From Agrobacterium tumefaciens (lineage in GTDB: Bacteria; Pseudomonadota; Alphaproteobacteria; Rhizobiales; Rhizobiaceae): 64,000 nucleotides of DNA. The position numbers were made by a program, and so were the translations under genes. Under the pieces are notes generated by a model. The model searched no databases. It was not told the origin of the DNA and saw only the letters and a list, made by a program, of their open reading frames with translations. Location of the stretch: positions 2,705,001 to 2,769,000 of the forward strand of contig CP048469.1 in the NCBI GenBank assembly GCA_025559845.1, read 5' to 3'. Numbering within the stretch: the first letter of the stretch is position 1; each line of letters opens with the position of its first letter. Shown piece after piece: positions 1 to 64,000 of this stretch.

Positions 1-1016
1 GCGCCAGCGCCTTCCAGACGGCAGAGATCCGTCCTCGTGTCACCGGCATCATCCGCGAAATTCCCTTCAAGGAAGGTAGCGAGGTCAAGCAGGGCGATAT
101 TCTCTATCAGATCGACGACGACACCTATCTGGCGGAAGTCGCGCAGGCCAAGGCAACCGTTGCCAAGGCCGAAGCCAGCATTCCGAGTGCCCAGGCAAAC
201 CTGAGCCGCTACGAGCGCCTGGTCAACAGCGGCGCGACGCAGATCGAATATGAAAATGCCAAGGTCACTCTGCTGCAGGCTGAGGCCGACGTCGCTCAGG
301 CCAAGGCAGCTCTGGAAACCTCCGAGATCAATCTCAATCTTACCAAGGTCCGGGCGCCCTTTGACGGCATCACCAGCACCACGGCGTTCAGCATTGGCAA
401 CGTTGTCACCGCCAATCAGACCACGGCTCTGACAACACTGCGTCGGATTGATCCGATCTACATCGAACTGATGGAATCGAGCACCAATCTTCTGCGGCTG
501 CGCAATGCCATCGCCTCCGGCCAGCTCGGCGGAGACGCAAAAGCCACCGGTATTCACCTGACGCTCGAAGACGGCACCGAATACAAGCAGGACGGCAAGA
601 TCGACATGTCCGATATGGCCGTCAGCGAAACGACGGGTAGCTTCTCGATCCGCGCTTTGTTCGACAATCCGGATGACCTCATTCTCCCCGGCACCTATGT
701 CCGCGCGACGCTGAACATTGGCAAGGAAAAGGGCTATCTCATTCCGCAGCGCGCCGCGAACCGAGATGCCAGCGGCAACCTGACCGCCAAATTCGTGACA
801 GCCGAAAACAAGGTGGAAACACGCACCTTCGCGTCCAGCCAGCAATCCGGCAACGCCTGGCTTGTCACCGAAAACGTCAAGGATGGCGACAAGCTCATCG
901 TCGACGGCTTCCAGTGGATCGCCGACGGCGCAACCGTCGCACCCGTTGAAGTCACCATCGATGACCGGGGCATCGTCGTGCAGCCGGCCCAACCGGCCGC
1001 CGCTCCCTCGAAATAA
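1..1016 (+). CDS. RND efflux periplasmic adaptor subunit (5' truncated)
   Basis: Membrane fusion protein of a tripartite RND efflux pump; it bridges the inner-membrane pump and the outer-membrane channel. The reading frame is open from the window edge (first whole codon at base 3), so the signal sequence and N-terminus lie outside. Visible are the first lipoyl half (VTGIIREIPFKEGSEVKQGD), an alpha-helical hairpin rich in Ala, Glu and Gln (about bases 120-330), the second lipoyl half (VRAPFDGITS) and the beta-barrel and membrane-proximal parts (for example LILPGTYVRATL). The pump gene starts 54 bp downstream, so the two are surely one operon. Agrobacterium has a described pump of this kind, AmeABC; I cannot tell whether this is that locus. 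The family is certain, the substrate unknown. Confidence 0.93.
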   Translation, partial: ASAFQTAEIRPRVTGIIREIPFKEGSEVKQGDILYQIDDDTYLAEVAQAKATVAKAEASIPSAQANLSRYERLVNSGATQIEYENAKVTLLQAEADVAQAKAALETSEINLNLTKVRAPFDGITSTTAFSIGNVVTANQTTALTTLRRIDPIYIELMESSTNLLRLRNAIASGQLGGDAKATGIHLTLEDGTEYKQDGKIDMSDMAVSETTGSFSIRALFDNPDDLILPGTYVRATLNIGKEKGYLIPQRAANRDASGNLTAKFVTAENKVETRTFASSQQSGNAWLVTENVKDGDKLIVDGFQWIADGATVAPVEVTIDDRGIVVQPAQPAAAPSK

Positions 1017-1070
1017 GCATAGGCAGAGAACCTTTGTTCGAAGCTCGAAAAAGATAAGGCAAGGACTGCC

Positions 1071-4000
1071 ATGGCCCATTTCTTTATCCGGCGCCCCGTT
1101 TTCGCATGGGTTATCGCCATCGTCATCATGCTTGGCGGTGCCTTGGCCATCGCGACGCTTTCCATATCGCAGTATCCGGACATTGCGCCGACGACGGTGC
1201 GCATCAGCGCTACATATAACGGTGCAAGTGCGGAGACAGTCGAGAAATCGGTGACGACAATCATCGAAGACGGCATGACCGGTCTTGATGATCTCACCTA
1301 TATGACCTCGTCATCCTCGACCGGCAGCTCCGAAGTCACACTGACGTTCGGCAACAGCATTCTGCCGGATATTGCCCAGGTTCAGGTGCAGAACAAACTG
1401 CAGCTGGTCCAGTCGCAACTGCCGGATACCGTGCAGCAGCAGGGTATCCAGGTCAGTCGCTCGACGTCGAGCATTCTGATGGTCGGCGCATTGATTTCAA
1501 CAGACGGGAAGCGCAACTCCGCTGACCTCGGCGACGTCTTTTCCACCCGCATTGAAGATCAGATCAAGCGTCTTGAAGGCGTCGGCAGCATCAACGTGTT
1601 CGGTTCCGAATATGCGATGCGCATCTGGCTGGACCCATTCAAACTCAACAAATATCAACTCACCACCGCAGATGTAACGAGCGCAATCGAAAGCCAGAAC
1701 ACGCAGGTCTCGGTCGGCTCGCTCGGAGCGCTGCCGGCCGTAAAGGGCCAGCAGCTCAACGTGACGGTGACGGCACAGAGCCAGCTCACGACGGTTGCGG
1801 ATTTCGAATCCGTCATCCTCAAAGTCGAGAAGGACGGGGCGACCGTTCGTTTGAGCGACGTCGCACGCATCGAAATCGGCCAGGAAAGCTACGGCGGCGA
1901 TTCCCGCTCCAACAGCCGCCCGGCAGCAGGTTTCGCGGTCAATCTCGCAACCGGCGCAAACGCCCTCGACACGGCGGCCCGCGTGAAGGATGCATTGACG
2001 AGGGTTGAAGGCTCTCTGCCGGAGGGTGTTTCGATCGAATATCCCTACGACACGACACCCTTCGTCAAATTGTCGATCGAGAAGGTGGTTCACACCCTGA
2101 TCGAGGCGATCATTCTCGTCTTCGTCGTGCTTCTGGTGTTCCTGCAGAATCTCAGGGCAACATTCATCCCGATGATCGCGGTTCCCGTCGTTCTGCTTGG
2201 AACCTTCGGCATTCTTGCGCTCACCGGCTATTCGATCAACACGCTCACCATGTTTGCCATGGTGCTGGCGATCGGTCTTCTCGTCGATGACGCCATCGTC
2301 GTCGTTGAAAACGTCGAACGTATCATGTCGGAAGAAGGCCTTTCGCCTGTCGAAGCAACGGAAAAGTCGATGGGTGAAATTACCGGCGCAATCGTCGGTA
2401 TCGCCCTCGTCTTGACTGCCGTGTTCATTCCGATGGCCTTCTTCGGCGGGTCCACCGGCATTATCTACCGCCAGTTCTCCGTGACGATCGTATCGGCAAT
2501 GTTGCTTTCGGCCGTTGTCGCTATCGTGCTGACGCCGGCGCTTTGCGCCACCATGCTGAAGCCGATCGACCATCACAAAAAGCAGCGTGGACCTGGCGCG
2601 TGGTTTAACCGCGGCTTCGGGAAAACCACTGATGGCTACGTTTCGACCATTGGTTATCTTCTGAAGCGTCCGCTGCGTGTCATGGTACTTTTCCTCGCCA
2701 TCATTGGCGGTTGCGCATGGTTCTTCACGAAACTGCCAAGCTCGTTCCTGCCGCAGGAAGACCAGGGCGTTCTGTTGACCATCGTACAGACGCCAACCGG
2801 CTCGAACATCGAGCGGACCAACGAAGTGGTCAAACAGGTCGAGGCCTATTTCCGTGAAAAGGAAGGCAACAACGTTGAATCCGTATTCGGCGTGCTTGGC
2901 TTCAGCTTCACCGGTTCCGGCCAGAACAACGCGATGGTGTTCACCAAGCTCAAGGACTTTTCCGAGCGCACGGCGCCGGATCAGCACGCAGCAGCGATTG
3001 TCCAGCGCGCGATGGGAACATTCTTCGGTTTCCGCGATGCGCAGGTATTCCCGCTTCTGCCGCCGGCAATTCAGGGCATGGGAACGTCCAGCGGCTTCTC
3101 GATGTACCTTGTCGACAGCGGCCGTAACGGCACTGACGCCCTGACGGCAGCATCGAAGGAACTGATCCAGCTCACCAACGGCAACCCCAACATCAGTTCG
3201 CTGCGAAGCAACAGCCGTGACAACGAATCGCAGATGAAGATCATTCTCGATCAGGAAAAGATGGGGGCCATGAGCGTCGATCTTGCCTCAGTGAATCTCA
3301 TGCTGTCGACGATCTTTGCCGGACGCGATGTCAACGACTTCACGCTGAACGGCGAGTTGAAGCCGGTCTACGTGCAGGGTGATGCCCCCTATCGCATGCA
3401 ACCAGACGACCTGAAATACTGGTATGCCCGCAACACGAATGGTGAAATGGTACCGTTCTCGTCCTTCAGCGAAGTCACCTGGATCAATGCACCGCCGACG
3501 CTTGCGCGGTTCAACGGCACGGGCGCCATTTCGCTTGAAGGAACCGCCGGACCGGGCGTTGCGTCTGGTGACGCAATGAACGAGATGGAGCGTCTGACAG
3601 CAAGCATGCCGGGTGGTTACACCGTCGCGTGGCAGGGCATTTCCTATCAGGAACGTTTGTCCGGCTCACAGGCACCGATGCTCTATGCGCTTTCGGTCCT
3701 GATCGTCTTCCTCTGCCTTGCCGCCCTTTACGAAAGCTGGTCGATCCCGTTCTCAGTCATCATGGCCGTACCGGTCGGCGTGCTGGGTGCATTGGGTGCT
3801 GCGCTGCTCTTCGATCAATCGAACGACGTTTATTTCAAGGTTGGTCTTTTGACGACCATCGGTCTCGCTGCCAAGAACGCCATTCTGATCGTCGAGTTTG
3901 CGAAGGAGAGGCAAGAACACGGGCTTAGTCTGGTGGATGCGACGCTGGAAGCTGCGAAGCTTCGTCTGCGCCCAATCATCATGACCTCGCTGGCCTTTAT

Positions 4001-4160
4001 CCTCGGTGTTGTTCCCCTTGCAATCGCAACCGGAGCAGGATCGTCGGCCCAAAATGCGATCGGTATCGGGGTGCTGGGTGGTATGCTTTCTGCAACACTC
4101 CTCGGAATTTTCTTCGTTCCGTCGTTTTTCGTGGTCATTCGCCGCCTTTCTAGGCGTTAA
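1071..4160 (+). CDS. RND multidrug efflux pump, AcrB/MexB (HAE1) type
   Basis: Inner-membrane proton/drug antiporter of 1029 residues, the usual length for AcrB homologues. It opens with the typical first helix (MAHFFIRRPVFAWVIAIVIM). The proton-relay pair of adjacent aspartates is present in helix 4 (LLVDDAIVVVENVER), and the second half has the matching helices (GLAAKNAILIVEFAKE). Two large periplasmic loops separate helices 1-2 and 7-8. The start follows an AAGGA ribosome site. The gene lies between the adaptor and the outer-membrane lipoprotein, giving a complete adaptor-pump-channel operon. No TetR-type regulator is inside the window; it could lie upstream. Substrates cannot be read from sequence, but the HAE1 subclass normally exports hydrophobic and amphiphilic drugs. 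Confidence 0.96.
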   Translation: MAHFFIRRPVFAWVIAIVIMLGGALAIATLSISQYPDIAPTTVRISATYNGASAETVEKSVTTIIEDGMTGLDDLTYMTSSSSTGSSEVTLTFGNSILPDIAQVQVQNKLQLVQSQLPDTVQQQGIQVSRSTSSILMVGALISTDGKRNSADLGDVFSTRIEDQIKRLEGVGSINVFGSEYAMRIWLDPFKLNKYQLTTADVTSAIESQNTQVSVGSLGALPAVKGQQLNVTVTAQSQLTTVADFESVILKVEKDGATVRLSDVARIEIGQESYGGDSRSNSRPAAGFAVNLATGANALDTAARVKDALTRVEGSLPEGVSIEYPYDTTPFVKLSIEKVVHTLIEAIILVFVVLLVFLQNLRATFIPMIAVPVVLLGTFGILALTGYSINTLTMFAMVLAIGLLVDDAIVVVENVERIMSEEGLSPVEATEKSMGEITGAIVGIALVLTAVFIPMAFFGGSTGIIYRQFSVTIVSAMLLSAVVAIVLTPALCATMLKPIDHHKKQRGPGAWFNRGFGKTTDGYVSTIGYLLKRPLRVMVLFLAIIGGCAWFFTKLPSSFLPQEDQGVLLTIVQTPTGSNIERTNEVVKQVEAYFREKEGNNVESVFGVLGFSFTGSGQNNAMVFTKLKDFSERTAPDQHAAAIVQRAMGTFFGFRDAQVFPLLPPAIQGMGTSSGFSMYLVDSGRNGTDALTAASKELIQLTNGNPNISSLRSNSRDNESQMKIILDQEKMGAMSVDLASVNLMLSTIFAGRDVNDFTLNGELKPVYVQGDAPYRMQPDDLKYWYARNTNGEMVPFSSFSEVTWINAPPTLARFNGTGAISLEGTAGPGVASGDAMNEMERLTASMPGGYTVAWQGISYQERLSGSQAPMLYALSVLIVFLCLAALYESWSIPFSVIMAVPVGVLGALGAALLFDQSNDVYFKVGLLTTIGLAAKNAILIVEFAKERQEHGLSLVDATLEAAKLRLRPIIMTSLAFILGVVPLAIATGAGSSAQNAIGIGVLGGMLSATLLGIFFVPSFFVVIRRLSRR

Positions 4161-4310
4161 CAAAACAAAAATGGGCTGTGCCAATTGTAAATACGCTGCT
4201 AGAAATGTTGCTGATTTGGCAGATGCTCGTTTCTACGGCACATGAGCGGCTTTGTTCGCTTCGTCATGACGCTGCATTCGGTAAGCCAACCGGAGAATTG
4301 GGAAAAATAT

Positions 4311-5750
4311 ATGCTGTCTATTCGTGCTACCATTCCCCTGACAATGCTTTTGCTGTCTGGCTGCGTTGTCGGACCAGATCACAAGACCCCGGAAATTCAG
4401 CTTCCCGGAAAATATGCAGAAGGTGGAAAAACCAGTAACGGTGACATCAGCAGTGTTGCCTGGTGGACGGCCTTCAACGATAGCCGCCTGAACGGCTATG
4501 TCTCGACCGGTCTTGCGCAGAACCTAACGGTCCTGCAGGCCCTCGAGCGCATCAACCAGGCCGAGGCCAACGTTGTCGCAGCCGGCGCCGGTTCGCTTCC
4601 AAGCCTTACGGCAAGTGGCCAGCACACCACAAGCCAGACCAAGGGCAGCTATCGCGACGTTCCCGTCACGAACGCCTCGTCCGGTGGCCTGAGCGTTTCC
4701 TGGCTGCTTGACCTGTTCGGTCAGTACCGTCGTGCCAAGGAAAGCGCCAATGCCTCGCTCGACGCGGCGTATTCCAACGTCGACACCCAGCGTCTGACGC
4801 TGATTTCGGCAGTTGCCGCCGCCTATATCGACGCTCGCTACTACCAGGAGCGTATCGCGATCGCCAAACAGAACCTCGGTTCTCGCCGCGAAACGCTCGA
4901 CCTGACCAAGCTGCAGCTCGAAGCAGGTGCTGCATCGCGCCTCGACGTTGTGCAGTCCGAGGGCCTGGTGAATTCGACATTGTCGGAAATTCCGGGTCTT
5001 GAGACGAATTTCCGTCGCTCGGCTCACCGCATCGCCACCCTGCTCGGCATGCCGGCTTCGTCGCTTCTGACGGAGCTTCAGAAGGGTTCTCGCCAGCCAG
5101 TTGCCCGCAACGTCCCGCGCACCGGCATTCCGGCAGATCTCATTCGCAATCGTCCGGACATCCGTGCGGCCGAACGCGAACTGGCCGCAGCCGTTGCGAG
5201 CATCGGCGTTGCCGAGTCGCGACTTTATCCGAGCATCGAACTCGGCGGCTCCATCACGCCAAGCTACAACTTCATCAGCGGCGGCAGCCGAGGATCGGCA
5301 AATAGCTGGTCGTTTGGTCCGAGCATCGTCCTGCCGATTCTGGATGGCGGCACCATCCGCGCCAACATCGATCTGACGAACTCGCAGGCTCGCGAACAGT
5401 ATCTCGTCTGGAAGGCGACGGTTCTGAACGCTGTGGAAGAAGTTGAAAACGCGCTGGCCGCCATCAATCGCGATCAGCGGACTGCCGATGCGTTGCGCAA
5501 GACGGTTGCCTCCTATCAGGAAGCCCTGCAGCTCTCGACCGCGAGCTATCGTGACGGTGCGTCCTCGCTGCTCGACGTTCTCGATGCGCAGCGTCAGGTT
5601 TCCACCGCTCAGGCAAGCCTTGCTCAGGCCGTACAGCAGACCGCCCAGGACTATGTTTCTCTGAGCGTCGCTCTCGGTGGCGGTTATGCCTATGGCCAGA
5701 CCGCACCGAAGAAGGTCACGGAAACACAGACTGTCGCAAAGGGCATGTAA
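4311..5750 (+). CDS. RND efflux outer membrane lipoprotein, NodT/OprM family
   Basis: Outer-membrane channel of the tripartite pump, 479 residues. The chosen ATG gives a lipoprotein signal with lipobox LLSGC (Cys18 would be lipidated). A longer reading from 4242 would place this signal 23 residues inside the protein and is unlikely. Two homologous OEP repeats follow, each with long Ala/Glu-rich helices and the typical phrases LDLFGQYRRAKESA and YRDGASSLLDVLDAQRQ. The gene lies 150 bp after the pump gene and is followed by two strong hairpin terminators, so it is the last gene of the operon. It belongs to the family founded by rhizobial NodT; nothing here points to nodulation. Confidence 0.93.
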   Translation: MLSIRATIPLTMLLLSGCVVGPDHKTPEIQLPGKYAEGGKTSNGDISSVAWWTAFNDSRLNGYVSTGLAQNLTVLQALERINQAEANVVAAGAGSLPSLTASGQHTTSQTKGSYRDVPVTNASSGGLSVSWLLDLFGQYRRAKESANASLDAAYSNVDTQRLTLISAVAAAYIDARYYQERIAIAKQNLGSRRETLDLTKLQLEAGAASRLDVVQSEGLVNSTLSEIPGLETNFRRSAHRIATLLGMPASSLLTELQKGSRQPVARNVPRTGIPADLIRNRPDIRAAERELAAAVASIGVAESRLYPSIELGGSITPSYNFISGGSRGSANSWSFGPSIVLPILDGGTIRANIDLTNSQAREQYLVWKATVLNAVEEVENALAAINRDQRTADALRKTVASYQEALQLSTASYRDGASSLLDVLDAQRQVSTAQASLAQAVQQTAQDYVSLSVALGGGYAYGQTAPKKVTETQTVAKGM

Positions 5751-5768
5751 CAAGCCTTTCGCAACAAC

Positions 5769-5799
5769 AAAAAAGCCCGCGCTTTGCGCGGGTTTTTTT
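5769..5799 (+). terminator. Rho-independent terminator of the efflux operon
   Basis: GC-rich hairpin (AGCCCGCG CTTTG CGCGGGT) with an A-run before and seven T after, 18 bp beyond the stop of the outer-membrane channel gene. Confidence 0.9.
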
Positions 5800-5829
5800 A
5801 TGCCAACACATCCGTCAAATCAGGCAATA

Positions 5830-5857
5830 AAAAAGCACCGGTTTCCCGGTGCTTTTT
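5830..5857. terminator. Bidirectional hairpin terminator between efflux operon and efp
   Basis: Hairpin GCACCGG-TTTC-CCGGTGC with an A-run on one side and a T-run on the other, so it can end transcripts from either direction. It can serve as a second stop for the efflux operon and as the terminator of efp, which ends about 80 bp to the right on the minus strand. Confidence 0.85.
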
Positions 5858-5936
5858 GCATTTTCGGATCTGGATCGGCGCATCACCTCAAATAGCTGAA
5901 ACGCTCCGAATGCGCCCGCGAGCACACATCCAGTGA

Positions 5937-6506
5937 TCAGTTCTTGGCGCGCTCAACGTAGGAGTTGTCTTCCGTCGCGATCACAACACGAATACCGGCA
6001 TCGATGTGCGGCGGAACCATGGTGCGAATACCGTTGGAGAGAATTGCCGGCTTGTAGGACGAAGACGCAGTCTGGCCCTTGACGACCGGTTCGGTCTCAG
6101 AGATTTCCAGCGTGACGTGACGCGGCAGTTCTACAGAAAGCGGAACGCCTTCGTGGATGGAAAGAACGCAGGTCATGCCTTCCTGGAGGTAAGCCTTCTG
6201 GTCACCCATCGTATCAACATCGACAACGACCTGATCGTAGCTCTCAGGGTTCATGAAGTGGAAGCCTTCGCCGTCTTCATAAAGGAACTGGAAATTCAGG
6301 TCTTCAACAAACGCGCGCTCGACCTGTTCGGTGGTCCGCCAGCGCTCGGAAACCTTCACGCCATCGACGATGCGGCGCATGTCGACCTGCGTAACCGGGG
6401 TACCCTTGCCAGGGTGAAAGTTCTGGGCAGTGAGGACGACGTACAGCTTGCCGTCGACGTCGAGAACATTGCCCTTGCGGACGGATGAGGCGATAACCTT
6501 GACCAT
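5937..6506 (-). CDS. efp: Elongation factor P
   Basis: Translation factor of 189 residues that binds stalled ribosomes between the P and E sites and rescues polyproline stretches. The N-terminal KOW-like domain carries the modification loop HPGKGTP, where Lys34 is the residue lysylated by EpmA in E. coli. The two OB-like domains follow (for example [26 protein letters not shown]). The ATG follows AAGGA. The modification genes epmA and epmB lie divergently on the other side of a 252-bp intergenic region, which supports the lysine-type EF-P pathway. The length and C-terminus ([18 protein letters not shown]) are standard. Confidence 0.97.
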
Positions 6507-6758
6507 ATGAGTTCCTTGTAACTCGATGAAATGCGTCGTAAAGGACTGCGCGGCTGCACCGACCCGGTAGACGTTTTGTCTTTTTTCTGGGGCGCAACTA
6601 CCTTAAATCCGTGCGAATTGCCAGCCTTCTACAGCAATTCCGGGAAGAGTGCCTAGCGCTTTTCGGTCCAGAACTGCTTTAAATGGTATGATCGCACATG
6701 TAGCGGAGAAAAATCTCTGCAATGCCGCCGCCGCAACGACGGAAAAGAAGACAGGAAA

Positions 6759-7823
6759 ATGGATTCAAGCAAACAGAAAGTATCGTCCTGGTGGAGGCCT
6801 GATGTTCATGCAGACCGTCGCGCCTTTCTGATCGGACGAAATGCGATCCAGTCTGCCTTCCGCGGTTATTTCGCCCGCAAGGATTTTCTCGAAGTCGATA
6901 CTGCGACCCTGCAGATCTCGCCCGGAAACGAGGCCCATCTACACGCTTTCACGACACAGGGCATCACCACAAGTGGCGACAGGGCCGCACTCTACCTTCA
7001 CACCTCGCCCGAATTCGCCTGCAAGAAATTGCTTGCAGCGGGTGAAAAACGCATCTCCTGTTTCGCCCATGTTTACAGAAACCGTGAGCGCGGCCCCCTG
7101 CATCATCCTGAATTTACGATGCTTGAATGGTACCGTTCCGGCGAGACATATGAAACGCTGATGAATGACAGTGCCGAACTTCTGGCACTTGCGGCCGAAA
7201 CGGCGAAAACCAGAACCTTTACCTATCGTGGCCGCAGCGTCGATCCGTTTCTGGCGCCTGAACGCTTGAGCGTCGCGGAAGCGTTTGAGCGATATGCGGG
7301 TATCGATCTTCTCGCAACGATCAGCCGGAATGGTGAAACTGACGCCAGGCACCTCGCCGCGAACCTCATCAACGCAGGCATCCGTGTTGCCGACGACGAC
7401 ACCTGGGCGGACATGTTCAGCCGTGTCATCGTCGAACGGGTGGAGCCTGAGCTCGGCTTCGGACGAGCCACCATCCTTGATGAATATCCGACCAGCGAAG
7501 CCGCCCTCGCTCGAAAATCGCCGGCAGATGCACGTGTTGCAGAACGCTTCGAGCTTTATGCTTGCGGCGTGGAACTCGCTAATGCCTTTGGCGAATTGAC
7601 CGACGCAACAGAACAACGGCGACGCTTTGAAGCTGAAATGCTGGAAAAGCAGCGCGTCTATGGGGAGATCTATCCGCTCGACGAGGATTTTCTTGCTGCG
7701 TTGGACATCATGCCGGCAGCAAGTGGAATAGCGCTTGGTTTCGACCGGCTTGTCATGCTGGCAACCGGCGCGCCGCGCATCGATCTCGTTATGTGGGCAC
7801 CCGTTGCGGAATATGGGCAATGA
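6759..7823 (+). CDS. epmA: EF-P lysine--lysine ligase EpmA (GenX/PoxA/YjeA)
   Basis: Class II lysyl-tRNA-synthetase-like enzyme, 354 residues, without the tRNA anticodon-binding domain. It activates (R)-beta-lysine and attaches it to Lys34 of EF-P. Class II motif 2 is visible (FAHVYRNRERGPLHHPEFTM), as are the family phrase YACGVELANAFGELTD and motif 3 (GIALGFDRLVMLATG). The ATG follows AGGAAA. The gene overlaps epmB by ATGA, so the ligase and the aminomutase are translationally coupled. The substrate EF-P is encoded divergently just upstream. Full-length lysyl-tRNA synthetase would be about 500 residues, which excludes that reading. Confidence 0.95.
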   Translation: MDSSKQKVSSWWRPDVHADRRAFLIGRNAIQSAFRGYFARKDFLEVDTATLQISPGNEAHLHAFTTQGITTSGDRAALYLHTSPEFACKKLLAAGEKRISCFAHVYRNRERGPLHHPEFTMLEWYRSGETYETLMNDSAELLALAAETAKTRTFTYRGRSVDPFLAPERLSVAEAFERYAGIDLLATISRNGETDARHLAANLINAGIRVADDDTWADMFSRVIVERVEPELGFGRATILDEYPTSEAALARKSPADARVAERFELYACGVELANAFGELTDATEQRRRFEAEMLEKQRVYGEIYPLDEDFLAALDIMPAASGIALGFDRLVMLATGAPRIDLVMWAPVAEYGQ

Positions 7824-8884
7824 CAGCAGCCGAAACCATCAAGACACCCGAAGCGCTGTTTGATGCAGGTCTGATAGACGCCAGTGCGCTTGATGGCCTG
7901 CGAGCAGTGGCACAACGTTATGCCGTGGCAATCACGCCCTCGATTGCCGCGTTGGTCGATCCGGCTGATCCGGCCGACCCGATTGCATTGCAGTTTGTTC
8001 CGACCGAAGCCGAGCTTCTACAGCTTCCAGAAGAACGTGACGACCCGATCGGCGACAAGCCGCATAGTCCCGTCCACGGCATCGTCCACCGATATCCGGA
8101 CAGGGTGTTGCTGAAGGCCGTGCATGTCTGCCCCGTCTATTGTCGTTTCTGCTTCCGCCGTGAAACGGTCGGCCCGCAAGGAAGTGGTACGATGAGCCCG
8201 GACGAACTGGATGCAGCATTCGACTACATCAGATCTCGCCCGGAAATATGGGAAGTAATTCTGACGGGTGGCGATCCACTCGTGCTATCGCCACGCAGAC
8301 TTTTCGGTCTGATGCAGCGACTGCGCGACATTCCGCATGTCAAAATCGTTCGTTTCCATACGCGGGTGCCGGTTGTTGATCCGGCCCGTATTGACAGCGC
8401 ACTAATCGATGCGCTGAAGGCGAGCGGCAAGACGACCTATGTTGCACTTCATGCAAACCATGCGCGTGAGCTCACAGATGTAGCAAGGGAAGCCTGCGCC
8501 CGTTTGGTGGATGCTGGAATTGTCATGATCAGCCAGACGGTATTGCTGCGGGGCATCAATGATGACCCAGCGGTTCTTGCGGACCTTATGCGTGCCTTCG
8601 TCGAAACCCGTATCAAACCTTATTACCTGCATCATCCAGATCTTGCGCCCGGCACCAGCCATTTCCGGCTGAGCATAGAAGACGGGCAGCGAATCGTTTC
8701 GGCGCTGCGCGGGCGAATCTCTGGTCTGTGCCAGCCGACCTATGTTCTCGATATTCCCGGCGGATATGGCAAAGCCGTTATCGGCGAGAATGCGGCGAAA
8801 AAAACACCAGAGGGTTGTTACTCAGTCTCTGATTTCAACGGAAACGATCATATCTACCCACCCACGGACGGGAACGGCAATTAA
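7820..8884 (+). CDS. epmB: Lysine 2,3-aminomutase-like enzyme EpmB
   Basis: Radical SAM enzyme, 354 residues, that converts (S)-alpha-lysine to (R)-beta-lysine as donor for EpmA. The [4Fe-4S]-binding motif CPVYCRFC (CxxxCxxC) lies near residue 110, followed by the KamA-type sequence VILTGGDPLVLSPRRL. The end contains the PLP-lysine region (VLDIPGGYGKAVIGE). The start is the ATG that overlaps the epmA stop (ATGA); an upstream in-frame ATG at 7793 lies inside epmA and is less likely. Clostridial lysine 2,3-aminomutases are about 60 residues longer, so the length and context favour EpmB. A terminator follows directly. Confidence 0.94.
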   Translation: MTAAETIKTPEALFDAGLIDASALDGLRAVAQRYAVAITPSIAALVDPADPADPIALQFVPTEAELLQLPEERDDPIGDKPHSPVHGIVHRYPDRVLLKAVHVCPVYCRFCFRRETVGPQGSGTMSPDELDAAFDYIRSRPEIWEVILTGGDPLVLSPRRLFGLMQRLRDIPHVKIVRFHTRVPVVDPARIDSALIDALKASGKTTYVALHANHARELTDVAREACARLVDAGIVMISQTVLLRGINDDPAVLADLMRAFVETRIKPYYLHHPDLAPGTSHFRLSIEDGQRIVSALRGRISGLCQPTYVLDIPGGYGKAVIGENAAKKTPEGCYSVSDFNGNDHIYPPTDGNGN

Positions 8885-8894
8885 AAAGCCAATC

Positions 8895-8918
8895 AAAAGC
8901 CCGCATTTCCGGGCTTTT
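8895..8918 (+). terminator. Terminator after epmAB
   Basis: Hairpin AAAAGCCCG-CATTTC-CGGGCTTTT located 10 bp after the epmB stop. It has A- and T-rich flanks on both sides. Confidence 0.85.
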
Positions 8919-9100
8919 GAAACCTGACGTTTTCAGAAACAAAAATTTCACATTTCCGCCCATCTCCTGTCATCATACAGAAAAATATTCTACCTATAAC
9001 AATCGGTATTGATTTTAACGCCGATCCGGACTATCTGTCGTTTGAACTGGAGAACGAGTCTCCTGATATTCCGGGTCAACACCAACACAGGGAGTGTGTC

Positions 9101-9193
9101 ATGTCGAAATATCCGCGCATCGTCGCAATCCTTGGTCTTGAATCCCGGGATGGTGGATTTAAATCCACATGTTCCCGCTGCTGTCGAATGTGA
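9101..9193 (+). CDS. Possible 30-residue small protein or leader
   Basis: Short ORF (MSKYPRIVAILGLESRDG...) ending in a Cys- and Arg-rich tail (TCSRCCRM). It is preceded by a good GGGAG ribosome site whose context (CACAGGGAGTGT, then ATG) is nearly the same as that of the 63-residue gene 166 bp downstream. Two perfect palindromes sit inside its coding sequence. It may be a leader peptide, a decayed copy of the downstream gene's start region, or chance. There is no known homologue that I recognise. Confidence 0.25.
   Translation: MSKYPRIVAILGLESRDGGFKSTCSRCCRM
9153..9168. promoter_or_regulatory. Perfect 16-bp palindrome (candidate operator)
   Basis: GTGGATTTAAATCCAC is its own reverse complement. 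One base to the left lies another perfect palindrome, ATCCCGGGAT (9142-9151). Such a pair may be a protein-binding site or form an RNA hairpin, and it lies about 100 bp upstream of the 63-residue gene. The function is inferred only from symmetry. Confidence 0.35.
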
Positions 9194-9266
9194 CTTAATC
9201 GTCTCAATCATCTGAAAATTCAGTTCGACAACATGCTGTGAGATATAGCCACAGCGGGAGTGTATT

Positions 9267-9458
9267 ATGCAGAAGCAAGTTATTGAATTCGCTGGCGAAC
9301 CCGTCGGCATCGTTATTCCGGACAATGACCGGTTGAAGTTCATCGCAGTCAAGTTTCACGTCCATGATCTGGACGAACAGAAATTTGACAGCGCCGACGA
9401 CGTACGCATTGCAATCCGCAATCTCGTGCGCGAGCGGAACTTCGCCGCTGTCGCTTGA
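9267..9458 (+). CDS. Small conserved-looking hypothetical protein (63 aa)
   Basis: The 63-residue acidic-basic protein starts MQKQVIEFAGEPVGIVIPDN and ends in an Arg-rich helix (DDVRIAIRNLVRERNFAAVA). The start has a strong GGGAG ribosome site, and a perfect terminator follows 40 bp after the stop. These features support a real monocistronic gene. There is no signal peptide or membrane segment, so it is probably cytosolic. I do not recognise a named domain, and no function is proposed. Confidence 0.75.
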   Translation: MQKQVIEFAGEPVGIVIPDNDRLKFIAVKFHVHDLDEQKFDSADDVRIAIRNLVRERNFAAVA

Positions 9459-9496
9459 TGGAATGCATTTTCCGACAGTTTGAAAACCGATCAGAA

Positions 9497-9542
9497 AAAC
9501 AAAAGCGCGCCCGATACTGATATCGACGGCGCGCTTTTTTGT
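9497..9542. terminator. Bidirectional terminator
   Basis: AAAAGCGCGCC is paired with GGCGCGCTTTTTT around an 18-base loop. It can end both the 63-residue gene (plus) and the Lrp-type gene that stops at 9560 (minus). Confidence 0.88.
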
Positions 9543-9559
9543 TGTAACGCGTCTCGGCT

Positions 9560-9796
9560 TCAGAACGCCGTGAACGTCAAAGTGGTCAAAGACCGCACGA
9601 TGCCGGGAATGTTGACGATGTTCTGGTTGATGAACTTGCCGATATCTTCTTCCGACCCCAGATAGATTTTCAGCAGCAGATCATATTCGCCGCTCGTCGA
9701 ATACAGTTCGGAAACGAGTTCGGTCTTGTAGATGGCGTCGGCGACATCGTAGGTCTTGCCGGGTTCACATTGAAGCTGAACAAAGATTGGCTTCAC
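9560..9796 (-). CDS. Stand-alone Lrp/AsnC ligand-binding (RAM) domain protein
   Basis: The 78-residue protein consists only of the effector-binding and oligomerisation domain of Lrp/AsnC regulators, without the DNA-binding helix-turn-helix. Typical phrases are VKPIFVQLQCEPG, TSGEYDLLLKIYL and NIPGIVRSLTTLTF. The GTG start was chosen because GGGAG lies 7 bp upstream and the protein then starts exactly at the domain; a reading from 9847 would add an unlike N-terminus. Stand-alone RAM proteins form ring-like oligomers and may modulate full-length Lrp proteins or sense amino acids. The gene ends at a shared terminator. Confidence 0.88.
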   Translation of the reverse strand: MKPIFVQLQCEPGKTYDVADAIYKTELVSELYSTSGEYDLLLKIYLGSEEDIGKFINQNIVNIPGIVRSLTTLTFTAF

Positions 9797-9945
9797 GGAC
9801 GTCTCCCGTGGTTGGATTCGTAATAAATGGCTTTGCCCTGTGGGCATGCCGCACTATTGGCGCACCCGCATTCGTCTTGCAAGACCGTTCCGAGCCCGCC
9901 GTAAAAAAGTGTGCGACCATTTTGACCACGTTACGTAGAACTGCG

Positions 9946-10872
9946 TCAGCCTCGCGACGCGCCACGCAATTGAATATCGCCCTTTTTTGCCTGCCCGACG
10001 ATCCAGTTCCTAAAACTTTCAAGCGGCAAATAACCTGCCCTGTCCGACATGCAGGCCAGATAGTAGGCCTCTTCACTTTCAAGCGTTCCTGAAACTGCTT
10101 TGACCAGTTTGCCGGTTTGCATCTCATCTTCGATCATGAAGGAGGGAATGAGTGCCACTCCAACACCGAAAGACGCCGCCTCGGCAATCGTCGTAAACTG
10201 GTCAAACAGCATGCCATGCAGATTGTCGAAACCCACATCATGGCTTCGGAACCACTTTTCCCAGGCATCGGGACGGGTCGTCATGTGCAACAGCGGCACA
10301 TTCAGCAAATGAGCCGGGCCAGAAAGACCATGTCGTTCCTTGAAGTCAGGGCTACAGACCGGCACCACGCTTTCATGCATCAGGAAAACGAGTTCCGCCC
10401 CCGGCCAATGCGGCAAACCGAAATGAATGGCCGCATCGACAGTTTCGGTCCTGAAGTCGAACACAGACGAGCGCGTCAGGAGATTAACCGATATTCCCGG
10501 ACAGGCCGCGATGAAATCGGGGAGGCGCGGTACCAGCCAGCGTGTCCCGAAACTCGGCAGAACGGCAAGATTGAGCGTGCCACCGTCGGGATTGGCGCGC
10601 AGATTGAGCGAGGCGGTGGAAATGCGGCGCAAAGCCTCGCGAATTTCGCGTGCATAGCCCTCCCCCGCGCGGGTAAGCCGGATCGTCTGGCGTTCGCGTA
10701 AAAAAAGCGCCACGCCAAGCTGCTCCTCAAGCGCGAGAATTTGTCGACTGACCGCTCCTTGTGTCAGCCCTAATTCCCGGGCCGCCGCCGATACGCTGCC
10801 GATACGCGAGGCAGCCTCGAACGCCGCGAGAAGAGACAATGACGGCAAAAATCTGCGCGGCGGAAGAACCAT
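9946..10872 (-). CDS. LysR-family transcriptional regulator (GcvA-like)
   Basis: The 308-residue DNA-binding regulator has an N-terminal winged helix-turn-helix (residues about 8-67, with SVSAAARELGLTQGAVSRQI) and a type 2 periplasmic-binding-protein-like effector domain (about 95-300). The DNA-binding part resembles the GcvA branch. It is divergent from the FAD-dependent oxidoreductase gene across a 130-bp gap, the usual arrangement for a LysR regulator and its target, so it probably controls that gene in response to its amine or amino-acid substrate. The effector is not identifiable from sequence. Confidence 0.93.
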   Translation of the reverse strand: MVLPPRRFLPSLSLLAAFEAASRIGSVSAAARELGLTQGAVSRQILALEEQLGVALFLRERQTIRLTRAGEGYAREIREALRRISTASLNLRANPDGGTLNLAVLPSFGTRWLVPRLPDFIAACPGISVNLLTRSSVFDFRTETVDAAIHFGLPHWPGAELVFLMHESVVPVCSPDFKERHGLSGPAHLLNVPLLHMTTRPDAWEKWFRSHDVGFDNLHGMLFDQFTTIAEAASFGVGVALIPSFMIEDEMQTGKLVKAVSGTLESEEAYYLACMSDRAGYLPLESFRNWIVGQAKKGDIQLRGASRG

Positions 10873-11002
10873 ATTCCCTCACGGAATGAACTCTTGACGA
10901 TATGTCGATATTCACCATGCACGCTCGGCTGTAAAGTCTTCGGAACAAGGGCTTATCACTCATATATAATCAGCATGGATAGGCCCAAAAAATGGTGGAA
11001 CG

Positions 11003-12286
11003 ATGTACAACAACCCCCGCTCTCATGGCCTTTGGGAAAAGACCGCGCCCCAGCCCCCTGCGACCTCTTCATTGATGGACACGGTCCATGCCGACGTCGT
11101 CATCGTTGGAGGCGGTTTCACCGGCCAGTCAGCAGCACTTCATCTGGCGGAAAGAGGTGTGAACGTCGTTCTTCTCGAAGCAAAACAGATCGGCTTCGGA
11201 GGCGCTGGCCGCAATGTCGGCCTGATCAATGGCGGCATGTGGGTCATGCCTCAGGAACTACCGGGGGTTCTGGGCCCGGTCTATGGTGAGCGCCTTCTCA
11301 ACCTGTTGGGCGATGCGCCGCTCACTGTCCGAAACCTGATCGAAAAACACGACATCGCCTGCGAGATGGAAAAGAACGGCACCCTGCATTGCGCGGTCGG
11401 CGAAAAGGGGCTGGCGGAAATCAAGGCCCGATGTGAACAGTGGGCAGCCCGCGGCGCACCGGTCCGGGTTCTCGACGCCGACGAGACAGCAAAGCGTATC
11501 GGCAGCCCGGCCTACTCTGGTGCGCTTCTCGATACACGCGCAGGCACACTGCAACCGCTTGCCTATGTCCGCGGTCTTGCAAAGGCTGCCGCGAAGGCCG
11601 GGGCACGCATCTTCACCGAAAGCCCTGTCATCGCCACGGAACGCGACGGAAACCGATGGGTCGTCAAGACACCGCAGGGCGCGGTCTCATCCGACTGGAT
11701 CATCGTCGCAACCGAGGCTTACAGCACGGGACCTTGGAAAATCGTGCGAGAAGAACAGGTCTACCTGCCCTACTTCAACCTTGCCACCCGGCCATTGAGC
11801 GACAATCTACAAAAAAGCGTCCTGCCAAACCGCGAAGGGTGCTGGGATACCAAGGAAATCCTGTCGTCTTTCCGGATGGACAAGGCCGGCAGATTGGTGT
11901 TCGGCAGCGTTGGCGCCTTGCGTCGAACGGGTACCGCCATCCACAGGAGCTGGGCAAGACGATCGCTGAAACGGCTCTTTCCGCAGCTTGCCGACATCGA
12001 GTTCGAATGCGAATGGTATGGCCAGATCGGTATGACGGACAACGCACTGCCGCGCTTCCACAAGTTTGCAGACAAGGTCGTCGGCTTCTCCGGCTATAAC
12101 GGCAGAGGCATCGCACCAGGCACGATTTTCGGCCGTACGATTGCCCACCATGTCCTGGGTGACCTTTCCGAGGATGACCTGCCCTTGCCCGTGACCGATC
12201 CTCAAGCCCAGCCATTTCGTGCGCTGAAGGAAAGCTACTATGAAGCAGGCGCGCAACTTGCCCATTTTGCCGGCGAGCGCTTCTAA
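11003..12286 (+). CDS. FAD-dependent amine/amino-acid oxidoreductase (DAO family)
   Basis: The 427-residue cytosolic flavoenzyme has an N-terminal dinucleotide-binding motif VVIVGGGFTGQSAALHL (about residues 33-49) and the DAO-family continuation GFGGAGRNVGLINGGMW. The C-terminal end has the second FAD-contact region (VVGFSGYNGRGIAPG). It resembles the PuuB/OrdL group, which includes gamma-glutamylputrescine oxidase, rather than D-amino-acid dehydrogenase. Oxidation of a secondary amine or amino acid is inferred. It is transcribed away from a LysR regulator gene and is followed by about 370 bp of non-coding DNA, so it is probably monocistronic. Confidence 0.9.
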   Translation: MYNNPRSHGLWEKTAPQPPATSSLMDTVHADVVIVGGGFTGQSAALHLAERGVNVVLLEAKQIGFGGAGRNVGLINGGMWVMPQELPGVLGPVYGERLLNLLGDAPLTVRNLIEKHDIACEMEKNGTLHCAVGEKGLAEIKARCEQWAARGAPVRVLDADETAKRIGSPAYSGALLDTRAGTLQPLAYVRGLAKAAAKAGARIFTESPVIATERDGNRWVVKTPQGAVSSDWIIVATEAYSTGPWKIVREEQVYLPYFNLATRPLSDNLQKSVLPNREGCWDTKEILSSFRMDKAGRLVFGSVGALRRTGTAIHRSWARRSLKRLFPQLADIEFECEWYGQIGMTDNALPRFHKFADKVVGFSGYNGRGIAPGTIFGRTIAHHVLGDLSEDDLPLPVTDPQAQPFRALKESYYEAGAQLAHFAGERF

Positions 12287-12655
12287 AAATCGGCACGCAC
12301 AATAAAGCCGCCTGACCATTGCGCGTCTCCATTGCCAAAGATAGCAGCTCTGCGTATTGATTTCAGGGTTGAGTTGAGGAGGAGAATCTTCTCAACCTGA
12401 CCTTGCCTTGGCGGATACGGAGCCACAAGTCGAACTTGGCGCGTTCTGGTGGAGGAAACGGCGGGACCACAGACCAAATGGAACATCCGGAGTGGTCATT
12501 TAAATTGAAGATATTGAGACTATGCATCTGATCGATCAGAGGCAAAATCACGGCCAGAGATGCAGCCGACACGACATCGATTTGTTGATCGTGTGGCCCT
12601 GGTGCCTGCCATCTGCATGGTATTGACGGTATTTTATGTATTGGGGGACTTTTAA
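12287..12655. other. Intergenic region before the DUF350 operon
   Basis: 369 bases without a credible gene. It contains an inverted repeat GGTTGAG/CTCAACC (12367-12397), a perfect 14-bp palindrome (12527-12540), and a TTGACG hexamer at 12623 that could be a -35 element. No clear -10 is assigned. It probably holds the promoter of the following three-gene operon. Confidence 0.45.
12527..12540. promoter_or_regulatory. Perfect 14-bp palindrome (candidate operator)
   Basis: TCTGATCGATCAGA is exactly self-complementary and lies about 115 bp upstream of the DUF350 gene in otherwise non-coding DNA. A regulator site is possible; no regulator is known. Confidence 0.3.
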
Positions 12656-13057
12656 GTGATTGATTACGTTGCGGGCCTGCCCGCATTTTTGGGATATTTC
12701 TTCATCGGACTTGCCGCATACGCTGCTTTCGCTGCCATATACACCCGACTGACCCCTCATCGGGAGGCGGAGCTTATCCACGAGGGAAACCTTGCAGCCG
12801 TTATAGCTTTTCTCGGCGCACTGATCGGTTTCAGCCTGCCGCTTGCATCTGCGGCAGCCCATTCTGTCAGCATCGTCGACTACGTCATCTGGGCCGTAAT
12901 TGGCATCGCCGCCCAAGTGCTCGCTTTCTACATTGCCAATTTCACGATGAAGAACCTCCATGACAAGATCACAAGCGGCGATATCGCAGCCGGATTGTGG
13001 GGTGGCGGTGTGGCGCTCGCGATCGGCATCCTCAATGCCGCCTGCATGACGTATTGA
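12656..13057 (+). CDS. DUF350 (YjfL-like) inner membrane protein
   Basis: The 133-residue protein has four predicted hydrophobic segments (about residues 8-28, 48-68, 76-98 and 108-130), matching the DUF350 family whose E. coli member is YjfL. The start is a GTG with GGGGGA 8 bp upstream. It is the first gene of a tight operon with a YgiB-like protein and a YgiC-like ATP-grasp enzyme. DUF350 proteins are often found beside glutathionylspermidine-synthase-like genes, which suggests a joint role at the membrane. The molecular function is unknown. Confidence 0.87.
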   Translation: MIDYVAGLPAFLGYFFIGLAAYAAFAAIYTRLTPHREAELIHEGNLAAVIAFLGALIGFSLPLASAAAHSVSIVDYVIWAVIGIAAQVLAFYIANFTMKNLHDKITSGDIAAGLWGGGVALAIGILNAACMTY

Positions 13058-13066
13058 GGAGAGAAA

Positions 13067-13675
13067 ATGCGCAGACGTTTGAGCGGGCACACACGCCCAA
13101 TCCTCATTTTCGGCTCCCTCGCCGCATACGCTTTGTTTCTTCACAACTGCACCAAGACCCCGCCCTACAACGTCATGTTCACCTCCGTGGATGAGTGCGT
13201 TTCCTCTGGCATGGATACGCAGGTCTGCCAGACCGCCTATCAAGATGCCATGGAGACGCATCTCACAAACGCTCCGCGTTTCGATGGCATGGCAGCCTGC
13301 GAGGATGAGTACGGAAAATTTCAGTGCACGGAACAACAAGGGCTAAAGTCGAGCGGCACGAGCAGCGGCTCCTTTACGCCGTTCATGACCGGATATTTTC
13401 TGTCTTCCACGATCAAAAACATCGCTGACTATAACAACTACCGTCGAGAGGAAAACGAAGAGGAAAGCAGCTCTTCCGGCGGCGCAGGTATCAGCGCTTC
13501 CCAACCGGTCTATCGCAACCGCACTGGCCAGACGGTAACACCGATGATGATGGCAAGCGGCGCGCACAGCGATACTGAAATCACAACAACGCGCGCCACC
13601 CAGATGGTCAATGTAAAAACCCAGAGCGTTTCGCGTGAAGGTTTCGGCGGACGTTCATTTAGCAGCAGCGGTTGA
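13067..13675 (+). CDS. YgiB-like DUF1190 protein
   Basis: The 202-residue protein begins with an Arg-rich N-terminus and one hydrophobic segment (PILIFGSLAAYALFLHNC), so it is probably exported or membrane-anchored. The middle contains the DUF1190 signature with conserved cysteines (VDECVSSGMDTQVCQTAY and AACEDEYGKFQC). The C-terminal 80 residues are Ser/Gly/Thr-rich and probably disordered. It lies 9 bp after the DUF350 gene and 1 bp before the ATP-grasp gene. In E. coli the homologues ygiB and ygiC are also neighbours. The function is not established. Confidence 0.85.
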   Translation: MRRRLSGHTRPILIFGSLAAYALFLHNCTKTPPYNVMFTSVDECVSSGMDTQVCQTAYQDAMETHLTNAPRFDGMAACEDEYGKFQCTEQQGLKSSGTSSGSFTPFMTGYFLSSTIKNIADYNNYRREENEEESSSSGGAGISASQPVYRNRTGQTVTPMMMASGAHSDTEITTTRATQMVNVKTQSVSREGFGGRSFSSSG

Positions 13676-13676
13676 T

Positions 13677-14834
13677 ATGAAACGCATAGGCATTACGGCC
13701 CGACCCGACTGGCGCGAGAAAGCGCGCACTGTCGGCTTTGGCTTTCATGAAATGTACGGCGAACCCTATTGGGTCGATGACACCGCTTACGTCTTTTCGT
13801 TTGAAGAAATCGAGACAGAAATCGAGGCCCCGAGCCAGGAATTGCACGATATGTGCATGGACATGGTCGGTGACATCGTCACCAGTGAAGAGATGCTCGA
13901 CAGGCTTACCATACCGCACGACATGCACGACGTGGTCCTGCGATCCTGGCAACGCGGAGATCGCCATCTTTATGGACGGTTCGATCTGGCGTATGACGGA
14001 TCGGGGCCGGTCAAACTGCTCGAATACAATGCGGACACGCCGACATCCATATTCGAGGCAGCCTATTTCCAGTATGACTGGCTGACAGATCAAATCTTGA
14101 GCGGCCAACTGCCGGACAGTGCGGATCAATACAATCTTCTGCAGGAAAGCCTGATCGAGGCTTTTGCGCAGTTCTCCAAGGAACCGATTTTCCATTTCGC
14201 TGCCGCGACCCGAAATGAAGAGGATCGCGGCACGACAGTGTACCTGATGGATTGCGCCCTGCAGGCAGGTCATCGCGTCGAGCTTATCGACATCAACGAC
14301 ATCGGGATCGACGCGAAAGGGCGATATACCGATCTTCAAGATCGGGTGATCGATCGCTGTTTCAAACTTTATCCTTGGGAACATATGCTGCGCGAGCCTT
14401 ACGCCCGCCAGTTGGCAAAATCCGGCGACGTGTTCATCGAACCGGCCTGGAAATCGGTTCTCTCCAACAAGGGGCTGCTGCCGCTTTTATGGCAACGACA
14501 TCCCAACCATCCCAACTTGTTGCCGAGCTTCTTTGCCGACGCCCCGGCAGCAACGGGCCTGATGGATTACGTGCGCAAACCGCTTCTTTCCCGTGAGGGA
14601 GAAAACGTCACCATTGTTCGTGACGGACATGACGTGATCGAAGCTCCTGGCGAATATGGCGAGGAGGGCTTTATCATACAGGCCTATTCGCCACTTTTCG
14701 AAAGCGAGGCGGGCTACGCCGTGCTCGGAAGTTGGGTGATCGGCGACCGCGCTTGTGGTCTGGGCGTCCGTGAGGATCAATCACGAATTACCGCCAACTT
14801 GTCCCGCTTCGTACCGCACGTCATCATCGACTGA
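13677..14834 (+). CDS. YgiC-like glutathionylspermidine synthase-family ATP-grasp ligase
   Basis: The 385-residue enzyme belongs to the family of the synthetase half of bifunctional glutathionylspermidine synthetase/amidase; the amidase half is absent. Family phrases are RPDWREKARTVGFGFHEMYG at the start, LYGRFDLAYDGSGPVKLLEYNADTPTS (read in two parts) and EPAWKSVLSNKGLLPLLW. The ATG one base after the upstream stop was chosen over an in-frame ATG at 13635 inside the YgiB-like gene. E. coli YgiC and YjfC are of the same type but have no confirmed glutathionylspermidine activity, so the product may be another peptide or polyamine ligase. Confidence 0.88.
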   Translation: MKRIGITARPDWREKARTVGFGFHEMYGEPYWVDDTAYVFSFEEIETEIEAPSQELHDMCMDMVGDIVTSEEMLDRLTIPHDMHDVVLRSWQRGDRHLYGRFDLAYDGSGPVKLLEYNADTPTSIFEAAYFQYDWLTDQILSGQLPDSADQYNLLQESLIEAFAQFSKEPIFHFAAATRNEEDRGTTVYLMDCALQAGHRVELIDINDIGIDAKGRYTDLQDRVIDRCFKLYPWEHMLREPYARQLAKSGDVFIEPAWKSVLSNKGLLPLLWQRHPNHPNLLPSFFADAPAATGLMDYVRKPLLSREGENVTIVRDGHDVIEAPGEYGEEGFIIQAYSPLFESEAGYAVLGSWVIGDRACGLGVREDQSRITANLSRFVPHVIID

Positions 14835-14940
14835 TTTGATCAAAAGCGGCCATTTTCCATCCTGATCCTGCAAAGACGTCTCGACGTTTTCACAAGATCG
14901 ATATGTTCTTGAAAATATAATGATGGCGATGTACGGCTAG

Positions 14941-14964
14941 CGTTATATTCACGAAAATATCTCG
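14941..14964. promoter_or_regulatory. Candidate Mo-box (ModE-type operator) before modA
   Basis: Imperfect palindrome with half-sites CGTTATATT and AATATCTCG separated by six bases, ending 16 bp before the modA start. It resembles the known ModE-binding pattern (CGnTATATA half-sites about 6 bp apart). A ModE-like protein is encoded beyond modC. Binding here would repress modABC when molybdate is plentiful. Assigned by eye. Confidence 0.5.
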
Positions 14965-14980
14965 ATACCGGGGAATTATT

Positions 14981-15772
14981 ATGAAGCTTCTGAGCCGCAC
15001 TTTTTTCAGATCTGTTGCTGCCGCCACATCCATGGTGCTGGCCGTGTCATTTGGCGCCCTACCGGCCAACGCCGCCGAAAAGGTGACTGTTTTTGCAGCC
15101 GCGAGCATGAAGAATGCTCTTGATGCCATCAATGGCGAATGGGCCAAGGAGAGCGGCAACCAGGCCACGGTGTCTTATGCGGCAAGCTCTGCACTTGCCA
15201 AACAGATCGAAGCCGGCGCGCCTGCCGATATCTTCATTTCCGCCGACCTCGCATGGATGGATTACGTTGCAGACAAGAAGCTGATAGACACCGCAACCCG
15301 CTCCAACCTTCTTGGCAACCGGATCGTTCTCGTCGCTCCTGCCGACAAGGCCAAACCCGTTGAGATCGGCCAGGGCTTCGATCTTGCCGGCCTAGTTGGC
15401 GATGGCCGATTGGCGATGGGCGCCGTGGATTCCGTTCCGGCTGGAAAATATGGCAAGGCTGCACTGGAAAAGCTTGGCGTGTGGGCGTCAGTCGAGAATA
15501 AAGTCGCGGGCGCTGAAAGCGTGCGCGCCGCACTGCTTCTCGTTTCGCGCGGCGAAGCACCTTATGGCATCGTCTACCAGACAGATGCTGCCGCCGACCC
15601 GGGCGTGAAGATTGTCGGCACCTTCCCTGAAGACAGCCATCCGGCAATCATCTATCCGGTCGCTGTACTTTCAGAGGCCAAGTCCCCGGCGGCCAAATCC
15701 TATCTCGAATTCCTGAAGTCGGAAAAAGCCAAGCCATTCTTTGAACAGCAAGGCTTTACGGTTTTGAAGTAA
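14981..15772 (+). CDS. modA: Molybdate ABC transporter substrate-binding protein
   Basis: The 263-residue periplasmic protein binds molybdate and tungstate. The signal peptide runs through about residue 31 (ANA, then AEKVTVFAAASMKNALDAI). The oxyanion-binding Ser region (AAASMKNAL), the second contact region (SYAASSALAKQIEAGAPADI) and the hinge phrase (GAVDSVPAGKYGKAALEKLG) are all typical of ModA. modB starts 56 bp downstream. A candidate Mo-box lies just upstream of the start. Confidence 0.96.
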   Translation: MKLLSRTFFRSVAAATSMVLAVSFGALPANAAEKVTVFAAASMKNALDAINGEWAKESGNQATVSYAASSALAKQIEAGAPADIFISADLAWMDYVADKKLIDTATRSNLLGNRIVLVAPADKAKPVEIGQGFDLAGLVGDGRLAMGAVDSVPAGKYGKAALEKLGVWASVENKVAGAESVRAALLLVSRGEAPYGIVYQTDAAADPGVKIVGTFPEDSHPAIIYPVAVLSEAKSPAAKSYLEFLKSEKAKPFFEQQGFTVLK

Positions 15773-15828
15773 GGTGATCGCCGTGGCTTCCGAACAACGG
15801 CAGCCACGGCTTTTCACGACGACAGGAT

Positions 15829-16536
15829 ATGCATTTGGACTGGTGGACGCTCAGCCCTGAAGAATGGACTGCAATCAGGCTCAGCCTGCGGGTGTCCGTG
15901 GTCGCAATGTTCGCAAGCCTGCCATTGGGAATTCTCGTGGCGCTTGCCTTGGCGCGTGGTCGCTTCTGGGGAAAATCCATCCTCAACGGTATCGTACACC
16001 TGCCACTCATTCTCCCGCCCGTGGTCACGGGCTTTCTCCTCCTCGTCATGTTTGGCCGAAGAGGCATGATCGGCCAGTTTCTCGATACTTATTTCGGTAT
16101 TGTCTTCTCATTCCGATGGACAGGTGCCGCACTCGCCTGCGCGGTCATGGGATTTCCATTGCTGGTCCGCTCCATCCGTCTTTCGCTTGAAGCGGTAGAC
16201 GGCAAGCTGGAAGAAGCAGCGGCGACGCTCGGTGCCAGTCCCTTGCGCGTCTTTCTCACCGTTACGCTGCCTCTGATTTTACCAGGCATCATTGCCGGCA
16301 TGATCCTGGCCTTTGCCAAGGCAATGGGCGAATTTGGTGCGACAATTACCTTCGTCTCGAATATTCCAGGGGAAACCCAGACACTCTCAGCCGCCATCTA
16401 CACCTTCACCCAGGTTCCCGGCGGCGATTCCGGTGCGCTTCGCCTCACCATCGTCTCCGTCATCATTTCCATGCTGGCGCTGCTCGGTTCGGAATTTCTG
16501 GCGCGGATCATCGGCAAAAAGGTGAGCATGGAATGA
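15829..16536 (+). CDS. modB: Molybdate ABC transporter permease
   Basis: The 235-residue inner-membrane permease has about five or six transmembrane segments. The EAA-type cytoplasmic loop that docks on ModC is visible ([19 protein letters not shown]), followed by the CysT/ModB phrase [20 protein letters not shown]. The start ATG has an AGGA very close to it. The gene overlaps modC by ATGA. Confidence 0.96.
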
Positions 16537-17609
16537 CGCTCTCGGTTAAAGTTCGCCACCGCCTTGGTTCTTTTGCGCTGGACGCGTCCTTTGAATCGCA
16601 GAGCGGCGTCACGGCTTTGTTTGGGCGTTCCGGCTCCGGAAAAACGTCGATGATCCGAATTATCGCGGGTCTGTTACGGCCGGAGAACGGGCAGGTTTCG
16701 CTTGATGGCGAGGTTTTGGCAGACAGTGACAAGAAGCTGTTCGTGCCCGTCCATGAACGTCGTTTCGGCTATGTTTTTCAGGAATCACGCCTTTTTCCGC
16801 ATCTCAGCGTGGCTCAGAACCTCAATTACGGGAAATGGTTCACGTCCGCCAAACTGACGACGGCTGACGACCGTCGCATCATTGATATGCTCGGTATCGA
16901 CCACCTGTTGCAGCGGCATCCCAACAAACTGTCCGGGGGCGAAAAACAACGCGTTGCGATCGGACGCGCGCTCATGTCATCACCGCGACTGCTGTTGATG
17001 GATGAGCCGCTGGCGTCTCTCGATGAGGCGCGCAAGGCCGAGATAATTCCCTATCTGGAACGGCTGCGTGACGAGATGAACATTCCGATTGTCTATGTCA
17101 GCCATTCGATCCAGGAAGTCGCACGCCTGGCCGACAACATCGTAGTCATGAAAGACGGCAAGATCGAAACGCAGGGCAAGGCGGCCGATGTTCTTGCCCG
17201 ACCCGCTCTTAGTGTTCATCTTGAAAGGCGCGAGACCGGCAGCATTGTTTCCGGCCATCTGGGCAGCTTCGATGCACACCATAACCTTGCTGCCGTGCGC
17301 CTCTCGAATGTCGTCCTGCAGGTTCCCGCCAAGTCCGGAACGGCTGGAGCAGCGGTGCGTGTCCTGATCCCCGCTCGCGATGTCATGCTGGCAACAGTAA
17401 GACCGGAAGGCTTGAGTGCCCTTAACATTCTTGAGGGAACGATTGCCGATATCACGGCCTCCGGCGACGGGATGGTTACGGTTCAGGTCGACTGCGGCGG
17501 CAACCTCATCCAATCGCGCATCACCGATCTGTCGCGTGAGCGTATGCAGCTTGAACCGGGCAAAGCCATCCACGCGATCATAAAATCGGCGGCTCTTGAT
17601 CCCTATTGA
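16533..17609 (+). CDS. modC: Molybdate ABC transporter ATP-binding protein
   Basis: The 358-residue ATPase energises molybdate import. It has Walker [10 protein letters not shown] (about residues 31-39), signature [15 protein letters not shown], Walker [13 protein letters not shown] and H-loop [13 protein letters not shown]. The C-terminal 70 residues form a Mop/TOBE molybdate-binding domain ([20 protein letters not shown]). Translation is coupled to modB. The last 32 bp overlap the 3' end of the convergent ModE-like gene, so the two transcripts are antisense to each other there. Confidence 0.96.
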
Positions 17610-17979
17610 TCGCATCGCCCGCTTCAGGATTGCGATTGGCCTCCAGCCAGTCGAGATCGGCGCGTAAGGCATCGTTCATGCGCAGTTCCATGGCGCGATA
17701 CCGCTCCAGGACTTCAACGCCAAATGGGGTCAGGGACGCGCCGCCCCCCTGCTTGCCGCCGCGCTGCGATTCGATCACAGGCTGCCGGAACATGTGGTTC
17801 AGAGCATCCACCAGCAGCCATGCCCGTCGGTAGGACATGTCCATTGCCCGCCCGGCAGCGGAAATCGACCCCGTCTCGGCAATAAGCTCCATCAGCTCGA
17901 TCCTGCCATGCCCGAGGCGATCGCCAGGTGGAAAATCGATCCGAAGAACTGGCTTCAACGGTAAAGATGCGTTGCTCAT
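17578..17979 (-). CDS. ModE-like winged-helix regulator (DNA-binding domain only)
   Basis: The 133-residue protein corresponds to the N-terminal winged helix-turn-helix of ModE ([20 protein letters not shown], then [16 protein letters not shown]). The family phrase [19 protein letters not shown] is present. The molybdate-binding Mop domains of full-length ModE (about 260 residues) are missing, as in many alphaproteobacterial homologues. It converges on and overlaps modC, and its start overlaps the stop of the upstream P1 peptidase gene (ATGA), so it is cotranslated with that peptidase. It probably represses modABC, but without the Mop domains the mode of molybdate sensing is unclear. Confidence 0.88.
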
Positions 17980-18974
17980 TGCCCTGTGCTCCGGTGAACA
18001 TCGCGAAATGCCTTTTGGGCACCGGCAACCGGCAGAGCCGTCGCTTCATAAACGCCACGCGCCACGGCGCGTGCCATGGTGATTGTCGCAAGGTGGCAGA
18101 GTTCTGCAAAGTGAACACCGGCCTGAAGTGTTTTTTCACCCGTTGCGGCAGAAAACATTGTGTCGCCATCACTTGGCAGATGAGCCGGCAAAACGGCGCG
18201 GGCAAGGCCATCATGCGCCATGATCGACAAACGATGTGCCTGTGCTTTTGTCAGTGCGGCATCGGTCACCACAGCCCCAATCGTTGTTGCGGTGAGGTTC
18301 ACACCCTTCAAACGAAGCGCGGTATCGTGCGTCGCGAATTGCGAAGGATACCCAAAAGCCCCAAACTCGCCGTCCGTTTCAAACGGCGCGGACCAGAAAT
18401 GATGCCCCTCCCCGACAGTTGCAGAACCAAGTGCATTGACCGCAACAATCGCCGCAATCTTGTAGCCGCCGGAACTCATGGCGCTGGCCGAACCAAGACC
18501 ACCTTTGAAGGTAGCAGTCGTCGCCCCCGTCCCGGCACCGACTGTGCCAAGATCAAACGGTCCTGTCGCAGCCGCCCTGAAGGCAGCATAACCCATGTCG
18601 CGATAGGGAGAATTGAGGCCCCAATCCTTGTTCCCGCCATTCAATAGATCCATCAGGATCGCCTGCGGTACGATCGGCACCCGCGTGGTGCCGACCTGCA
18701 AGCCACGACCAATCTCACGCAAACCGGCCTGAACGCCACCTGCCGCATCCAGCCCGAATGCTGAACCGCCGGAAAGCACAAGAGCATCCACCGTCTCGAC
18801 CGTCATGGAAGGGTCCAGCAAGGCCGTGTCCCTGCCGCCGGGCGCGCCTCCCAGCACGCTGCCAGAGGCAACAGCCGGTCGATCGAACACGATGGCGGTC
18901 ACACCCGAGCCAAGTTGAAGGTCGGTGACGTTTCCGACTGAAACACCATCGATATCGGTGAGAAGATTGTGCAT
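17976..18974 (-). CDS. P1-family (DmpA/NylC-like) autoprocessing aminopeptidase or amidase
   Basis: The 332-residue Ntn-hydrolase-type enzyme of peptidase family S58 shows DITDIDGVSVGN-like opening residues (TDIDGVSVGNVTD), the motif LVLSGGSAFGLDAAGG and the glycine-rich loop GAGTGATTATFKGGLGSAS. Family members self-cleave before a Ser or Thr that becomes the nucleophile. The matching site here appears to be Ala229/Thr230 in ATTIGAVVTDA. I chose the ATG at 18974 because AGAGGGA lies upstream; a GTG at 19013 is also open. The substrate could be a D-amino-acid peptide, beta-peptide or amide. The gene is coupled to the ModE-like gene. Confidence 0.88.
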   Translation of the reverse strand: MHNLLTDIDGVSVGNVTDLQLGSGVTAIVFDRPAVASGSVLGGAPGGRDTALLDPSMTVETVDALVLSGGSAFGLDAAGGVQAGLREIGRGLQVGTTRVPIVPQAILMDLLNGGNKDWGLNSPYRDMGYAAFRAAATGPFDLGTVGAGTGATTATFKGGLGSASAMSSGGYKIAAIVAVNALGSATVGEGHHFWSAPFETDGEFGAFGYPSQFATHDTALRLKGVNLTATTIGAVVTDAALTKAQAHRLSIMAHDGLARAVLPAHLPSDGDTMFSAATGEKTLQAGVHFAELCHLATITMARAVARGVYEATALPVAGAQKAFRDVHRSTGQ

Positions 18975-19059
18975 TGCGGCGTTGTTCCCTCTTTTATGCC
19001 GGTATCCCGCCACGACTGAAGAGTGTCAACGTAAAACCAGCCTTCCGGAAAAACGACGA

Positions 19060-19833
19060 TCAGGAAAACACCGCCGTACCGATGATCGGCGTTGAGGGCA
19101 CGGCCATGTCCCTTGGCTCAAGTAGCCCGGCTTGAAACGCATCACGCCCGGCAGCGATCGCACGGGCAAATGCCTGCGCCATGATGACCGGATGAGTTGC
19201 ACCCGCAACCGCTGTATTGAGCAGGACCGCGTCATAGCCCAGTTCCATCACCGTAACCGCGTGGGATGGGCGACCAATCCCGGCATCGACGATCAGCGGT
19301 ACGTCAGGAAAATGCGCCCGCATCGATTTGAGTGCCGTCACATTGAGAGGCCCCATGGCACTTCCGATTGGCGCGCACCACGGCATCAGCACCTTGCAGC
19401 CGGCATCCAGCAGTTTTTCCGCAACGACTAGATCGTCGGTGGTATAGGGGAAAACCTCGAAACCCTCGTCGCAGAGAATTTTCGCGGCCTCGACCAGGGC
19501 AAAGACATCTGGCTGCAAGGTATCGTGATTGCCGATGACCTCGAGCTTGATCCAGTCTGTCGCGAACACCTCGCGCGCCATTTTCGCAGTCAAAACCGCT
19601 TCCTTGGCGGTATGGCAACCCGCCGTGTTGGGCAGGATGTGGCAACTGAGGTCACGCAGCAGTTCAAAAAACTGCCCGCCCTTCTTGCCGCCCGCCGTTT
19701 CCCGGCGCAACGAAACTGTCAGGATTTCCGTGCCACTTGCCCGGATAGCCTCTTCAAGAATGGCAGGCGATGGATAGCGGGCCGTACCAAGCAGCAGACG
19801 GGAAGAGACTTCGCGATCGTAAAACGTCAACAT
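19060..19833 (-). CDS. thiG: Thiazole synthase
   Basis: The 257-residue TIM-barrel enzyme builds the thiazole phosphate ring from 1-deoxyxylulose 5-phosphate, the glycine imine made by ThiO, and the sulfur carried by ThiS. The Schiff-base lysine lies in [11 protein letters not shown], and the phosphate-binding part in [13 protein letters not shown] and [14 protein letters not shown]. It is the last thi gene visible, 4 bp after thiS. No thiE follows; the next gene on this strand is a P1 peptidase 85 bp away, so thiE must be elsewhere. Confidence 0.97.
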
Positions 19834-19837
19834 TCCG

Positions 19838-20035
19838 TCAGCCCCCCTGCATCGGCGAGAGAATTTCGATACGGTCGCGATCCTTCAACCTGCACGCGGC
19901 ACGCTCGTCCGAATGGATGAGGTCGCCATTGACCGCCGTCGCCAGCCATTCGCCTTCATACTCAAGATCGGAAAGCAGTGCTGCCAATGTGTCTGCGGCG
20001 AAATCAAGCTCCTCGCCATTCACCAGAAGTTTCAT
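19838..20035 (-). CDS. thiS: Thiamine biosynthesis sulfur carrier protein
   Basis: The 65-residue ubiquitin-like protein ends in the required Gly-Gly (SPMQGG), which is adenylylated and thiocarboxylated to donate sulfur for thiazole formation. The start [12 protein letters not shown] is standard. The first 32 bp overlap the 3' end of thiO in a different frame, and thiG begins 4 bp after its stop, so translation of the three is probably linked. Confidence 0.95.
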
Positions 20036-21011
20036 GTTGTTTGTCCTTTGCAGATAGATCACTGAAGACGACACGCGCAGCTTCGCGCGCCATCGCTGGC
20101 GACAAAAGAAAGCCGTGCCGGTGCGCACCGTTGACGAGAATGGTCCTGCCGCTTTCGCTGATCTTCGGCAGGTTATCGGGAAATGCAGGGCGGATACCGG
20201 TGCCTGTTTCGAGTATCTCCGCTTCGGCGAAAGCCGGATGAATGGTGTAGGCAGCATTGAGGAATTCCATCGTCGAGCGGACCGAGATCGGTCCGGTATG
20301 CTCGGATTCAATCATCGTTGCCCCGACCATGAAGCGCCCGCCTTCACGCGGCACAATGTAAAGCGGGATACGCGGATGCAGCAGGCGGACAGGGCGGGCC
20401 AGCGAAACATCCTGTGTGGCGAGATAAAGCATTTCGCCACGAACACCGCGAAGCCGGGGAAGCCGACCGACCCCCGCATAGCCGACACAATCGACCACAC
20501 GGTCGAACGTATTTTCCTCCAGCCGGCCCATGCCCAGATGGAAGGCGACACCCATGTCCTGAAGGCGCGCATGAAGAGCTTTCAGCGCAAGGCGCGGATC
20601 GAGATGGCCTTCTTCCGGAAAATACAGCCCGAAACGGAAACGCCCCGAAAGATCGGGCTCGAGAGCTGCAATCCCATCCTCATCCAGCCATCTGTAACCA
20701 CTGGTTCTGGAGGCAAAACGCGAAAGCTCGGCGCGATCGCGCGCCGGTGCAACGACAAGCGTGCCGTTGCGGAAAACGAGGCCGGGGGTGGCTCGTTCCC
20801 ACCAGTCCAGTGCAGACTGACCAAGCGTTAGTACAGCCTCTTCTGCACTCTCGCGTTCACACCAGGGAGCCAGCATTCCGCCTGCATACCAGGAAGCGCC
20901 GCGAAACGGTTCGGCAGCGGCATCCGCAACCTCGACCGAAGCACCCGCCAAAGCCAGTTCGAACGCCGCGGTTAAACCCGCGACGCCCGTTCCTTTGATG
21001 AGGATACGCAT
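20004..21011 (-). CDS. thiO: Glycine oxidase
   Basis: The 335-residue FAD enzyme of the DAO family oxidises glycine to iminoglycine for thiazole synthesis in aerobes. The N-terminal FAD motif is MRILIKGTGVAGLTAAFELA, and the ThiO phrase SWYAGGMLAPWCERESAEEA follows. The C-terminal FAD contact is ILVNGAHRHGFLLSPAMARE. The start is one base after the thiC stop. A much longer in-frame reading back to 21380 lies antisense-free but inside thiC in another frame and is not the gene. The C-terminus overlaps thiS by 32 bp. Confidence 0.95.
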   Translation of the reverse strand: MRILIKGTGVAGLTAAFELALAGASVEVADAAAEPFRGASWYAGGMLAPWCERESAEEAVLTLGQSALDWWERATPGLVFRNGTLVVAPARDRAELSRFASRTSGYRWLDEDGIAALEPDLSGRFRFGLYFPEEGHLDPRLALKALHARLQDMGVAFHLGMGRLEENTFDRVVDCVGYAGVGRLPRLRGVRGEMLYLATQDVSLARPVRLLHPRIPLYIVPREGGRFMVGATMIESEHTGPISVRSTMEFLNAAYTIHPAFAEAEILETGTGIRPAFPDNLPKISESGRTILVNGAHRHGFLLSPAMAREAARVVFSDLSAKDKQHETSGEWRGA

Positions 21012-21012
21012 G

Positions 21013-23033
<2,021 letters not shown>

Positions 23034-23147
23034 AATGACCGAAAGAAAATGCACATCCCCGCTTTTGTCAAGGAGCGATATCGACACTTGGCAGCATCGA
23101 CTGTTTGTCGCATGCTGCTGTTAGTTGCAGTTAACCTAACGGTTTAG

Positions 23148-23185
23148 TTGAATGTTATCGTTTGGAATGTAACCATAACATTCAA
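23148..23185. promoter_or_regulatory. Perfect 11-bp inverted repeat before the carrier-protein operon
   Basis: TTGAATGTTAT (23148-23158) and ATAACATTCAA (23175-23185) are exact complements around a 16-base spacer, 35 bp upstream of the aminoacyl carrier protein start. The arms are far enough apart for a dimeric regulator, and the position near the start suits repression. No cognate regulator gene lies nearby. Confidence 0.55.
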
Positions 23186-23220
23186 AGCGTCTAATATGAC
23201 TTCATGGGAGACACGTCCAA

Positions 23221-23472
23221 ATGAACGCGACTATTCGTGAAATACTGGCAAAGTTCGGCCAGCTTCCCACCCCTGTCGAAACGATCGCCGATGAGGCTGA
23301 TCTTTACGCGGCGGGGCTTTCGTCTTTTGCTTCGGTACAACTGATGCTCGGCATCGAAGAGGCATTCGATATCGAGTTCCCCGACAATCTTCTCAACCGT
23401 AAATCCTTTGCGAGCATCAAGGCCATCGAAGAAACGGTCAAGCTCATCCTCGACGGAAAAGAGGCCGCCTGA
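23221..23472 (+). CDS. Aminoacyl carrier protein
   Basis: The 83-residue acyl-carrier-like protein shows the phosphopantetheine attachment region DLYAAGLSSFASVQLM, where Ser35 takes the place of the Ser in the usual DSL. The acidic helix II (IEEAFDIEFPD) is typical. It is followed by a flavin dehydrogenase gene (TGATG overlap) and an amino acid:carrier protein ligase. From memory, the matching A. tumefaciens protein (Atu2571) is loaded with glycine by Atu2573, as shown by Mocibob and colleagues. It is the first gene of a five-gene operon. It is unlikely to be the fatty-acid carrier, which in rhizobia lies with fab genes. Confidence 0.93.
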   Translation: MNATIREILAKFGQLPTPVETIADEADLYAAGLSSFASVQLMLGIEEAFDIEFPDNLLNRKSFASIKAIEETVKLILDGKEAA

Positions 23473-24653
23473 TGAACGTCACCGTGGCGCCGATGGATGA
23501 AGCTCTGTCCGCGCGTGCGGGCAAAGTCGCGGCGATTGCCGCAAAACATGCCGATGATGTCGATGCTGCCGGCCGGTTTCCCCATGAGGCCGTCGCAGCA
23601 CTGCGGCACGAACGGCTGCTGGGAATTCAAATTCCTGAAAACCTTGGCGGCGAAGCTGCCTCCCTGCAGGCGATCGCCGATATCTGCGTTCGCCTGGGAC
23701 AGGCATGCTCGGCAACGGCGATGATTTTCGCCATGCATCATATCAAACTGTCGAGCCTCGTTGAGCACGGCGAACAAAGCGACTGGCACGCGGCTTTCAT
23801 GCGCCGTGTTGCGGGCGAACAGCTCCTGCTCGGATCGGCGACGACGGAAGGCGGCATCGGCGGTAATCTCCGCAACTCCATCTGCGCAATCGATATCCAG
23901 GGCGATATCTGCCAGCTGGAAAAGGACGCCACCGTCATTTCCTACGGTAGCGACGCCGACGCCATTTTGATCACCTCGCGCTCGCATTCTGACGCCGCTC
24001 CCACCGATCAGGTGATGACGGTTTTCCTGAAAGACCAGTATACGCTCGAGAAGACCCACGTATGGGACACGCTCGGCATGCGCGGAACCTGCTCCGACGG
24101 CTTCCTGTTTCGCGGCAAGGCGCCGGCCACCCAGATTTTTCCGAAACCCTTTGCCGAGATCGCTGCACAATCGATGCTTGCAACATCGCATCTGCTGTGG
24201 AGCGCGGTCTGGTACGGTATCGCTTCTGACGCTGTCTTGAGAGCGCAATCTTTCGTACGCGCTGCGGCACGCAAATCGCCAGGCACTGCACCACCAGGCG
24301 CCATCCGCCTTGCCGAAGTCTCGACCAAGCTGCAGGTGGTGAAATCCAACATCATCGCTGGCATCAAGGCCTACAATGACACCAAGAGCGATCCGGAAAA
24401 GCTCATGTCCATGGCCTTCGCCGTGGCCATGAACAATGTGAAGATCTGCTCTTCGGAATCCATTCTCGAAATCATCGACCACGCCATGCTGATCTGCGGC
24501 ATCATGGGCTACAAGAACGGTACGCCCTACAGCCTCGGCCGACATCTGCGCGATGCGCATTCCGCGCGCCTGATGATTTCCAACGACCGCATACTCGGCA
24601 ATTCCGCCAACCTCCTGCTCGTTCACAAGCAGGACACCAGCCTCTTGGGATAA
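23472..24653 (+). CDS. Acyl-CoA dehydrogenase-family flavoprotein (probable carrier-bound substrate oxidase)
   Basis: The 393-residue protein has the acyl-CoA dehydrogenase fold: an N-terminal helical domain ([20 protein letters not shown]), FAD-binding middle strand region ([16 protein letters not shown]) and C-terminal four-helix domain ending [20 protein letters not shown]. It is encoded between a carrier protein and its aminoacyl ligase. By analogy with prolyl-carrier dehydrogenases such as PltE and RedW, it may oxidise the amino acid while it is bound to the carrier. That substrate is inference; a fatty acyl-CoA role is less likely in this operon. Confidence 0.88.
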
Positions 24654-24657
24654 GACC

Positions 24658-25566
24658 ATGGACATGCAGACATCGTTTGTTGATCGACTGTTTGAAGAGG
24701 GCCTGCTGATCGAGACGGGCGTGGATGGTCTTTATGGCCGCAGCGGTCAGTTCGAAGACGTCATCGCCGCGTTCGAGCGCCTGATTGATCGGACCGGTGG
24801 TCCGGATGGTGCAGAAGCGATCCGCTTCCCGCCGGGCATCAACCGTGCCTATTTCGAAAAAAGCGGCTACATGAAGAGCTTTCCGCAGCTTGCAGGCACG
24901 GTTCACTCCTTCTGCGGCTGCGAGCTGGACCATGTCAGCCTGCTGAAGACGATGGATGAGGGTGGCGACTGGACGAAAGACCAGAAGGCCACCGATATCG
25001 TTCTGACACCGGCCGCGTGCTACCCGCTTTACCCGACGATTGCCAAGCGCGGCAACCTGCCGTCCGGCGGTGGGCTCTACGATATCCAGTCCTATTGCTT
25101 CCGCCATGAGCCGTCCAAGGACCCGGCCCGCCAACAGCTTTTCCGCATGCGCGAATATGTTCGCATGGGCACGGAAACGGATGTCACAGAGTTCCGTCAG
25201 ATCTGGATGGATCGTGGTGTCGCGATGATGGCTGCCGTTGGCCTCGACGTAACGATTGACGTGGCAAACGATCCGTTCTTCGGCCGCGCCGGCAAGATGC
25301 TTGCCAACAATCAGCGCGACCAGAACCTGAAGTTTGAGCTGCTGATCCCGGTGACATCCACCACCAATCCGACGGCCTGCATGAGCTTCAACTACCATCA
25401 GGACGCCTTCGGCCAGAAATGGGGTCTGAACCTCGACAGCGGCGACGTTGCGCATACGGCGTGTGTTGGCTTCGGCCTCGAGCGCATTGCGCTTGCACTG
25501 TTTGCACATCACGGTCTCGACGTGAAAAAATGGCCTGAAAAGGTCGTGAAGACGCTCTGGGGCTGA
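24658..25566 (+). CDS. Amino acid--[acyl-carrier-protein] ligase (seryl-tRNA synthetase-like)
   Basis: The 302-residue class II synthetase core has no tRNA-binding arm. It activates a small amino acid with ATP and transfers it to the phosphopantetheine of the carrier protein. The zinc ligands match the characterised Bradyrhizobium enzyme: Cys121 ([10 protein letters not shown]), Glu166 in motif 2 ([10 protein letters not shown]) and Cys269 ([12 protein letters not shown], motif 3). From memory it corresponds to Atu2573 of A. tumefaciens, described as glycine-specific. It sits 4 bp after the dehydrogenase gene. Confidence in family and partner is very high; the purpose of the loaded glycine is unknown. 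Confidence 0.96.
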
Positions 25567-25572
25567 CCCGCG

Positions 25573-26556
25573 ATGAAGCAGATATTTCCTGGCCTCGATC
25601 CTCAGAACTACGCGCAGCATCCCCTGCATTCCTCAGAGAGAATGTGGCCGGAAACCAATTGCTACGTCGATTTGTGGATCGAAGTGCTGGCGTCCCGAGG
25701 CCTGCCTCCGGAAGCCATGCTCGGCTTCACGCTGGCTCAGGATTTCGAAGGCGACCAGTTCACCTTTTTCAAGGTGCCGCTGGAAGACCTCGAAGCACTA
25801 TACGACATCCGCGCCACCGAACTGGCGATCTTCGATCAGGTGGAAAACCACGTCGAGGCACAGCTTCAGCGCGGCCGCATCTGCCTCATCGAAATGGACA
25901 GTTTCTACATGCCTGATACCCATGGTGTGGGCTATCAAAAAGAGCATGGCAAAACGACTATCGCCATCAATCGGCTCGACAGAGACAAGCGCGAGCTGGA
26001 CTATTTCCACAATGCCGGTTTTTTCCATCTGGCAGGTGACGACTTCGACGGTCTGTTCCAGCACCATCTGCAGGAAACCGACCCGCCTTTCCTGCCCTAT
26101 ACGGAATTCGCGAAATTTCCCGACAGCAACAATTCTGAAACGCACATCCGCAAGACGGCTGCGCGCCTGCTGAAGCTGCATTTCTCCAGGCGTCCATCCG
26201 CCAATCCGGTCAGGGCGTTCTCGGCCGTATTTCCGGCTCAGGTGGAAAAAGTGGCCGACAGACCCTTCGGCTTTTTTCACAAATATGCTTTCAACACGTT
26301 ACGACAACTCGGCGCCAATTTCGAACTGGCGGCAAGCCACCTCGAATGGCTGGATAGGGATGGCTTCCAAGAGGCATCGCAACACGCTTTGCGCATATCG
26401 GAGGTCGCCAAGACCGTTCAGTTCCAGCTGGCGCGGGCTGTCACGCGCCGCAAATTCGATGCGCTTGCAACTGTTCTCGATCCCGCCGCAGATGCATGGG
26501 ACGCGTTGATGCAGGCCCTCGACAAGAAACTGTCCGATGCCAGCGAGGCCGCGTGA
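25573..26556 (+). CDS. DUF1839 family protein
   Basis: The 327-residue soluble protein has no known function. Conserved-looking stretches include MWPETNCYVDLWIEVLASRG, FTFFKVPLEDLEALYDI and MDSFYMPDTHGVGYQ. A long alpha-helical C-terminal part begins around residue 210. There is no signal peptide or membrane helix. From memory, DUF1839 genes accompany amino acid:carrier protein ligase genes in several rhizobia, which suggests that this protein uses the aminoacyl carrier, for example as transferase or condensing partner. It starts 6 bp after the ligase gene and overlaps the next gene by GTGA. Confidence 0.85.
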   Translation: MKQIFPGLDPQNYAQHPLHSSERMWPETNCYVDLWIEVLASRGLPPEAMLGFTLAQDFEGDQFTFFKVPLEDLEALYDIRATELAIFDQVENHVEAQLQRGRICLIEMDSFYMPDTHGVGYQKEHGKTTIAINRLDRDKRELDYFHNAGFFHLAGDDFDGLFQHHLQETDPPFLPYTEFAKFPDSNNSETHIRKTAARLLKLHFSRRPSANPVRAFSAVFPAQVEKVADRPFGFFHKYAFNTLRQLGANFELAASHLEWLDRDGFQEASQHALRISEVAKTVQFQLARAVTRRKFDALATVLDPAADAWDALMQALDKKLSDASEAA

Positions 26557-29009
26557 GAGTGACCCTTCCGGGAGAGACGGCGACCCTGTTAAGCGAAGGC
26601 TGGACGCTGACGCTGACATCAGCGGATGCCTATGATCTCCCGTCGGACATTCCGGCACACCTTGAAAGCCTGCCCGCCGACGTTCCGGGCACCGTGGCGC
26701 AGGCACTGGAGGTCTCAGGCGAGTTCGATCGCTTTGCCCCAGAAGCCCTGAACGACAAAGACGCATGGTATCGCCTGACCCTGATTTCGGAGGTTAAGGG
26801 ACGCGCGATATTGCGTTTCGATGGACTGGCGACCGTCACCGAGGTCTTTTTCAACGGCACATTGGTCGCCGCATCCCAGAGCATGTTCGAGGTTCTGGAG
26901 ATCCCGGTTGACTTGACGGGGGCGGACGAGTTGGCGATGTGTTTCCGGGCCTTGTCCCCGAGGCTTGAGAAGACCGGCCCCCGCGCCAGATGGCGCCCCC
27001 AGATGATGAATTCACAGGGTTTGCGGCTGATCCGCACAACGGCACTCGGTTACATGCCGGGCTGGTGCCCTGAAATTCATGCAGCCGGCCCCTGGCGTCC
27101 TGTCAGCCTCACAAGGCAACCGCAAATCCATTACTCCATTCGTTCTTCTCTGGACGAAGCAGGAACCGGAACGCTCAGCGTCGCTCTGGAAACGGATAGC
27201 GACGTATCGTTGGCGCGTTTGATATGCGGCGGGCATGCAGTCGACCTGAATACAGATGCAATTGGCAGGCTTTCCGGCGAGTTGGCGATCCCAGAGGTCA
27301 CGCCATGGTGGCCACACACACATGGCGAACCGACCCTCCACGAGATCGCTTTGGAGCTGGACGGCAAGCGCATCAGTCTTGGAACGACAGGCTTTCGACG
27401 GATTGACATCGACCACGGCAAAGATGGCAATGGTTTCGGACTGCGGATCAACGGAGAACCTGTGTTCTGCCGCGGTGCCGTCTGGACGACAGCCGATATC
27501 GTCCGGCTGCCCGGCGGGCGCGCGGATTACGAACCATGGCTCAAACGGGCTCTGGACGCCGGTATGAACATGATCCGCATTGGCGGTACAATGACCTATG
27601 AGACCGCGGAGTTTTTTAAACTCTGCGACAAACTCGGCATCATGGTCTGGCAGGATGCCATGCTTGCGAACTTCGACTATCCGGCCAAGGATGAGGCGTT
27701 TCGCGAGCACGTAACGACCGAGATATCGCAGCTTCTTGACGCCACCGCATTGTCGCCTTCGCTCACCGTCTTTTGCGGTGGCAGCGAGATGTATCAGCAG
27801 GGAGCGATGCTGGGCCTTCCCGAGCAAATCTGGAAAGGTCCATTGACGGAAGTGGTCCTTCCCGACCTTTTGAAAACAAAACGCCCTGACATCGCTTACG
27901 TGGCGAATTCACCGTCGGGCGGCGCATTGCCATTTTTTCCCAATTCTGGGGTCGGCCATTATTACGGTGTCGGAGCCTATTGCCGCCCTCTCGACGATGC
28001 GCGCCGTGCTGATGTTCGTTTTGCCGCCGAGTGCCTGGCGTTTGCCAATATTCCCGAGCAGGAAACACTGGACCGCCATCTTGCCGTTCAGCCTGTGCAT
28101 GATCCGCGATGGAAAGCCCGAACACCGCGTGACCGGGGTGCCTCCTGGGACTTCGAGGATGTGCGCGATCACTACCTGAAACTCCTTTACGACGTCGAAC
28201 CGGATGTCTTGCGCCGCGAAGACAGCGCCCGCTACATGGACATGTCACGCGCTGCAATTGCCGAAGTCATGGAAGCAACCTTTGCGGAGTGGCGTCGTCC
28301 GGATTCCCATTGCCAAGGCGCCCTGGTCTGGACGTTCCAGGATATCCTGCCCGGCGCAGGCTGGGGATTGATCGATGCCACGGGCCGACCAAAATCCGTT
28401 TGGTACGGGTTGAAACGTGCCTTCGGTCGGCTGCAGGTGACGCTGTCGGATGAAGGCACAAATGGCCTGGACGTCAATATCGTCAACGAAACCGCCCAAA
28501 CAACTCAAGTCATGCTGGAATTGACTTGCCTGCGGGATGGCACGCAACCGGTCGTGCATGCCAAACGGGCCTTCGATCTTGCGCCTCGCCAGAGTCTCGT
28601 TGTCCCGGCAACAGACCTGTTCGGAGCGTTTTTCGACACAACCTATGCCTATCGCTTCGGCCCTCCTTCCCATGATGTGACGCTCGCTCGGCTACGCGAC
28701 ACGACAAGCGGACATGTGGTGACAGATGCATTTCATTTTCCACTTGGACGGAAAAGAGCACTGCACCCGGCATCAATACAGATCACCAAAAACAATATTG
28801 GCGGAACTTGGTGGCTTGAGATCGAAACCGATCGTCTGGCGCAGTCGGTCCATATTGCAGCGGAAGGCTATAGCCCCTCCGACAACTGGTTCCATCTGGC
28901 TCCGGGTGAAGCAAAGCGGATCGAACTTCGTGCCGACGTCGATGCCGATGCTGCCGAACCAACTGGCGAAATCATGTCGCTCGGCTCAAGCCGCCGCTTT
29001 TCCTTCTAG
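26553..29009 (+). CDS. Glycoside hydrolase family 2 (beta-mannosidase-like) protein
   Basis: The 818-residue protein has the beta-mannosidase layout: N-terminal jelly-roll (VPGTVAQALEVSGEFDRF, ARLRFDG-like ILRFDGLATVTEVFFNG), immunoglobulin-like domain, TIM barrel (GMNMIRIGGTMTYETAEFF) and C-terminal beta domains. The acid/base Glu (GGSEMYQ, about residue 412) and the likely nucleophile Glu (AAECLAFANIP, about residue 493) are retained. The start is a GTG overlapping the DUF1839 stop, with GAGG 6 bp upstream. There is no signal peptide, so it is cytosolic. A glycosidase inside an aminoacyl-carrier operon hints at a glycosylated product or an unusual transglycosylation; the substrate is unknown. 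Confidence 0.88.
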   Translation: MRVTLPGETATLLSEGWTLTLTSADAYDLPSDIPAHLESLPADVPGTVAQALEVSGEFDRFAPEALNDKDAWYRLTLISEVKGRAILRFDGLATVTEVFFNGTLVAASQSMFEVLEIPVDLTGADELAMCFRALSPRLEKTGPRARWRPQMMNSQGLRLIRTTALGYMPGWCPEIHAAGPWRPVSLTRQPQIHYSIRSSLDEAGTGTLSVALETDSDVSLARLICGGHAVDLNTDAIGRLSGELAIPEVTPWWPHTHGEPTLHEIALELDGKRISLGTTGFRRIDIDHGKDGNGFGLRINGEPVFCRGAVWTTADIVRLPGGRADYEPWLKRALDAGMNMIRIGGTMTYETAEFFKLCDKLGIMVWQDAMLANFDYPAKDEAFREHVTTEISQLLDATALSPSLTVFCGGSEMYQQGAMLGLPEQIWKGPLTEVVLPDLLKTKRPDIAYVANSPSGGALPFFPNSGVGHYYGVGAYCRPLDDARRADVRFAAECLAFANIPEQETLDRHLAVQPVHDPRWKARTPRDRGASWDFEDVRDHYLKLLYDVEPDVLRREDSARYMDMSRAAIAEVMEATFAEWRRPDSHCQGALVWTFQDILPGAGWGLIDATGRPKSVWYGLKRAFGRLQVTLSDEGTNGLDVNIVNETAQTTQVMLELTCLRDGTQPVVHAKRAFDLAPRQSLVVPATDLFGAFFDTTYAYRFGPPSHDVTLARLRDTTSGHVVTDAFHFPLGRKRALHPASIQITKNNIGGTWWLEIETDRLAQSVHIAAEGYSPSDNWFHLAPGEAKRIELRADVDADAAEPTGEIMSLGSSRRFSF

Positions 29010-29033
29010 AACATTCCCTGCAGAAGCAACCGG

Positions 29034-30785
29034 TCAGGGTTGAGATGCAAGACGCGTCACGGTCTCAAGGTAGACCGCGCGGGCTTGAGGCGTGGACAGA
29101 TTATGGTCGGCATCGGGAATGATCGTCACCGACGCATTCGCATAGGCACCCAGCCCCCGTCCATCGGAATCGAAGTAATAACGGAAGTGTTCGAGCCCGT
29201 CGTCATTGTCGCTATAGAGCAGCGTGACGATCGTGCCCTTTGCTCGCAATGTTTCGAAAGCCCGATAAACCGCCCGACCTTCCTCACTTTTGGCTCGAAA
29301 AAGGCGTGCGGTTTTTGTCGAAAGCTTTTTCGCCGTCGCTTTGATGATGTTCAGCACAGCACTTACAACGTCGACATCGCCGCTGAACAGGCGCTTGAAC
29401 GTTGCCCCTTGCAAAAAGCGCTGGCGATATTCGCCGAAAGAGCGCGGACGTTTGTGCAGCGCCTCATCGACGGAGCGGCCTTTCAGCCAATGGAAAACAA
29501 CCGGATTGACCGCAACGACAGCGCGGATGCGATCATCGGAAAGAGCACCGTTAAAGGCCAGATAGGCACCGCTGCAGCGCCCGGCGGCGACGATCGGACC
29601 TGCGATCTGCGCCGACAGAAAATCGAGAGCCGCGACGACATCATCGTTCTGTCTGACGTCGTAAAGCACCTGTTCTGGAACGCCTTCAACCGGTGGACTG
29701 TCGGCGATGTTCGCCGCATCAAACCGCAAGGAAGCAACGCCATTTCTCGCGAGTTCGCGTGCCATCGTTACCGAAAGTCTGCCCCACCCCGCATGCCTGT
29801 CATAGGCGGCCCCCAGAAAAAGGACCGCAGACGATGCGCTGGCGTCAGCGGGTTTGCAGAAGACACCGAACAGACGTCCGTTCTCACCGAACTGGACAGG
29901 TTTTTCGATAAATCCATGTCCTCTCTGACCCGCGTTGGCGAGCTGTTCCCCGGCATATCCGGCACCATCACTCGCTTGCGCCTGCGACAGTGTCCAGTCC
30001 ACGATGCGGCTGACGACACTGTCCGGGATCTTTGACAAGGTCGGACTGGAAACCAGATCGTCATAGCCTGTGAATTCGTCTTCTTGCACGTCGCCAGCAA
30101 GCGTTTGCAAATGGCGTGCGAAATCGGCATCCGTCACGCGCCCTGGCCGCGTCAGAACGAGCAGCCGCTCGGCAGGAACAACAGTCGAGCTGGAAAGATT
30201 GGTCTTCTTGATCCTCTCTGCAACGACGGCAGGCATCTCCATGCTGGCGATGGAACCGGGTGTCGCCAACCGTTGCTCGGGACGAAGGCCCAGACCGTCA
30301 TCGATCATCGACGACCACATCGCAGTTTCACGCAGATAGGCACGCCCTGAAACGACAGGAGCAAGTAGAGCCATTCCGCTTACGCTCGTCTCATCCGCAA
30401 AAGCCTGCATGGCAATCAGGCAGCCAAGCCCCTGAGCAACAATGACAACGCTTGAGACACCCGAAATCTCGCGGAGACAATTGAGAGCAGATCTGGCGTT
30501 GGCGGACCAATCTGCGTCCTTGCCCACATCTTGAGGATCGAGCGCATCACCCGCGCCATGGTAGTCGAACCGCAGGCTCGCAATGCCGACAGCACCAAGC
30601 CGCTCGGCAATGACCCGCTGGAATTTGCGGCTGCAGAGTTCTTCCATACCCCAGGGGCTGACGAAGAGAACCGCAGTATTTTTTTGAGTATCACCCAAGG
30701 CTGGATGAAAAATGCCGACACAACCATCAAAAGAAACTGGCTGCGCGTTCATACCGCCTGTTCGCTCTGAAATATTTATCGTCAT
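29034..30785 (-). CDS. Tandem alpha/beta-hydrolase protein
   Basis: The 583-residue protein has two alpha/beta-hydrolase domains. The first (about residues 20-265) has lost the nucleophile: the GxSxG elbow reads AQGLG. The second (about 300-583) has an elbow GRCSG with Cys404 in place of Ser, plus candidate Asp (LLYSDNDDG) and His (PDADHNLS) partners. A Cys nucleophile occurs in dienelactone hydrolases and some thioesterase-like enzymes. Starts are possible at TTG 30821, ATG 30785 and ATG 30752; none has a strong ribosome site, and 30785 was chosen. It converges on the carrier-protein operon with a 24-bp gap and might release or modify its product. Confidence 0.82.
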   Translation of the reverse strand: MTINISERTGGMNAQPVSFDGCVGIFHPALGDTQKNTAVLFVSPWGMEELCSRKFQRVIAERLGAVGIASLRFDYHGAGDALDPQDVGKDADWSANARSALNCLREISGVSSVVIVAQGLGCLIAMQAFADETSVSGMALLAPVVSGRAYLRETAMWSSMIDDGLGLRPEQRLATPGSIASMEMPAVVAERIKKTNLSSSTVVPAERLLVLTRPGRVTDADFARHLQTLAGDVQEDEFTGYDDLVSSPTLSKIPDSVVSRIVDWTLSQAQASDGAGYAGEQLANAGQRGHGFIEKPVQFGENGRLFGVFCKPADASASSAVLFLGAAYDRHAGWGRLSVTMARELARNGVASLRFDAANIADSPPVEGVPEQVLYDVRQNDDVVAALDFLSAQIAGPIVAAGRCSGAYLAFNGALSDDRIRAVVAVNPVVFHWLKGRSVDEALHKRPRSFGEYRQRFLQGATFKRLFSGDVDVVSAVLNIIKATAKKLSTKTARLFRAKSEEGRAVYRAFETLRAKGTIVTLLYSDNDDGLEHFRYYFDSDGRGLGAYANASVTIIPDADHNLSTPQARAVYLETVTRLASQP

Positions 30786-31046
30786 TGGGCCTGCCACTTT
30801 TTGCGCCGATGCCTGGCTCAACCATACACGTTTACAGATACATCAAAGGTCTTAACACCAGTTCTACGACAACGACATCCTCGAAGGCACAAGCGTCGCT
30901 ATTTTGCTCGAAACCCCCTCGAGATGCTGATAAATAGCAACTTGCATACTATCTGTAGGAGGGACCTTCGTTGTCTGGCAAACCAGTGCCGGAGCGTTGC
31001 GAGAACTAAACGACGGGTTTCACCCGAAAAATCATAGAAGTCTTTT

Positions 31047-33764
31047 ATGGAACAAAGCCTTACGCGTTACATCTGGACGCATACAAAGCGGCATCAGCTC
31101 TTCATTCTGATGATCGTCGCTCTTTCGATGATTCCTTACTTCCTTGCCTTTGACCTTCCCAAGCAAATCGTCAACGGCCCGATTCAGGGTGACGGCTTCG
31201 AAGGCGCGAACGCGACTCAGCCGTTCATGAACATCACCGTCGACTTGCCCTATTGGGGTACGGTCACGCTGTTCGACGGGCTTGAGCTCGACCGCATGTC
31301 AATGCTGATGGCCTTGAGCCTGACGTTTCTCGCGCTCGTCATCGTCAACGGTCTCTTCAAATATTACATCAACACCTACAAGGGTCGGCTCGGCGAACGC
31401 CTGCTGCGTCGTATCCGCTACGAGCTGATCGACAAGATTCTTCGCTTCCCACCCAGCCATTTCAAACGGGTCAAAGGCGCTGAAATCTCGAGCATGGTGA
31501 AGGATGAGGTTGAGCCTTTGGGCGGTTTCACCGGGGATGCCTTCGTCCAGCCAGCCCTGCTGGGCGGACAGGCTCTGTCTGCGCTTTTCTTTATTCTTGT
31601 ACAGAATTTCTGGCTGGGCCTGATTGCCGCTTTCATGGCCGCGATTCAGGTCGGCATTATCCCCAAGATGCGGCGCCGGCTTATCGAACTGGGGCGCCAG
31701 CGTCAGCTCAGCGCTCGTCAACTGGCAGGCCGTATCGGCGAAATGGTCGACGGTATTGGCACCATCCATGCCTATGACACGTCGAACTACGAGAGAGCCG
31801 ACGCATCCCACCGGCTCGGCGATATCTTCAAAATCCGCTACGATCTCTACCAGTGGAAGTTCCTGGTCAAATTCATCAACAACTTCCTGGCACAGCTCAC
31901 GCCGTTCTTCTTTTATGCCTTGGGCGGATACCTCACGCTGAAAGGCAGCCTGGACGTCGGCCAGCTCGTGGCCGTGATCAATGCCTACAAGGAATTGCCG
32001 GGACCATTGAAGGAACTGATCGACTGGGACCAGTCGCGTCAGGATGTTCAGGTCAAATACGAACAGGTGTTCGAGCAGTTCAACGCGCCCAACATGATTG
32101 ATGAAAAGGTGCAGAAACTCTCTGCCGTGTCGACCACTGCACTAACCGCCCCGATCGTCATCACCAACCTGACGCTGGAAGATGACAGCGGCAGCAGACT
32201 GCTTGAGCAGGCCTCGTTGAAAATCGAACCGGGAGAAGTGATCGCGATCGTCGGCGGTTCCGGCGGGGAGGCACTTGCGGACGCCGTTGGACGTACTCTG
32301 TGGCCAGCGAGCGGCAAGATCACCATTGATGATGTCGACATCCTGGAGTTGCCGGAAGCCGTCACCGGCCGCCGGATTTCCTATGTCTCGTCGGACAGCT
32401 ATTTCTTCCACGCCAGCCTCGCGGACAACCTGCTCTATGGCCTGAAGCATTCGTTGATCGCCGACAAGGTGTATCAGGGTGCGGAACTGGAACACCGAAA
32501 GTGGGAAATCCGCGAAGCCAAGATGGCTGGCAATCCGTCGGTCGATATCAACGGGAACTGGATCGACTACGCGTCCAGTCCCGCCGGTGACGACAAGCCG
32601 GAAAATCTCTCAAAGGCAGTACTGGCGGTTCTCGATGCGGTGGATCTGTCGCAGGATGTCCTGGAGTTCGCTTTGCGCTCGTCCATCGACCCGCTGCATG
32701 ACCTGAATCTGGCGGCACGTATCGTGGAACTTCGCCACATCCTGCGCTCCGAACTTGAAAAGGAAAATCTGAGCGGTCTTATCGCGCCTTTCGAGCTCAA
32801 TAGTTACAACAACGAAGCAACTGTGGGCGAGAATCTGCTGTTCGGTACAATGCGGGATTCGTCGCAGACGATCCGGACAGTCATTGAGAGCGATTACTTC
32901 CGGACGCTGATGCGTGAAACCGGCCTTGTCGAGACATTGTTCGACATGGGTCACACGATTGCTGAAAACATTGTCGAAATCTTCTCCGACCTGCCGGGCG
33001 ACCACCCGTTCTTCCAGCAGCTCACCTTTATGACGCCGGATGATCTGCCAATCTACCAGCAGATGTTGCAGCGCCTTCAGGGCAAACATTTCGCCGACGC
33101 CAATGAAAGTGAAAAGCGTGCAATGTTGCGCTTGAGCTTCTTCTATGTCGAACCGAGACAACGTTTCGGTCTGTTGACCCAGGAGATCATGGACCGGATC
33201 ATCGAGGTCAGGCACATGTTCCATGCCAACCTGCCCGATGAACTTAAAAACATCATCGAGATCTACGATCCGTCCAAATACATGAGCGCCACCAGCCTCA
33301 TGGACAATATCCTGCTCGGCAAGATCAGTTACCGATATTCGGATGCATCGAGGCGCATCACCAAGATCGTCGCCGATGTCATGCGCAAACGTGGCGTCTA
33401 CGAACGCGTTCTGGCCGTTGGTCTGGATTTCAACCTTGGTTCCGGTGGCAAAAGACTTGGGCCCCTGCAACGCCAGAAGCTTAATCTTGCTCGGGCGCTG
33501 ATGCGCAAATCAGACTACTACATCTTCAATCGCCCGCTTCCAGGTCTCGATCATCGACTGCAGGAGGAAATTGTTGAGAGAGTCATCACATTCCTGAAAC
33601 AGAACAACAATAACCCGTCCATCGTCTGGGTTCTGTCTAACGCTACACTCTCACGAATGTTCGATCGCGTTATCGTTGTACACCAGGGTTCTATAACTGC
33701 TGATGGAAGTTACGAGACTCTTGCGCAAGAAAACGGTACATTCAAGGAAATGGTCGCAACATAA
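31047..33764 (+). CDS. ABC-exporter-like protein with degenerate ATPase domain
   Basis: The 905-residue protein has an N-terminal exporter-type membrane domain (hydrophobic segments near residues 16-36, 85-105, 168-205 and 272-297; cytoplasmic phrase GEMVDGIGTIHAYDTSNYER), then a nucleotide-binding-like domain interrupted by an insertion of about 300 residues. Every ATPase motif is altered: Walker A is VGGSGGEA (no Lys, residues 402-409), the Q-loop Gln is Ser449, the signature is LGPLQ (804-808), Walker B is YYIFNRP (Asp to Asn828, Glu to Arg829), and the H-loop His is Asn865. ATP hydrolysis is therefore unlikely. A cyclic-nucleotide-binding protein follows after about 45 bp. It may be a receptor, scaffold or channel; function unknown. 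Confidence 0.9.
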   Translation: MEQSLTRYIWTHTKRHQLFILMIVALSMIPYFLAFDLPKQIVNGPIQGDGFEGANATQPFMNITVDLPYWGTVTLFDGLELDRMSMLMALSLTFLALVIVNGLFKYYINTYKGRLGERLLRRIRYELIDKILRFPPSHFKRVKGAEISSMVKDEVEPLGGFTGDAFVQPALLGGQALSALFFILVQNFWLGLIAAFMAAIQVGIIPKMRRRLIELGRQRQLSARQLAGRIGEMVDGIGTIHAYDTSNYERADASHRLGDIFKIRYDLYQWKFLVKFINNFLAQLTPFFFYALGGYLTLKGSLDVGQLVAVINAYKELPGPLKELIDWDQSRQDVQVKYEQVFEQFNAPNMIDEKVQKLSAVSTTALTAPIVITNLTLEDDSGSRLLEQASLKIEPGEVIAIVGGSGGEALADAVGRTLWPASGKITIDDVDILELPEAVTGRRISYVSSDSYFFHASLADNLLYGLKHSLIADKVYQGAELEHRKWEIREAKMAGNPSVDINGNWIDYASSPAGDDKPENLSKAVLAVLDAVDLSQDVLEFALRSSIDPLHDLNLAARIVELRHILRSELEKENLSGLIAPFELNSYNNEATVGENLLFGTMRDSSQTIRTVIESDYFRTLMRETGLVETLFDMGHTIAENIVEIFSDLPGDHPFFQQLTFMTPDDLPIYQQMLQRLQGKHFADANESEKRAMLRLSFFYVEPRQRFGLLTQEIMDRIIEVRHMFHANLPDELKNIIEIYDPSKYMSATSLMDNILLGKISYRYSDASRRITKIVADVMRKRGVYERVLAVGLDFNLGSGGKRLGPLQRQKLNLARALMRKSDYYIFNRPLPGLDHRLQEEIVERVITFLKQNNNNPSIVWVLSNATLSRMFDRVIVVHQGSITADGSYETLAQENGTFKEMVAT

Positions 33765-33808
33765 AGTTAAGAGACGTGACCGAGGTGGAACGAAATCAGG
33801 ATAAAGCG

Positions 33809-34264
33809 ATGCTGTTTAAAGACGAAATACAAATGCTGAAACGAGTGCCATTCTTTTCGGAGATGGAACCGTCAAAGCTTAAACTTCTGGCTTTTGCATC
33901 GGATCGCGTATCCTACCACAGTGGTGATGTTCTATTCCGGCAGGGTGATGTGGGCGACGCCGCCTATGTGCTTCTGACCGGTAAAGTCGATGTGCTCATC
34001 GATTCTCCTGCCGGCCCCATCAAGCTGACGGAAATGACCGGGAACGCAATCGTTGGCGAAATCGCCATCCTCTGTGACAGCGTCAGAACGGCGACGGTAC
34101 GGGCGTCGACCAATGTCGAAGCTCTGCGTATCGGCAAGGAACAGTTTTTCAAGCTGATGTCGGACTTCCCCGATATCACCATCAAGGTCATGCGCGTCCT
34201 TGCCGAGCGGCTTACGCAAACCACGGCGGAACTGAGCAAAGCGCGCACCATGGCGAAAACATAA
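33809..34264 (+). CDS. Cyclic-nucleotide-binding domain protein
   Basis: The 151-residue protein is essentially one cNMP-binding domain (residues about 10-130) without a DNA-binding domain. The phosphate-binding cassette is intact (VGEIAILCDSVRTATVRA: Gly-Glu and Arg-Thr-Ala), so cAMP or cGMP binding is plausible. The ATG has AGGA 8 bp upstream and matches the usual family start; a GTG at 33776 is also open and would add 11 residues. It directly follows the degenerate ABC protein gene and lies 1.3 kb upstream of an adenylate cyclase gene, so it probably reports cAMP to the ABC-like partner. Confidence 0.9.
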   Translation: MLFKDEIQMLKRVPFFSEMEPSKLKLLAFASDRVSYHSGDVLFRQGDVGDAAYVLLTGKVDVLIDSPAGPIKLTEMTGNAIVGEIAILCDSVRTATVRASTNVEALRIGKEQFFKLMSDFPDITIKVMRVLAERLTQTTAELSKARTMAKT

Positions 34265-34356
34265 GTGGCAATTCCTTGCTACCGTCACGCGCGATCTTGA
34301 AAAAACAGACGTCGCGCCATTGCAATATACATGAAATGCTGGATGAATAGTGAGAC

Positions 34357-34377
34357 GTCTGCTGTGGGGCAGCAGAC
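34357..34377 (+). other. Hairpin between cNMP-binding and MBL genes
   Basis: GTCTGCTG and CAGCAGAC pair exactly around a five-base loop. No T-run follows, so it is not a standard terminator; it could attenuate or protect transcript ends between the two genes. Confidence 0.45.
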
Positions 34378-34449
34378 ATAGGTAATGCGTTTACAACGGG
34401 CCTCCAGGGAGGAAAGCTTGCAAGGCTCCGTTGTGGTTTGGGGTGTATC

Positions 34450-35310
34450 ATGGTGTTCGGTTCCGACGTAGCGGGTCGGGAAAATGATGAGAATTTTCGG
34501 ATAAAGATCTGGGGAGCGCGAGGAACACTCCCCGTTTCAGGTGAGGATTTCCGGAAATATGGAGGCAATACGATCTGCATCGAGGTTCGATGCGGAAATC
34601 ATGTTCTTTTGTTCGATGCAGGGTCCGGACTTCTGCCAGCCGGCCTGGCGCTGCGTGCCGAAGGCGTGACGGACGTCAACCTGTTCTTCTCACACTGCCA
34701 TTACGACCACATTGTCGGCTTCCCCTATTTCAAGCCCTTCTACAACAGCGCCAATGATGTGAAGATCTGGTCCGGTCATCTGGCCGGCACGAAAACCACG
34801 CGCGAAATGCTCAAGGAATTCATGAGCCCACCGTGGTTTCCCGTTCCGCTGGAAATCTGTTGCGCCAGAATTGCGACCAGGGACTTTCTCCCTAGCGATA
34901 CCCTGGACGTGCGCCCTGGCCTCTCCATTCGCACCGGAATGCTCAATCATCCAGGCAATGCGGTTGGCTACCGTATCGATTGGGCAGGTAAATCGCTTGC
35001 GATCATAACGGACACCGAACATGAGCCGGGCACCTTTGACGAGACGGTGCTGGACCTCATCAAGGACGTCGACCTCTTCCTGTATGACGCCATGTTCACG
35101 GACGAAGAGATGGGCCTCTATAAAGGCTATGGCCATTCCTCATGGCAGCAGGCAATCCGCCTCGCCAAGCTTGCCAATGCAAAGAGCGTCGGGTTCATCC
35201 ATCATTCGCCAACACGCAGCGACGAAGAACTCGATGACATCGAGAAACAGGCGAAAGAGCAGTTCGACGGTGCATTTGCGGCGATGGATCATCAGATCAT
35301 CGAACTCTGA
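34450..35310 (+). CDS. Metallo-beta-lactamase-fold hydrolase (possible phosphodiesterase)
   Basis: The 286-residue protein opens with the phrase IKIWGARGTLPVSG and has the MBL metal motif SHCHYDH (His82, His84, Asp86, His87). Further candidate ligands are the His in MLNHPGNAVGYRI, the Asp in AIITDTEH and the His pair in GFIHHSP. The layout resembles the RNase Z/phosphodiesterase side of the superfamily rather than lactamases. The ATG at 34450 has a GGGG site upstream; a TTG at 34438 is less likely. It sits between a cNMP-binding protein gene and an adenylate cyclase gene, so cyclic-nucleotide hydrolysis is an attractive but unproven role. Confidence 0.87.
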   Translation: MVFGSDVAGRENDENFRIKIWGARGTLPVSGEDFRKYGGNTICIEVRCGNHVLLFDAGSGLLPAGLALRAEGVTDVNLFFSHCHYDHIVGFPYFKPFYNSANDVKIWSGHLAGTKTTREMLKEFMSPPWFPVPLEICCARIATRDFLPSDTLDVRPGLSIRTGMLNHPGNAVGYRIDWAGKSLAIITDTEHEPGTFDETVLDLIKDVDLFLYDAMFTDEEMGLYKGYGHSSWQQAIRLAKLANAKSVGFIHHSPTRSDEELDDIEKQAKEQFDGAFAAMDHQIIEL

Positions 35311-35546
35311 CGAAAAATTTCGCTCCATCGACCTGGCCGTCTCCATCCTTCGGAACAATCCGTGATACGAACACGTACAAGTGACAATAAGTGTGTGTTC
35401 CCTTCCACGATGTTGCCGCAAGCCATTGCGCAATAACGCAGAAGAACAGTTCGTCGCGATGACGGGTGCTTACGCAATGAATGATGGGGGAACCGCGAGA
35501 TTGGAACAGGCAACGTCACACCGACAGACCGCATAAAGGGATTTCC

Positions 35547-37241
35547 ATGATCCGCTTCGTGCCGGAAACCGCGCTCAGACATGCCCGGATTGGCTCTGGC
35601 CTTGTCATGTTCGCGTTTGTCTGCAGCCATCTTTCAAATCACGCTCTTGCGCTCGTATCACTGGAAACCGCAGAAAAAGGGCGCAAATGGTTCAGCCTGC
35701 TCTGGCTGAATCCAGCAAGTAGCATTCTGCTTTACGGCGCGCTTCTCGTTCATTTGGTGCTCGTCCTTCGCTCCATTTATCTGCGCCGGACCTTGCGGAT
35801 GCCTCTGCGTGAAGCATTGCAGACTGGTCTTGGTTTGCTAATTCCCTTCCTCATCATCGGTCATGCCGTAAACATCCGTTTTTCCAGAATACTTTACGGC
35901 GTCGATCTCGGTTATCCAGACATCATTCGCAGACTGTGGGTCGAAAATCCCGGTGCTGGTGCATGGCAGAGTTTTGCGCTGCTGGTGATTTGGACACATG
36001 GCTGCATCGGCGTATTTTTCTGGCTGCGTTATCGGGACTGGTACCCACGATTTTCAGGTTTCTTCCTGACCTTTGCTGTCATGCTCCCGATCCTCGCCCT
36101 CTTGGGTTTTGCTGATGCCGGGAGACTACTCGAAGAGGAGAGTGCCAGGCTGAGCCTGCCGCCGGGGCTTGCCGAATACAGCCAGCATCCGGAATATCAA
36201 CGCTCGCCAAGCCAGATGGAAAATCACATCAAATCCATCACGACAGGTGCACAGGCGCTCTTCGCATCAGCGGTTGCAGTTGTGATTGCAATGCGTGGCC
36301 TGCGCGCGTGGCGGCAGCGAACCGGCGCTATCGAAATCCGTTATGAGCATGGCGCGCAGGTGCGTGTACCTGCTGGACTGAGCATTCTGGAAGCAAGCCG
36401 GATTGGCGGTATTCCGCACTACTCCGTTTGCGGAGGAAAAGGCCGTTGCTCGACCTGTCGGGTCAGAATTCTCGATAGCAAGGGACCTTTGCCGCCTGTT
36501 GGCGATATCGAAAAGAACACGTTACGGCGCATTCATGCTGATTCCGATGTGCGGCTTGGCTGTCAGTTGCGCCCGACCGACAATCTCAGTGTCGCGCTCC
36601 TTGTATCTCACAATCAGCAAAGTGATCTCCCACCCGATACGCAAACGACACGGCCAGGCCGGGAAGAGGAGATCGCGGTTCTGTTTTGCGACATCCGCAA
36701 TTTCACCTCGCTATCGGAAGCGAAGCTCCCTTACGACGTCGTCTTTCTGCTGAACCGCTATTTCACGATCGTCGGGCAGGCGGTCGAACAGGCAGGTGGA
36801 CGCCTGGATAAATTCATCGGCGATGGGGCCATGGCGCTTTTTGGTGTCGAGGGAAAAACCGAAGATGCCTGCCGCAATGCGATGAAAGCAGCCGCCACGA
36901 TTTTACGGGAACTGTCGCTTCTGAACGAGGGATTGGAAAGACAGTTTTCCGTAAGGCTGGAAGTGGTCATCGGCATTCATTCAGGCCCGACCATTGTTGG
37001 CGTTATGGGCTATGGTTCAGCAAAAACCCTCACCGCCATTGGCGACACCGTCAATGTCGCAAGTCGGCTGGAATCGAAAGCCAAGGAGCTTGGTGTGGCA
37101 ATTGTGGTCTCTGAACCGGCCATTATTCAGGCCGGTCAGGACATCGCCGATCTGCGCAACGAAAAGATCGCTATCCGTGGCAGAAACTCGCAACTGAAGG
37201 TCTTCCTCTTGTCAAAGGAAGAGAGCGAGCGGTTCCTGTAA
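35547..37241 (+). CDS. Membrane adenylate cyclase with [2Fe-2S] ferredoxin domain
   Basis: The 564-residue protein has three parts. Residues 12-250 hold about six membrane segments with histidines inside or at them (His28, His32, His69, His106, His151), like a diheme cytochrome b or SdhC-type anchor. Residues 262-355 form a ferredoxin domain with Cys295, Cys301, Cys304 and Cys339 (CGGKGRCSTC). Residues 375-564 are a class III cyclase: metal Asp382 (FCDIRNFT) and Asp426, adenine-selecting Lys422 and Asp500, catalytic Asn503 and Arg507 (DTVNVASRLE). AAAGGGA precedes the ATG. It should make cAMP under redox or quinone control, as reported for S. meliloti CyaC. Confidence 0.92.
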   Translation: MIRFVPETALRHARIGSGLVMFAFVCSHLSNHALALVSLETAEKGRKWFSLLWLNPASSILLYGALLVHLVLVLRSIYLRRTLRMPLREALQTGLGLLIPFLIIGHAVNIRFSRILYGVDLGYPDIIRRLWVENPGAGAWQSFALLVIWTHGCIGVFFWLRYRDWYPRFSGFFLTFAVMLPILALLGFADAGRLLEEESARLSLPPGLAEYSQHPEYQRSPSQMENHIKSITTGAQALFASAVAVVIAMRGLRAWRQRTGAIEIRYEHGAQVRVPAGLSILEASRIGGIPHYSVCGGKGRCSTCRVRILDSKGPLPPVGDIEKNTLRRIHADSDVRLGCQLRPTDNLSVALLVSHNQQSDLPPDTQTTRPGREEEIAVLFCDIRNFTSLSEAKLPYDVVFLLNRYFTIVGQAVEQAGGRLDKFIGDGAMALFGVEGKTEDACRNAMKAAATILRELSLLNEGLERQFSVRLEVVIGIHSGPTIVGVMGYGSAKTLTAIGDTVNVASRLESKAKELGVAIVVSEPAIIQAGQDIADLRNEKIAIRGRNSQLKVFLLSKEESERFL

Positions 37242-37255
37242 AACCAACGCACCTA

Positions 37256-37738
37256 TCAGATCTTGCGGTAGAGAAAATAACGGTCGGTTGGCACGCTGTC
37301 CGGCACCGGAAGCGGTTCAAGGGCCGGATGCTCGAGTGGCAGGCCACTGATGGCGATGCCGCCCGCACCCAGCAGGCCAGCCGCAAGCTGGGGAAGCCAG
37401 GTCAAGGTTATCGCGTCTTTTTCCGGATATCCCGTACCAATATCGGCATGTACCAGCGCCGCTTCCGAGCCGATATAGGCGGGAGCGGTTTCCGATATCT
37501 CGCCAATCACCATGTCCTCCGCCACCGGAACGGACGAAGCATGGGCGCCCATCGCCCTGTCGAAGGCAATGATACGACGCTCCGGGAAAAGTTCGCGCAG
37601 GTGATTGAACGTCCGCCCATTGCCAAGACCAACCTCCATGATCGCCCCGTTGCGTGGCAATTCGAGGTCGTCACGCACGTGGTTGAGAATATCCCGCTGT
37701 GCGGTCAAACGGCGAATGAAACTGTCGAGTCTGCTCAT
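37256..37738 (-). CDS. Class I SAM-dependent methyltransferase (small)
   Basis: The 160-residue protein has SAM motif I AIMEVGLGNGRTFNHLRELF and the following acidic strand IIAFDRAMGAH. The fold is short for a class I methyltransferase (usually over 200 residues), and no substrate domain is seen, so either the core is minimal or the substrate is small. It lies 34 bp after the nucleotide-sugar dehydrogenase gene on the same strand and is probably cotranscribed with it. Methylation of a sugar or lipid is possible; the target is unknown. It converges on the cyclase gene with a 14-bp gap. Confidence 0.8.
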   Translation of the reverse strand: MSRLDSFIRRLTAQRDILNHVRDDLELPRNGAIMEVGLGNGRTFNHLRELFPERRIIAFDRAMGAHASSVPVAEDMVIGEISETAPAYIGSEAALVHADIGTGYPEKDAITLTWLPQLAAGLLGAGGIAISGLPLEHPALEPLPVPDSVPTDRYFLYRKI

Positions 37739-37772
37739 GCGATATCCAATGGAACGAGAAATGGGAGGACGA

Positions 37773-39113
37773 TCAGGCCTTTAGGATATGTTTTGCGGCG
37801 ATGCCCCGCCTTGCAAAGACGTTTCGGGTATCGATGATCAGTGGCGACCACTCCACGAGCGTCGCGTAGTCCACGTCGTCGTGATCGGTCGCGATAAGCA
37901 CGGCATCGAACGCACCGATGACCTCCTTGCGCCACGCGACAGACTGCATGCCCATCAAGGCGCTGTATTCGCGCGTTTTCGGGATTTCAGCCACGTAGGG
38001 ATCGTAATAGAACGGTTCGCCGCCACGCTCATGGATCAGCTCGATCAGCTTCAGAGACGGGCTTTCGCGAATGTCAGGCACGTTCTTCTTGTAGGCCAGT
38101 CCAAGCACCAGCACTTTGGAACGGCTCAATGCCTTGCCGGCATGAATATCCAGCGCCTCCGCAACGCGACCGATCACATGCCGGGGCATGCCGGTGTTGA
38201 TTTCGCCCGCCAGTTCGATGAAACGCGTCGGCAATTCATACTCACGCGATTTCCAGGTGAGGTAGAAAGGATCGATCGGAATACAGTGACCGCCGAGACC
38301 GGGGCCTGGATAAAAAGGCATATAACCGAAAGGTTTGGTCTTGGCCGCATCGATCACCTCCCAGATGTCGATGCCCATTGCCTCGTAGACCACCTTCAGT
38401 TCGTTGACGAGCGCGATGTTGACCGCTCGGAAAACGTTCTCGGTAATTTTCACCGCTTCAGCCGTCGCCGTCGTTGACACGGGAACAACTTTTTTCACGA
38501 CCGCACCGTAGAATGCCGTCATCAGCGTTCCCGCCGCTTCACCATCGCCGGCAACGACCTTCGGGATCGTCGATGTTTCAAAATCCCGATTGCCGGGGTC
38601 CTCGCGTTCCGGCGAAAAACCTATGAAGAAGTCGACGCCGGCCATCAGCCCGGATGTCTCAAGTATGGTTTTCACCACTCCATCGGTCGTACCGGGATAA
38701 GTGGTTGATTCCAGCACGATAAGCTGTCCCACACGAAGATGTGCAGCGATGTCACGGCAGGTTTTTTCGACGTAGGAGAGATCCGGTTCACGATATTTCG
38801 TCAGCGGCGTCGGCACACAGATGGCGATCACATCGCAATCAGCCAATTTCGAAAAATCGGATGTTGCAACAAACCCATCGTCTCGGCGCACCTCTTCCAG
38901 AACATCGTCCGAGACCGCCTCGATGTAGCTTCGACCCGCGTCGATCGCGATGATTTTACCGGGGTCGATATCGAACCCGGTGACCTTGTAGCCCGCCTTG
39001 GCGATTGTCATCGCCAGCGGCAGGCCGACATAGCCAAGTCCGATCACGCCTGCTCTGGCGCTCTTGGTTTCAATGGTGGTGAGCAAATTCTGGAAGGAGA
39101 CCGAGGAAGTCAA
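37773..39113 (-). CDS. UDP-sugar 6-dehydrogenase, WbpA/TviB type
   Basis: The 446-residue NAD-dependent enzyme oxidises C6 of a UDP-sugar to a uronic acid for surface polysaccharide. The Rossmann start is AGVIGLGYVGLPLAMTIAKA. The active-site Cys lies in GLGGHCIPIDPFYLTWK, the form typical of UDP-N-acetylhexosamine dehydrogenases (WbpA) rather than UDP-glucose dehydrogenase (GGSCFPKD). The C-terminal UDP-binding domain follows (LVLGLAYKKNVPDIRESPS). The only in-frame start is a TTG with GGAG about 12 bp upstream. Glycosyltransferase genes lie divergently. Confidence 0.92.
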   Translation of the reverse strand: MTSSVSFQNLLTTIETKSARAGVIGLGYVGLPLAMTIAKAGYKVTGFDIDPGKIIAIDAGRSYIEAVSDDVLEEVRRDDGFVATSDFSKLADCDVIAICVPTPLTKYREPDLSYVEKTCRDIAAHLRVGQLIVLESTTYPGTTDGVVKTILETSGLMAGVDFFIGFSPEREDPGNRDFETSTIPKVVAGDGEAAGTLMTAFYGAVVKKVVPVSTTATAEAVKITENVFRAVNIALVNELKVVYEAMGIDIWEVIDAAKTKPFGYMPFYPGPGLGGHCIPIDPFYLTWKSREYELPTRFIELAGEINTGMPRHVIGRVAEALDIHAGKALSRSKVLVLGLAYKKNVPDIRESPSLKLIELIHERGGEPFYYDPYVAEIPKTREYSALMGMQSVAWRKEVIGAFDAVLIATDHDDVDYATLVEWSPLIIDTRNVFARRGIAAKHILKA

Positions 39114-39234
39114 AGCGTGTTACGCTCCGCGCATTGCAAAAAGATGCCTTTCAGTTGGGCAAGAATGAACAAGCTGTCAAGGCTCGTGGTCCTCAAATTA
39201 CGGTTGACGCAGTGACAGCGGCCGACGCAAAACC

Positions 39235-40338
39235 ATGCAGATGAAAATCGCTTTTTATTCGCCGCTGAAATCTCCCAATCACCCTGTCCCTTCCGGAGAC
39301 CGGTTGATGGCGCGCCTTTTGATGAAAGCAATGGCGATGGGCGGCCATGAGGTTTATGTCGTTTCGGAGTTGCGGAGCTTCAACAAGCACCCCGATGCCC
39401 TCAGTCGAGCGGAGATAAATGCTGCGGCAGAACGTGAAGTGGCACGGATTTCCGGGGTTTGGAAAAGCGAAGGCAAACCCGATCTCTGGTTTTGCTATCA
39501 TCCCTATTACAAGGCGCCCGATCTCTTGGGACCAACGCTTTGCAGGGAATTCGATGTTGCATACGTCACGGCCGAAGCGTCTTATGCTCCCAAGCGCAAT
39601 GCGATGGGATGGCAGGACATACAGGATGGACTTCTGTCCGCATTGGCAGATGCTGCCGTCAACATCTGCTTTACCGCACGGGATCAGGACGGGCTCTTGC
39701 GGGCCTCACCGGTCGTTCACACAGCAATGTTACCTCCCTTCATCGAAACCGGCGCCTTCCGTGATAACGAGCCAACGCCCGTAGAGGGAAAACTGATTGC
39801 AGTCGCAATGATGCGAGCGGGTGACAAGCTCAGCAGCTATCAAGCGCTGGCCAATGCGCTGGTGATGTTGCCGAACGATCTGGAATGGACGCTCGACATT
39901 GTGGGAGACGGACCCGAACGCGAACAGGTGGAGGCCATGTTCCGACCCGTCGACGCTCGGCAGCTCGTATGGCACGGCGAAAAACCCTCCACCGAAATAC
40001 CCAACCTTCTCTCCAAGGCATCGATCTATGTCTGGCCGGGACATGGTGAGGCTTACGGGCTTGCCTATCTGGAGGCGCAAGCAGCAGGTCTTCCGGTTAT
40101 CGCGGAGCAGACGGCCGGGGTGCCGGAGGTGGTAAAATCTGGAATGACCGGACGATTGACGCGCGCAGGCGATACGGGCGCCTACGCAAAAGCGATCGAG
40201 TCCCTGCTGACCGATGAGACAAGTCGTCGGATTTTGGCCGACGGCGCTCGCCGCTTTGTCATGGAGGAACGGTCGCTGGAGAAAGCTGCCGAACGATTAA
40301 ACGACATTCTTTCGCAAACGAAGGCGCAGAAACCATGA
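39235..40338 (+). CDS. Glycosyltransferase family 4-like protein
   Basis: The 367-residue GT-B-fold enzyme starts with MKIAFYSPLKSPNHPVPSGD after a short lead; an ATG at 39241 is an equally good start, and neither has a strong ribosome site. The C-terminal retaining-GT motif is clear (PGHGEAYGLAYLEAQAAGLP, an E-x7-E pattern), and DIVGDGPEREQVEAMF marks the sugar-nucleotide domain. It transfers a sugar to an unknown acceptor, probably in surface glycan assembly. It overlaps the deacetylase gene by ATGA. Confidence 0.9.
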   Translation: MQMKIAFYSPLKSPNHPVPSGDRLMARLLMKAMAMGGHEVYVVSELRSFNKHPDALSRAEINAAAEREVARISGVWKSEGKPDLWFCYHPYYKAPDLLGPTLCREFDVAYVTAEASYAPKRNAMGWQDIQDGLLSALADAAVNICFTARDQDGLLRASPVVHTAMLPPFIETGAFRDNEPTPVEGKLIAVAMMRAGDKLSSYQALANALVMLPNDLEWTLDIVGDGPEREQVEAMFRPVDARQLVWHGEKPSTEIPNLLSKASIYVWPGHGEAYGLAYLEAQAAGLPVIAEQTAGVPEVVKSGMTGRLTRAGDTGAYAKAIESLLTDETSRRILADGARRFVMEERSLEKAAERLNDILSQTKAQKP

Positions 40339-41078
40339 GTGTGGAAAAGCTTGTTGCTGCCTTGGACGCATGCGCGAAGCGTGGTGTCACAGCCGATCTC
40401 TGGCTGAGAGATGACGACGCGGTCGAACCCACGGCAAAACTCGATCGATTGCTCTGTCTCTCCGAAGACTTTTCGGTGCCAATGACCCTTGCCGTCATTC
40501 CGGTTGCCACGTCGGAGAAGTTGTCGACCTATCTCGATGGCGCACCTCTTGCAACTGTCGCCGTCCATGGCTGGTCCCATACCAACTATGCGACGAAGGA
40601 GGAAAAGAAGCAGGAGTTGGGGCGCCATCGGGAAACGGCCGTCGTTGTCGCGGAGCTACAATCCGGACTGCGAAAACTACGCGATCTGCATGGTGGACGT
40701 TTCACGCCGATGCTCGTCCCACCTTGGAACCGCATCGATGCCGGTGTCGTCAGCGAACTACCGCAAATCGGCTATCGTGCCCTTTCCGTGTTTGGCCCGG
40801 AAAAGGCGACAGAACCGCCATCTCAGAATACCCATGTCGATGTCATGGACTGGCATGGCACGCGCGGCGGACGCGACCACGACACTCTGTTCGCGGAAAC
40901 AGCCACTCGCATAACAACAACAATGGAAGATGGTGGGACGACAGGTATCCTCACCCATCATCTGGTGCACGACGAAAACGTCTGGCGATTTTTGACGATG
41001 CTCCTGGAAGTCACGACAGATCATCCGGCATGCCGCTGGCGTTCGTCCGCCGATCTTATCGAAACGCCTTCACCATGA
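40335..41078 (+). CDS. Polysaccharide deacetylase-family protein
   Basis: The 247-residue protein has a NodB-like fold: the catalytic and metal Asp pair in LRDDDAVEPT and the metal motif HGWSHTNY (H-x3-H). Later elements are PPWNRIDAGVV and ILTHHLVHDENVW. It has no signal peptide, so it acts inside the cell, perhaps on a lipid-linked or nucleotide-linked amino sugar. Translation is coupled to the GT4 gene. The stop overlaps the end of the convergent GT32-like gene by 9 bp. Confidence 0.87.
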   Translation: MSVEKLVAALDACAKRGVTADLWLRDDDAVEPTAKLDRLLCLSEDFSVPMTLAVIPVATSEKLSTYLDGAPLATVAVHGWSHTNYATKEEKKQELGRHRETAVVVAELQSGLRKLRDLHGGRFTPMLVPPWNRIDAGVVSELPQIGYRALSVFGPEKATEPPSQNTHVDVMDWHGTRGGRDHDTLFAETATRITTTMEDGGTTGILTHHLVHDENVWRFLTMLLEVTTDHPACRWRSSADLIETPSP

Positions 41079-42032
41079 TTTCCAGGCAATCAGCAATCCA
41101 CCATCCTCGTCCTGAAGGCCGGCCCTGACAGCTTCTACCTCGTCAAACGGCGCACGATCGGCCATGGATGCGGCAACGAAATCTGCTGGTGCCAAGCTGA
41201 TACTTCCTGCCCGGGCGATAATCGTGAAGATCAATGGTCCCGTGGCCCACCAGGCAGGAGCACGCGGCATATCCCTGACAATGCCTGGAAAGGCGTCGAG
41301 AAGCTTGCGAAAGACAGGATGCCCGGCAGGTGCCGCAATAAACGAATTGGCCAGGAGAACGCTGCCTTTTCCGGTCTCGCGTGGTGTTTTTTCATCGAAA
41401 GCCATAAGCCCGATCATCGGCAAAACGGCATCGAAGCTCAAATCATCGCGCGCCGGATACCAGTCGCAATCGAGATAAATACCGCCGAAACGGTCCAGCA
41501 GCTTGTAACGAGCAACATCGACGGCACCGGGATAGTCGCGTTTGTCCAACATGGTCTTGAAGGTCGCGTCGGCAAAAACACCTTCACGCTCCAACCCGTC
41601 CTCGCGCCATAAAAAATATTCATAACCGTTCGCCCGCGCATGAGCCTCCCATGCGACGGTCGATACCGGTGGAGGTTTATCGCCGATCCATATTTGGTGG
41701 ATAATTTTGGGCACCGGCTGCCGACTTTTTTCCGCGACGGTGCGACGCTCCTCCACTGAGAACTGCGCGTATTTTGCGAGCGTCGAAGGGGGCGGTACCA
41801 GCGTGTACTGATAGCCGATCTTCGCAATCCTGTCGCCCTCGGCCTTGGCAAGGCGCAGACGGGCAGCATGCAACCTTCGCGGAAGCCCAAGCACCGTCGG
41901 CTCACCCATCAGGTGCCCATCCTCAACCGCAACGAGTGAAGACAGGATCGCATGCGCCTCGGCATATTTGCCATTCCCCTGCAACTGTCGGGCCTTATCC
42001 AGCAATGCGTCGTAATATTTCTTGTCCGACAT
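41070..42032 (-). CDS. Glycosyltransferase with DxD motif (GT32-like)
   Basis: The 320-residue protein has an N-terminal helical part (about residues 1-105) followed by a glycosyltransferase sugar-binding domain (PKIIHQIWIGDKPPP, then RYKLLDRFGGIYLDCDWYPA). DCD is the metal- and nucleotide-sugar-binding DxD motif. Such enzymes resemble yeast Och1 and capsule synthesis transferases. It converges on the GT4-deacetylase pair and is divergent from the ABC transporter operon. Acceptor and donor are unknown. Confidence 0.87.
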   Translation of the reverse strand: MSDKKYYDALLDKARQLQGNGKYAEAHAILSSLVAVEDGHLMGEPTVLGLPRRLHAARLRLAKAEGDRIAKIGYQYTLVPPPSTLAKYAQFSVEERRTVAEKSRQPVPKIIHQIWIGDKPPPVSTVAWEAHARANGYEYFLWREDGLEREGVFADATFKTMLDKRDYPGAVDVARYKLLDRFGGIYLDCDWYPARDDLSFDAVLPMIGLMAFDEKTPRETGKGSVLLANSFIAAPAGHPVFRKLLDAFPGIVRDMPRAPAWWATGPLIFTIIARAGSISLAPADFVAASMADRAPFDEVEAVRAGLQDEDGGLLIAWKSW

Positions 42033-42244
42033 TTAACCCTGTCCCGAAACACTGACTCACATATCGCCAAACCGAAGCCGCCAGGCAAGTCGCCGATTTA
42101 AGAAGCCGGCTTCGAATTCGCAGCATATACAGGTGTTTCAAGGGCATAGACAGACACAAAGCCCTACGATAACGTGACGTTAGAGCCTTGGATGAACTTT
42201 GTCGCAAGGCAATACTCAAGAAGACGACAGGGAACCTTTTTGGC

Positions 42245-44140
42245 ATGAGCGCAGGCGCGGATTTGCTCCGCATCGAAAACTTGCAGGTGTCGTTTTCTCT
42301 CATGGGAGGAACCATCAATGCGGTAAGGGGCGCCAGCCTCCGCATTCTGCCGGGCAAGGTAACGGCGCTCGTCGGCGAATCCGGCTCCGGCAAGTCCGTG
42401 ATCGGCCAGACCATCATGGGTATCCAGGCCAAAACCGCACGCGTGACGGGTCGCGTCCTGTTTTCCGATCCGGCCCTTCCAGCGCAGGCGCCAGTCGATC
42501 TGCTGCAACTGCCGAAAGACGGCAGGGAAATCCGCGCCATACGTGGTAACCGCATCGGCCTGATCTTTCAGGAACCGATGACATCGTTTTCAGCGCTGCA
42601 CACAATCGGTAACCAGATCGATGAAGCGCTTAGAATTCACAGTGTCCTGACGCCAGCGCACCGTCTCGAAAAAATGCACGAGACGCTTGATCTCGTCGGC
42701 TTTTCCAATCCGGCCAAGATCTGCAACATGTATCCGTTCGAGCTTTCAGGCGGCATGCGTCAGCGCGCCATGATCGCGATGGCACTGATCTGCCGCCCTG
42801 CGCTATTGATCGCAGACGAGCCGACGACGGCTCTGGATGTGACCATTCAGGCCCAGATCTTGAAGTTGTTGCGCGATCTGCAGAGCCGACTAAACATGGG
42901 CATGCTGCTTATTACTCACGATCTCGGCGTTGTCGCCAACATCGCCGACGAAGTTGCCGTCATTTACCAGGGCGAGATCATGGAGGCCGGTCCCGTCGAC
43001 GACATCTTCAGGGCTCCCAGCCACCCCTATCTCAAGGGGTTGATGGCTGCCGTGCCGCATTTCGACATGAAACCCGGCCAGAGGCTGAAAGCACTTCGTG
43101 AAATCACGGTCGATCACGAAAGTCTGGTCGGCAAGAAGAAAGTCGCTCAGAGCGACAAAGCACCTGATACGATTCTGACGGTCGACAACATCAGCAAGAC
43201 CTTCACGACGCGCAAATCCAGCTGGTTCCGCAGTGGCAAGGCTAACGCCACCAAGGCGGTCAATAGCGTCAGTTTCGAGATTCGCCGGGGCGAATGTCTC
43301 GGCCTCGTTGGAGAGAGCGGCAGCGGCAAAACCACTGTCAGCAAGATTCTCATGCGTGCCGTCCGACCGGACGAAGGTTCGGTAACGTTTCACAGCCGAG
43401 ATGGCGACATCGACGTCCTGAATGCGCAGGACGACGACCTCAAGCAGTTGCGCTCCAAAATCCAGATGGTGTTCCAGGACCCAATTTCGTCTCTGTCGCC
43501 GCGCATGACAGTGGGAAATATCCTGAGTGAACCTCTGGAAATCCATCGTCGCGGCGATGCGAAATATCGTGCGGAGAAGGTTCGTAATCTTCTCAAGGCC
43601 ATCGGCCTTGGCGAAAGTGCCCTCAATCGTTATCCGCACAGCTTTTCAGGTGGCCAGCGCCAACGCATTGGCATTGCCAGAGCCCTGACGCTTGGCCCTG
43701 AGCTTCTCATCTGCGACGAGCCGGTTTCCGCCCTCGATGTGTCGGTGCAGGCGCAAATTCTCAATCTGCTGAAGGATTTGCAGCAGGATCTCGGTTTGAC
43801 CTATCTCTTCATCTCCCACAATCTGGCGGTCGTCGACTACATGGCAGACCGCGTCGCGGTCATGTGTGAAGGCCGTATCGTCGAGCTCGCGCCACGGGAA
43901 ATCTTGATGCGGTCGCCGGTCCACCCCTATACCAAATCTCTGCTGGCTGCGGTTCCGTTCCCCGATCTGGACCGCCCTCTCGACTTTCGCACCATCGGCA
44001 AGATCAGCGCGACGGGCAAATTCGATTGGGGCAAGCAGTTCCGCGATGAGGGCGAAGGAACGATGATCTCCGCAGATCTGGGTGAAGGCCATTTCGTGCT
44101 CGCCAACGGCAGCGCCGATATCCGAGAGTTGCGACCTTGA
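42245..44140 (+). CDS. Dipeptide/oligosaccharide-type ABC transporter, fused double ATPase
   Basis: The 631-residue protein joins two ATPase domains (DppD- and DppF-like). The first has Walker A GESGSGKSVI, signature LSGGMRQRAMIAMAL and Walker B LLIADEPTTALD. The second has GESGSGKTTV, FSGGQRQRIGIARAL and LLICDEPVSALD. Each domain carries the oligopeptide-type C-terminal extension (HPYLKGLMAAVPHFD, HPYTKSLLAAVPFPD). The ATG at 42245 has AGGGAA upstream; in-frame codons from 42188 are less likely. It is the first gene of the transporter operon and overlaps the next gene by TTGA. Confidence 0.93.
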   Translation: MSAGADLLRIENLQVSFSLMGGTINAVRGASLRILPGKVTALVGESGSGKSVIGQTIMGIQAKTARVTGRVLFSDPALPAQAPVDLLQLPKDGREIRAIRGNRIGLIFQEPMTSFSALHTIGNQIDEALRIHSVLTPAHRLEKMHETLDLVGFSNPAKICNMYPFELSGGMRQRAMIAMALICRPALLIADEPTTALDVTIQAQILKLLRDLQSRLNMGMLLITHDLGVVANIADEVAVIYQGEIMEAGPVDDIFRAPSHPYLKGLMAAVPHFDMKPGQRLKALREITVDHESLVGKKKVAQSDKAPDTILTVDNISKTFTTRKSSWFRSGKANATKAVNSVSFEIRRGECLGLVGESGSGKTTVSKILMRAVRPDEGSVTFHSRDGDIDVLNAQDDDLKQLRSKIQMVFQDPISSLSPRMTVGNILSEPLEIHRRGDAKYRAEKVRNLLKAIGLGESALNRYPHSFSGGQRQRIGIARALTLGPELLICDEPVSALDVSVQAQILNLLKDLQQDLGLTYLFISHNLAVVDYMADRVAVMCEGRIVELAPREILMRSPVHPYTKSLLAAVPFPDLDRPLDFRTIGKISATGKFDWGKQFRDEGEGTMISADLGEGHFVLANGSADIRELRP

Positions 44141-46038
44141 TTACCCGCCGCACAACACTTGGCCTGCTGGCCTCCGTTTTTCTGCCGTTCACGGCACGGG
44201 CAGCTTATGTCGACCCTGGCTTTTTCAAGGAAAAAAAGGACAAGGGCGAATTGCCGGATGTTTCCGAGCGTTTGCCGAAAAATCCCCGCATCATCAACAT
44301 GAAAGAGCTTGGCCGTGAGCCGGGTAAACATGGCGGTTCAGCACGAATGCTGATCGGCGGGCAGCGAGACATCCGTCTGATGCCGATCAACAGCTACGCA
44401 CGTCTTGTCGGCTATGATGAGAACTTCAATTTCCAGCCGGATATTCTTGAGAGCTACGACATTCAGGAAGAGCGGATCTTCACGTTGAAACTGCGAGACG
44501 GCCATAAATGGTCGGACGGCAGTGACTTCACGACGGAGGATTTTCGTTATTTCTGGGAGGATGTTGCCCTCAACCGTGAAATCCACAAGGGTGGCCCGCC
44601 GATCGAATTGCTTGTCTATGACAAGCCGCCGCTCATCGAAATCATTGATCGCCTGACCGTTCGCTACACCTGGGAAGGCCCTAACCCGGATTTCCTGGCA
44701 AAGCTTGCCGCCGCCTCCCCCGCGCGACTGTGTCTGCCGGCCGCCTACATGAAGCAATTCCACGTCAAATATCAGACGGCGGAAAATCTCGCGAAGCTCA
44801 TCAAGAAAAACAAGACCGATGACTGGAGCGGATTGCACATCAAGATGTCGCGGCAGGTTCGTCCGGAAAACCCTGCATTGCCGACACTCGACGCATGGCG
44901 CAACATGACATCGCCACCGGCCGAACAATTCGTGTTTGAGCGAAACCCCTATTATCATCGTGTCGATGAAAATGGCCTGCAACTGCCCTATCTCGATCGT
45001 TTCCTTCTGAACGTGACGTCATCAGACATCATTTCGGCAAAAACGGCATCTGGAGACAGCGACATCCAGTTCCTTGGCCTCGATTTCACTGACTACACCT
45101 TTTTGAAGGATGCCGAAGAGCGCTTCCCCTTGAAGGTCAATCTCTACAAACGATCGCAGGGTTCACGCATAGCCTTGTTGCCGAACCTGACCTGTGGCGA
45201 TGCGGTCTGGCGGGAGGCGTTCCGCGATGTCCGCGTGCGCCGCGCCTTGTCGCTGGCGATCAATCGGCACGAAATCAACATGGTGTGCTTTTACGGTCTG
45301 GCGACCGAGAGCGCCGATACCGTGCTGCCTGAAAGTCCGCTCTATCGTCCGGAATTCGCCAAAGCCTGGAGCGAATTCGATCCCGCGCACGCCAACCGTC
45401 TCCTGGATGAAGCGGGCCTCGACAAACGCGACAGCAAGGGCATGCGGCTCCTTCCAGACGGCCGGCCGGCCCACATCATCGCTGAAACCGCGGGTGAAAG
45501 CACCCTCGAGACCGATGTGATGGAGCTCGTCACCGATCACTGGCGGCACGTCGGCATCTCGCTTTCGGTGCGCCCGACCCAGCGCGACGTTTTCCGTAAA
45601 CGTGCCATGGGTGGCGAGGTCATGATGTCCGTCTGGATGGGCATGGACAACGGGGTGCCAAACGCCGACATGTTGCCCTCTGGCCTTGCGCCGACGGGCG
45701 ACGACCAGTTGCAATGGCCCGTCTGGGGCGTGCATTATCTGTCCGGTGGACGCGAAGGCACGGCCCCCGATCTGCCTGAGGCCGCTCAATTGCTGGCAAT
45801 GTTGAAGGAGTGGCGACGCACGGTATCCGACGAGGACCGCAAGCGGATCTGGCTTGAGATGCTGGAGCTTTATTCACAGCAGGTTTTCTCGATCGGCCTC
45901 GTCAACGGAGCGCTCCAACCGGTCGTTCACGTCACGCGCATGCGCAATGTGCCGGAGAAAGCACTGTTCGGTTACGAGCCAACGTCCTATCTCGGCGTCT
46001 ATATGCCGGATGCCTTCTGGTACGACGGAGACGCTTGA
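44137..46038 (+). CDS. ABC transporter substrate-binding protein, family 5 (large class)
   Basis: The 633-residue exported protein has an N-terminus MITRRTTLGLLASVFLPFTARA that resembles a twin-arginine (Tat) signal with cleavage near residue 22. The family 5 binding-protein phrases include LKLRDGHKWSDGSDFTTEDF and DVRVRRALSLAINR. At over 600 residues it belongs to the large class that includes oligosaccharide as well as peptide binders. The start is a TTG overlapping the ATPase stop; later ATGs would remove the signal. The ligand is unknown. Confidence 0.9.
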   Translation: MITRRTTLGLLASVFLPFTARAAYVDPGFFKEKKDKGELPDVSERLPKNPRIINMKELGREPGKHGGSARMLIGGQRDIRLMPINSYARLVGYDENFNFQPDILESYDIQEERIFTLKLRDGHKWSDGSDFTTEDFRYFWEDVALNREIHKGGPPIELLVYDKPPLIEIIDRLTVRYTWEGPNPDFLAKLAAASPARLCLPAAYMKQFHVKYQTAENLAKLIKKNKTDDWSGLHIKMSRQVRPENPALPTLDAWRNMTSPPAEQFVFERNPYYHRVDENGLQLPYLDRFLLNVTSSDIISAKTASGDSDIQFLGLDFTDYTFLKDAEERFPLKVNLYKRSQGSRIALLPNLTCGDAVWREAFRDVRVRRALSLAINRHEINMVCFYGLATESADTVLPESPLYRPEFAKAWSEFDPAHANRLLDEAGLDKRDSKGMRLLPDGRPAHIIAETAGESTLETDVMELVTDHWRHVGISLSVRPTQRDVFRKRAMGGEVMMSVWMGMDNGVPNADMLPSGLAPTGDDQLQWPVWGVHYLSGGREGTAPDLPEAAQLLAMLKEWRRTVSDEDRKRIWLEMLELYSQQVFSIGLVNGALQPVVHVTRMRNVPEKALFGYEPTSYLGVYMPDAFWYDGDA

Positions 46039-46039
46039 T

Positions 46040-47038
46040 ATGTTGCGGTACATTCTCAAGCGCATCCTCGTGATGATCCCCACCCTGATCCTGATCTCGA
46101 TGTTGGTCTTCACCATCATCGAGTTACCGCCAGGGGATTATTTCGAAAGTTATGTCGCCGAAATGCGCGCCATGGGCGAGACAGCCAATATGGCGGAAAT
46201 CGAGGAACTGCGTGTCCGTTACGGTTTCGACCAACCTGCGCCCATTCGTTATCTCCGATGGGTCAGCGGCATGCTGGTCGGCGATTTCGGCTATTCCTTC
46301 GAATATCAGCTTCCGGTCAACGAAGTCGTGGGCGACCGCCTGTGGCTGACCGTTCTGGTGTCCTTTGTCACCATTATCGTTACATGGCTGATCGCGTTCC
46401 CGATCGGCATCTACTCCGCTACCCACAAATACAGCTGGGGAGATTACGGGCTGACGTTTTTGGGGTTGCTGGGCATCGCCATTCCCAACTTCATGCTGGC
46501 GCTAATCCTGATGTATTTCGCCAACATATGGTTCGGCATTTCCATCGGCCATCTGATGGATCGTGAATATCTCAATCAGGCGATGAGCTGGGCCAAGTTC
46601 AAATCAATCCTTGAACATCTGTGGATTCCCGTCCTGATCATTGGAACGGCGGGAACGGCCGGCATGATCCGGCGCCTGCGCGCCAATCTGCTGGACGAGT
46701 TGCAGAAACAATATGTCGTCACCGCACGCGCCAAGGGGCTTCACCCTTTCAAGGTCCTGATCAAGTACCCGCTCCGCATGGCATTGAACTTCTTCATCTC
46801 AGACATCGGCTCGATCCTGCCGGCCATTATCTCCGGTGCGGAAATCACCGCCGTCGTTTTGTCGCTGGAAACCACCGGTCCGATGCTCATCAGAGCGTTG
46901 CAGAGCCAGGATATGTATCTTGCCGGCTCGTTCCTGATGTTCCTGGCTTTCCTGACGGTGATCGGTGTTCTTGTCTCCGACATCGCGCTTGCCATACTTG
47001 ACCCGAGAATCCGCTTCGGAGGCGATAACGTCAAATGA
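46040..47038 (+). CDS. ABC transporter permease, DppB-type
   Basis: The 332-residue inner-membrane permease begins MLRYILKRILVMIPTLILIS, followed by the charged periplasmic region and further helices. The ATPase-contact loop is VVTARAKGLHPFKVLIKYPL. It begins 1 bp after the binding-protein stop and overlaps the next permease gene by ATGA, so the four transporter genes form one operon. An in-frame reading from 45854 lies inside the binding-protein gene and is not used. Confidence 0.93.
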   Translation: MLRYILKRILVMIPTLILISMLVFTIIELPPGDYFESYVAEMRAMGETANMAEIEELRVRYGFDQPAPIRYLRWVSGMLVGDFGYSFEYQLPVNEVVGDRLWLTVLVSFVTIIVTWLIAFPIGIYSATHKYSWGDYGLTFLGLLGIAIPNFMLALILMYFANIWFGISIGHLMDREYLNQAMSWAKFKSILEHLWIPVLIIGTAGTAGMIRRLRANLLDELQKQYVVTARAKGLHPFKVLIKYPLRMALNFFISDIGSILPAIISGAEITAVVLSLETTGPMLIRALQSQDMYLAGSFLMFLAFLTVIGVLVSDIALAILDPRIRFGGDNVK

Positions 47039-48222
47039 CTTCACCCGCCCCGACTCCCATTCCCAAGCCCGGCGAACCGCTTCCGCACTATGTGTCAGCG
47101 GCGCCATTTGATCCCTATAGTGTCGAGCCTGCGACGTCGGGGCTGGCGGCCTTCGGAAAGGCATCGCAGTTTCGCCTGATGTGGTGGCAGTTCCGCCAGC
47201 ACAAGATCGCCGTATGGTCCGGCGCGTTTCTGGCTGTCCTTTATCTCTCGATCCTGATCTGCGAGTTTCTGGCACCCTATAACCTGCACTCGCGCAACAT
47301 CGACCACATCTACGCCCCGCCACAGCGCGTCCATTTCTTCAATGACGGCAAGTTTGTTGGACCGTTCGTCTACGGTCGGGAAATGACGCTCGACATGGAA
47401 AACCTGCGGCGCGTCTATCGGGACGTCCCGACCGATGTTCAGCCGCTGCGGTTCTTCTGCCAGGGCGATACCTATCGCTTCTGGGGATTGTTCGATGGCA
47501 ACAGACACCTCGTCTGCCCGGCAGAAGGCGGCGAAATGTTCCTGCTCGGCACCGACAGGCTTGGTCGCGACGTCCTTTCGCGCATCATCTATGGCGCACG
47601 TATTTCGCTGACCATTGGCCTTTTGGGCGTCGCCATGAGCTTCGTTCTCGGGATTGTGATCGGTGGATTGGCCGGATATCGCGGCGGTACGTTCGATCTC
47701 ATCGTGCAACGCCTTATCGAAGTGCTGCAGTCGATCCCCAGCATACCGCTCTGGCTGGCATTGGCGGCAATCATGCCCGTCACCTGGAGCCCGATTCTCG
47801 TCTATCTCGGCATTACCATCATCCTCGGCATGCTGGACTGGACCGGGCTGGCACGCGCGGTGCGCTCGAAATTGCTGGCGCTTCGCGAAGAAGACTATGT
47901 TTTAGCAGCACAATTGATGGGTGCGGGAACGACGCGCATCATTGGGCGACACCTGATACCAGGCTTCATGTCGCACCTCATCGCGTCGGCCACGCTGACG
48001 ATACCGGGCATGATTCTTGGCGAAACCGCACTCAGCTTCCTTGGCCTGGGCCTGCGCCCGCCGATCACAAGTTGGGGAATTCTACTCACGGAGGCGCGCA
48101 GCGTCAGCGTGATTGCGCTATATCCGTGGCTTCTCATTCCGACGATCCCGGTCGTTCTCGTCATTCTGGCCTTTAATTTCTTCGGTGACGGACTACGTGA
48201 TGCCGCGGACCCTTTCAGATAA
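47035..48222 (+). CDS. ABC transporter permease, DppC-type
   Basis: The 395-residue permease is longer than typical DppC (about 300) because of a periplasmic insert of roughly 100 residues after the first helix (around residues 80-165, with aromatic and charged residues). The membrane core is normal (LLGTDRLGRDVLSRIIYGAR, LAAQLMGAGTTRIIGRHLIP). The insert may touch the large binding protein. It ends 72 bp before the glycosyltransferase gene, so cotranscription with the GT genes is possible. Confidence 0.93.
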   Translation: MTSPAPTPIPKPGEPLPHYVSAAPFDPYSVEPATSGLAAFGKASQFRLMWWQFRQHKIAVWSGAFLAVLYLSILICEFLAPYNLHSRNIDHIYAPPQRVHFFNDGKFVGPFVYGREMTLDMENLRRVYRDVPTDVQPLRFFCQGDTYRFWGLFDGNRHLVCPAEGGEMFLLGTDRLGRDVLSRIIYGARISLTIGLLGVAMSFVLGIVIGGLAGYRGGTFDLIVQRLIEVLQSIPSIPLWLALAAIMPVTWSPILVYLGITIILGMLDWTGLARAVRSKLLALREEDYVLAAQLMGAGTTRIIGRHLIPGFMSHLIASATLTIPGMILGETALSFLGLGLRPPITSWGILLTEARSVSVIALYPWLLIPTIPVVLVILAFNFFGDGLRDAADPFR

Positions 48223-48294
48223 AATGGAACACGCCTTGATAGACTGCCCTTCCGCCATCGCCTTTTCCGTGAAAGGCACCAAGAGGTGTGGCCC

Positions 48295-49503
48295 ATGACC
48301 TCCCGCCTGAATGATGCGCGCATCCTGATGTACAGCCACGACTCTTTCGGGCTCGGACACCTTAGACGGTGTCGGACGATCGCCCATGCGTTGGTGGAGG
48401 ATTATCGCGGCCTCAACGTTCTTATCATTTCGGGCGCAACGATCGCCGGCGCCTTCGACTATCGCGCTCGCGTCGATTTTGTAAAAATCCCGAGCGTCAT
48501 CAAGCTGCGCAACGGCGAATACACATCCATGGATCGACACATCGATCTTCAGGAAACCCTGAAGATGCGCCGTTCGATCATCTACCACACAGCCGAAAGC
48601 TTTAAGCCGGATATCTTCATCGTCGACAAGGAGCCGATGGGCCTTCGTGGCGAAGTCGAAGAGACACTGGCCTATCTGAAGCAGCAGGGAACCAAGCTCG
48701 TCATCGGTTTGCGTGACGTCATGGATGCGCCGCAGCTTCTTGAGGCCGAATGGAAACGCAATGACGTGATGAACAAGATCAGTCATTTCTACGATCACGT
48801 CTGGGTTTACGGACCACCGGATTTCCACGACCCGCTGACTGGGCTGGACGTTCCACAGAGCGTGCGCAGCAAGATGGATTTCGTCGGTTTTCTGCAACGC
48901 TCCAGAACACAAGCGGAAACCGTCTCGCATAAACCGGATGGCGATTATCTTCTCATCACGACAGGCGGCGGCGGTGATGGCAGCGAACTGATCGACGACG
49001 TGATCAATGCCTATCATCACGACAAGGATCTGACCCACAAGGCACTCGTGGTGCTCGGTCCCTATATGCCGGTTGATCAGCGCCAGCGTTTCGTCAGCCT
49101 CGTCGCAGACATTCCGCATATTGAGATCATCGAATTCGACAACCGAATGGAAGACCTGGTTGCAGGTGCTCAGGCCGTCGTATCGATGGGGGGCTACAAC
49201 ACAGTCTGCGAAATCTTGTCGTTCGACAAGCCGGCTCTGGTCGTGCCGAGAACCATCCCGCGCGAGGAACAGTTGATCCGTGCCAGCCGCGCGTCGGAAC
49301 TCGGGCTTTTCGACATGCTTTTGCCGGAAGACGCCGAAAATCCGGGAAAGATGGCTGCGGCTCTCAAAGCGTTGCCCTATCGTAATCCGCCTTCCGTCAA
49401 TTCGCAGAACCTCAAGCTCGACGGCCTCGAAAACATTTCGAAGCGCATTGCCGAATGGCTACACCCGGAAAGCGAAAAGACGCCGGCTGTCCAGACGGCA
49501 TGA
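48295..49503 (+). CDS. MurG-like glycosyltransferase (first of trio)
   Basis: The 402-residue GT-B-fold protein has an N-terminal motif LMYSHDSFGLGHLRRC (GxGHxxR) and the C-terminal UDP-sugar region VVSMGGYNTVCEILSFDKPALVVPR (read in two parts), as in MurG and UGT-type enzymes. The ATG at 48295 has AAGAGGTG upstream; a GTG at 48286 is less likely. It is too divergent to be MurG itself and lies in a run of three GT genes. It probably assembles a cell-surface or storage glycan; donor and acceptor are unknown. Confidence 0.88.
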   Translation: MTSRLNDARILMYSHDSFGLGHLRRCRTIAHALVEDYRGLNVLIISGATIAGAFDYRARVDFVKIPSVIKLRNGEYTSMDRHIDLQETLKMRRSIIYHTAESFKPDIFIVDKEPMGLRGEVEETLAYLKQQGTKLVIGLRDVMDAPQLLEAEWKRNDVMNKISHFYDHVWVYGPPDFHDPLTGLDVPQSVRSKMDFVGFLQRSRTQAETVSHKPDGDYLLITTGGGGDGSELIDDVINAYHHDKDLTHKALVVLGPYMPVDQRQRFVSLVADIPHIEIIEFDNRMEDLVAGAQAVVSMGGYNTVCEILSFDKPALVVPRTIPREEQLIRASRASELGLFDMLLPEDAENPGKMAAALKALPYRNPPSVNSQNLKLDGLENISKRIAEWLHPESEKTPAVQTA

Positions 49504-49545
49504 CCGACCGGTTCGATGCGTCGACCTGAAAGAGACACGATCAAC

Positions 49546-50793
49546 GTGACAAAAAAAGAAAAAATCGTGGTGCTGCTCAAGGGTTACCCGCGGCTGTCCG
49601 AGACCTTTATTGCGCAGGAACTTCTGGGGCTGGAAAGGGCCGGGCTTGAGCTGGAACTGGTGTCCATGCGCCGCCCGACCGACAAGAAGCGTCATCCGGT
49701 GCATGATGAAATCCGCGCACCTGTCACCTACCTGCCTGAATATCTGCACGAGGAACCCTTGCGCGTTCTCAAAGCGCTCTGGGCATGCCGAAAAAAAGTC
49801 GGCTTCGGCAAAGCCCTTCGCCAGTTCTGGCAGGACTTGCGCCACGATGTCAGTCGCAACCGCTTCCGGCGTTTCGGCCAAGCGGCGGTTCTGGCTCATG
49901 AGTGGCCCGTCGACGCTGGATGGCTGCATGTGCACTTCATCCATACTCCAGCTTCGGTTGCCGCTTATACCCATCTGATCACCGGCACCCCGTGGACGAT
50001 TTCCGCCCATGCCAAGGATATCTGGACATCCTCCGATCGCGATCTGTCCACCAAACTGAACAGCGCCCGCTGGGCCGTTACGTGTACCGCCAGCGGCTTC
50101 CAGCACCTTCTTGGGCTGTCCGGGAAAAAACAGAATGTGCATCTGAGCTATCACGGATTGGATCTGACCCGCTTCCCGCATTTCGATGGTCCGCGTCCGA
50201 TGAGAGACGGCTCGGACGCAAACGATCCGGTGCGTGTTCTAAGCGTTGGCCGCGCAGTCAAGAAAAAGGGGATCGATGTGCTTTTGCGAGCGCTCTCCTC
50301 CCTGCCATCAGAGATCCACTGGCATTTCACCCATATCGGTGGCGGTGATGAGCTTGCGTCGCTCAAACAGCTTGCCGATGAACTCGGCGTCGCCGATCGC
50401 ATCGTCTGGACAGGCTCAATGGATCAGAAACAGGTGCTGGAGAACTACCGCCAGGCAGATCTGTTCGCGCTTGCCTGCCGCATCACCAGCGATGGCGACC
50501 GTGACGGGCTTCCCAATGTTCTGGTGGAAGCAGCCAGCCAGTCGCTGACGTGCATTTCCACCAATATATCCGGCATTCCGGAGTTTTTTGTTGATGGGGA
50601 AAATGGTCTGCTGACAGAACCTGAGAATCCCGTGGCCTTCGCCAATGCTCTGCAACGGGTGATCACCGATCCACAATTGCGCATCAGCCTTGGTGAGGCA
50701 GCGGAACACCGGGTTCGCACGGCCTTCGATCACAGAACCAGCATTGCGGACCTCAAGGCACTCTTTGAAAGCGAATGGGAGAAGGCATCGTGA
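49546..50793 (+). CDS. Glycosyltransferase family 4 protein (second of trio)
   Basis: The 415-residue GT-B enzyme opens VVLLKGYPRLSETFIAQELL, a start common in exopolysaccharide GT4 proteins. The C-terminal motif is DGLPNVLVEAASQSLTCIST followed by GIPEFFVDGENGLL. I chose the GTG at 49546, where the family homology begins; an ATG at 49516 would add 10 residues. Its stop overlaps the start of the third GT gene (GTGA), so translation is coupled. Confidence 0.88.
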   Translation: MTKKEKIVVLLKGYPRLSETFIAQELLGLERAGLELELVSMRRPTDKKRHPVHDEIRAPVTYLPEYLHEEPLRVLKALWACRKKVGFGKALRQFWQDLRHDVSRNRFRRFGQAAVLAHEWPVDAGWLHVHFIHTPASVAAYTHLITGTPWTISAHAKDIWTSSDRDLSTKLNSARWAVTCTASGFQHLLGLSGKKQNVHLSYHGLDLTRFPHFDGPRPMRDGSDANDPVRVLSVGRAVKKKGIDVLLRALSSLPSEIHWHFTHIGGGDELASLKQLADELGVADRIVWTGSMDQKQVLENYRQADLFALACRITSDGDRDGLPNVLVEAASQSLTCISTNISGIPEFFVDGENGLLTEPENPVAFANALQRVITDPQLRISLGEAAEHRVRTAFDHRTSIADLKALFESEWEKAS

Positions 50794-51941
50794 CGACGAC
50801 TGAACGGCCTCCCCGCGTCTTTTTTTATGTCCAGCATCTGCTCGGCATCGGTCATATCGCCCGCGCCAGCCGGGTTGCCAACGCGCTCCAGGCGGATGGT
50901 TTCGATGTGACGCTTGTAACAGGGGGCATGCCTGTTCCCGGTTTTCCAGGTGACGGAATACGCCATGTCGAGCTACCACCGATCGCCGTGAGCGACGGTA
51001 GTTTTTCCGGCCTTGTCGATGCGACGGGAAAGCCAGTGGACGACGCTTTCAAAAAAGACCGGACCGACATGCTGATCGGCGCCTATCACGGCGCCAAACC
51101 GGATATCGTCATCATCGAGGCTTTTCCGTTCGGGCGCAGGCAGGTTCGCTTCGAACTTCTGCCGCTGCTGGACGAGATCGAGGACAGCGAGCCCAGACCA
51201 CTGGTCATGGCCTCGCTTCGCGACATCCTGCAGGAACGTTCGAAACCGGGGCGGGACGAAGAAACCGTCTCATTGGTGAAGAAACATTTCGATGCGGTAC
51301 TCGTGCACGGCGATCCGAATTTCGTGCGGCTTGAAGATACCTTCCCTCTCGCTGAACAGATCAGCCACCGCGTTGTCTACACCGGCCTTGTCGCTCCGCT
51401 CGCGCCACCACCGCCGTCGGAAAAATTCGATATCATCGTGTCTGCGGGTGGCGGTGCTGTCGGTGCAGCACTCATTCAGGCAGCCCTAGAGGCAGCGCCA
51501 AAAGTCAAAGGGATTGAAAACTGGTGCCTGATCGCTGGCCCCAACATGCCCCAGGCTGATTTCGAGGCAATTACCGCAAAGGCCGGGGACAACATCTCCG
51601 TTTTTCGATTCCGCAAAGACTTTGCAAGTCTGCTTACCGGCGCGCGACTTTCCATTTCCCAGGCAGGCTACAACACGGTCTGCGATGTCCTTCAGGCAAA
51701 ATGCCGTTCCTTGCTCATTCCCTTCTCGGCAAGTGGCGAGACGGAACAGAGTGCCCGCGCGGAACGTCTGCAAAAACTCGGGCTCGCGCATGTACTGGAA
51801 GAAAAAGACATTACGGCACAGTCGATGGCCGATGCCATAGAAAGAGCTTTGGCGCTGCCTGCTCCGGACCTCGTCTCCCTCGATCTGGATGGCGCATCGG
51901 GAACAGCTAGGGCGTTGCGCCATATCTATGACGAGCGTTGA
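50790..51941 (+). CDS. MurG-like glycosyltransferase (third of trio)
   Basis: The 383-residue protein shows the same GxGHxxR start as the first GT of the run (YVQHLLGIGHIARASRVANA) and a C-terminal SQAGYNTVCDVLQAKCRSLL region. The first and third genes therefore look like distant paralogues. The GTG at 50790 overlaps the previous stop and has an excellent GGAGAAGG site 5 bp upstream. Its last 35 bp overlap the convergent cutC gene. Confidence 0.88.
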   Translation: MTTTERPPRVFFYVQHLLGIGHIARASRVANALQADGFDVTLVTGGMPVPGFPGDGIRHVELPPIAVSDGSFSGLVDATGKPVDDAFKKDRTDMLIGAYHGAKPDIVIIEAFPFGRRQVRFELLPLLDEIEDSEPRPLVMASLRDILQERSKPGRDEETVSLVKKHFDAVLVHGDPNFVRLEDTFPLAEQISHRVVYTGLVAPLAPPPPSEKFDIIVSAGGGAVGAALIQAALEAAPKVKGIENWCLIAGPNMPQADFEAITAKAGDNISVFRFRKDFASLLTGARLSISQAGYNTVCDVLQAKCRSLLIPFSASGETEQSARAERLQKLGLAHVLEEKDITAQSMADAIERALALPAPDLVSLDLDGASGTARALRHIYDER

Positions 51942-52647
51942 GTATATCCCTCAATGCCCGGACAGTCGCCTCGTCCGTCTGTTTGCGTTCCGGGCCGGCA
52001 AAACCGAGCTTTGAGACCTGGCTTTCAGGATCGTAAGGCTGGGCGGACGAACATGACGCATGAATCTCTGTTATCGGAAGCCGGTCCAACAGCGCTGGCG
52101 TGATTTGAGGACGAACCCCCGCACCCGGCATGATGACAATCCGGTCACCTGCCATGTGGCAAAGCCGCTCCAGCATATCGATACCCTCCAGGGCCGATCT
52201 CGCACCTCCCGATGTCAGGATGCGCGAGAACCCGAGATCGACAGCCGCCTCCAGTGCCTCCCTCATATCAGGCACCACATCAAAAGCGCGATGCAGGGTC
52301 AGATCCAATCCCTCGGAGTGGCGGCAAAGGTCTTCAATCAACGGCACGTCAAGCGCGCCGTTTTCACGCGATGCACCGAGAACGACGCCGGAAAGACCAG
52401 CGCGTCGAACGGCATCGATATCGTGTTTCATCTGATCAGCATCTTCACCGGTGAACACGAAATCCCCGGCGCGCGGCCGTATCATCACGCTTACCGGCAC
52501 ATCATACCGGGCCGCCAACTGCAAAAGACCCGATGACGGCGTGACACCGCCACCCGAAAGGGCTGCGCACAATTCGATGCGGTCTGCCCCACCTTTGACG
52601 GCGGCGGCCAGCCCGGCAGCATCGTCTACGCAAATTTCGAGAATCAT
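51907..52647 (-). CDS. cutC: CutC family protein
   Basis: The 246-residue TIM-barrel protein is of the CutC family (MILEICVDDAAGLAAAVKGG, ADRIELCAALSGGGVTPS, MIRPRAGDFVF). The name comes from a copper-tolerance role in E. coli that has since been questioned; the fold suggests an enzyme. The ATG has AAAGAGGTG upstream, and longer in-frame readings back to 52788 overlap the MFS gene. It is the last of six closely spaced genes on this strand that otherwise concern amino sugars, so a sugar-metabolic role should be considered. Confidence 0.93.
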   Translation of the reverse strand: MILEICVDDAAGLAAAVKGGADRIELCAALSGGGVTPSSGLLQLAARYDVPVSVMIRPRAGDFVFTGEDADQMKHDIDAVRRAGLSGVVLGASRENGALDVPLIEDLCRHSEGLDLTLHRAFDVVPDMREALEAAVDLGFSRILTSGGARSALEGIDMLERLCHMAGDRIVIMPGAGVRPQITPALLDRLPITEIHASCSSAQPYDPESQVSKLGFAGPERKQTDEATVRALRDILNARHRYGATP

Positions 52648-52672
52648 CGACACCTCTTTCGTTGTACCGCCG

Positions 52673-53878
52673 TTATCGGCGACGGCCCTTCCCATCAAGT
52701 GCATAGAGCATGTAAATGCCGCCCAGACCGAACATCGCCCCGAGAATGGAGGTGCCGGCATAGTTGGAGAACAATGTTCCGATCGCAAAGATCAATGCAC
52801 CAACGCCCGCACTGAGGAATATGTTCACGGCAATCAGCGAGCTTCCAAGTCCCGGCCGGTCAGCGATCAGTTCCTGCAGATAGGTAATGGGTATGCTGAT
52901 GATCGCGGCAGCACCAAGCGCGCTGATACCGGTCTGGGCATAGATGTGCCAAGGCGCGCTGGCCAGTCCCTGGAAGACCAGGTAGATGGCGTAGAGTACG
53001 GCACCTGTCGCAAGGGTGATCGTCTGCGGCAGCTTCTTCTCGATCCATCCCCAGAACAGGATGAAGGCGATTTCCAGCGCGGCTACGATACCGGCTACGA
53101 TACCGATGTCTGCCACCGTACCGCCGGCCTGCCCCGTGATGATCAGAGGCCGCACGGAATCGTTCAGATGCAGCATCGAGCAAATCAACGCGATGGCAAT
53201 GACGCGCAACAACACCCGGCGCGAACCAACCTGAGCCAGCGAGGCGCGCAAACCGAAACGTGCCTCATTTCCAACCGAAATTGGCGTGGAGGTGCGCGGC
53301 AGATAGAAGGCGACCAACAGGAAACAGACGCCTGCACAAATGCCCGAGAACAGGAAAGACGACATCATGTTGCCGGTGTTCACCAGGAAGATGCCAACGA
53401 TGCCGGGCACGAGAACCCAGGATAACGAAATCGTTGCCCGCATGATCGAGTTGACGGCGATCATGTCATTCATGGAGAGGTCGCGGGCGTCAGCGCGAAC
53501 ATGCGCAAAAATCAACGAATTCATGGCGCCGAAAATCGGCAACAGAACAAGTTTCGCCGCCACGAACGCGGACGCATTGGCAGCGAGATAGACAAGAAAA
53601 TAACCGCTTACGCCAAACAGCGCGATGAACAGCATCGGCTTGCGGTATTCGCCGAGCCGGTCTGCCACGATCCCCATCAGCACGCTGGCACTGACATTGA
53701 TGACGGCGGCAAACAACATCAACAGCGAGTATACAGTATTGCTCAGTCCGATCTCGCGAATGCCGATGACCGCCTGATAGGGCGCGGTTGCAGCATTCGA
53801 AAAACCGAAGAACAGAATGGCAAGCGCCCCGATCCGGATCGACGGATTGCTGATAACGATGGAAAGAGCGGAGCGCAT
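52673..53878 (-). CDS. MFS transporter, sugar-efflux (SetA) type
   Basis: The 401-residue integral membrane protein has about 12 hydrophobic segments. The loop after the second helix carries the MFS motif GIVADRLGEYRKP (D-R-x-G-x-x-R/K). The layout resembles SetA/SotB-like sugar exporters more than drug exporters. It lies between cutC (25 bp) and the M81 peptidase gene (64 bp) and is probably cotranscribed with the hexosaminidase genes; transport of an amino sugar or glycoside is inferred. Confidence 0.85.
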   Translation of the reverse strand: MRSALSIVISNPSIRIGALAILFFGFSNAATAPYQAVIGIREIGLSNTVYSLLMLFAAVINVSASVLMGIVADRLGEYRKPMLFIALFGVSGYFLVYLAANASAFVAAKLVLLPIFGAMNSLIFAHVRADARDLSMNDMIAVNSIMRATISLSWVLVPGIVGIFLVNTGNMMSSFLFSGICAGVCFLLVAFYLPRTSTPISVGNEARFGLRASLAQVGSRRVLLRVIAIALICSMLHLNDSVRPLIITGQAGGTVADIGIVAGIVAALEIAFILFWGWIEKKLPQTITLATGAVLYAIYLVFQGLASAPWHIYAQTGISALGAAAIISIPITYLQELIADRPGLGSSLIAVNIFLSAGVGALIFAIGTLFSNYAGTSILGAMFGLGGIYMLYALDGKGRRR

Positions 53879-53942
53879 AAAAACTCACGAAAGATGATCC
53901 GCAAATCCGGATCGATACGAGGGCATCTTTCCCGACGCGCTG

Positions 53943-55376
53943 TTATCGCCAGCGCGCCGAGAGAACGGGTTCCGGGCTATAATCGAAAGACATGCTCCAT
54001 GGGAAGATGGCTCCTTGCCGCCGGTGGTTCGGAAGACTTTCGATATCCTGATTGATGACGCCGTCCGTCAGTGCCATCAGATTTGGATTGGCGATTGGTG
54101 CAAGCTCTGGTGAGAGATAACCCGATTTCACCACAAGCAGCTTTGCCTCTTTGGGGTCGAAACCAAGCCGCGTAAAATCGGACAGCATATGATACGGTCT
54201 GCGCCGCGCAGCGAGGATGACCGTTACGCCACCAATGGCAACAACAGCCTGGCGCTGCTCGTCCGTACCCGGGTCATCGAGTTTCAAAACCAGCGCTTCG
54301 ACGTTCACGGACGGACTTTGAGGATCGAGGCTACCACCGATCTGCAGGCTGACAGATGCACCTTCGCCTGCCGCAAAACACGCCTCGACAGCCGGCTTGT
54401 CCGTAATACCGCCCATCAACGCGCCCTGCCAGTTTCTGGCAATGAGCGCAGCCAACACATCAGCCCGATCTCCCACCCCACCGCCGGTCGGGTTGTCACC
54501 GGAATCAGCCAGAATGATCGGCGTAGTCACTGTCTTTGCCGCAATGTCCAGAATGGCGTCCAAAGGCTCGGTCACCGGTCCGAACTCGAAGTCCTGACGT
54601 GCATCCCAATAAGCCTGAGCAATCTCGACGGCAACGGCCTGCGCCTCTTGCTTGTTGGTGCCCGTTACCACTGCGCAGGCTGTTGCCCGAGGCTCATCCG
54701 CCCAGACATAGCCGATCATGAAATTCGCATCCCAGATGCCGGGTCGCGCATCATGTTGCGGCAACACCGCATAGAGACTCTTGGCAGGTTCATCTTCCGT
54801 TGAGGTTTTTTCACCTGGAAGCAGAACCGGGATCTTTGCCCATGCGACGCCGGGCTTCTCACCCGTTTTCAGGGCTTTCAGCAACATGGACCACGCCCGC
54901 ACCATGGTTTCGCGTACGTCGATATGCGGCGCAGTACGGTAACCCGCAAAAATATCAAGCTGATCGATGATCCGCTGGCTGACATTGCCATGCAGGTCAT
55001 AGCTGGCAGACACGATCACATCTGGCCCGACAACGGCGCGGGCACTGGAAATCCAGTCACCCTCGGCATCGTCCATGCCTTCGACATTCATGGCGCCATG
55101 CATGGCAAGATAAAGCCCGTCAACCGGCAGGACCGCGCGAAGCCTTTCAAGAAATTCCGTCTTGAAAGCCTCATAGGCCTGGCGCGAGACAGGGCCGCCG
55201 GGAACTGCCCGTGCATGCAGGAGCGGCAGAACTTCCGCCCCTCCATCACCCAGAAAATTGAAATACTCGGCTTCGACCAGATCCTGACCGCGGAAGACAC
55301 GAAAATCCTCCGGCCTCATCAAAACCGGCGAAGACGTGCTGCATTCAGTGTGAATGCCGCCAACGGCAATACGCAT
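53943..55376 (-). CDS. M81-family metallopeptidase (MlrC-like)
   Basis: The 477-residue protein matches the MlrC family, named after the microcystin-degradation enzyme (MRIAVGGIHTECSTSSPV, GLYLAMHGAMNVEGMDDAEG, YRTAPHIDVRETM). The conserved His/Asp/Glu residues in ADSGDNPTGGGVGDR are candidate metal ligands. There is no signal peptide. The ATG has GGGGGAG 5 bp upstream. Most M81 members have unknown natural substrates, and its presence with a GH20 gene suggests hydrolysis of an amide in an amino-sugar compound rather than of a toxin. Confidence 0.9.
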   Translation of the reverse strand: MRIAVGGIHTECSTSSPVLMRPEDFRVFRGQDLVEAEYFNFLGDGGAEVLPLLHARAVPGGPVSRQAYEAFKTEFLERLRAVLPVDGLYLAMHGAMNVEGMDDAEGDWISSARAVVGPDVIVSASYDLHGNVSQRIIDQLDIFAGYRTAPHIDVRETMVRAWSMLLKALKTGEKPGVAWAKIPVLLPGEKTSTEDEPAKSLYAVLPQHDARPGIWDANFMIGYVWADEPRATACAVVTGTNKQEAQAVAVEIAQAYWDARQDFEFGPVTEPLDAILDIAAKTVTTPIILADSGDNPTGGGVGDRADVLAALIARNWQGALMGGITDKPAVEACFAAGEGASVSLQIGGSLDPQSPSVNVEALVLKLDDPGTDEQRQAVVAIGGVTVILAARRRPYHMLSDFTRLGFDPKEAKLLVVKSGYLSPELAPIANPNLMALTDGVINQDIESLPNHRRQGAIFPWSMSFDYSPEPVLSARWR

Positions 55377-55387
55377 GGCGCTCCCCC

Positions 55388-57307
55388 TCAATAGACCGGG
55401 CTAAGAGGAACGATCGCGGCAAACCGCAGCCAGTCCTTTTGTGCCTTGGGTGTCCACGCCGCTTCCGCAATAGCCGGGAGACGCGGGAAAACAAGGTGAT
55501 TGAAGTAGGCGCGATTGAGGAAATGCTCCGACCAGATGCAGGCCTGTACGCCCTTCATGCGGTCCTTCAGCTCTTCCGGAAACTCGCCCACCGCCTCATA
55601 GGCATATGTGTGCGACGGAGGCACCGTTCCAGCCCAGCTTGCGCCCGGCTCCTGCCAGGCCTCGTCCTGCACCATGTCCAGGTAGTAGGCTTGTCCCGGC
55701 GTCATCACCACGTCGTAGCCCTGCTTGGCCAGCGCAAGGCCGACCTCCGGTTTCTGCCAGGCCATCAGAAGTGTGCCTTGCGGATCGACACCGCCGCCGT
55801 GGGAAACTTCGTCCCATCCGGCAAGCTGACGGCCGCGCTCATGCAACATGCCCTGAATGCGCTTCATGAAATAGGATTGAATGCCGAACGTGCCGTCCAG
55901 CCCTTCTTTCTCCATCAGAGACTTTGCCAGCGGCGATGCCAGCCATGATCCATCCGCAACCTCATCGCCACCGATGTGGATGAGACGCGATGGAAACAGC
56001 TCGACCATTTCATCGAAGATCTTGCCCAGAAACTCATACGTCAACTCGATGGCCGGGTTGAGTGCGTTGTTGGGATACCCCTGCACAGAACGATAACTAT
56101 CGGGCGCCTCCTGGCCGTCCGTCAATTCCGGATAGGCCACCAGGGCTGCAGTACTGTGGCCAGGAATATCAACCTCGGGAATGACTTCGACGTTCAATGC
56201 AGCCGCACGCGCCACAACGTTGCGGACATCATTCTGCGTATAGAAACCGGAGACCGGCTCGGCGCTGTTGCCAAGCTGCGGCAGAAGCTGCGTGTCCGGA
56301 CCACGCGTCGCACCCACCGTGGTCAGCAACGGGTAGGCCTTGATTTCAAGACGCCATGCCTCGTCATCCGTCAGATGCCAATGGAAACGGTTCATGCGGA
56401 ACCATGCCATGATATCGATCAGCCTCAGCACATCATCCGTGGGATAGAACTGGCGCGACACATCCAGATGGCACCCACGCCAGCTATATCGCGGCGCGTC
56501 ACTGATGACACCGGAGGCCGGGAAACGGAATTTGGCGTCGCTGCGCGCGCCATGCAGCAACTGGGCAAGCACCGTCAGAGCATATTGGAGGCCGGCAGCA
56601 GCAGAATATTCAACGGTTACACTGTCAGCAGCAAAGGACAGCCGATAACCTTCGGCTTCCAACCCACTATGCTTCTTGAAATTGAGTGGCTTTCCTTCAT
56701 GCACGGGTGCAAGACTGAGCGGCGCATGACCGACCGCGAACAGTCTGCGGAAAAGCGAAAGCACGCCGTCCACAGCAAGCACTTCGTCCGTTGTCGCTTC
56801 CTTCGCCGGGAAAAGCGCCACTGGGAAGGTTTCGCCGGGTTGCACCTCAACATCAGCAGGCCATGGCTGCATGGAAAACGGCAGATCGAGCTTTCCTTCC
56901 GGCAACAGGACCGGCGGCGGCTCGCTGTGGCGTCCATCCAGCATCAGATCGGCAACCTCGACGGTACGATGTGTGCCGTCTGCAAGGCTGACATAAGCGG
57001 ATTTTGCGCCATCCGTGCGGTGGCGGGCCGGACGCAACAGACCATCGACCACAAACCGCCAGGATTGTCCGGCCTCCAGAACGAAACCCGGCGGCGGTGC
57101 AAACTCGTGGAAGTTCGCATTCCGGCGCAGATAAACGGCATTCTCGCAAACAGGCTTGTCCACAGTGCGCGTCAGAGAGGTGTAGACAACACGGAAATCG
57201 CTCAACGGTTCGGAAGACAGGTTGAACAGCGTGAAGGTAAATCCACCGGACGCGTTGTCTTGCAGCGGATGCCAGGAATTTTCGAGACGGTAACGTGTGA
57301 GCGCCAT
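55388..57307 (-). CDS. Beta-N-acetylhexosaminidase, GH20
   Basis: The 639-residue enzyme removes terminal N-acetylhexosamine residues from glycosides. After an N-terminal accessory beta domain (about residues 1-150) and a GH20b-like domain, the TIM barrel starts near residue 270 (SWRGCHLDVSRQFYPTDDVL). The catalytic Asp-Glu pair is in HIGGDEVADGSW (Asp448, Glu449), where the Asp holds the substrate 2-acetamido group. No signal peptide is visible, so it acts in the cytoplasm on imported oligosaccharides. It starts 45 bp after the SDR gene stop. Confidence 0.95.
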   Translation of the reverse strand: MALTRYRLENSWHPLQDNASGGFTFTLFNLSSEPLSDFRVVYTSLTRTVDKPVCENAVYLRRNANFHEFAPPPGFVLEAGQSWRFVVDGLLRPARHRTDGAKSAYVSLADGTHRTVEVADLMLDGRHSEPPPVLLPEGKLDLPFSMQPWPADVEVQPGETFPVALFPAKEATTDEVLAVDGVLSLFRRLFAVGHAPLSLAPVHEGKPLNFKKHSGLEAEGYRLSFAADSVTVEYSAAAGLQYALTVLAQLLHGARSDAKFRFPASGVISDAPRYSWRGCHLDVSRQFYPTDDVLRLIDIMAWFRMNRFHWHLTDDEAWRLEIKAYPLLTTVGATRGPDTQLLPQLGNSAEPVSGFYTQNDVRNVVARAAALNVEVIPEVDIPGHSTAALVAYPELTDGQEAPDSYRSVQGYPNNALNPAIELTYEFLGKIFDEMVELFPSRLIHIGGDEVADGSWLASPLAKSLMEKEGLDGTFGIQSYFMKRIQGMLHERGRQLAGWDEVSHGGGVDPQGTLLMAWQKPEVGLALAKQGYDVVMTPGQAYYLDMVQDEAWQEPGASWAGTVPPSHTYAYEAVGEFPEELKDRMKGVQACIWSEHFLNRAYFNHLVFPRLPAIAEAAWTPKAQKDWLRFAAIVPLSPVY

Positions 57308-57352
57308 GATGCTCCCCTTATTATTGCAGATTGAGCCTGGTTCTGGCCCGGG

Positions 57353-58144
57353 TCAGTAATGTTCGGATTGCGAAAAAGTGTGGGCGAGCGGTGCCTGCCC
57401 GGCGGTCAAACCGCAGTCGACAGGCAGGCAAACGCCGCTGATGGCCATCGCTTGCGGACCGGCCAGAAAGGCAACAGCATTCGCCACATCCTCCGGTTTC
57501 ACGATGCGGCGCAACGGATACCAGTGCTTCGCCTCTTCGAAGACTTGCGGATTGTTGGCCGCCCGCGCTTCCCATGCCTGTGTTCGAACAGTGCCAGGGG
57601 CAACGGCGTTGGAGCGGATGCCGAATTTTCCGTATTCGACGGCAATCAGCTTTGTCAGGTGGATCAGGCCTGCCTTTGCAGCGCTATAAGCCGGATGACC
57701 GAAAACCGACATCCCGTTCACCGAGGCGACGTTGACGAGCGCACCCTGCGTTCGCTTCAAAGGCTCCTCAAAAGCCCTGAAACACAAGAACGGCGCCTCG
57801 AGGTTGAGAGCGTTATCCTTGCGCCAGATTTCCGGCGTTGTGTCGTGCAGACTGACAGCGCGAGCCGCGCCAGCATTGTTGACGAGTGTTGCGACATCAC
57901 CAAGCAAAGCTACGTCGGCTGCCAGCCTTGAAAGATCCTCCGGACTGGTCACGTCACAGGTTTTGGCAACGAAGTTGGAGCCGGAAAGCAGGGAAAGCAG
58001 GGAAAGCGCCTTATCAAGCGCTGCAGCATCAATATCCACCAGCACAACGGTCGCATGGGTCACCGATAGCTGTTCAGCAATTGCGCGACCAATATCACCA
58101 GCCGCACCCGTTACCACGGCGACGTGGTTTCTGCTGTCTGTCAT
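57353..58144 (-). CDS. Short-chain dehydrogenase/reductase
   Basis: The 263-residue NAD(P)-dependent oxidoreductase has the cofactor motif VVTGAAGDIGRAIA, the NNAG motif (TLVNNAGAA), and the catalytic Ser (VASVNGMS), Tyr and Lys (YSAAKAG). It lies 33 bp after the rpiR-like gene. In this operon it may reduce or oxidise an amino-sugar derivative. A short run of nearly identical 9-bp units (57981-58008) encodes LSLLSLLSG and lengthens a surface loop. Confidence 0.93.
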   Translation of the reverse strand: MTDSRNHVAVVTGAAGDIGRAIAEQLSVTHATVVLVDIDAAALDKALSLLSLLSGSNFVAKTCDVTSPEDLSRLAADVALLGDVATLVNNAGAARAVSLHDTTPEIWRKDNALNLEAPFLCFRAFEEPLKRTQGALVNVASVNGMSVFGHPAYSAAKAGLIHLTKLIAVEYGKFGIRSNAVAPGTVRTQAWEARAANNPQVFEEAKHWYPLRRIVKPEDVANAVAFLAGPQAMAISGVCLPVDCGLTAGQAPLAHTFSQSEHY

Positions 58145-58177
58145 GTCCTAAAGCTCCTCTGGCGTTAACCGCCCCTC

Positions 58178-59047
58178 TCAGTCGCCAAGCAATTGCCGGT
58201 CGTCCTTGTCGCGGTGTTCCACGAGCTGCTGCTTGATGTGACGCAAGGTCACCATCGACCTTTGCTGGTTGTGATAAGCTGCCAACGTCGCGAGAACATC
58301 GACGGCAGCCAGATAGGCATAACGCGACGAAGTGGGGCGGAAGATATTGTTTCCTTCGGGAACATTGACCCCGACAACGATGTCTGCAGCGTCGGCAACC
58401 GGACTGTCGCTCTGGGTCAACGCAATGGTGGCGACACCCATCTCGCGCGCCAGCCTGAAACATTTGACCAGCTCCATGTTCCGGCCCGAGAAGGATGAAC
58501 CGATAATGACATCGTCCTTGCGTGCGGCAGCGGTCATCATCAGTTGCATGCTGTGATCGGCGCTTGTCGCAACACGGAATCCGAGGCGAAACAGGCGGTT
58601 TTGAATCTCGTCCGAAATCATCGACGAGTTGCCGCCCGAACCAAAGGCATAGATCATGCCGCTATTGGCAATCCTTGCTGCGGCCTGATCCGCTATCGCA
58701 GGATCAAGCGTCTTGTGAAGCAGGAAAAGCGCATCTTGCGCCTTCGCCAGAACTTCCTCGGTAACTTCGGAGGGACCAGTGCTAGTCGCCTCCGAGGTCA
58801 GATAACGGATACCGACATAGGCCGTCTTGGCAAGGCTGACCTTGAACTCGGAGAAACTCTGACAACCAAGGCGCCGGCAGAAACGTGTAACGGTCGGCGG
58901 AGAGACTTCGGCACGCGCTGCAAGCTCGATGATCGAGGCATTGACGGCAAATTCGAAGTCCGAGACCAGAATATCGGCGATGCGTTTCTCCGACTGGGAA
59001 AACTGCGCCTTGTCTTCTTGAATTTTTGCGAAAATATCCATGGTCAT
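58178..59047 (-). CDS. MurR/RpiR-family transcriptional regulator
   Basis: The 289-residue regulator has an N-terminal RpiR helix-turn-helix (residues about 1-77; SEKRIADILVSDFEFAVNAS and VSPPTVTRFCRRLG) and a C-terminal SIS sugar-phosphate-binding domain (GMIYAFGSGGNSSMISDEIQ, IIGSSFSGRNMELVKCF). It probably senses a phosphorylated amino sugar and controls the following SDR-GH20-M81-MFS-cutC genes. Two palindromes of its likely operator type lie in the divergent region to its right. An in-frame ATG at 59041 is an alternative start. Confidence 0.94.
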   Translation of the reverse strand: MTMDIFAKIQEDKAQFSQSEKRIADILVSDFEFAVNASIIELAARAEVSPPTVTRFCRRLGCQSFSEFKVSLAKTAYVGIRYLTSEATSTGPSEVTEEVLAKAQDALFLLHKTLDPAIADQAAARIANSGMIYAFGSGGNSSMISDEIQNRLFRLGFRVATSADHSMQLMMTAAARKDDVIIGSSFSGRNMELVKCFRLAREMGVATIALTQSDSPVADAADIVVGVNVPEGNNIFRPTSSRYAYLAAVDVLATLAAYHNQQRSMVTLRHIKQQLVEHRDKDDRQLLGD

Positions 59048-59181
59048 CGGTCCCCGTTACGCCAAAATCAGGCTTTGGCCTCGTTTCCGATGCACCGCAA
59101 ATCGGCATGCCAGTCAACCGCCCGAATTCTTGATCCAAGGTTCGTTTGCCCAATTAACGGCAAGGCTTTCGCTCCCATTAC

Positions 59182-59194
59182 GAAAATTATTTTC
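59182..59194. promoter_or_regulatory. Candidate RpiR operator 1
   Basis: Near-perfect palindrome GAAAATTATTTTC, 135 bp before the RpiR-type gene and 90 bp before the divergent NTF2-like gene. RpiR-family sites often have GAAA and TTTC arms. It is matched by a second copy at 59255. Confidence 0.5.
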
Positions 59195-59254
59195 TTTGTT
59201 GATTGATATGAGAGCATATGCCAACAATCTCCACCAGAGAAATCTACGAAATAT

Positions 59255-59266
59255 GAAAATAATTTC
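59255..59266. promoter_or_regulatory. Candidate RpiR operator 2
   Basis: TGAAAATAATTTCA is a second palindrome with the same arms as the site at 59182, 73 bp away (about seven helical turns) and 17 bp before the NTF2-like start. Confidence 0.5.
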
Positions 59267-59283
59267 AAAAACGGACTGTCGTC

Positions 59284-59769
59284 ATGCGTGATCCCTTCAA
59301 GAACCCCTTTCCCGAAACCGATTTCGCCCGCCACTCCATCTGGGAGATGCTGGTGACGCGTGACATCGACGCTTTTCTCGCTGCCGACTGGGACAAGGTC
59401 GCCGATGATTTCGTCGAAGACGGCTTTCTCGGCATCAATGCCAACCGCGAGACCAATCCGGACAACTGGCGCCTGTCCTTCCCCTCGCTTGTTGCCTACC
59501 GCGACGAATGGCTGAGACAGGCACAGGATTTCCAGAAGGAAAAGTTTGCCGACGATCCGCGCACAGCCATCTTCACCACGACGACGCTGGAAGAGATCGA
59601 GGTCGAAGGCGAAACGGCGCTCGTTCGCAAGAAGTTCGATGGCGGCTTGCGAAAAGCAGACGGCAGTTTCGACACCATGAAATGGCAGACGCTTTATTAT
59701 TGCCGGCTGCACCAGGGGCGCTGGAAAATCAGCGGCTTCACGGGCTACATGCCGAACCCGATGCCGTAA
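59284..59769 (+). CDS. NTF2/SnoaL-like hypothetical protein
   Basis: The 161-residue soluble protein has the look of an NTF2-like cone fold: an N-terminal helix pair (DIDAFLAADWDKVADDFVED), then a strand-rich part (TTLEEIEVEGETALVRKKFD) and the end LHQGRWKISGFTGYMPNP. Many such proteins are small-molecule isomerases or binding proteins; I assign no reaction. It is divergent from the RpiR regulator gene with two shared operator candidates, so it is probably in the same regulon. A strong terminator follows 13 bp after the stop. Confidence 0.8.
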   Translation: MRDPFKNPFPETDFARHSIWEMLVTRDIDAFLAADWDKVADDFVEDGFLGINANRETNPDNWRLSFPSLVAYRDEWLRQAQDFQKEKFADDPRTAIFTTTTLEEIEVEGETALVRKKFDGGLRKADGSFDTMKWQTLYYCRLHQGRWKISGFTGYMPNPMP

Positions 59770-59781
59770 TGGCAAAGACGC

Positions 59782-59818
59782 AAAACGCCGGGCCGAAAAC
59801 CCGGCGTTTTTTTTGCGT
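59782..59818 (+). terminator. Terminator after the NTF2-like gene
   Basis: ACGCCGGG and CCCGGCGT pair around a short loop and are followed by eight T. It is preceded by an A-run, so it may also act on the minus strand for the ABC transporter operon. Confidence 0.9.
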
Positions 59819-59903
59819 TTAGCGCCTGCATCTGAAGTACGAAATGCGGCCTTGGCAACAGGGGCGGATGTAAGTGAAAATCCCATGATCCGCCCTCCTG
59901 TCG

Positions 59904-61016
59904 CTATTGAATGAGCTTGAGCACGGAGAGATCGACACGCCGATCCAGGGCAATACCGCTATCGTCAAACAGATGGCAATCGGATGCCTTGATACCTGTG
60001 ACGATCGGCTCGTCGACAACCACCGGTGCAGAGCCAGACAGCAACGCACAATAGTTTTCTCCGGTCGGAGAAACACCATAGGCAATGGTGTTGACACCGA
60101 GCCGCTCGATCACGCTTGGCGCCACCGTGATATTGAGGTCTGCAGGTTCAAGACCGGTGTGTTCCGGGCGAATTCCAAGCGTCAATTGCGAACCTTCGAG
60201 ACCCGCACGCGGTTCGACCGGAACAGTGATCCGCTGGCCCTGATAGTCCACCGTGACACCATCGGCGTCTGCCTTTACACAGGTCACCTTCAGGAAGTTC
60301 ATCTTGGGGTTACCGATAAATCCGGCAACGAAAAGATTGGCGGGTTTGTGGTAAAGTTCCAGCGGCGCGCCGACCTGTGCAATCTCGCCAGCATTCAGCA
60401 CCACGATACGGTCAGCCATGGTCATGGCTTCCACCTGGTCGTGGGTCACGTAGATCATCGTCGCCTTCAGCGTACGATGCAGATTGGTAAGCTCGATACG
60501 CATGTCCGCGCGCAGCGCCGCATCGAGGTTGGACAGCGGTTCGTCGAACAGAAAGATTTTCGGTTCACGGACGATCGCGCGCCCGATTGCAACGCGCTGG
60601 CGCTGACCGCCAGAAAGCATTCCCGGTCGCTGTTCAAGGCGCTGATCAAGCTGCAGGATCTTGGCGACGCCTTCGACCTTCTCCTTGATCTTGCTTTCTT
60701 CCATCTTTTCGACACGCAGCGGAAACGCGATGTTTTCGAAGACAGACATATGCGGATAAAGCGCATACGACTGGAAAACCATGGCAATGCCGCGCTTGAC
60801 GGGTGGCAGCTCGTTGACCTTCACACCATTGATGACGACGTCACCACCGGAAATGTCTTCCAGACCTGCGATCATCCGCAGCAGCGTGGACTTGCCGCAT
60901 CCCGAAGGTCCGACAAAAACGACGAATTCACCATCCTTGATGTCGAGCTGAACGCCCTTGATGACTTCGAAATGTCCATAATTCTTGCGGACGTTGTTGA
61001 GATAGAGTTGACCCAA
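59904..61016 (-). CDS. Sugar ABC transporter ATP-binding protein (UgpC/MsmK type)
   Basis: The 370-residue ATPase has Walker [13 protein letters not shown], signature [15 protein letters not shown], Walker [15 protein letters not shown] and an H-loop in [14 protein letters not shown]. The C-terminal MalK-like TOBE domain follows from about residue 240 ([16 protein letters not shown]). The start is a TTG with AGAGG about 6 bp upstream. It is the last gene of the sugar transporter operon, about 200 bp after the binding-protein gene. Confidence 0.93.
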
Positions 61017-61168
61017 GACTTGCCTCTCCCGTCACCAGCCAAAACACGGCTGCGTTCAGAGACGTTCCAGAACGAACAGGGCCGTTCGGACCGAAACCGT
61101 TTGAAATAAGACGGAAACCTTACCCCTTCTGATGAAGTGATGATGTTTCCGCAGCGAAATTGAGGGGA

Positions 61169-61196
61169 ACTGCGGGCTTTACGACAAGCCCGCAGT
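61169..61196 (-). other. Intercistronic hairpin after the binding-protein gene
   Basis: Eleven-base perfect stem (ACTGCGGGCTT with AAGCCCGCAGT) around a six-base loop, located just beyond the binding-protein stop on the minus strand. No T-run follows. Such structures commonly protect upstream mRNA and keep the binding protein in excess over the other subunits. Confidence 0.6.
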
Positions 61197-61212
61197 CATC
61201 AGCGCATTTGGC

Positions 61213-62445
61213 TTACTTGTATTGCTCAAGCGCACCCGATGCCTTCTTCACGGCATCTTCCGGTGTCGCCTTGCCCGTGACGACGGACTGTACCATCTCG
61301 ATGATGACGTCCTGGAAGCCCTTGTAATCGGTGAAGAGCGGCTCAGGACCACCATAGGCGATACCGTCGACGAGCGGCTTCCAGAAGGGGTCCTTGGCAA
61401 TGAATTCGTCAACCTTCGGCGATGGACGCAGCGGCGTCAGGCCGGCGCCGCCCTGCAGTTCATATTCGCCCTGTGGACCGGGAGAGGTAATGAATTTGGC
61501 GAATTCGGTCGCTTTTTCCTCAACGCCCGTACCCTTGAAGATAGCAAGGCTGTCGGTGATGAGCAGCGTGCCAGAACCCTTGGCTTCCGGACCGAGCGGA
61601 AGTGTTGCGATACCCCAATTGATCTTGGTGGCCTGGAGACGCGTAGCGGCACCGGAGCCTGCCTGGATCATGCCGACCTTGCCATCGAGGAAGATCGCGC
61701 GGATTTCGTTCTGCTCGTAGGCAGTCGGACCTTCGACGGAGTAAGGTGTGATGTCCTTGTAGGCCTGCAGTGCTGCCAGAACCTGCGGGCTGTCGACCGT
61801 GATCTTGTCGCCGTCGATGACCTTGCCGTTATTGGTGTAAACCCAGTGCATGAACTGGTGCATGGTGTTGTCGAAGGTCTTTGCTGGCAGACCGTAACCG
61901 GCCACACCGGTCTTTTCCTTGATCTGCTTTGCGAACGCAATTTCTTCAGCCCAGGTCTTCGGCGGCACTTCCGGATCAAGACCGGCCTGCTTGAACAGAT
62001 CCTTGTTCCAGTAGAGAGCCTTGGTCGAGAACGCGACCGGAACGCCCCACTGGGTATCTTCGAACGTCACCGTGTCGACGATGTTGGGGTAATAGCTTTT
62101 CTTTTCCTCTTCCGTCATCGGCACCGGAACGATGAGATCGTTCTGCGCGAACTGCTTCAGAGTGCGTGAACCGACATAGGCCATGGCGACCGGCGTGCCG
62201 GCAGCAGCCAGCGTGGTTGCCTTGTCCTGGCACTGTGCCCAGCCGACGACTTCCGGAACAACCTTCCAGCCTTCGTTCTTGCCTTCCCATTCCTTGATGT
62301 ACTTCTCATGGATGGGGTCCATCTTGTCGCCGCAATAGATCCAGCTGATTTCCTTGTCGGCAGCGTGCGCCGTCACCGTGCCAAGCGCGGTTGAACCGGC
62401 AAATGCGAGAGCGCAGAGCGCCAATCCGTAATGTTTCAGTGCCAT
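61213..62445 (-). CDS. Sugar ABC transporter substrate-binding protein
   Basis: The 410-residue periplasmic protein belongs to extracellular solute-binding family 1. A signal peptide runs to about residue 28 (GTVTAHA, then ADKEISWIYCGDK). Family phrases include VPVAFSTKALYWNKDLFKQA and MIQAGSGAATRLQATKINWG. The gene lies between the second permease gene and the ATPase gene, and a GGGAGA site precedes the ATG. Given the amino-sugar operon next door it may bind N-acetylglucosamine or its oligomers; this is inference. Confidence 0.93.
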   Translation of the reverse strand: MALKHYGLALCALAFAGSTALGTVTAHAADKEISWIYCGDKMDPIHEKYIKEWEGKNEGWKVVPEVVGWAQCQDKATTLAAAGTPVAMAYVGSRTLKQFAQNDLIVPVPMTEEEKKSYYPNIVDTVTFEDTQWGVPVAFSTKALYWNKDLFKQAGLDPEVPPKTWAEEIAFAKQIKEKTGVAGYGLPAKTFDNTMHQFMHWVYTNNGKVIDGDKITVDSPQVLAALQAYKDITPYSVEGPTAYEQNEIRAIFLDGKVGMIQAGSGAATRLQATKINWGIATLPLGPEAKGSGTLLITDSLAIFKGTGVEEKATEFAKFITSPGPQGEYELQGGAGLTPLRPSPKVDEFIAKDPFWKPLVDGIAYGGPEPLFTDYKGFQDVIIEMVQSVVTGKATPEDAVKKASGALEQYK

Positions 62446-62485
62446 AAGTAGTCTCCCATTCTCTGGTGGTCGTTCCGGTTGTTGT

Positions 62486-63343
62486 TTATTTCACCGCGCC
62501 GGCGGTCAGACCGCTGACGAGATATCGTTGCATGAAGAAGATCACGACCATGGCCGGCGCAATGCCGACAAAGCTGGCCGCCATCAACTCATTCCAGATG
62601 ACTTCCTGACGACCGAAATAGGCAAACAGGCCAATAGGCAGCGGCATAAATTCGGTCTTGGAATTGAAGGTGAGGGCGAAGATGAACTGCTGGGCGTAAG
62701 CGCCGATGAAGGTGGTGATCGACACCACGGCGATGCCAGGCATGGCAAGCGGCAGGATCACACGGCGGAACGTATAGAAATAGCTGGCGCCGTCCACATA
62801 AGCGGCTTCTTCAAGTTCGCGTGGAATGCGCAGCATATACGTTCTGAGCAGCCAGATGGCGGTTGGAATCAGGAACGCCGCACCTGGGATGATCATTGCG
62901 AAATAAGTATTCAGGACACCCATGTTGCGCATCAACCGGTAGAGCGGGATCAGGAGAACCGCACCTGAAAACATGTTGATGGCCAGAAACGCGCCCAGCA
63001 ACTGCCCACGGCCGCGAAACTTGAAACGGGCGAAGGCGTAGGATGCGGGGACCACCAGAAGCAGCACGATCGCCGTCGAGATGGTGGAAATGAAGAAGGA
63101 GTTGAAGACGTAACGGGCAAAGCCCGGAACGCTGACCCACATGGTCTTGTAGGCTTCGAACGAGCCGTTTTCCGGCCAGAAACGATATGGCGAGGAAAAC
63201 AGCAGGCTGAGCGGCTTCAGCGAAACCAGAAAACCCTCGACAAACGGTGCCAGCACGAAGGTCAGGAACACGGCGATACCGCAATAGATCCCGACGATTT
63301 CATACCACTTGTAGCGGTTGATCATCGCATTCTTGTCGGTCAT
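62486..63343 (-). CDS. Sugar ABC transporter permease (MalG type)
   Basis: The 285-residue permease has six predicted membrane segments. The EAA loop is visible as LEEAAYVDGASYFYTFRRVI (ATPase contact). The start MTDKNAMINRYK overlaps the stop of the upstream permease gene (ATGA) and has GGAGG upstream. A longer in-frame reading to 63655 lies inside the other permease gene and is not used. Confidence 0.94.
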   Translation of the reverse strand: MTDKNAMINRYKWYEIVGIYCGIAVFLTFVLAPFVEGFLVSLKPLSLLFSSPYRFWPENGSFEAYKTMWVSVPGFARYVFNSFFISTISTAIVLLLVVPASYAFARFKFRGRGQLLGAFLAINMFSGAVLLIPLYRLMRNMGVLNTYFAMIIPGAAFLIPTAIWLLRTYMLRIPRELEEAAYVDGASYFYTFRRVILPLAMPGIAVVSITTFIGAYAQQFIFALTFNSKTEFMPLPIGLFAYFGRQEVIWNELMAASFVGIAPAMVVIFFMQRYLVSGLTAGAVK

Positions 63344-64000
63344 CGGGTGGCCTCCTGAGAAATACGGCTGGTGACACGGAAATAGAAGAAGGTGAAAATC
63401 GACAGGAAGATGCAGATCAGCACGGCACGCGCGGCACCTTCCCCGTATTTGTAGGAACCGATCGCGGTCTTGTAGGTGTCGATAATCATCGTTGTCGTCT
63501 GACCGGTCGGACCGCCCTGCGTCAAAATCCAGATGATATCGAAAGAGTTGAACGTCGAGATCAGCGAAATCATCGACATGGTGATCATCGCAGGCAACAT
63601 CAGCGGCAGCGTGATGCGGCGGAAACGATACATACGGCTTGCACCATCGGTCCACGCAGCCTCGTAGAGATCCTGCGGAATGGCCTGTATGGCTGCCAGA
63701 AGGTAAAGCGTCACCATCGGCACGCCGATCCAGACGTCTGTCACGACTGTCGCCCAGAATGCGGTATTGCCGTAAGCAAGAAATGCAACCGGTCCATCGA
63801 CCAGGCCCAGGTTCTGCAAGACGCCAGAGATCATGCCGAACTGGCCGTTATACATCCAGCCCCACATGAAAATGCCGATCGCCATTGGCACGATCCATGG
63901 CGGCATGGTCAGGATGCGGAAAAGTGCCCGACCTGGAACGGCCGAGTTCAGCAGAACTGCTCCGAACGTGCCGATGATCATCTTGATCGAGACGGAAAAG
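63340..64000 (-). CDS. Sugar ABC transporter permease (MalF type, 5' truncated)
   Basis: This is the C-terminal part (about 220 residues) of the partner permease; the reading frame is open to the window edge, so the first helices are outside. The EAA-type loop is LYEAAWTDGASRMYRFRRIT, and several hydrophobic segments are present. It is the most upstream visible gene of the sugar transporter operon on the minus strand; earlier genes and the promoter lie beyond the window. Confidence 0.92.
   Translation of the reverse strand, partial: FSVSIKMIIGTFGAVLLNSAVPGRALFRILTMPPWIVPMAIGIFMWGWMYNGQFGMISGVLQNLGLVDGPVAFLAYGNTAFWATVVTDVWIGVPMVTLYLLAAIQAIPQDLYEAAWTDGASRMYRFRRITLPLMLPAMITMSMISLISTFNSFDIIWILTQGGPTGQTTTMIIDTYKTAIGSYKYGEGAARAVLICIFLSIFTFFYFRVTSRISQEATR

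Follow-up and report, generated by a model that had tools for sequence, protein, structure and literature searches.

Conserved pairing of a cyclic-nucleotide-binding protein with an ABC-exporter-like protein of non-canonical ATPase site in Agrobacterium tumefaciens and other Alphaproteobacteria

The locus

The window, a stretch of 64,000 nucleotides from Agrobacterium tumefaciens (contig CP048469.1, positions 2,705,001 to 2,769,000), carries four consecutive open reading frames on the + strand at 31047-37241 (coordinates are those of the window throughout). Their Pfam domains are, in order, ABC_membrane with a partial ABC_tran, cNMP_binding, Lactamase_B_2, and Fer2 with Guanylate_cyc, in agreement with the first-pass annotation, which had recognized four consecutive same-strand genes here and named them correctly while overlooking the glycosyltransferase cluster that surrounds them.

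31047..33764, + strand: ABC-exporter-like protein, 905 aa, with a TMD (PF00664); its NBD lacks a canonical ATPase site (Pfam, alignment, AlphaFold2, Foldseek)
33809..34264, + strand: single-domain cyclic-nucleotide-binding (cNMP) protein, 151 aa (PF00027; ATG 33809)
34450..35310, + strand: MBL-fold metallohydrolase (PF12706) with SHCHYDH, candidate atypical class-II cyclic nucleotide phosphodiesterase (Pfam, alignment, Foldseek)
35547..37241, + strand: class III adenylate cyclase with a 2Fe-2S domain and a hydrophobic N-terminal region, CyaC-like (Pfam, alignment)

Alternative starts lie at GTG 33776 for the cNMP protein (giving 162 residues), at TTG 34438 for the MBL gene and, upstream, at ATG 35481 for the cyclase. 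Rfam gave no match across 30500-38000, and promoter-like sites (3 found, 4.3 in shuffles) were not above the shuffled level. Terminator-like sites were somewhat above it (12 found, 7.0 in shuffles). Matches to a consensus for Clr-type (cAMP-receptor) binding sites number 8 in the window, where 10 would be expected, and no transcriptional link is therefore claimed.

An exporter shape without a canonical ATPase site

The first protein keeps an exporter-type TMD (PF00664, 85 bits against a Pfam cut-off of 28), and Foldseek with its AlphaFold2 model (mean pLDDT 69.6) retrieved ABC exporters, the top match being one subunit of the heterodimeric TmrAB. It has the TMD and overall fold in common with exporters of the MsbA/TmrAB type but, unlike these, is without Walker A, Walker B, signature and H-loop, and its Q-loop/helical unit is triplicated. 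The description 'degenerate ABC' given to it from the letters alone is true of the window protein, in which each of the four ATPase motifs is altered: Walker A reads GGSGGEAL, the LSGGQ signature reads LGPLQ, Walker B reads IFNRP and the H-loop position has SNAT.

32241..32288, + strand: Walker A remnant, residues 399-414, IAIVGGSGGEALADAV (alignment)
32376..32441, + strand: Q-loop/helical unit copy 1, residues 444-465 (profile match to copies 3 and 2)
32787..32846, + strand: Q-loop/helical unit copy 2, residues 581-600, ATVGENLLFG (hhalign to copy 3)
33249..33320, + strand: Q-loop/helical unit copy 3, residues 735-758, SLMDNILLG (profile matches to copies 1 and 2)
33432..33557, + strand: signature/Walker B remnant, residues 796-837 (alignment)

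None of the 70 aligned ABC sequences has a full ATPase site. The Walker A pattern GxxGxGK[ST] is unmet among these relatives, where Lys is found in 24 of 70 and the residue following that position is Glu/Asp in 56, Ser in 2 and Thr in 1, Ser/Thr never being combined with Lys; LSGGQ is found in 0/70, the Walker B Asp in 5/70 and the Glu in 24/70. An NBD that is non-canonical across the whole alignment agrees with the earlier proposal of a non-ATPase ABC protein. Some 350 residues separate the Q-loop from the signature in the window protein. Copies 2 and 3 of the repeated unit align with a probability of 98% (hhalign, E 9e-14), while copy 1 gives profile matches to copy 3 (94%) and copy 2 (85%). 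Elsewhere in the insertion, away from the Q-loop motifs, hhalign gave middling values of 52% and 66%, which are not counted as support.

A near-obligate cNMP partner

The C-terminal DNA-binding domain of CRP/FNR transcription factors is absent from the second protein, PF00027 (71 bits) being the sole Pfam domain in its 151 residues. Its phosphate cassette, VGEIAILCDSVRTATV, is intact as previously described, and across 140 loci the cassette Arg is found in 140/140, the Glu in 135/140 and a Thr after the Arg in 131/140. A Thr at this position fits cGMP-type sites too. Among the first nine solved relatives, eight belong to the cGMP-dependent kinases. The NCBIfam entry TIGR03896 (cyc_nuc_ocin, bacteriocin-type transport-associated protein) is likewise of cNMP type and transport-linked by name, but the match to it is weak (46.7 bits, far under the 161-bit cut-off).

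Conserved linkage, whose absence the first-pass annotation had named as grounds for its own rejection, holds: ABC and cNMP genes are adjacent on one strand at 140/140 loci chosen by the ABC match alone (139 places, since L126 and L195 are one genome taken twice), and likewise in 62/66 further genomes. In one genome with two ABC matches (G042) the neighbourhood used, L174, is that of the weaker match. Exceptions are G108, which has an ABC gene with no cNMP match nearby, and G087 and G157, where the two lie on separate contigs. At nine loci in seven genomes (L171, L173, L175, L194, L202-L204, L209 and L213) the two are fused in one frame, as confirmed in Pfam for three of the nine, and a single change suffices for the fused state on a quick ABC tree. 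Such natural fusions argue that both proteins act together, and the ABC-cNMP pairing is, at the level of sequence comparison, well supported. As far as the literature was searched, we found no published description of the pair, nor, in the literature examined, an experiment, whether biochemical or genetic, on cAMP binding or on contact with the ABC protein.

At E<=1e-60 the ABC protein was matched in 21 of 299 genomes of a phylum-level sample, every one within the class. Of the 190 alphaproteobacterial genomes sampled, 58 have the gene. The complete four-gene order was seen again in another family of the order (L210) and at four loci of the own family (L180, L181, L185 and L189). Judged by these neighbourhoods, the four-gene set is just one version of a module whose core is the ABC and cNMP genes; of the self-contained four-gene module originally proposed, the near-obligate two-gene core stands, and the MBL and cyclase genes are recurrent additions only.

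The pair belongs with glycosyltransferase genes

37256..37738, - strand: PF12692 SAM methyltransferase (Pfam)
37773..39113, - strand: nucleotide sugar dehydrogenase, putatively Atu2582 (family search, gene order)
39235..40338, + strand: GT4 glycosyltransferase, putatively Atu2583 (gene order)
40335..41078, + strand: polysaccharide-deacetylase-like protein, below the Pfam cut-off
48286..49503, + strand: GT28-type glycosyltransferase, putatively Atu2590 by gene order (co-occurrence with ABC in the class)
49516..50793, + strand: GT4 glycosyltransferase of the same cluster as the GT28 genes
50775..51941, + strand: GT28-type glycosyltransferase, putatively Atu2592 (gene order)

GT28 co-occurrence was assessed in the class-level sample of 190 genomes only, where 55 have both GT28 and the ABC gene, 3 the ABC gene only (G044, G071 and G169), 3 GT28 only and 129 neither (phi 0.93). 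In 16 of the 55 genomes with both, the two do not lie within 10 kb of each other, so linkage alone is insufficient to explain their co-occurrence. A control family, PF07364, gave a phi of 0.55 with the ABC gene, so part of the correlation reflects common ancestry and genome size; the MlrC protein (E<=1e-60), tried as a control beforehand, was too rare at 3/190. Because the genomes are related, Fisher p values for GT28-ABC and MBL-ABC overstate independence, and the control phi, itself 0.55, is the fairer yardstick. The PF12692 methyltransferase lies near the pair at 20/40 class loci (median distance 518 bases), and a glycosyltransferase homologue within 8 kb at 9/20 family loci and 3/12 extra loci.

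By gene order and annotation the window ABC gene is very probably Atu2577 of the 'uncharacterised glycan' cluster (PMC9790009). In the available part of that paper, insertions in Atu2577, Atu2582, Atu2583, Atu2590 and Atu2592 raise the fitness of a yejABEF mutant, and the cluster is ascribed to an uncharacterised glycan which is required for phenazine tolerance and is tied to this tolerance and to cell-wall recycling in Agrobacterium. The ABC gene, matched in this way, has the Tn-seq phenotype of the glycosyltransferases in A. tumefaciens; the same part of the paper calls Atu2577 just a 'putative ABC exporter', mentions neither a lost ATPase nor a cNMP partner, and does not name the cNMP, MBL and cyclase genes among its hits. 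Gene co-occurrence and order support well the assignment of the ABC-cNMP pair to the glycosyltransferase pathway.

The MBL-fold hydrolase

The predicted MBL fold is borne out by the Lactamase_B_2/PF12706 match (63 bits) and by metal ligands that are invariant in 25 aligned rows. With PF12706 and the [T/S]HxHxDH motif, here SHCHYDH, the protein has in common the features given for the atypical class-II phosphodiesterases Rv1339, YhfI and Corynebacterium glutamicum CpdA in the accessible portion of PMC9293780, and by E-value the top Foldseek match of its model is YhfI itself (6kns, TMt 0.82), with RNase Z folds close behind. It differs from these phosphodiesterases in its family scores: the phosphodiesterase model NF041851 gives 52 bits of the 400 needed and is outscored by RNase Z models (TIGR02651, 84 bits, cut-off 293), and no NCBIfam cut-off is reached. 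Among 151 genomes of the family 58 have both MBL and ABC genes, 12 of the 70 with the ABC gene have no MBL match, one has the MBL gene only and 80 have neither (phi 0.83); in six of the 58 the MBL gene is retained though 16-20 kb or a contig away from the ABC gene. That the enzyme cleaves cAMP is a tentative assignment, to which we give a little under even odds.

Class III cyclases beside the pair

36351..36578, + strand: 2Fe-2S (Fer2) domain of the cyclase (Pfam; CGGKGRCSTC)
36660..37208, + strand: class III cyclase catalytic domain (Pfam)

The fourth protein was correctly called a cyclase: it has the class III K/T/N/R residue set, including the K/T substrate pair, at the spacing published for CyaC of Sinorhizobium meliloti (SMc01818; PMC10463352). 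Both have the catalytic domain behind a membrane-type region, a likeness that we note without a claim of orthology. They differ in their neighbours: a TetR gene (CycR) stands before the CyaC gene, and the window cyclase has ABC, cNMP and MBL genes beside it. CyaC is reported to act with Clr and CycR, and no 2Fe-2S domain is mentioned for it (PMC10463352), while the window cyclase has Fer2. The CGGKGRCSTC of this domain is invariant in 11/11 rows. As to the heme-B-binding six-helix anchor of CyaC-type cyclases, the observation from the window cyclase is that several His of the N-terminal region are invariant in 11 aligned rows.

A cyclase frame lies within 5 kb of the pair at 13/20 family loci (own profile). 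The 282 PF00211 matches in these genomes, spread over about 95 Mb, would lead one to expect 0.58 such loci, a roughly 20-fold excess; in the A. tumefaciens genome of the window, PF00211 matches number six. The proportion is only 18/80 at the named loci and 4/40 at the class loci. Three make-ups of class III cyclase occur near the pair, and the near-cyclase state requires at least 12 changes on the quick ABC tree, whose labels come from an earlier profile (3/40 rather than 4/40 class loci; named and family counts identical). A joint occurrence of MBL and near cyclase on independent branches was not significant (median p 0.06). On these counts, class III cyclases recur next to the pair within the family, and do so in several make-ups.

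Discussion

Pairing and fusion, loss of the ATPase motifs, an intact cassette, co-occurrence with GT28, and recurrent cyclases and MBL hydrolases are all properties of the sequences. The apparently broken ATP site, the cNMP pairing and the tie to glycan genes together suggest that the exporter may be under the control of a signal molecule instead of ATP. We propose, with a probability of about 0.45 for the reading as a whole, a pseudo-ABC exporter that serves a glycan and on which the cNMP protein reads cAMP, with a cyclase making the nucleotide and the MBL hydrolase clearing it.

In this proposal the ABC-like and cNMP proteins would associate in a single complex in the membrane. It would be a dimer of exporter shape with an NBD that has lost ATP hydrolysis and now acts as a platform read by the cNMP protein; physical association of the two is the part of which we are most confident. 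The complex would serve the glycan of the linked glycosyltransferases, most probably at flipping or export, and its action somewhere in this pathway is only slightly less secure; the pathway is the likely output of the module. cAMP would come from a cyclase nearby, in the window one of the CyaC-like redox type, and is the probable ligand of the cNMP protein. Its binding would shift the conformation of the complex and so open or close the glycan step, after which the MBL hydrolase would reset the complex by cleaving cAMP. Gating of the glycan step by cAMP is plausible, at somewhat less than an even chance.

The most serious competitor, unlikely as we consider it, has the pair regulate the glycosyltransferases, and hence synthesis, as a receptor or scaffold in the membrane, with no transport. 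The 70/70 sequences without a full ATPase site, the large extra insertion bearing repeats and the fact that the co-occurrence partners, GT28 and PF12692, are enzymes would all suit such a scaffold, but the exporter-family TMD has been kept, and the Tn-seq likeness to glycosyltransferase genes, as given in the available part of PMC9790009, fits a pathway step equally well as control.

A little less probable is a signal other than cAMP, the cNMP protein reading cGMP, ppGpp or another ligand with the cyclase and MBL genes as unrelated passengers. HetC of Nostoc PCC 7120 offers a close precedent: it too combines an ABC exporter with a cNMP domain, which the protein requires in order to function. 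In the authors' assay that domain bound ppGpp and not cAMP (PMC10986499, available part), so cNMP domains on exporters of the ABC type can have a ligand other than cAMP. According to the same text the HetC domain is N-terminal beside a C39 peptidase and the ATPase Glu is essential, whereas in the window the domain is a separate gene (C-terminal in the fusions), the ATPase motifs are lost and Pfam finds no C39 peptidase of HetC-like PCAT exporters in the ABC protein. The Thr-bearing cassette resembling cGMP kinases and the nearness of the MBL protein to RNase Z also favour another signal; against it stand the roughly 20-fold excess of neighbouring cyclases of several make-ups in the family set, the six of 58 genomes that keep the MBL gene with a distant ABC gene, and the agreement of the cyclase residues with the published set of CyaC, an adenylate cyclase.

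We think it improbable that the ABC protein makes up a heterodimeric exporter with an active ABC half-transporter encoded elsewhere, the cNMP protein tuning an ATP-driven machine. Degenerate NBDs are common among heterodimeric exporters, and the top structural match is a TmrAB subunit, yet the degenerate half usually retains its own Walker A, and the window protein has lost four of four ATPase motifs; by eye, no exporter-type ABC half was spotted among the 30 largest neighbour clusters. Ordinary co-inheritance in a large polysaccharide island, as neighbours that do not act together, is very improbable, for although the control PF07364 also correlates with the ABC gene, the phi values of 0.93 and 0.83 far exceed it, and the pair is fused in places and otherwise constant in order and strand.

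Bacterial cAMP is mostly known as a switch of transcription factors. A conserved receptor on an exporter-like protein would constitute a direct, non-transcriptional cAMP output, and it poses the question of how an ABC-shaped protein works without ATP. The pair also offers an entry to the Agrobacterium glycan that is described as uncharacterised in the available part of PMC9790009. It is doubtful, though conceivable, that the module represents a class-wide family of exporter-shaped proteins that has abandoned ATP and is operated by a cyclic-nucleotide receptor subunit: a second-messenger-gated pseudo-ABC transporter or flippase for one conserved alphaproteobacterial glycan, which in the Rhizobiaceae is driven by redox-sensing and other cyclases and has a phosphodiesterase of its own; if so, phenazine or respiratory stress would act through cAMP on the export of an envelope glycan directly, without transcription.

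A conserved ABC-cNMP pair

The stretch 31047-37241 is filled by four open reading frames on the + strand, for which domain searches return the same domains as named in the first-pass annotation:

31047-33764 (+), exporter-like ABC protein lacking a canonical ATPase site
33809-34264 (+), cNMP-binding protein of 151 residues
34450-35310 (+), MBL-fold metallohydrolase
35547-37241 (+), class III cyclase with a 2Fe-2S (Fer2) domain

The genome is 6.3 Mb in size, and the named records nearest to the ABC protein are from Rhizobium sp. RM (100% identical) and then from Agrobacterium and Rhizobium (89-90%). Only 44 bases separate the end of the ABC gene from the ATG of the cNMP gene at 33809, whereas the gaps around the MBL and cyclase genes downstream are roughly 170-240 bases, so that tight coupling is apparent for the ABC-cNMP pair only. 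Upstream, three successive + strand genes lie at 24658-29009: the first matches the class II tRNA-synthetase core only weakly (PF00587, below cut-off at E 0.0018), the second encodes a DUF1839 protein and the third a GH2 mannosidase-like protein. On the - strand, 29034-30821 encodes a 595-residue protein with two alpha/beta-hydrolase regions that hit both of the separate models for exosortase-A-associated hydrolases; only 8 of the 80 named loci have it close to the ABC gene.

The first-pass annotation had proposed conserved linkage as the check on its four-gene cAMP system, and the pair passes it. Neighbourhoods were picked on the ABC match alone, without regard to cNMP, and comprised 80 named contigs (the best 80 of 394), 40 of the 58 Alphaproteobacteria genomes with a match (among 190 sampled) and 20 of 70 such Rhizobiaceae genomes. 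In all 140 loci, two of which (L126 and L195) are from one genome, the ABC gene is followed on its strand by a cNMP match no more than 800 bases away, or shares a frame with it. The best cNMP match adjoins the ABC gene in 62 of 66 additional genomes and lies on a different contig in genomes G087 and G157; this search gave no cNMP match at E<=1e-15 in G108 and G154. On reading the neighbourhoods, G154 carries three fused ABC-cNMP copies, while G108 has the ABC gene with no cNMP match within the 10 kb read.

The two genes form a single open frame at loci L171, L173, L175, L194, L202, L203, L204, L209 and L213 (seven genomes), and Pfam confirmed the TMD, NBD and cNMP domains in the three fusions submitted. 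A single change accounts for the fused state on a quickly built ABC tree (80 proteins; 17 of 77 inner branches drawn open). The near-obligate core is two genes, ABC and cNMP, fused in places. L202, L203 and L204 are the paralogues of G154; in the related L175 and L194 the phosphate cassette is divergent. Overlong frames around ABC or cNMP at L172, L207 and L208 (1386, 1095 and 1219 residues) may reflect genuine extension, or may simply have stayed open by chance in GC-rich sequence.

A lost ATPase site and an intact phosphate cassette

None of 70 aligned ABC relatives retains the canonical ATPase site. LSGGQ is absent throughout, the Walker B Asp is present in 5, the catalytic Glu in 24 and the H-loop His in 14; the Walker A Lys is found in 24, and the Ser/Thr following it is replaced by Glu or Asp in 56. 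The Q-loop and signature, usually 60 or so residues apart in ABC proteins, are here separated by about 350; the intervening stretch includes two extra Q-loop/helical segments, all three copies being related (hhalign 98%, 94% and 85% among the three, four control pairs <=0.4%; computed on 68 sequences after excluding the two most divergent). With a mean pLDDT of 69.6 the AlphaFold2 model is of no more than fair quality; Foldseek still groups the protein with ABC exporters, TmrAB and MsbA among them.

The cNMP phosphate cassette is intact, with Arg in 140/140 loci, Glu in 135 and Asp in the other 5, and Thr after the Arg in 131. The best solved relatives rank as one Toxoplasma protein, then cGMP- and then cAMP-dependent kinase domains, so that cAMP and cGMP are indistinguishable as candidate ligands at this level.

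Recurrent additions to the pair

Among 151 Rhizobiaceae genomes the ABC gene is present in 70 and an MBL relative (E<=1e-45) in 59; 58 have both, 12 ABC only, 1 MBL only and 80 neither (phi 0.83), and in 52 of the 58 the two lie within 5 kb. The MBL protein has a complete set of metal ligands and is close to RNase Z in profile comparison. In Foldseek its model matches YhfI best by E-value (6kns, TMt 0.82), and RNase Z and PhnP-type folds come shortly after; YhfI, with Rv1339 and CpdA, is named an atypical class-II phosphodiesterase in an excerpt of PMC9293780.

A class III cyclase frame occurs within 5 kb of the ABC gene in 18/80 named, 13/20 family, 4/40 class and 2/12 extra loci. In the family set (20 genomes, 19 genera), whose roughly 95 Mb hold 282 PF00211 matches, 0.58 such loci would be expected by chance; the observed count uses our own profile and the expectation that of Pfam. 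All 13 neighbour proteins submitted to Pfam have the cyclase domain, in three make-ups: combined with Fer2, combined with DUF5939, or with no second domain that Pfam names. On the ABC tree the state of having a near cyclase switches at least 12 times; an association of MBL with a near cyclase across independent branches is hinted at, but is not significant (median p 0.06). The complete series ABC, cNMP, MBL, cyclase recurs at L210, in a different family of Rhizobiales, and at L211 the ABC-cNMP pair is accompanied by a Fer2 cyclase. L180 and L181 show ABC, cNMP and MBL followed by a tandem of two different class III cyclases, and DUF5939-cyclase proteins adjoin the pair at L190:3938-5521 and L192:10409-11884. 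The window cyclase shares K, T, N and R at the spacing reported for S. meliloti CyaC, which in the available part of PMC10463352 is described as quinone-responsive, with two hemes bound by a six-helix anchor.

The four-gene arrangement described in the first-pass annotation is real and conserved, its parts were correctly named, and the idea put forward for it is sensible. The self-contained four-gene form is only one version, however: the near-obligate unit is the pair, present in 58 of 190 sampled class genomes, to which cyclase and MBL genes are recurrently added in the family.

Link to a glycan pathway

The module's scope also proved too narrow, since the ABC-cNMP pair is bound to a glycan pathway. 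The window glycosyltransferases have homologues at most 8 kb away from the ABC gene in 78/80 named, 31/40 class, 9/20 family and 3/12 extra loci. Across 190 class genomes, GT28 and ABC occur together in 55, ABC alone in 3, GT28 alone in 3 and neither in 129 (phi 0.93); 16 of the 55 have them more than 10 kb apart or on different contigs. The methyltransferase family PF12692 gives 43, 15, 2 and 130 in the same order (phi 0.79). The control family PF07364 gives 44, 14, 24 and 108 (phi 0.55), so that background explains part of such association, but less than observed. Two PF12692 gene copies lie near the cNMP gene at L155 and L161 and in G184 and G086. Within the glycan cluster, 42188-48222 encodes a peptide-type ABC importer (double ATPase, SBP family 5, two permeases); 59/80 named loci have an SBP homologue no further than 8 kb from the ABC gene.

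According to the portion of PMC9790009 available, insertions in Atu2577 (a putative ABC exporter), Atu2582, Atu2583, Atu2590 and Atu2592 raise the fitness of a yejABEF mutant, and the cluster is assigned to an uncharacterised glycan required for phenazine tolerance; that portion does not list the genes for cNMP, MBL or cyclase among the fitness hits. Counting likely genes, positions +5, +6, +13 and +15 from the window ABC gene encode a nucleotide sugar dehydrogenase, a GT4 and two GT28 proteins. These positions agree, and the match to the Atu genes is therefore by order and class, not sequence.

From its sequence features, the ABC-cNMP pair may form a pseudo-ABC export or control complex for the linked glycan, whose state would be governed by cyclic nucleotide and not ATP, with the redox cyclase as the putative source of the nucleotide and the MBL enzyme as its putative sink. 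A redox-type cyclase adjoining the genes for a glycan tied to tolerance of redox-active phenazines would fit such a mechanism.
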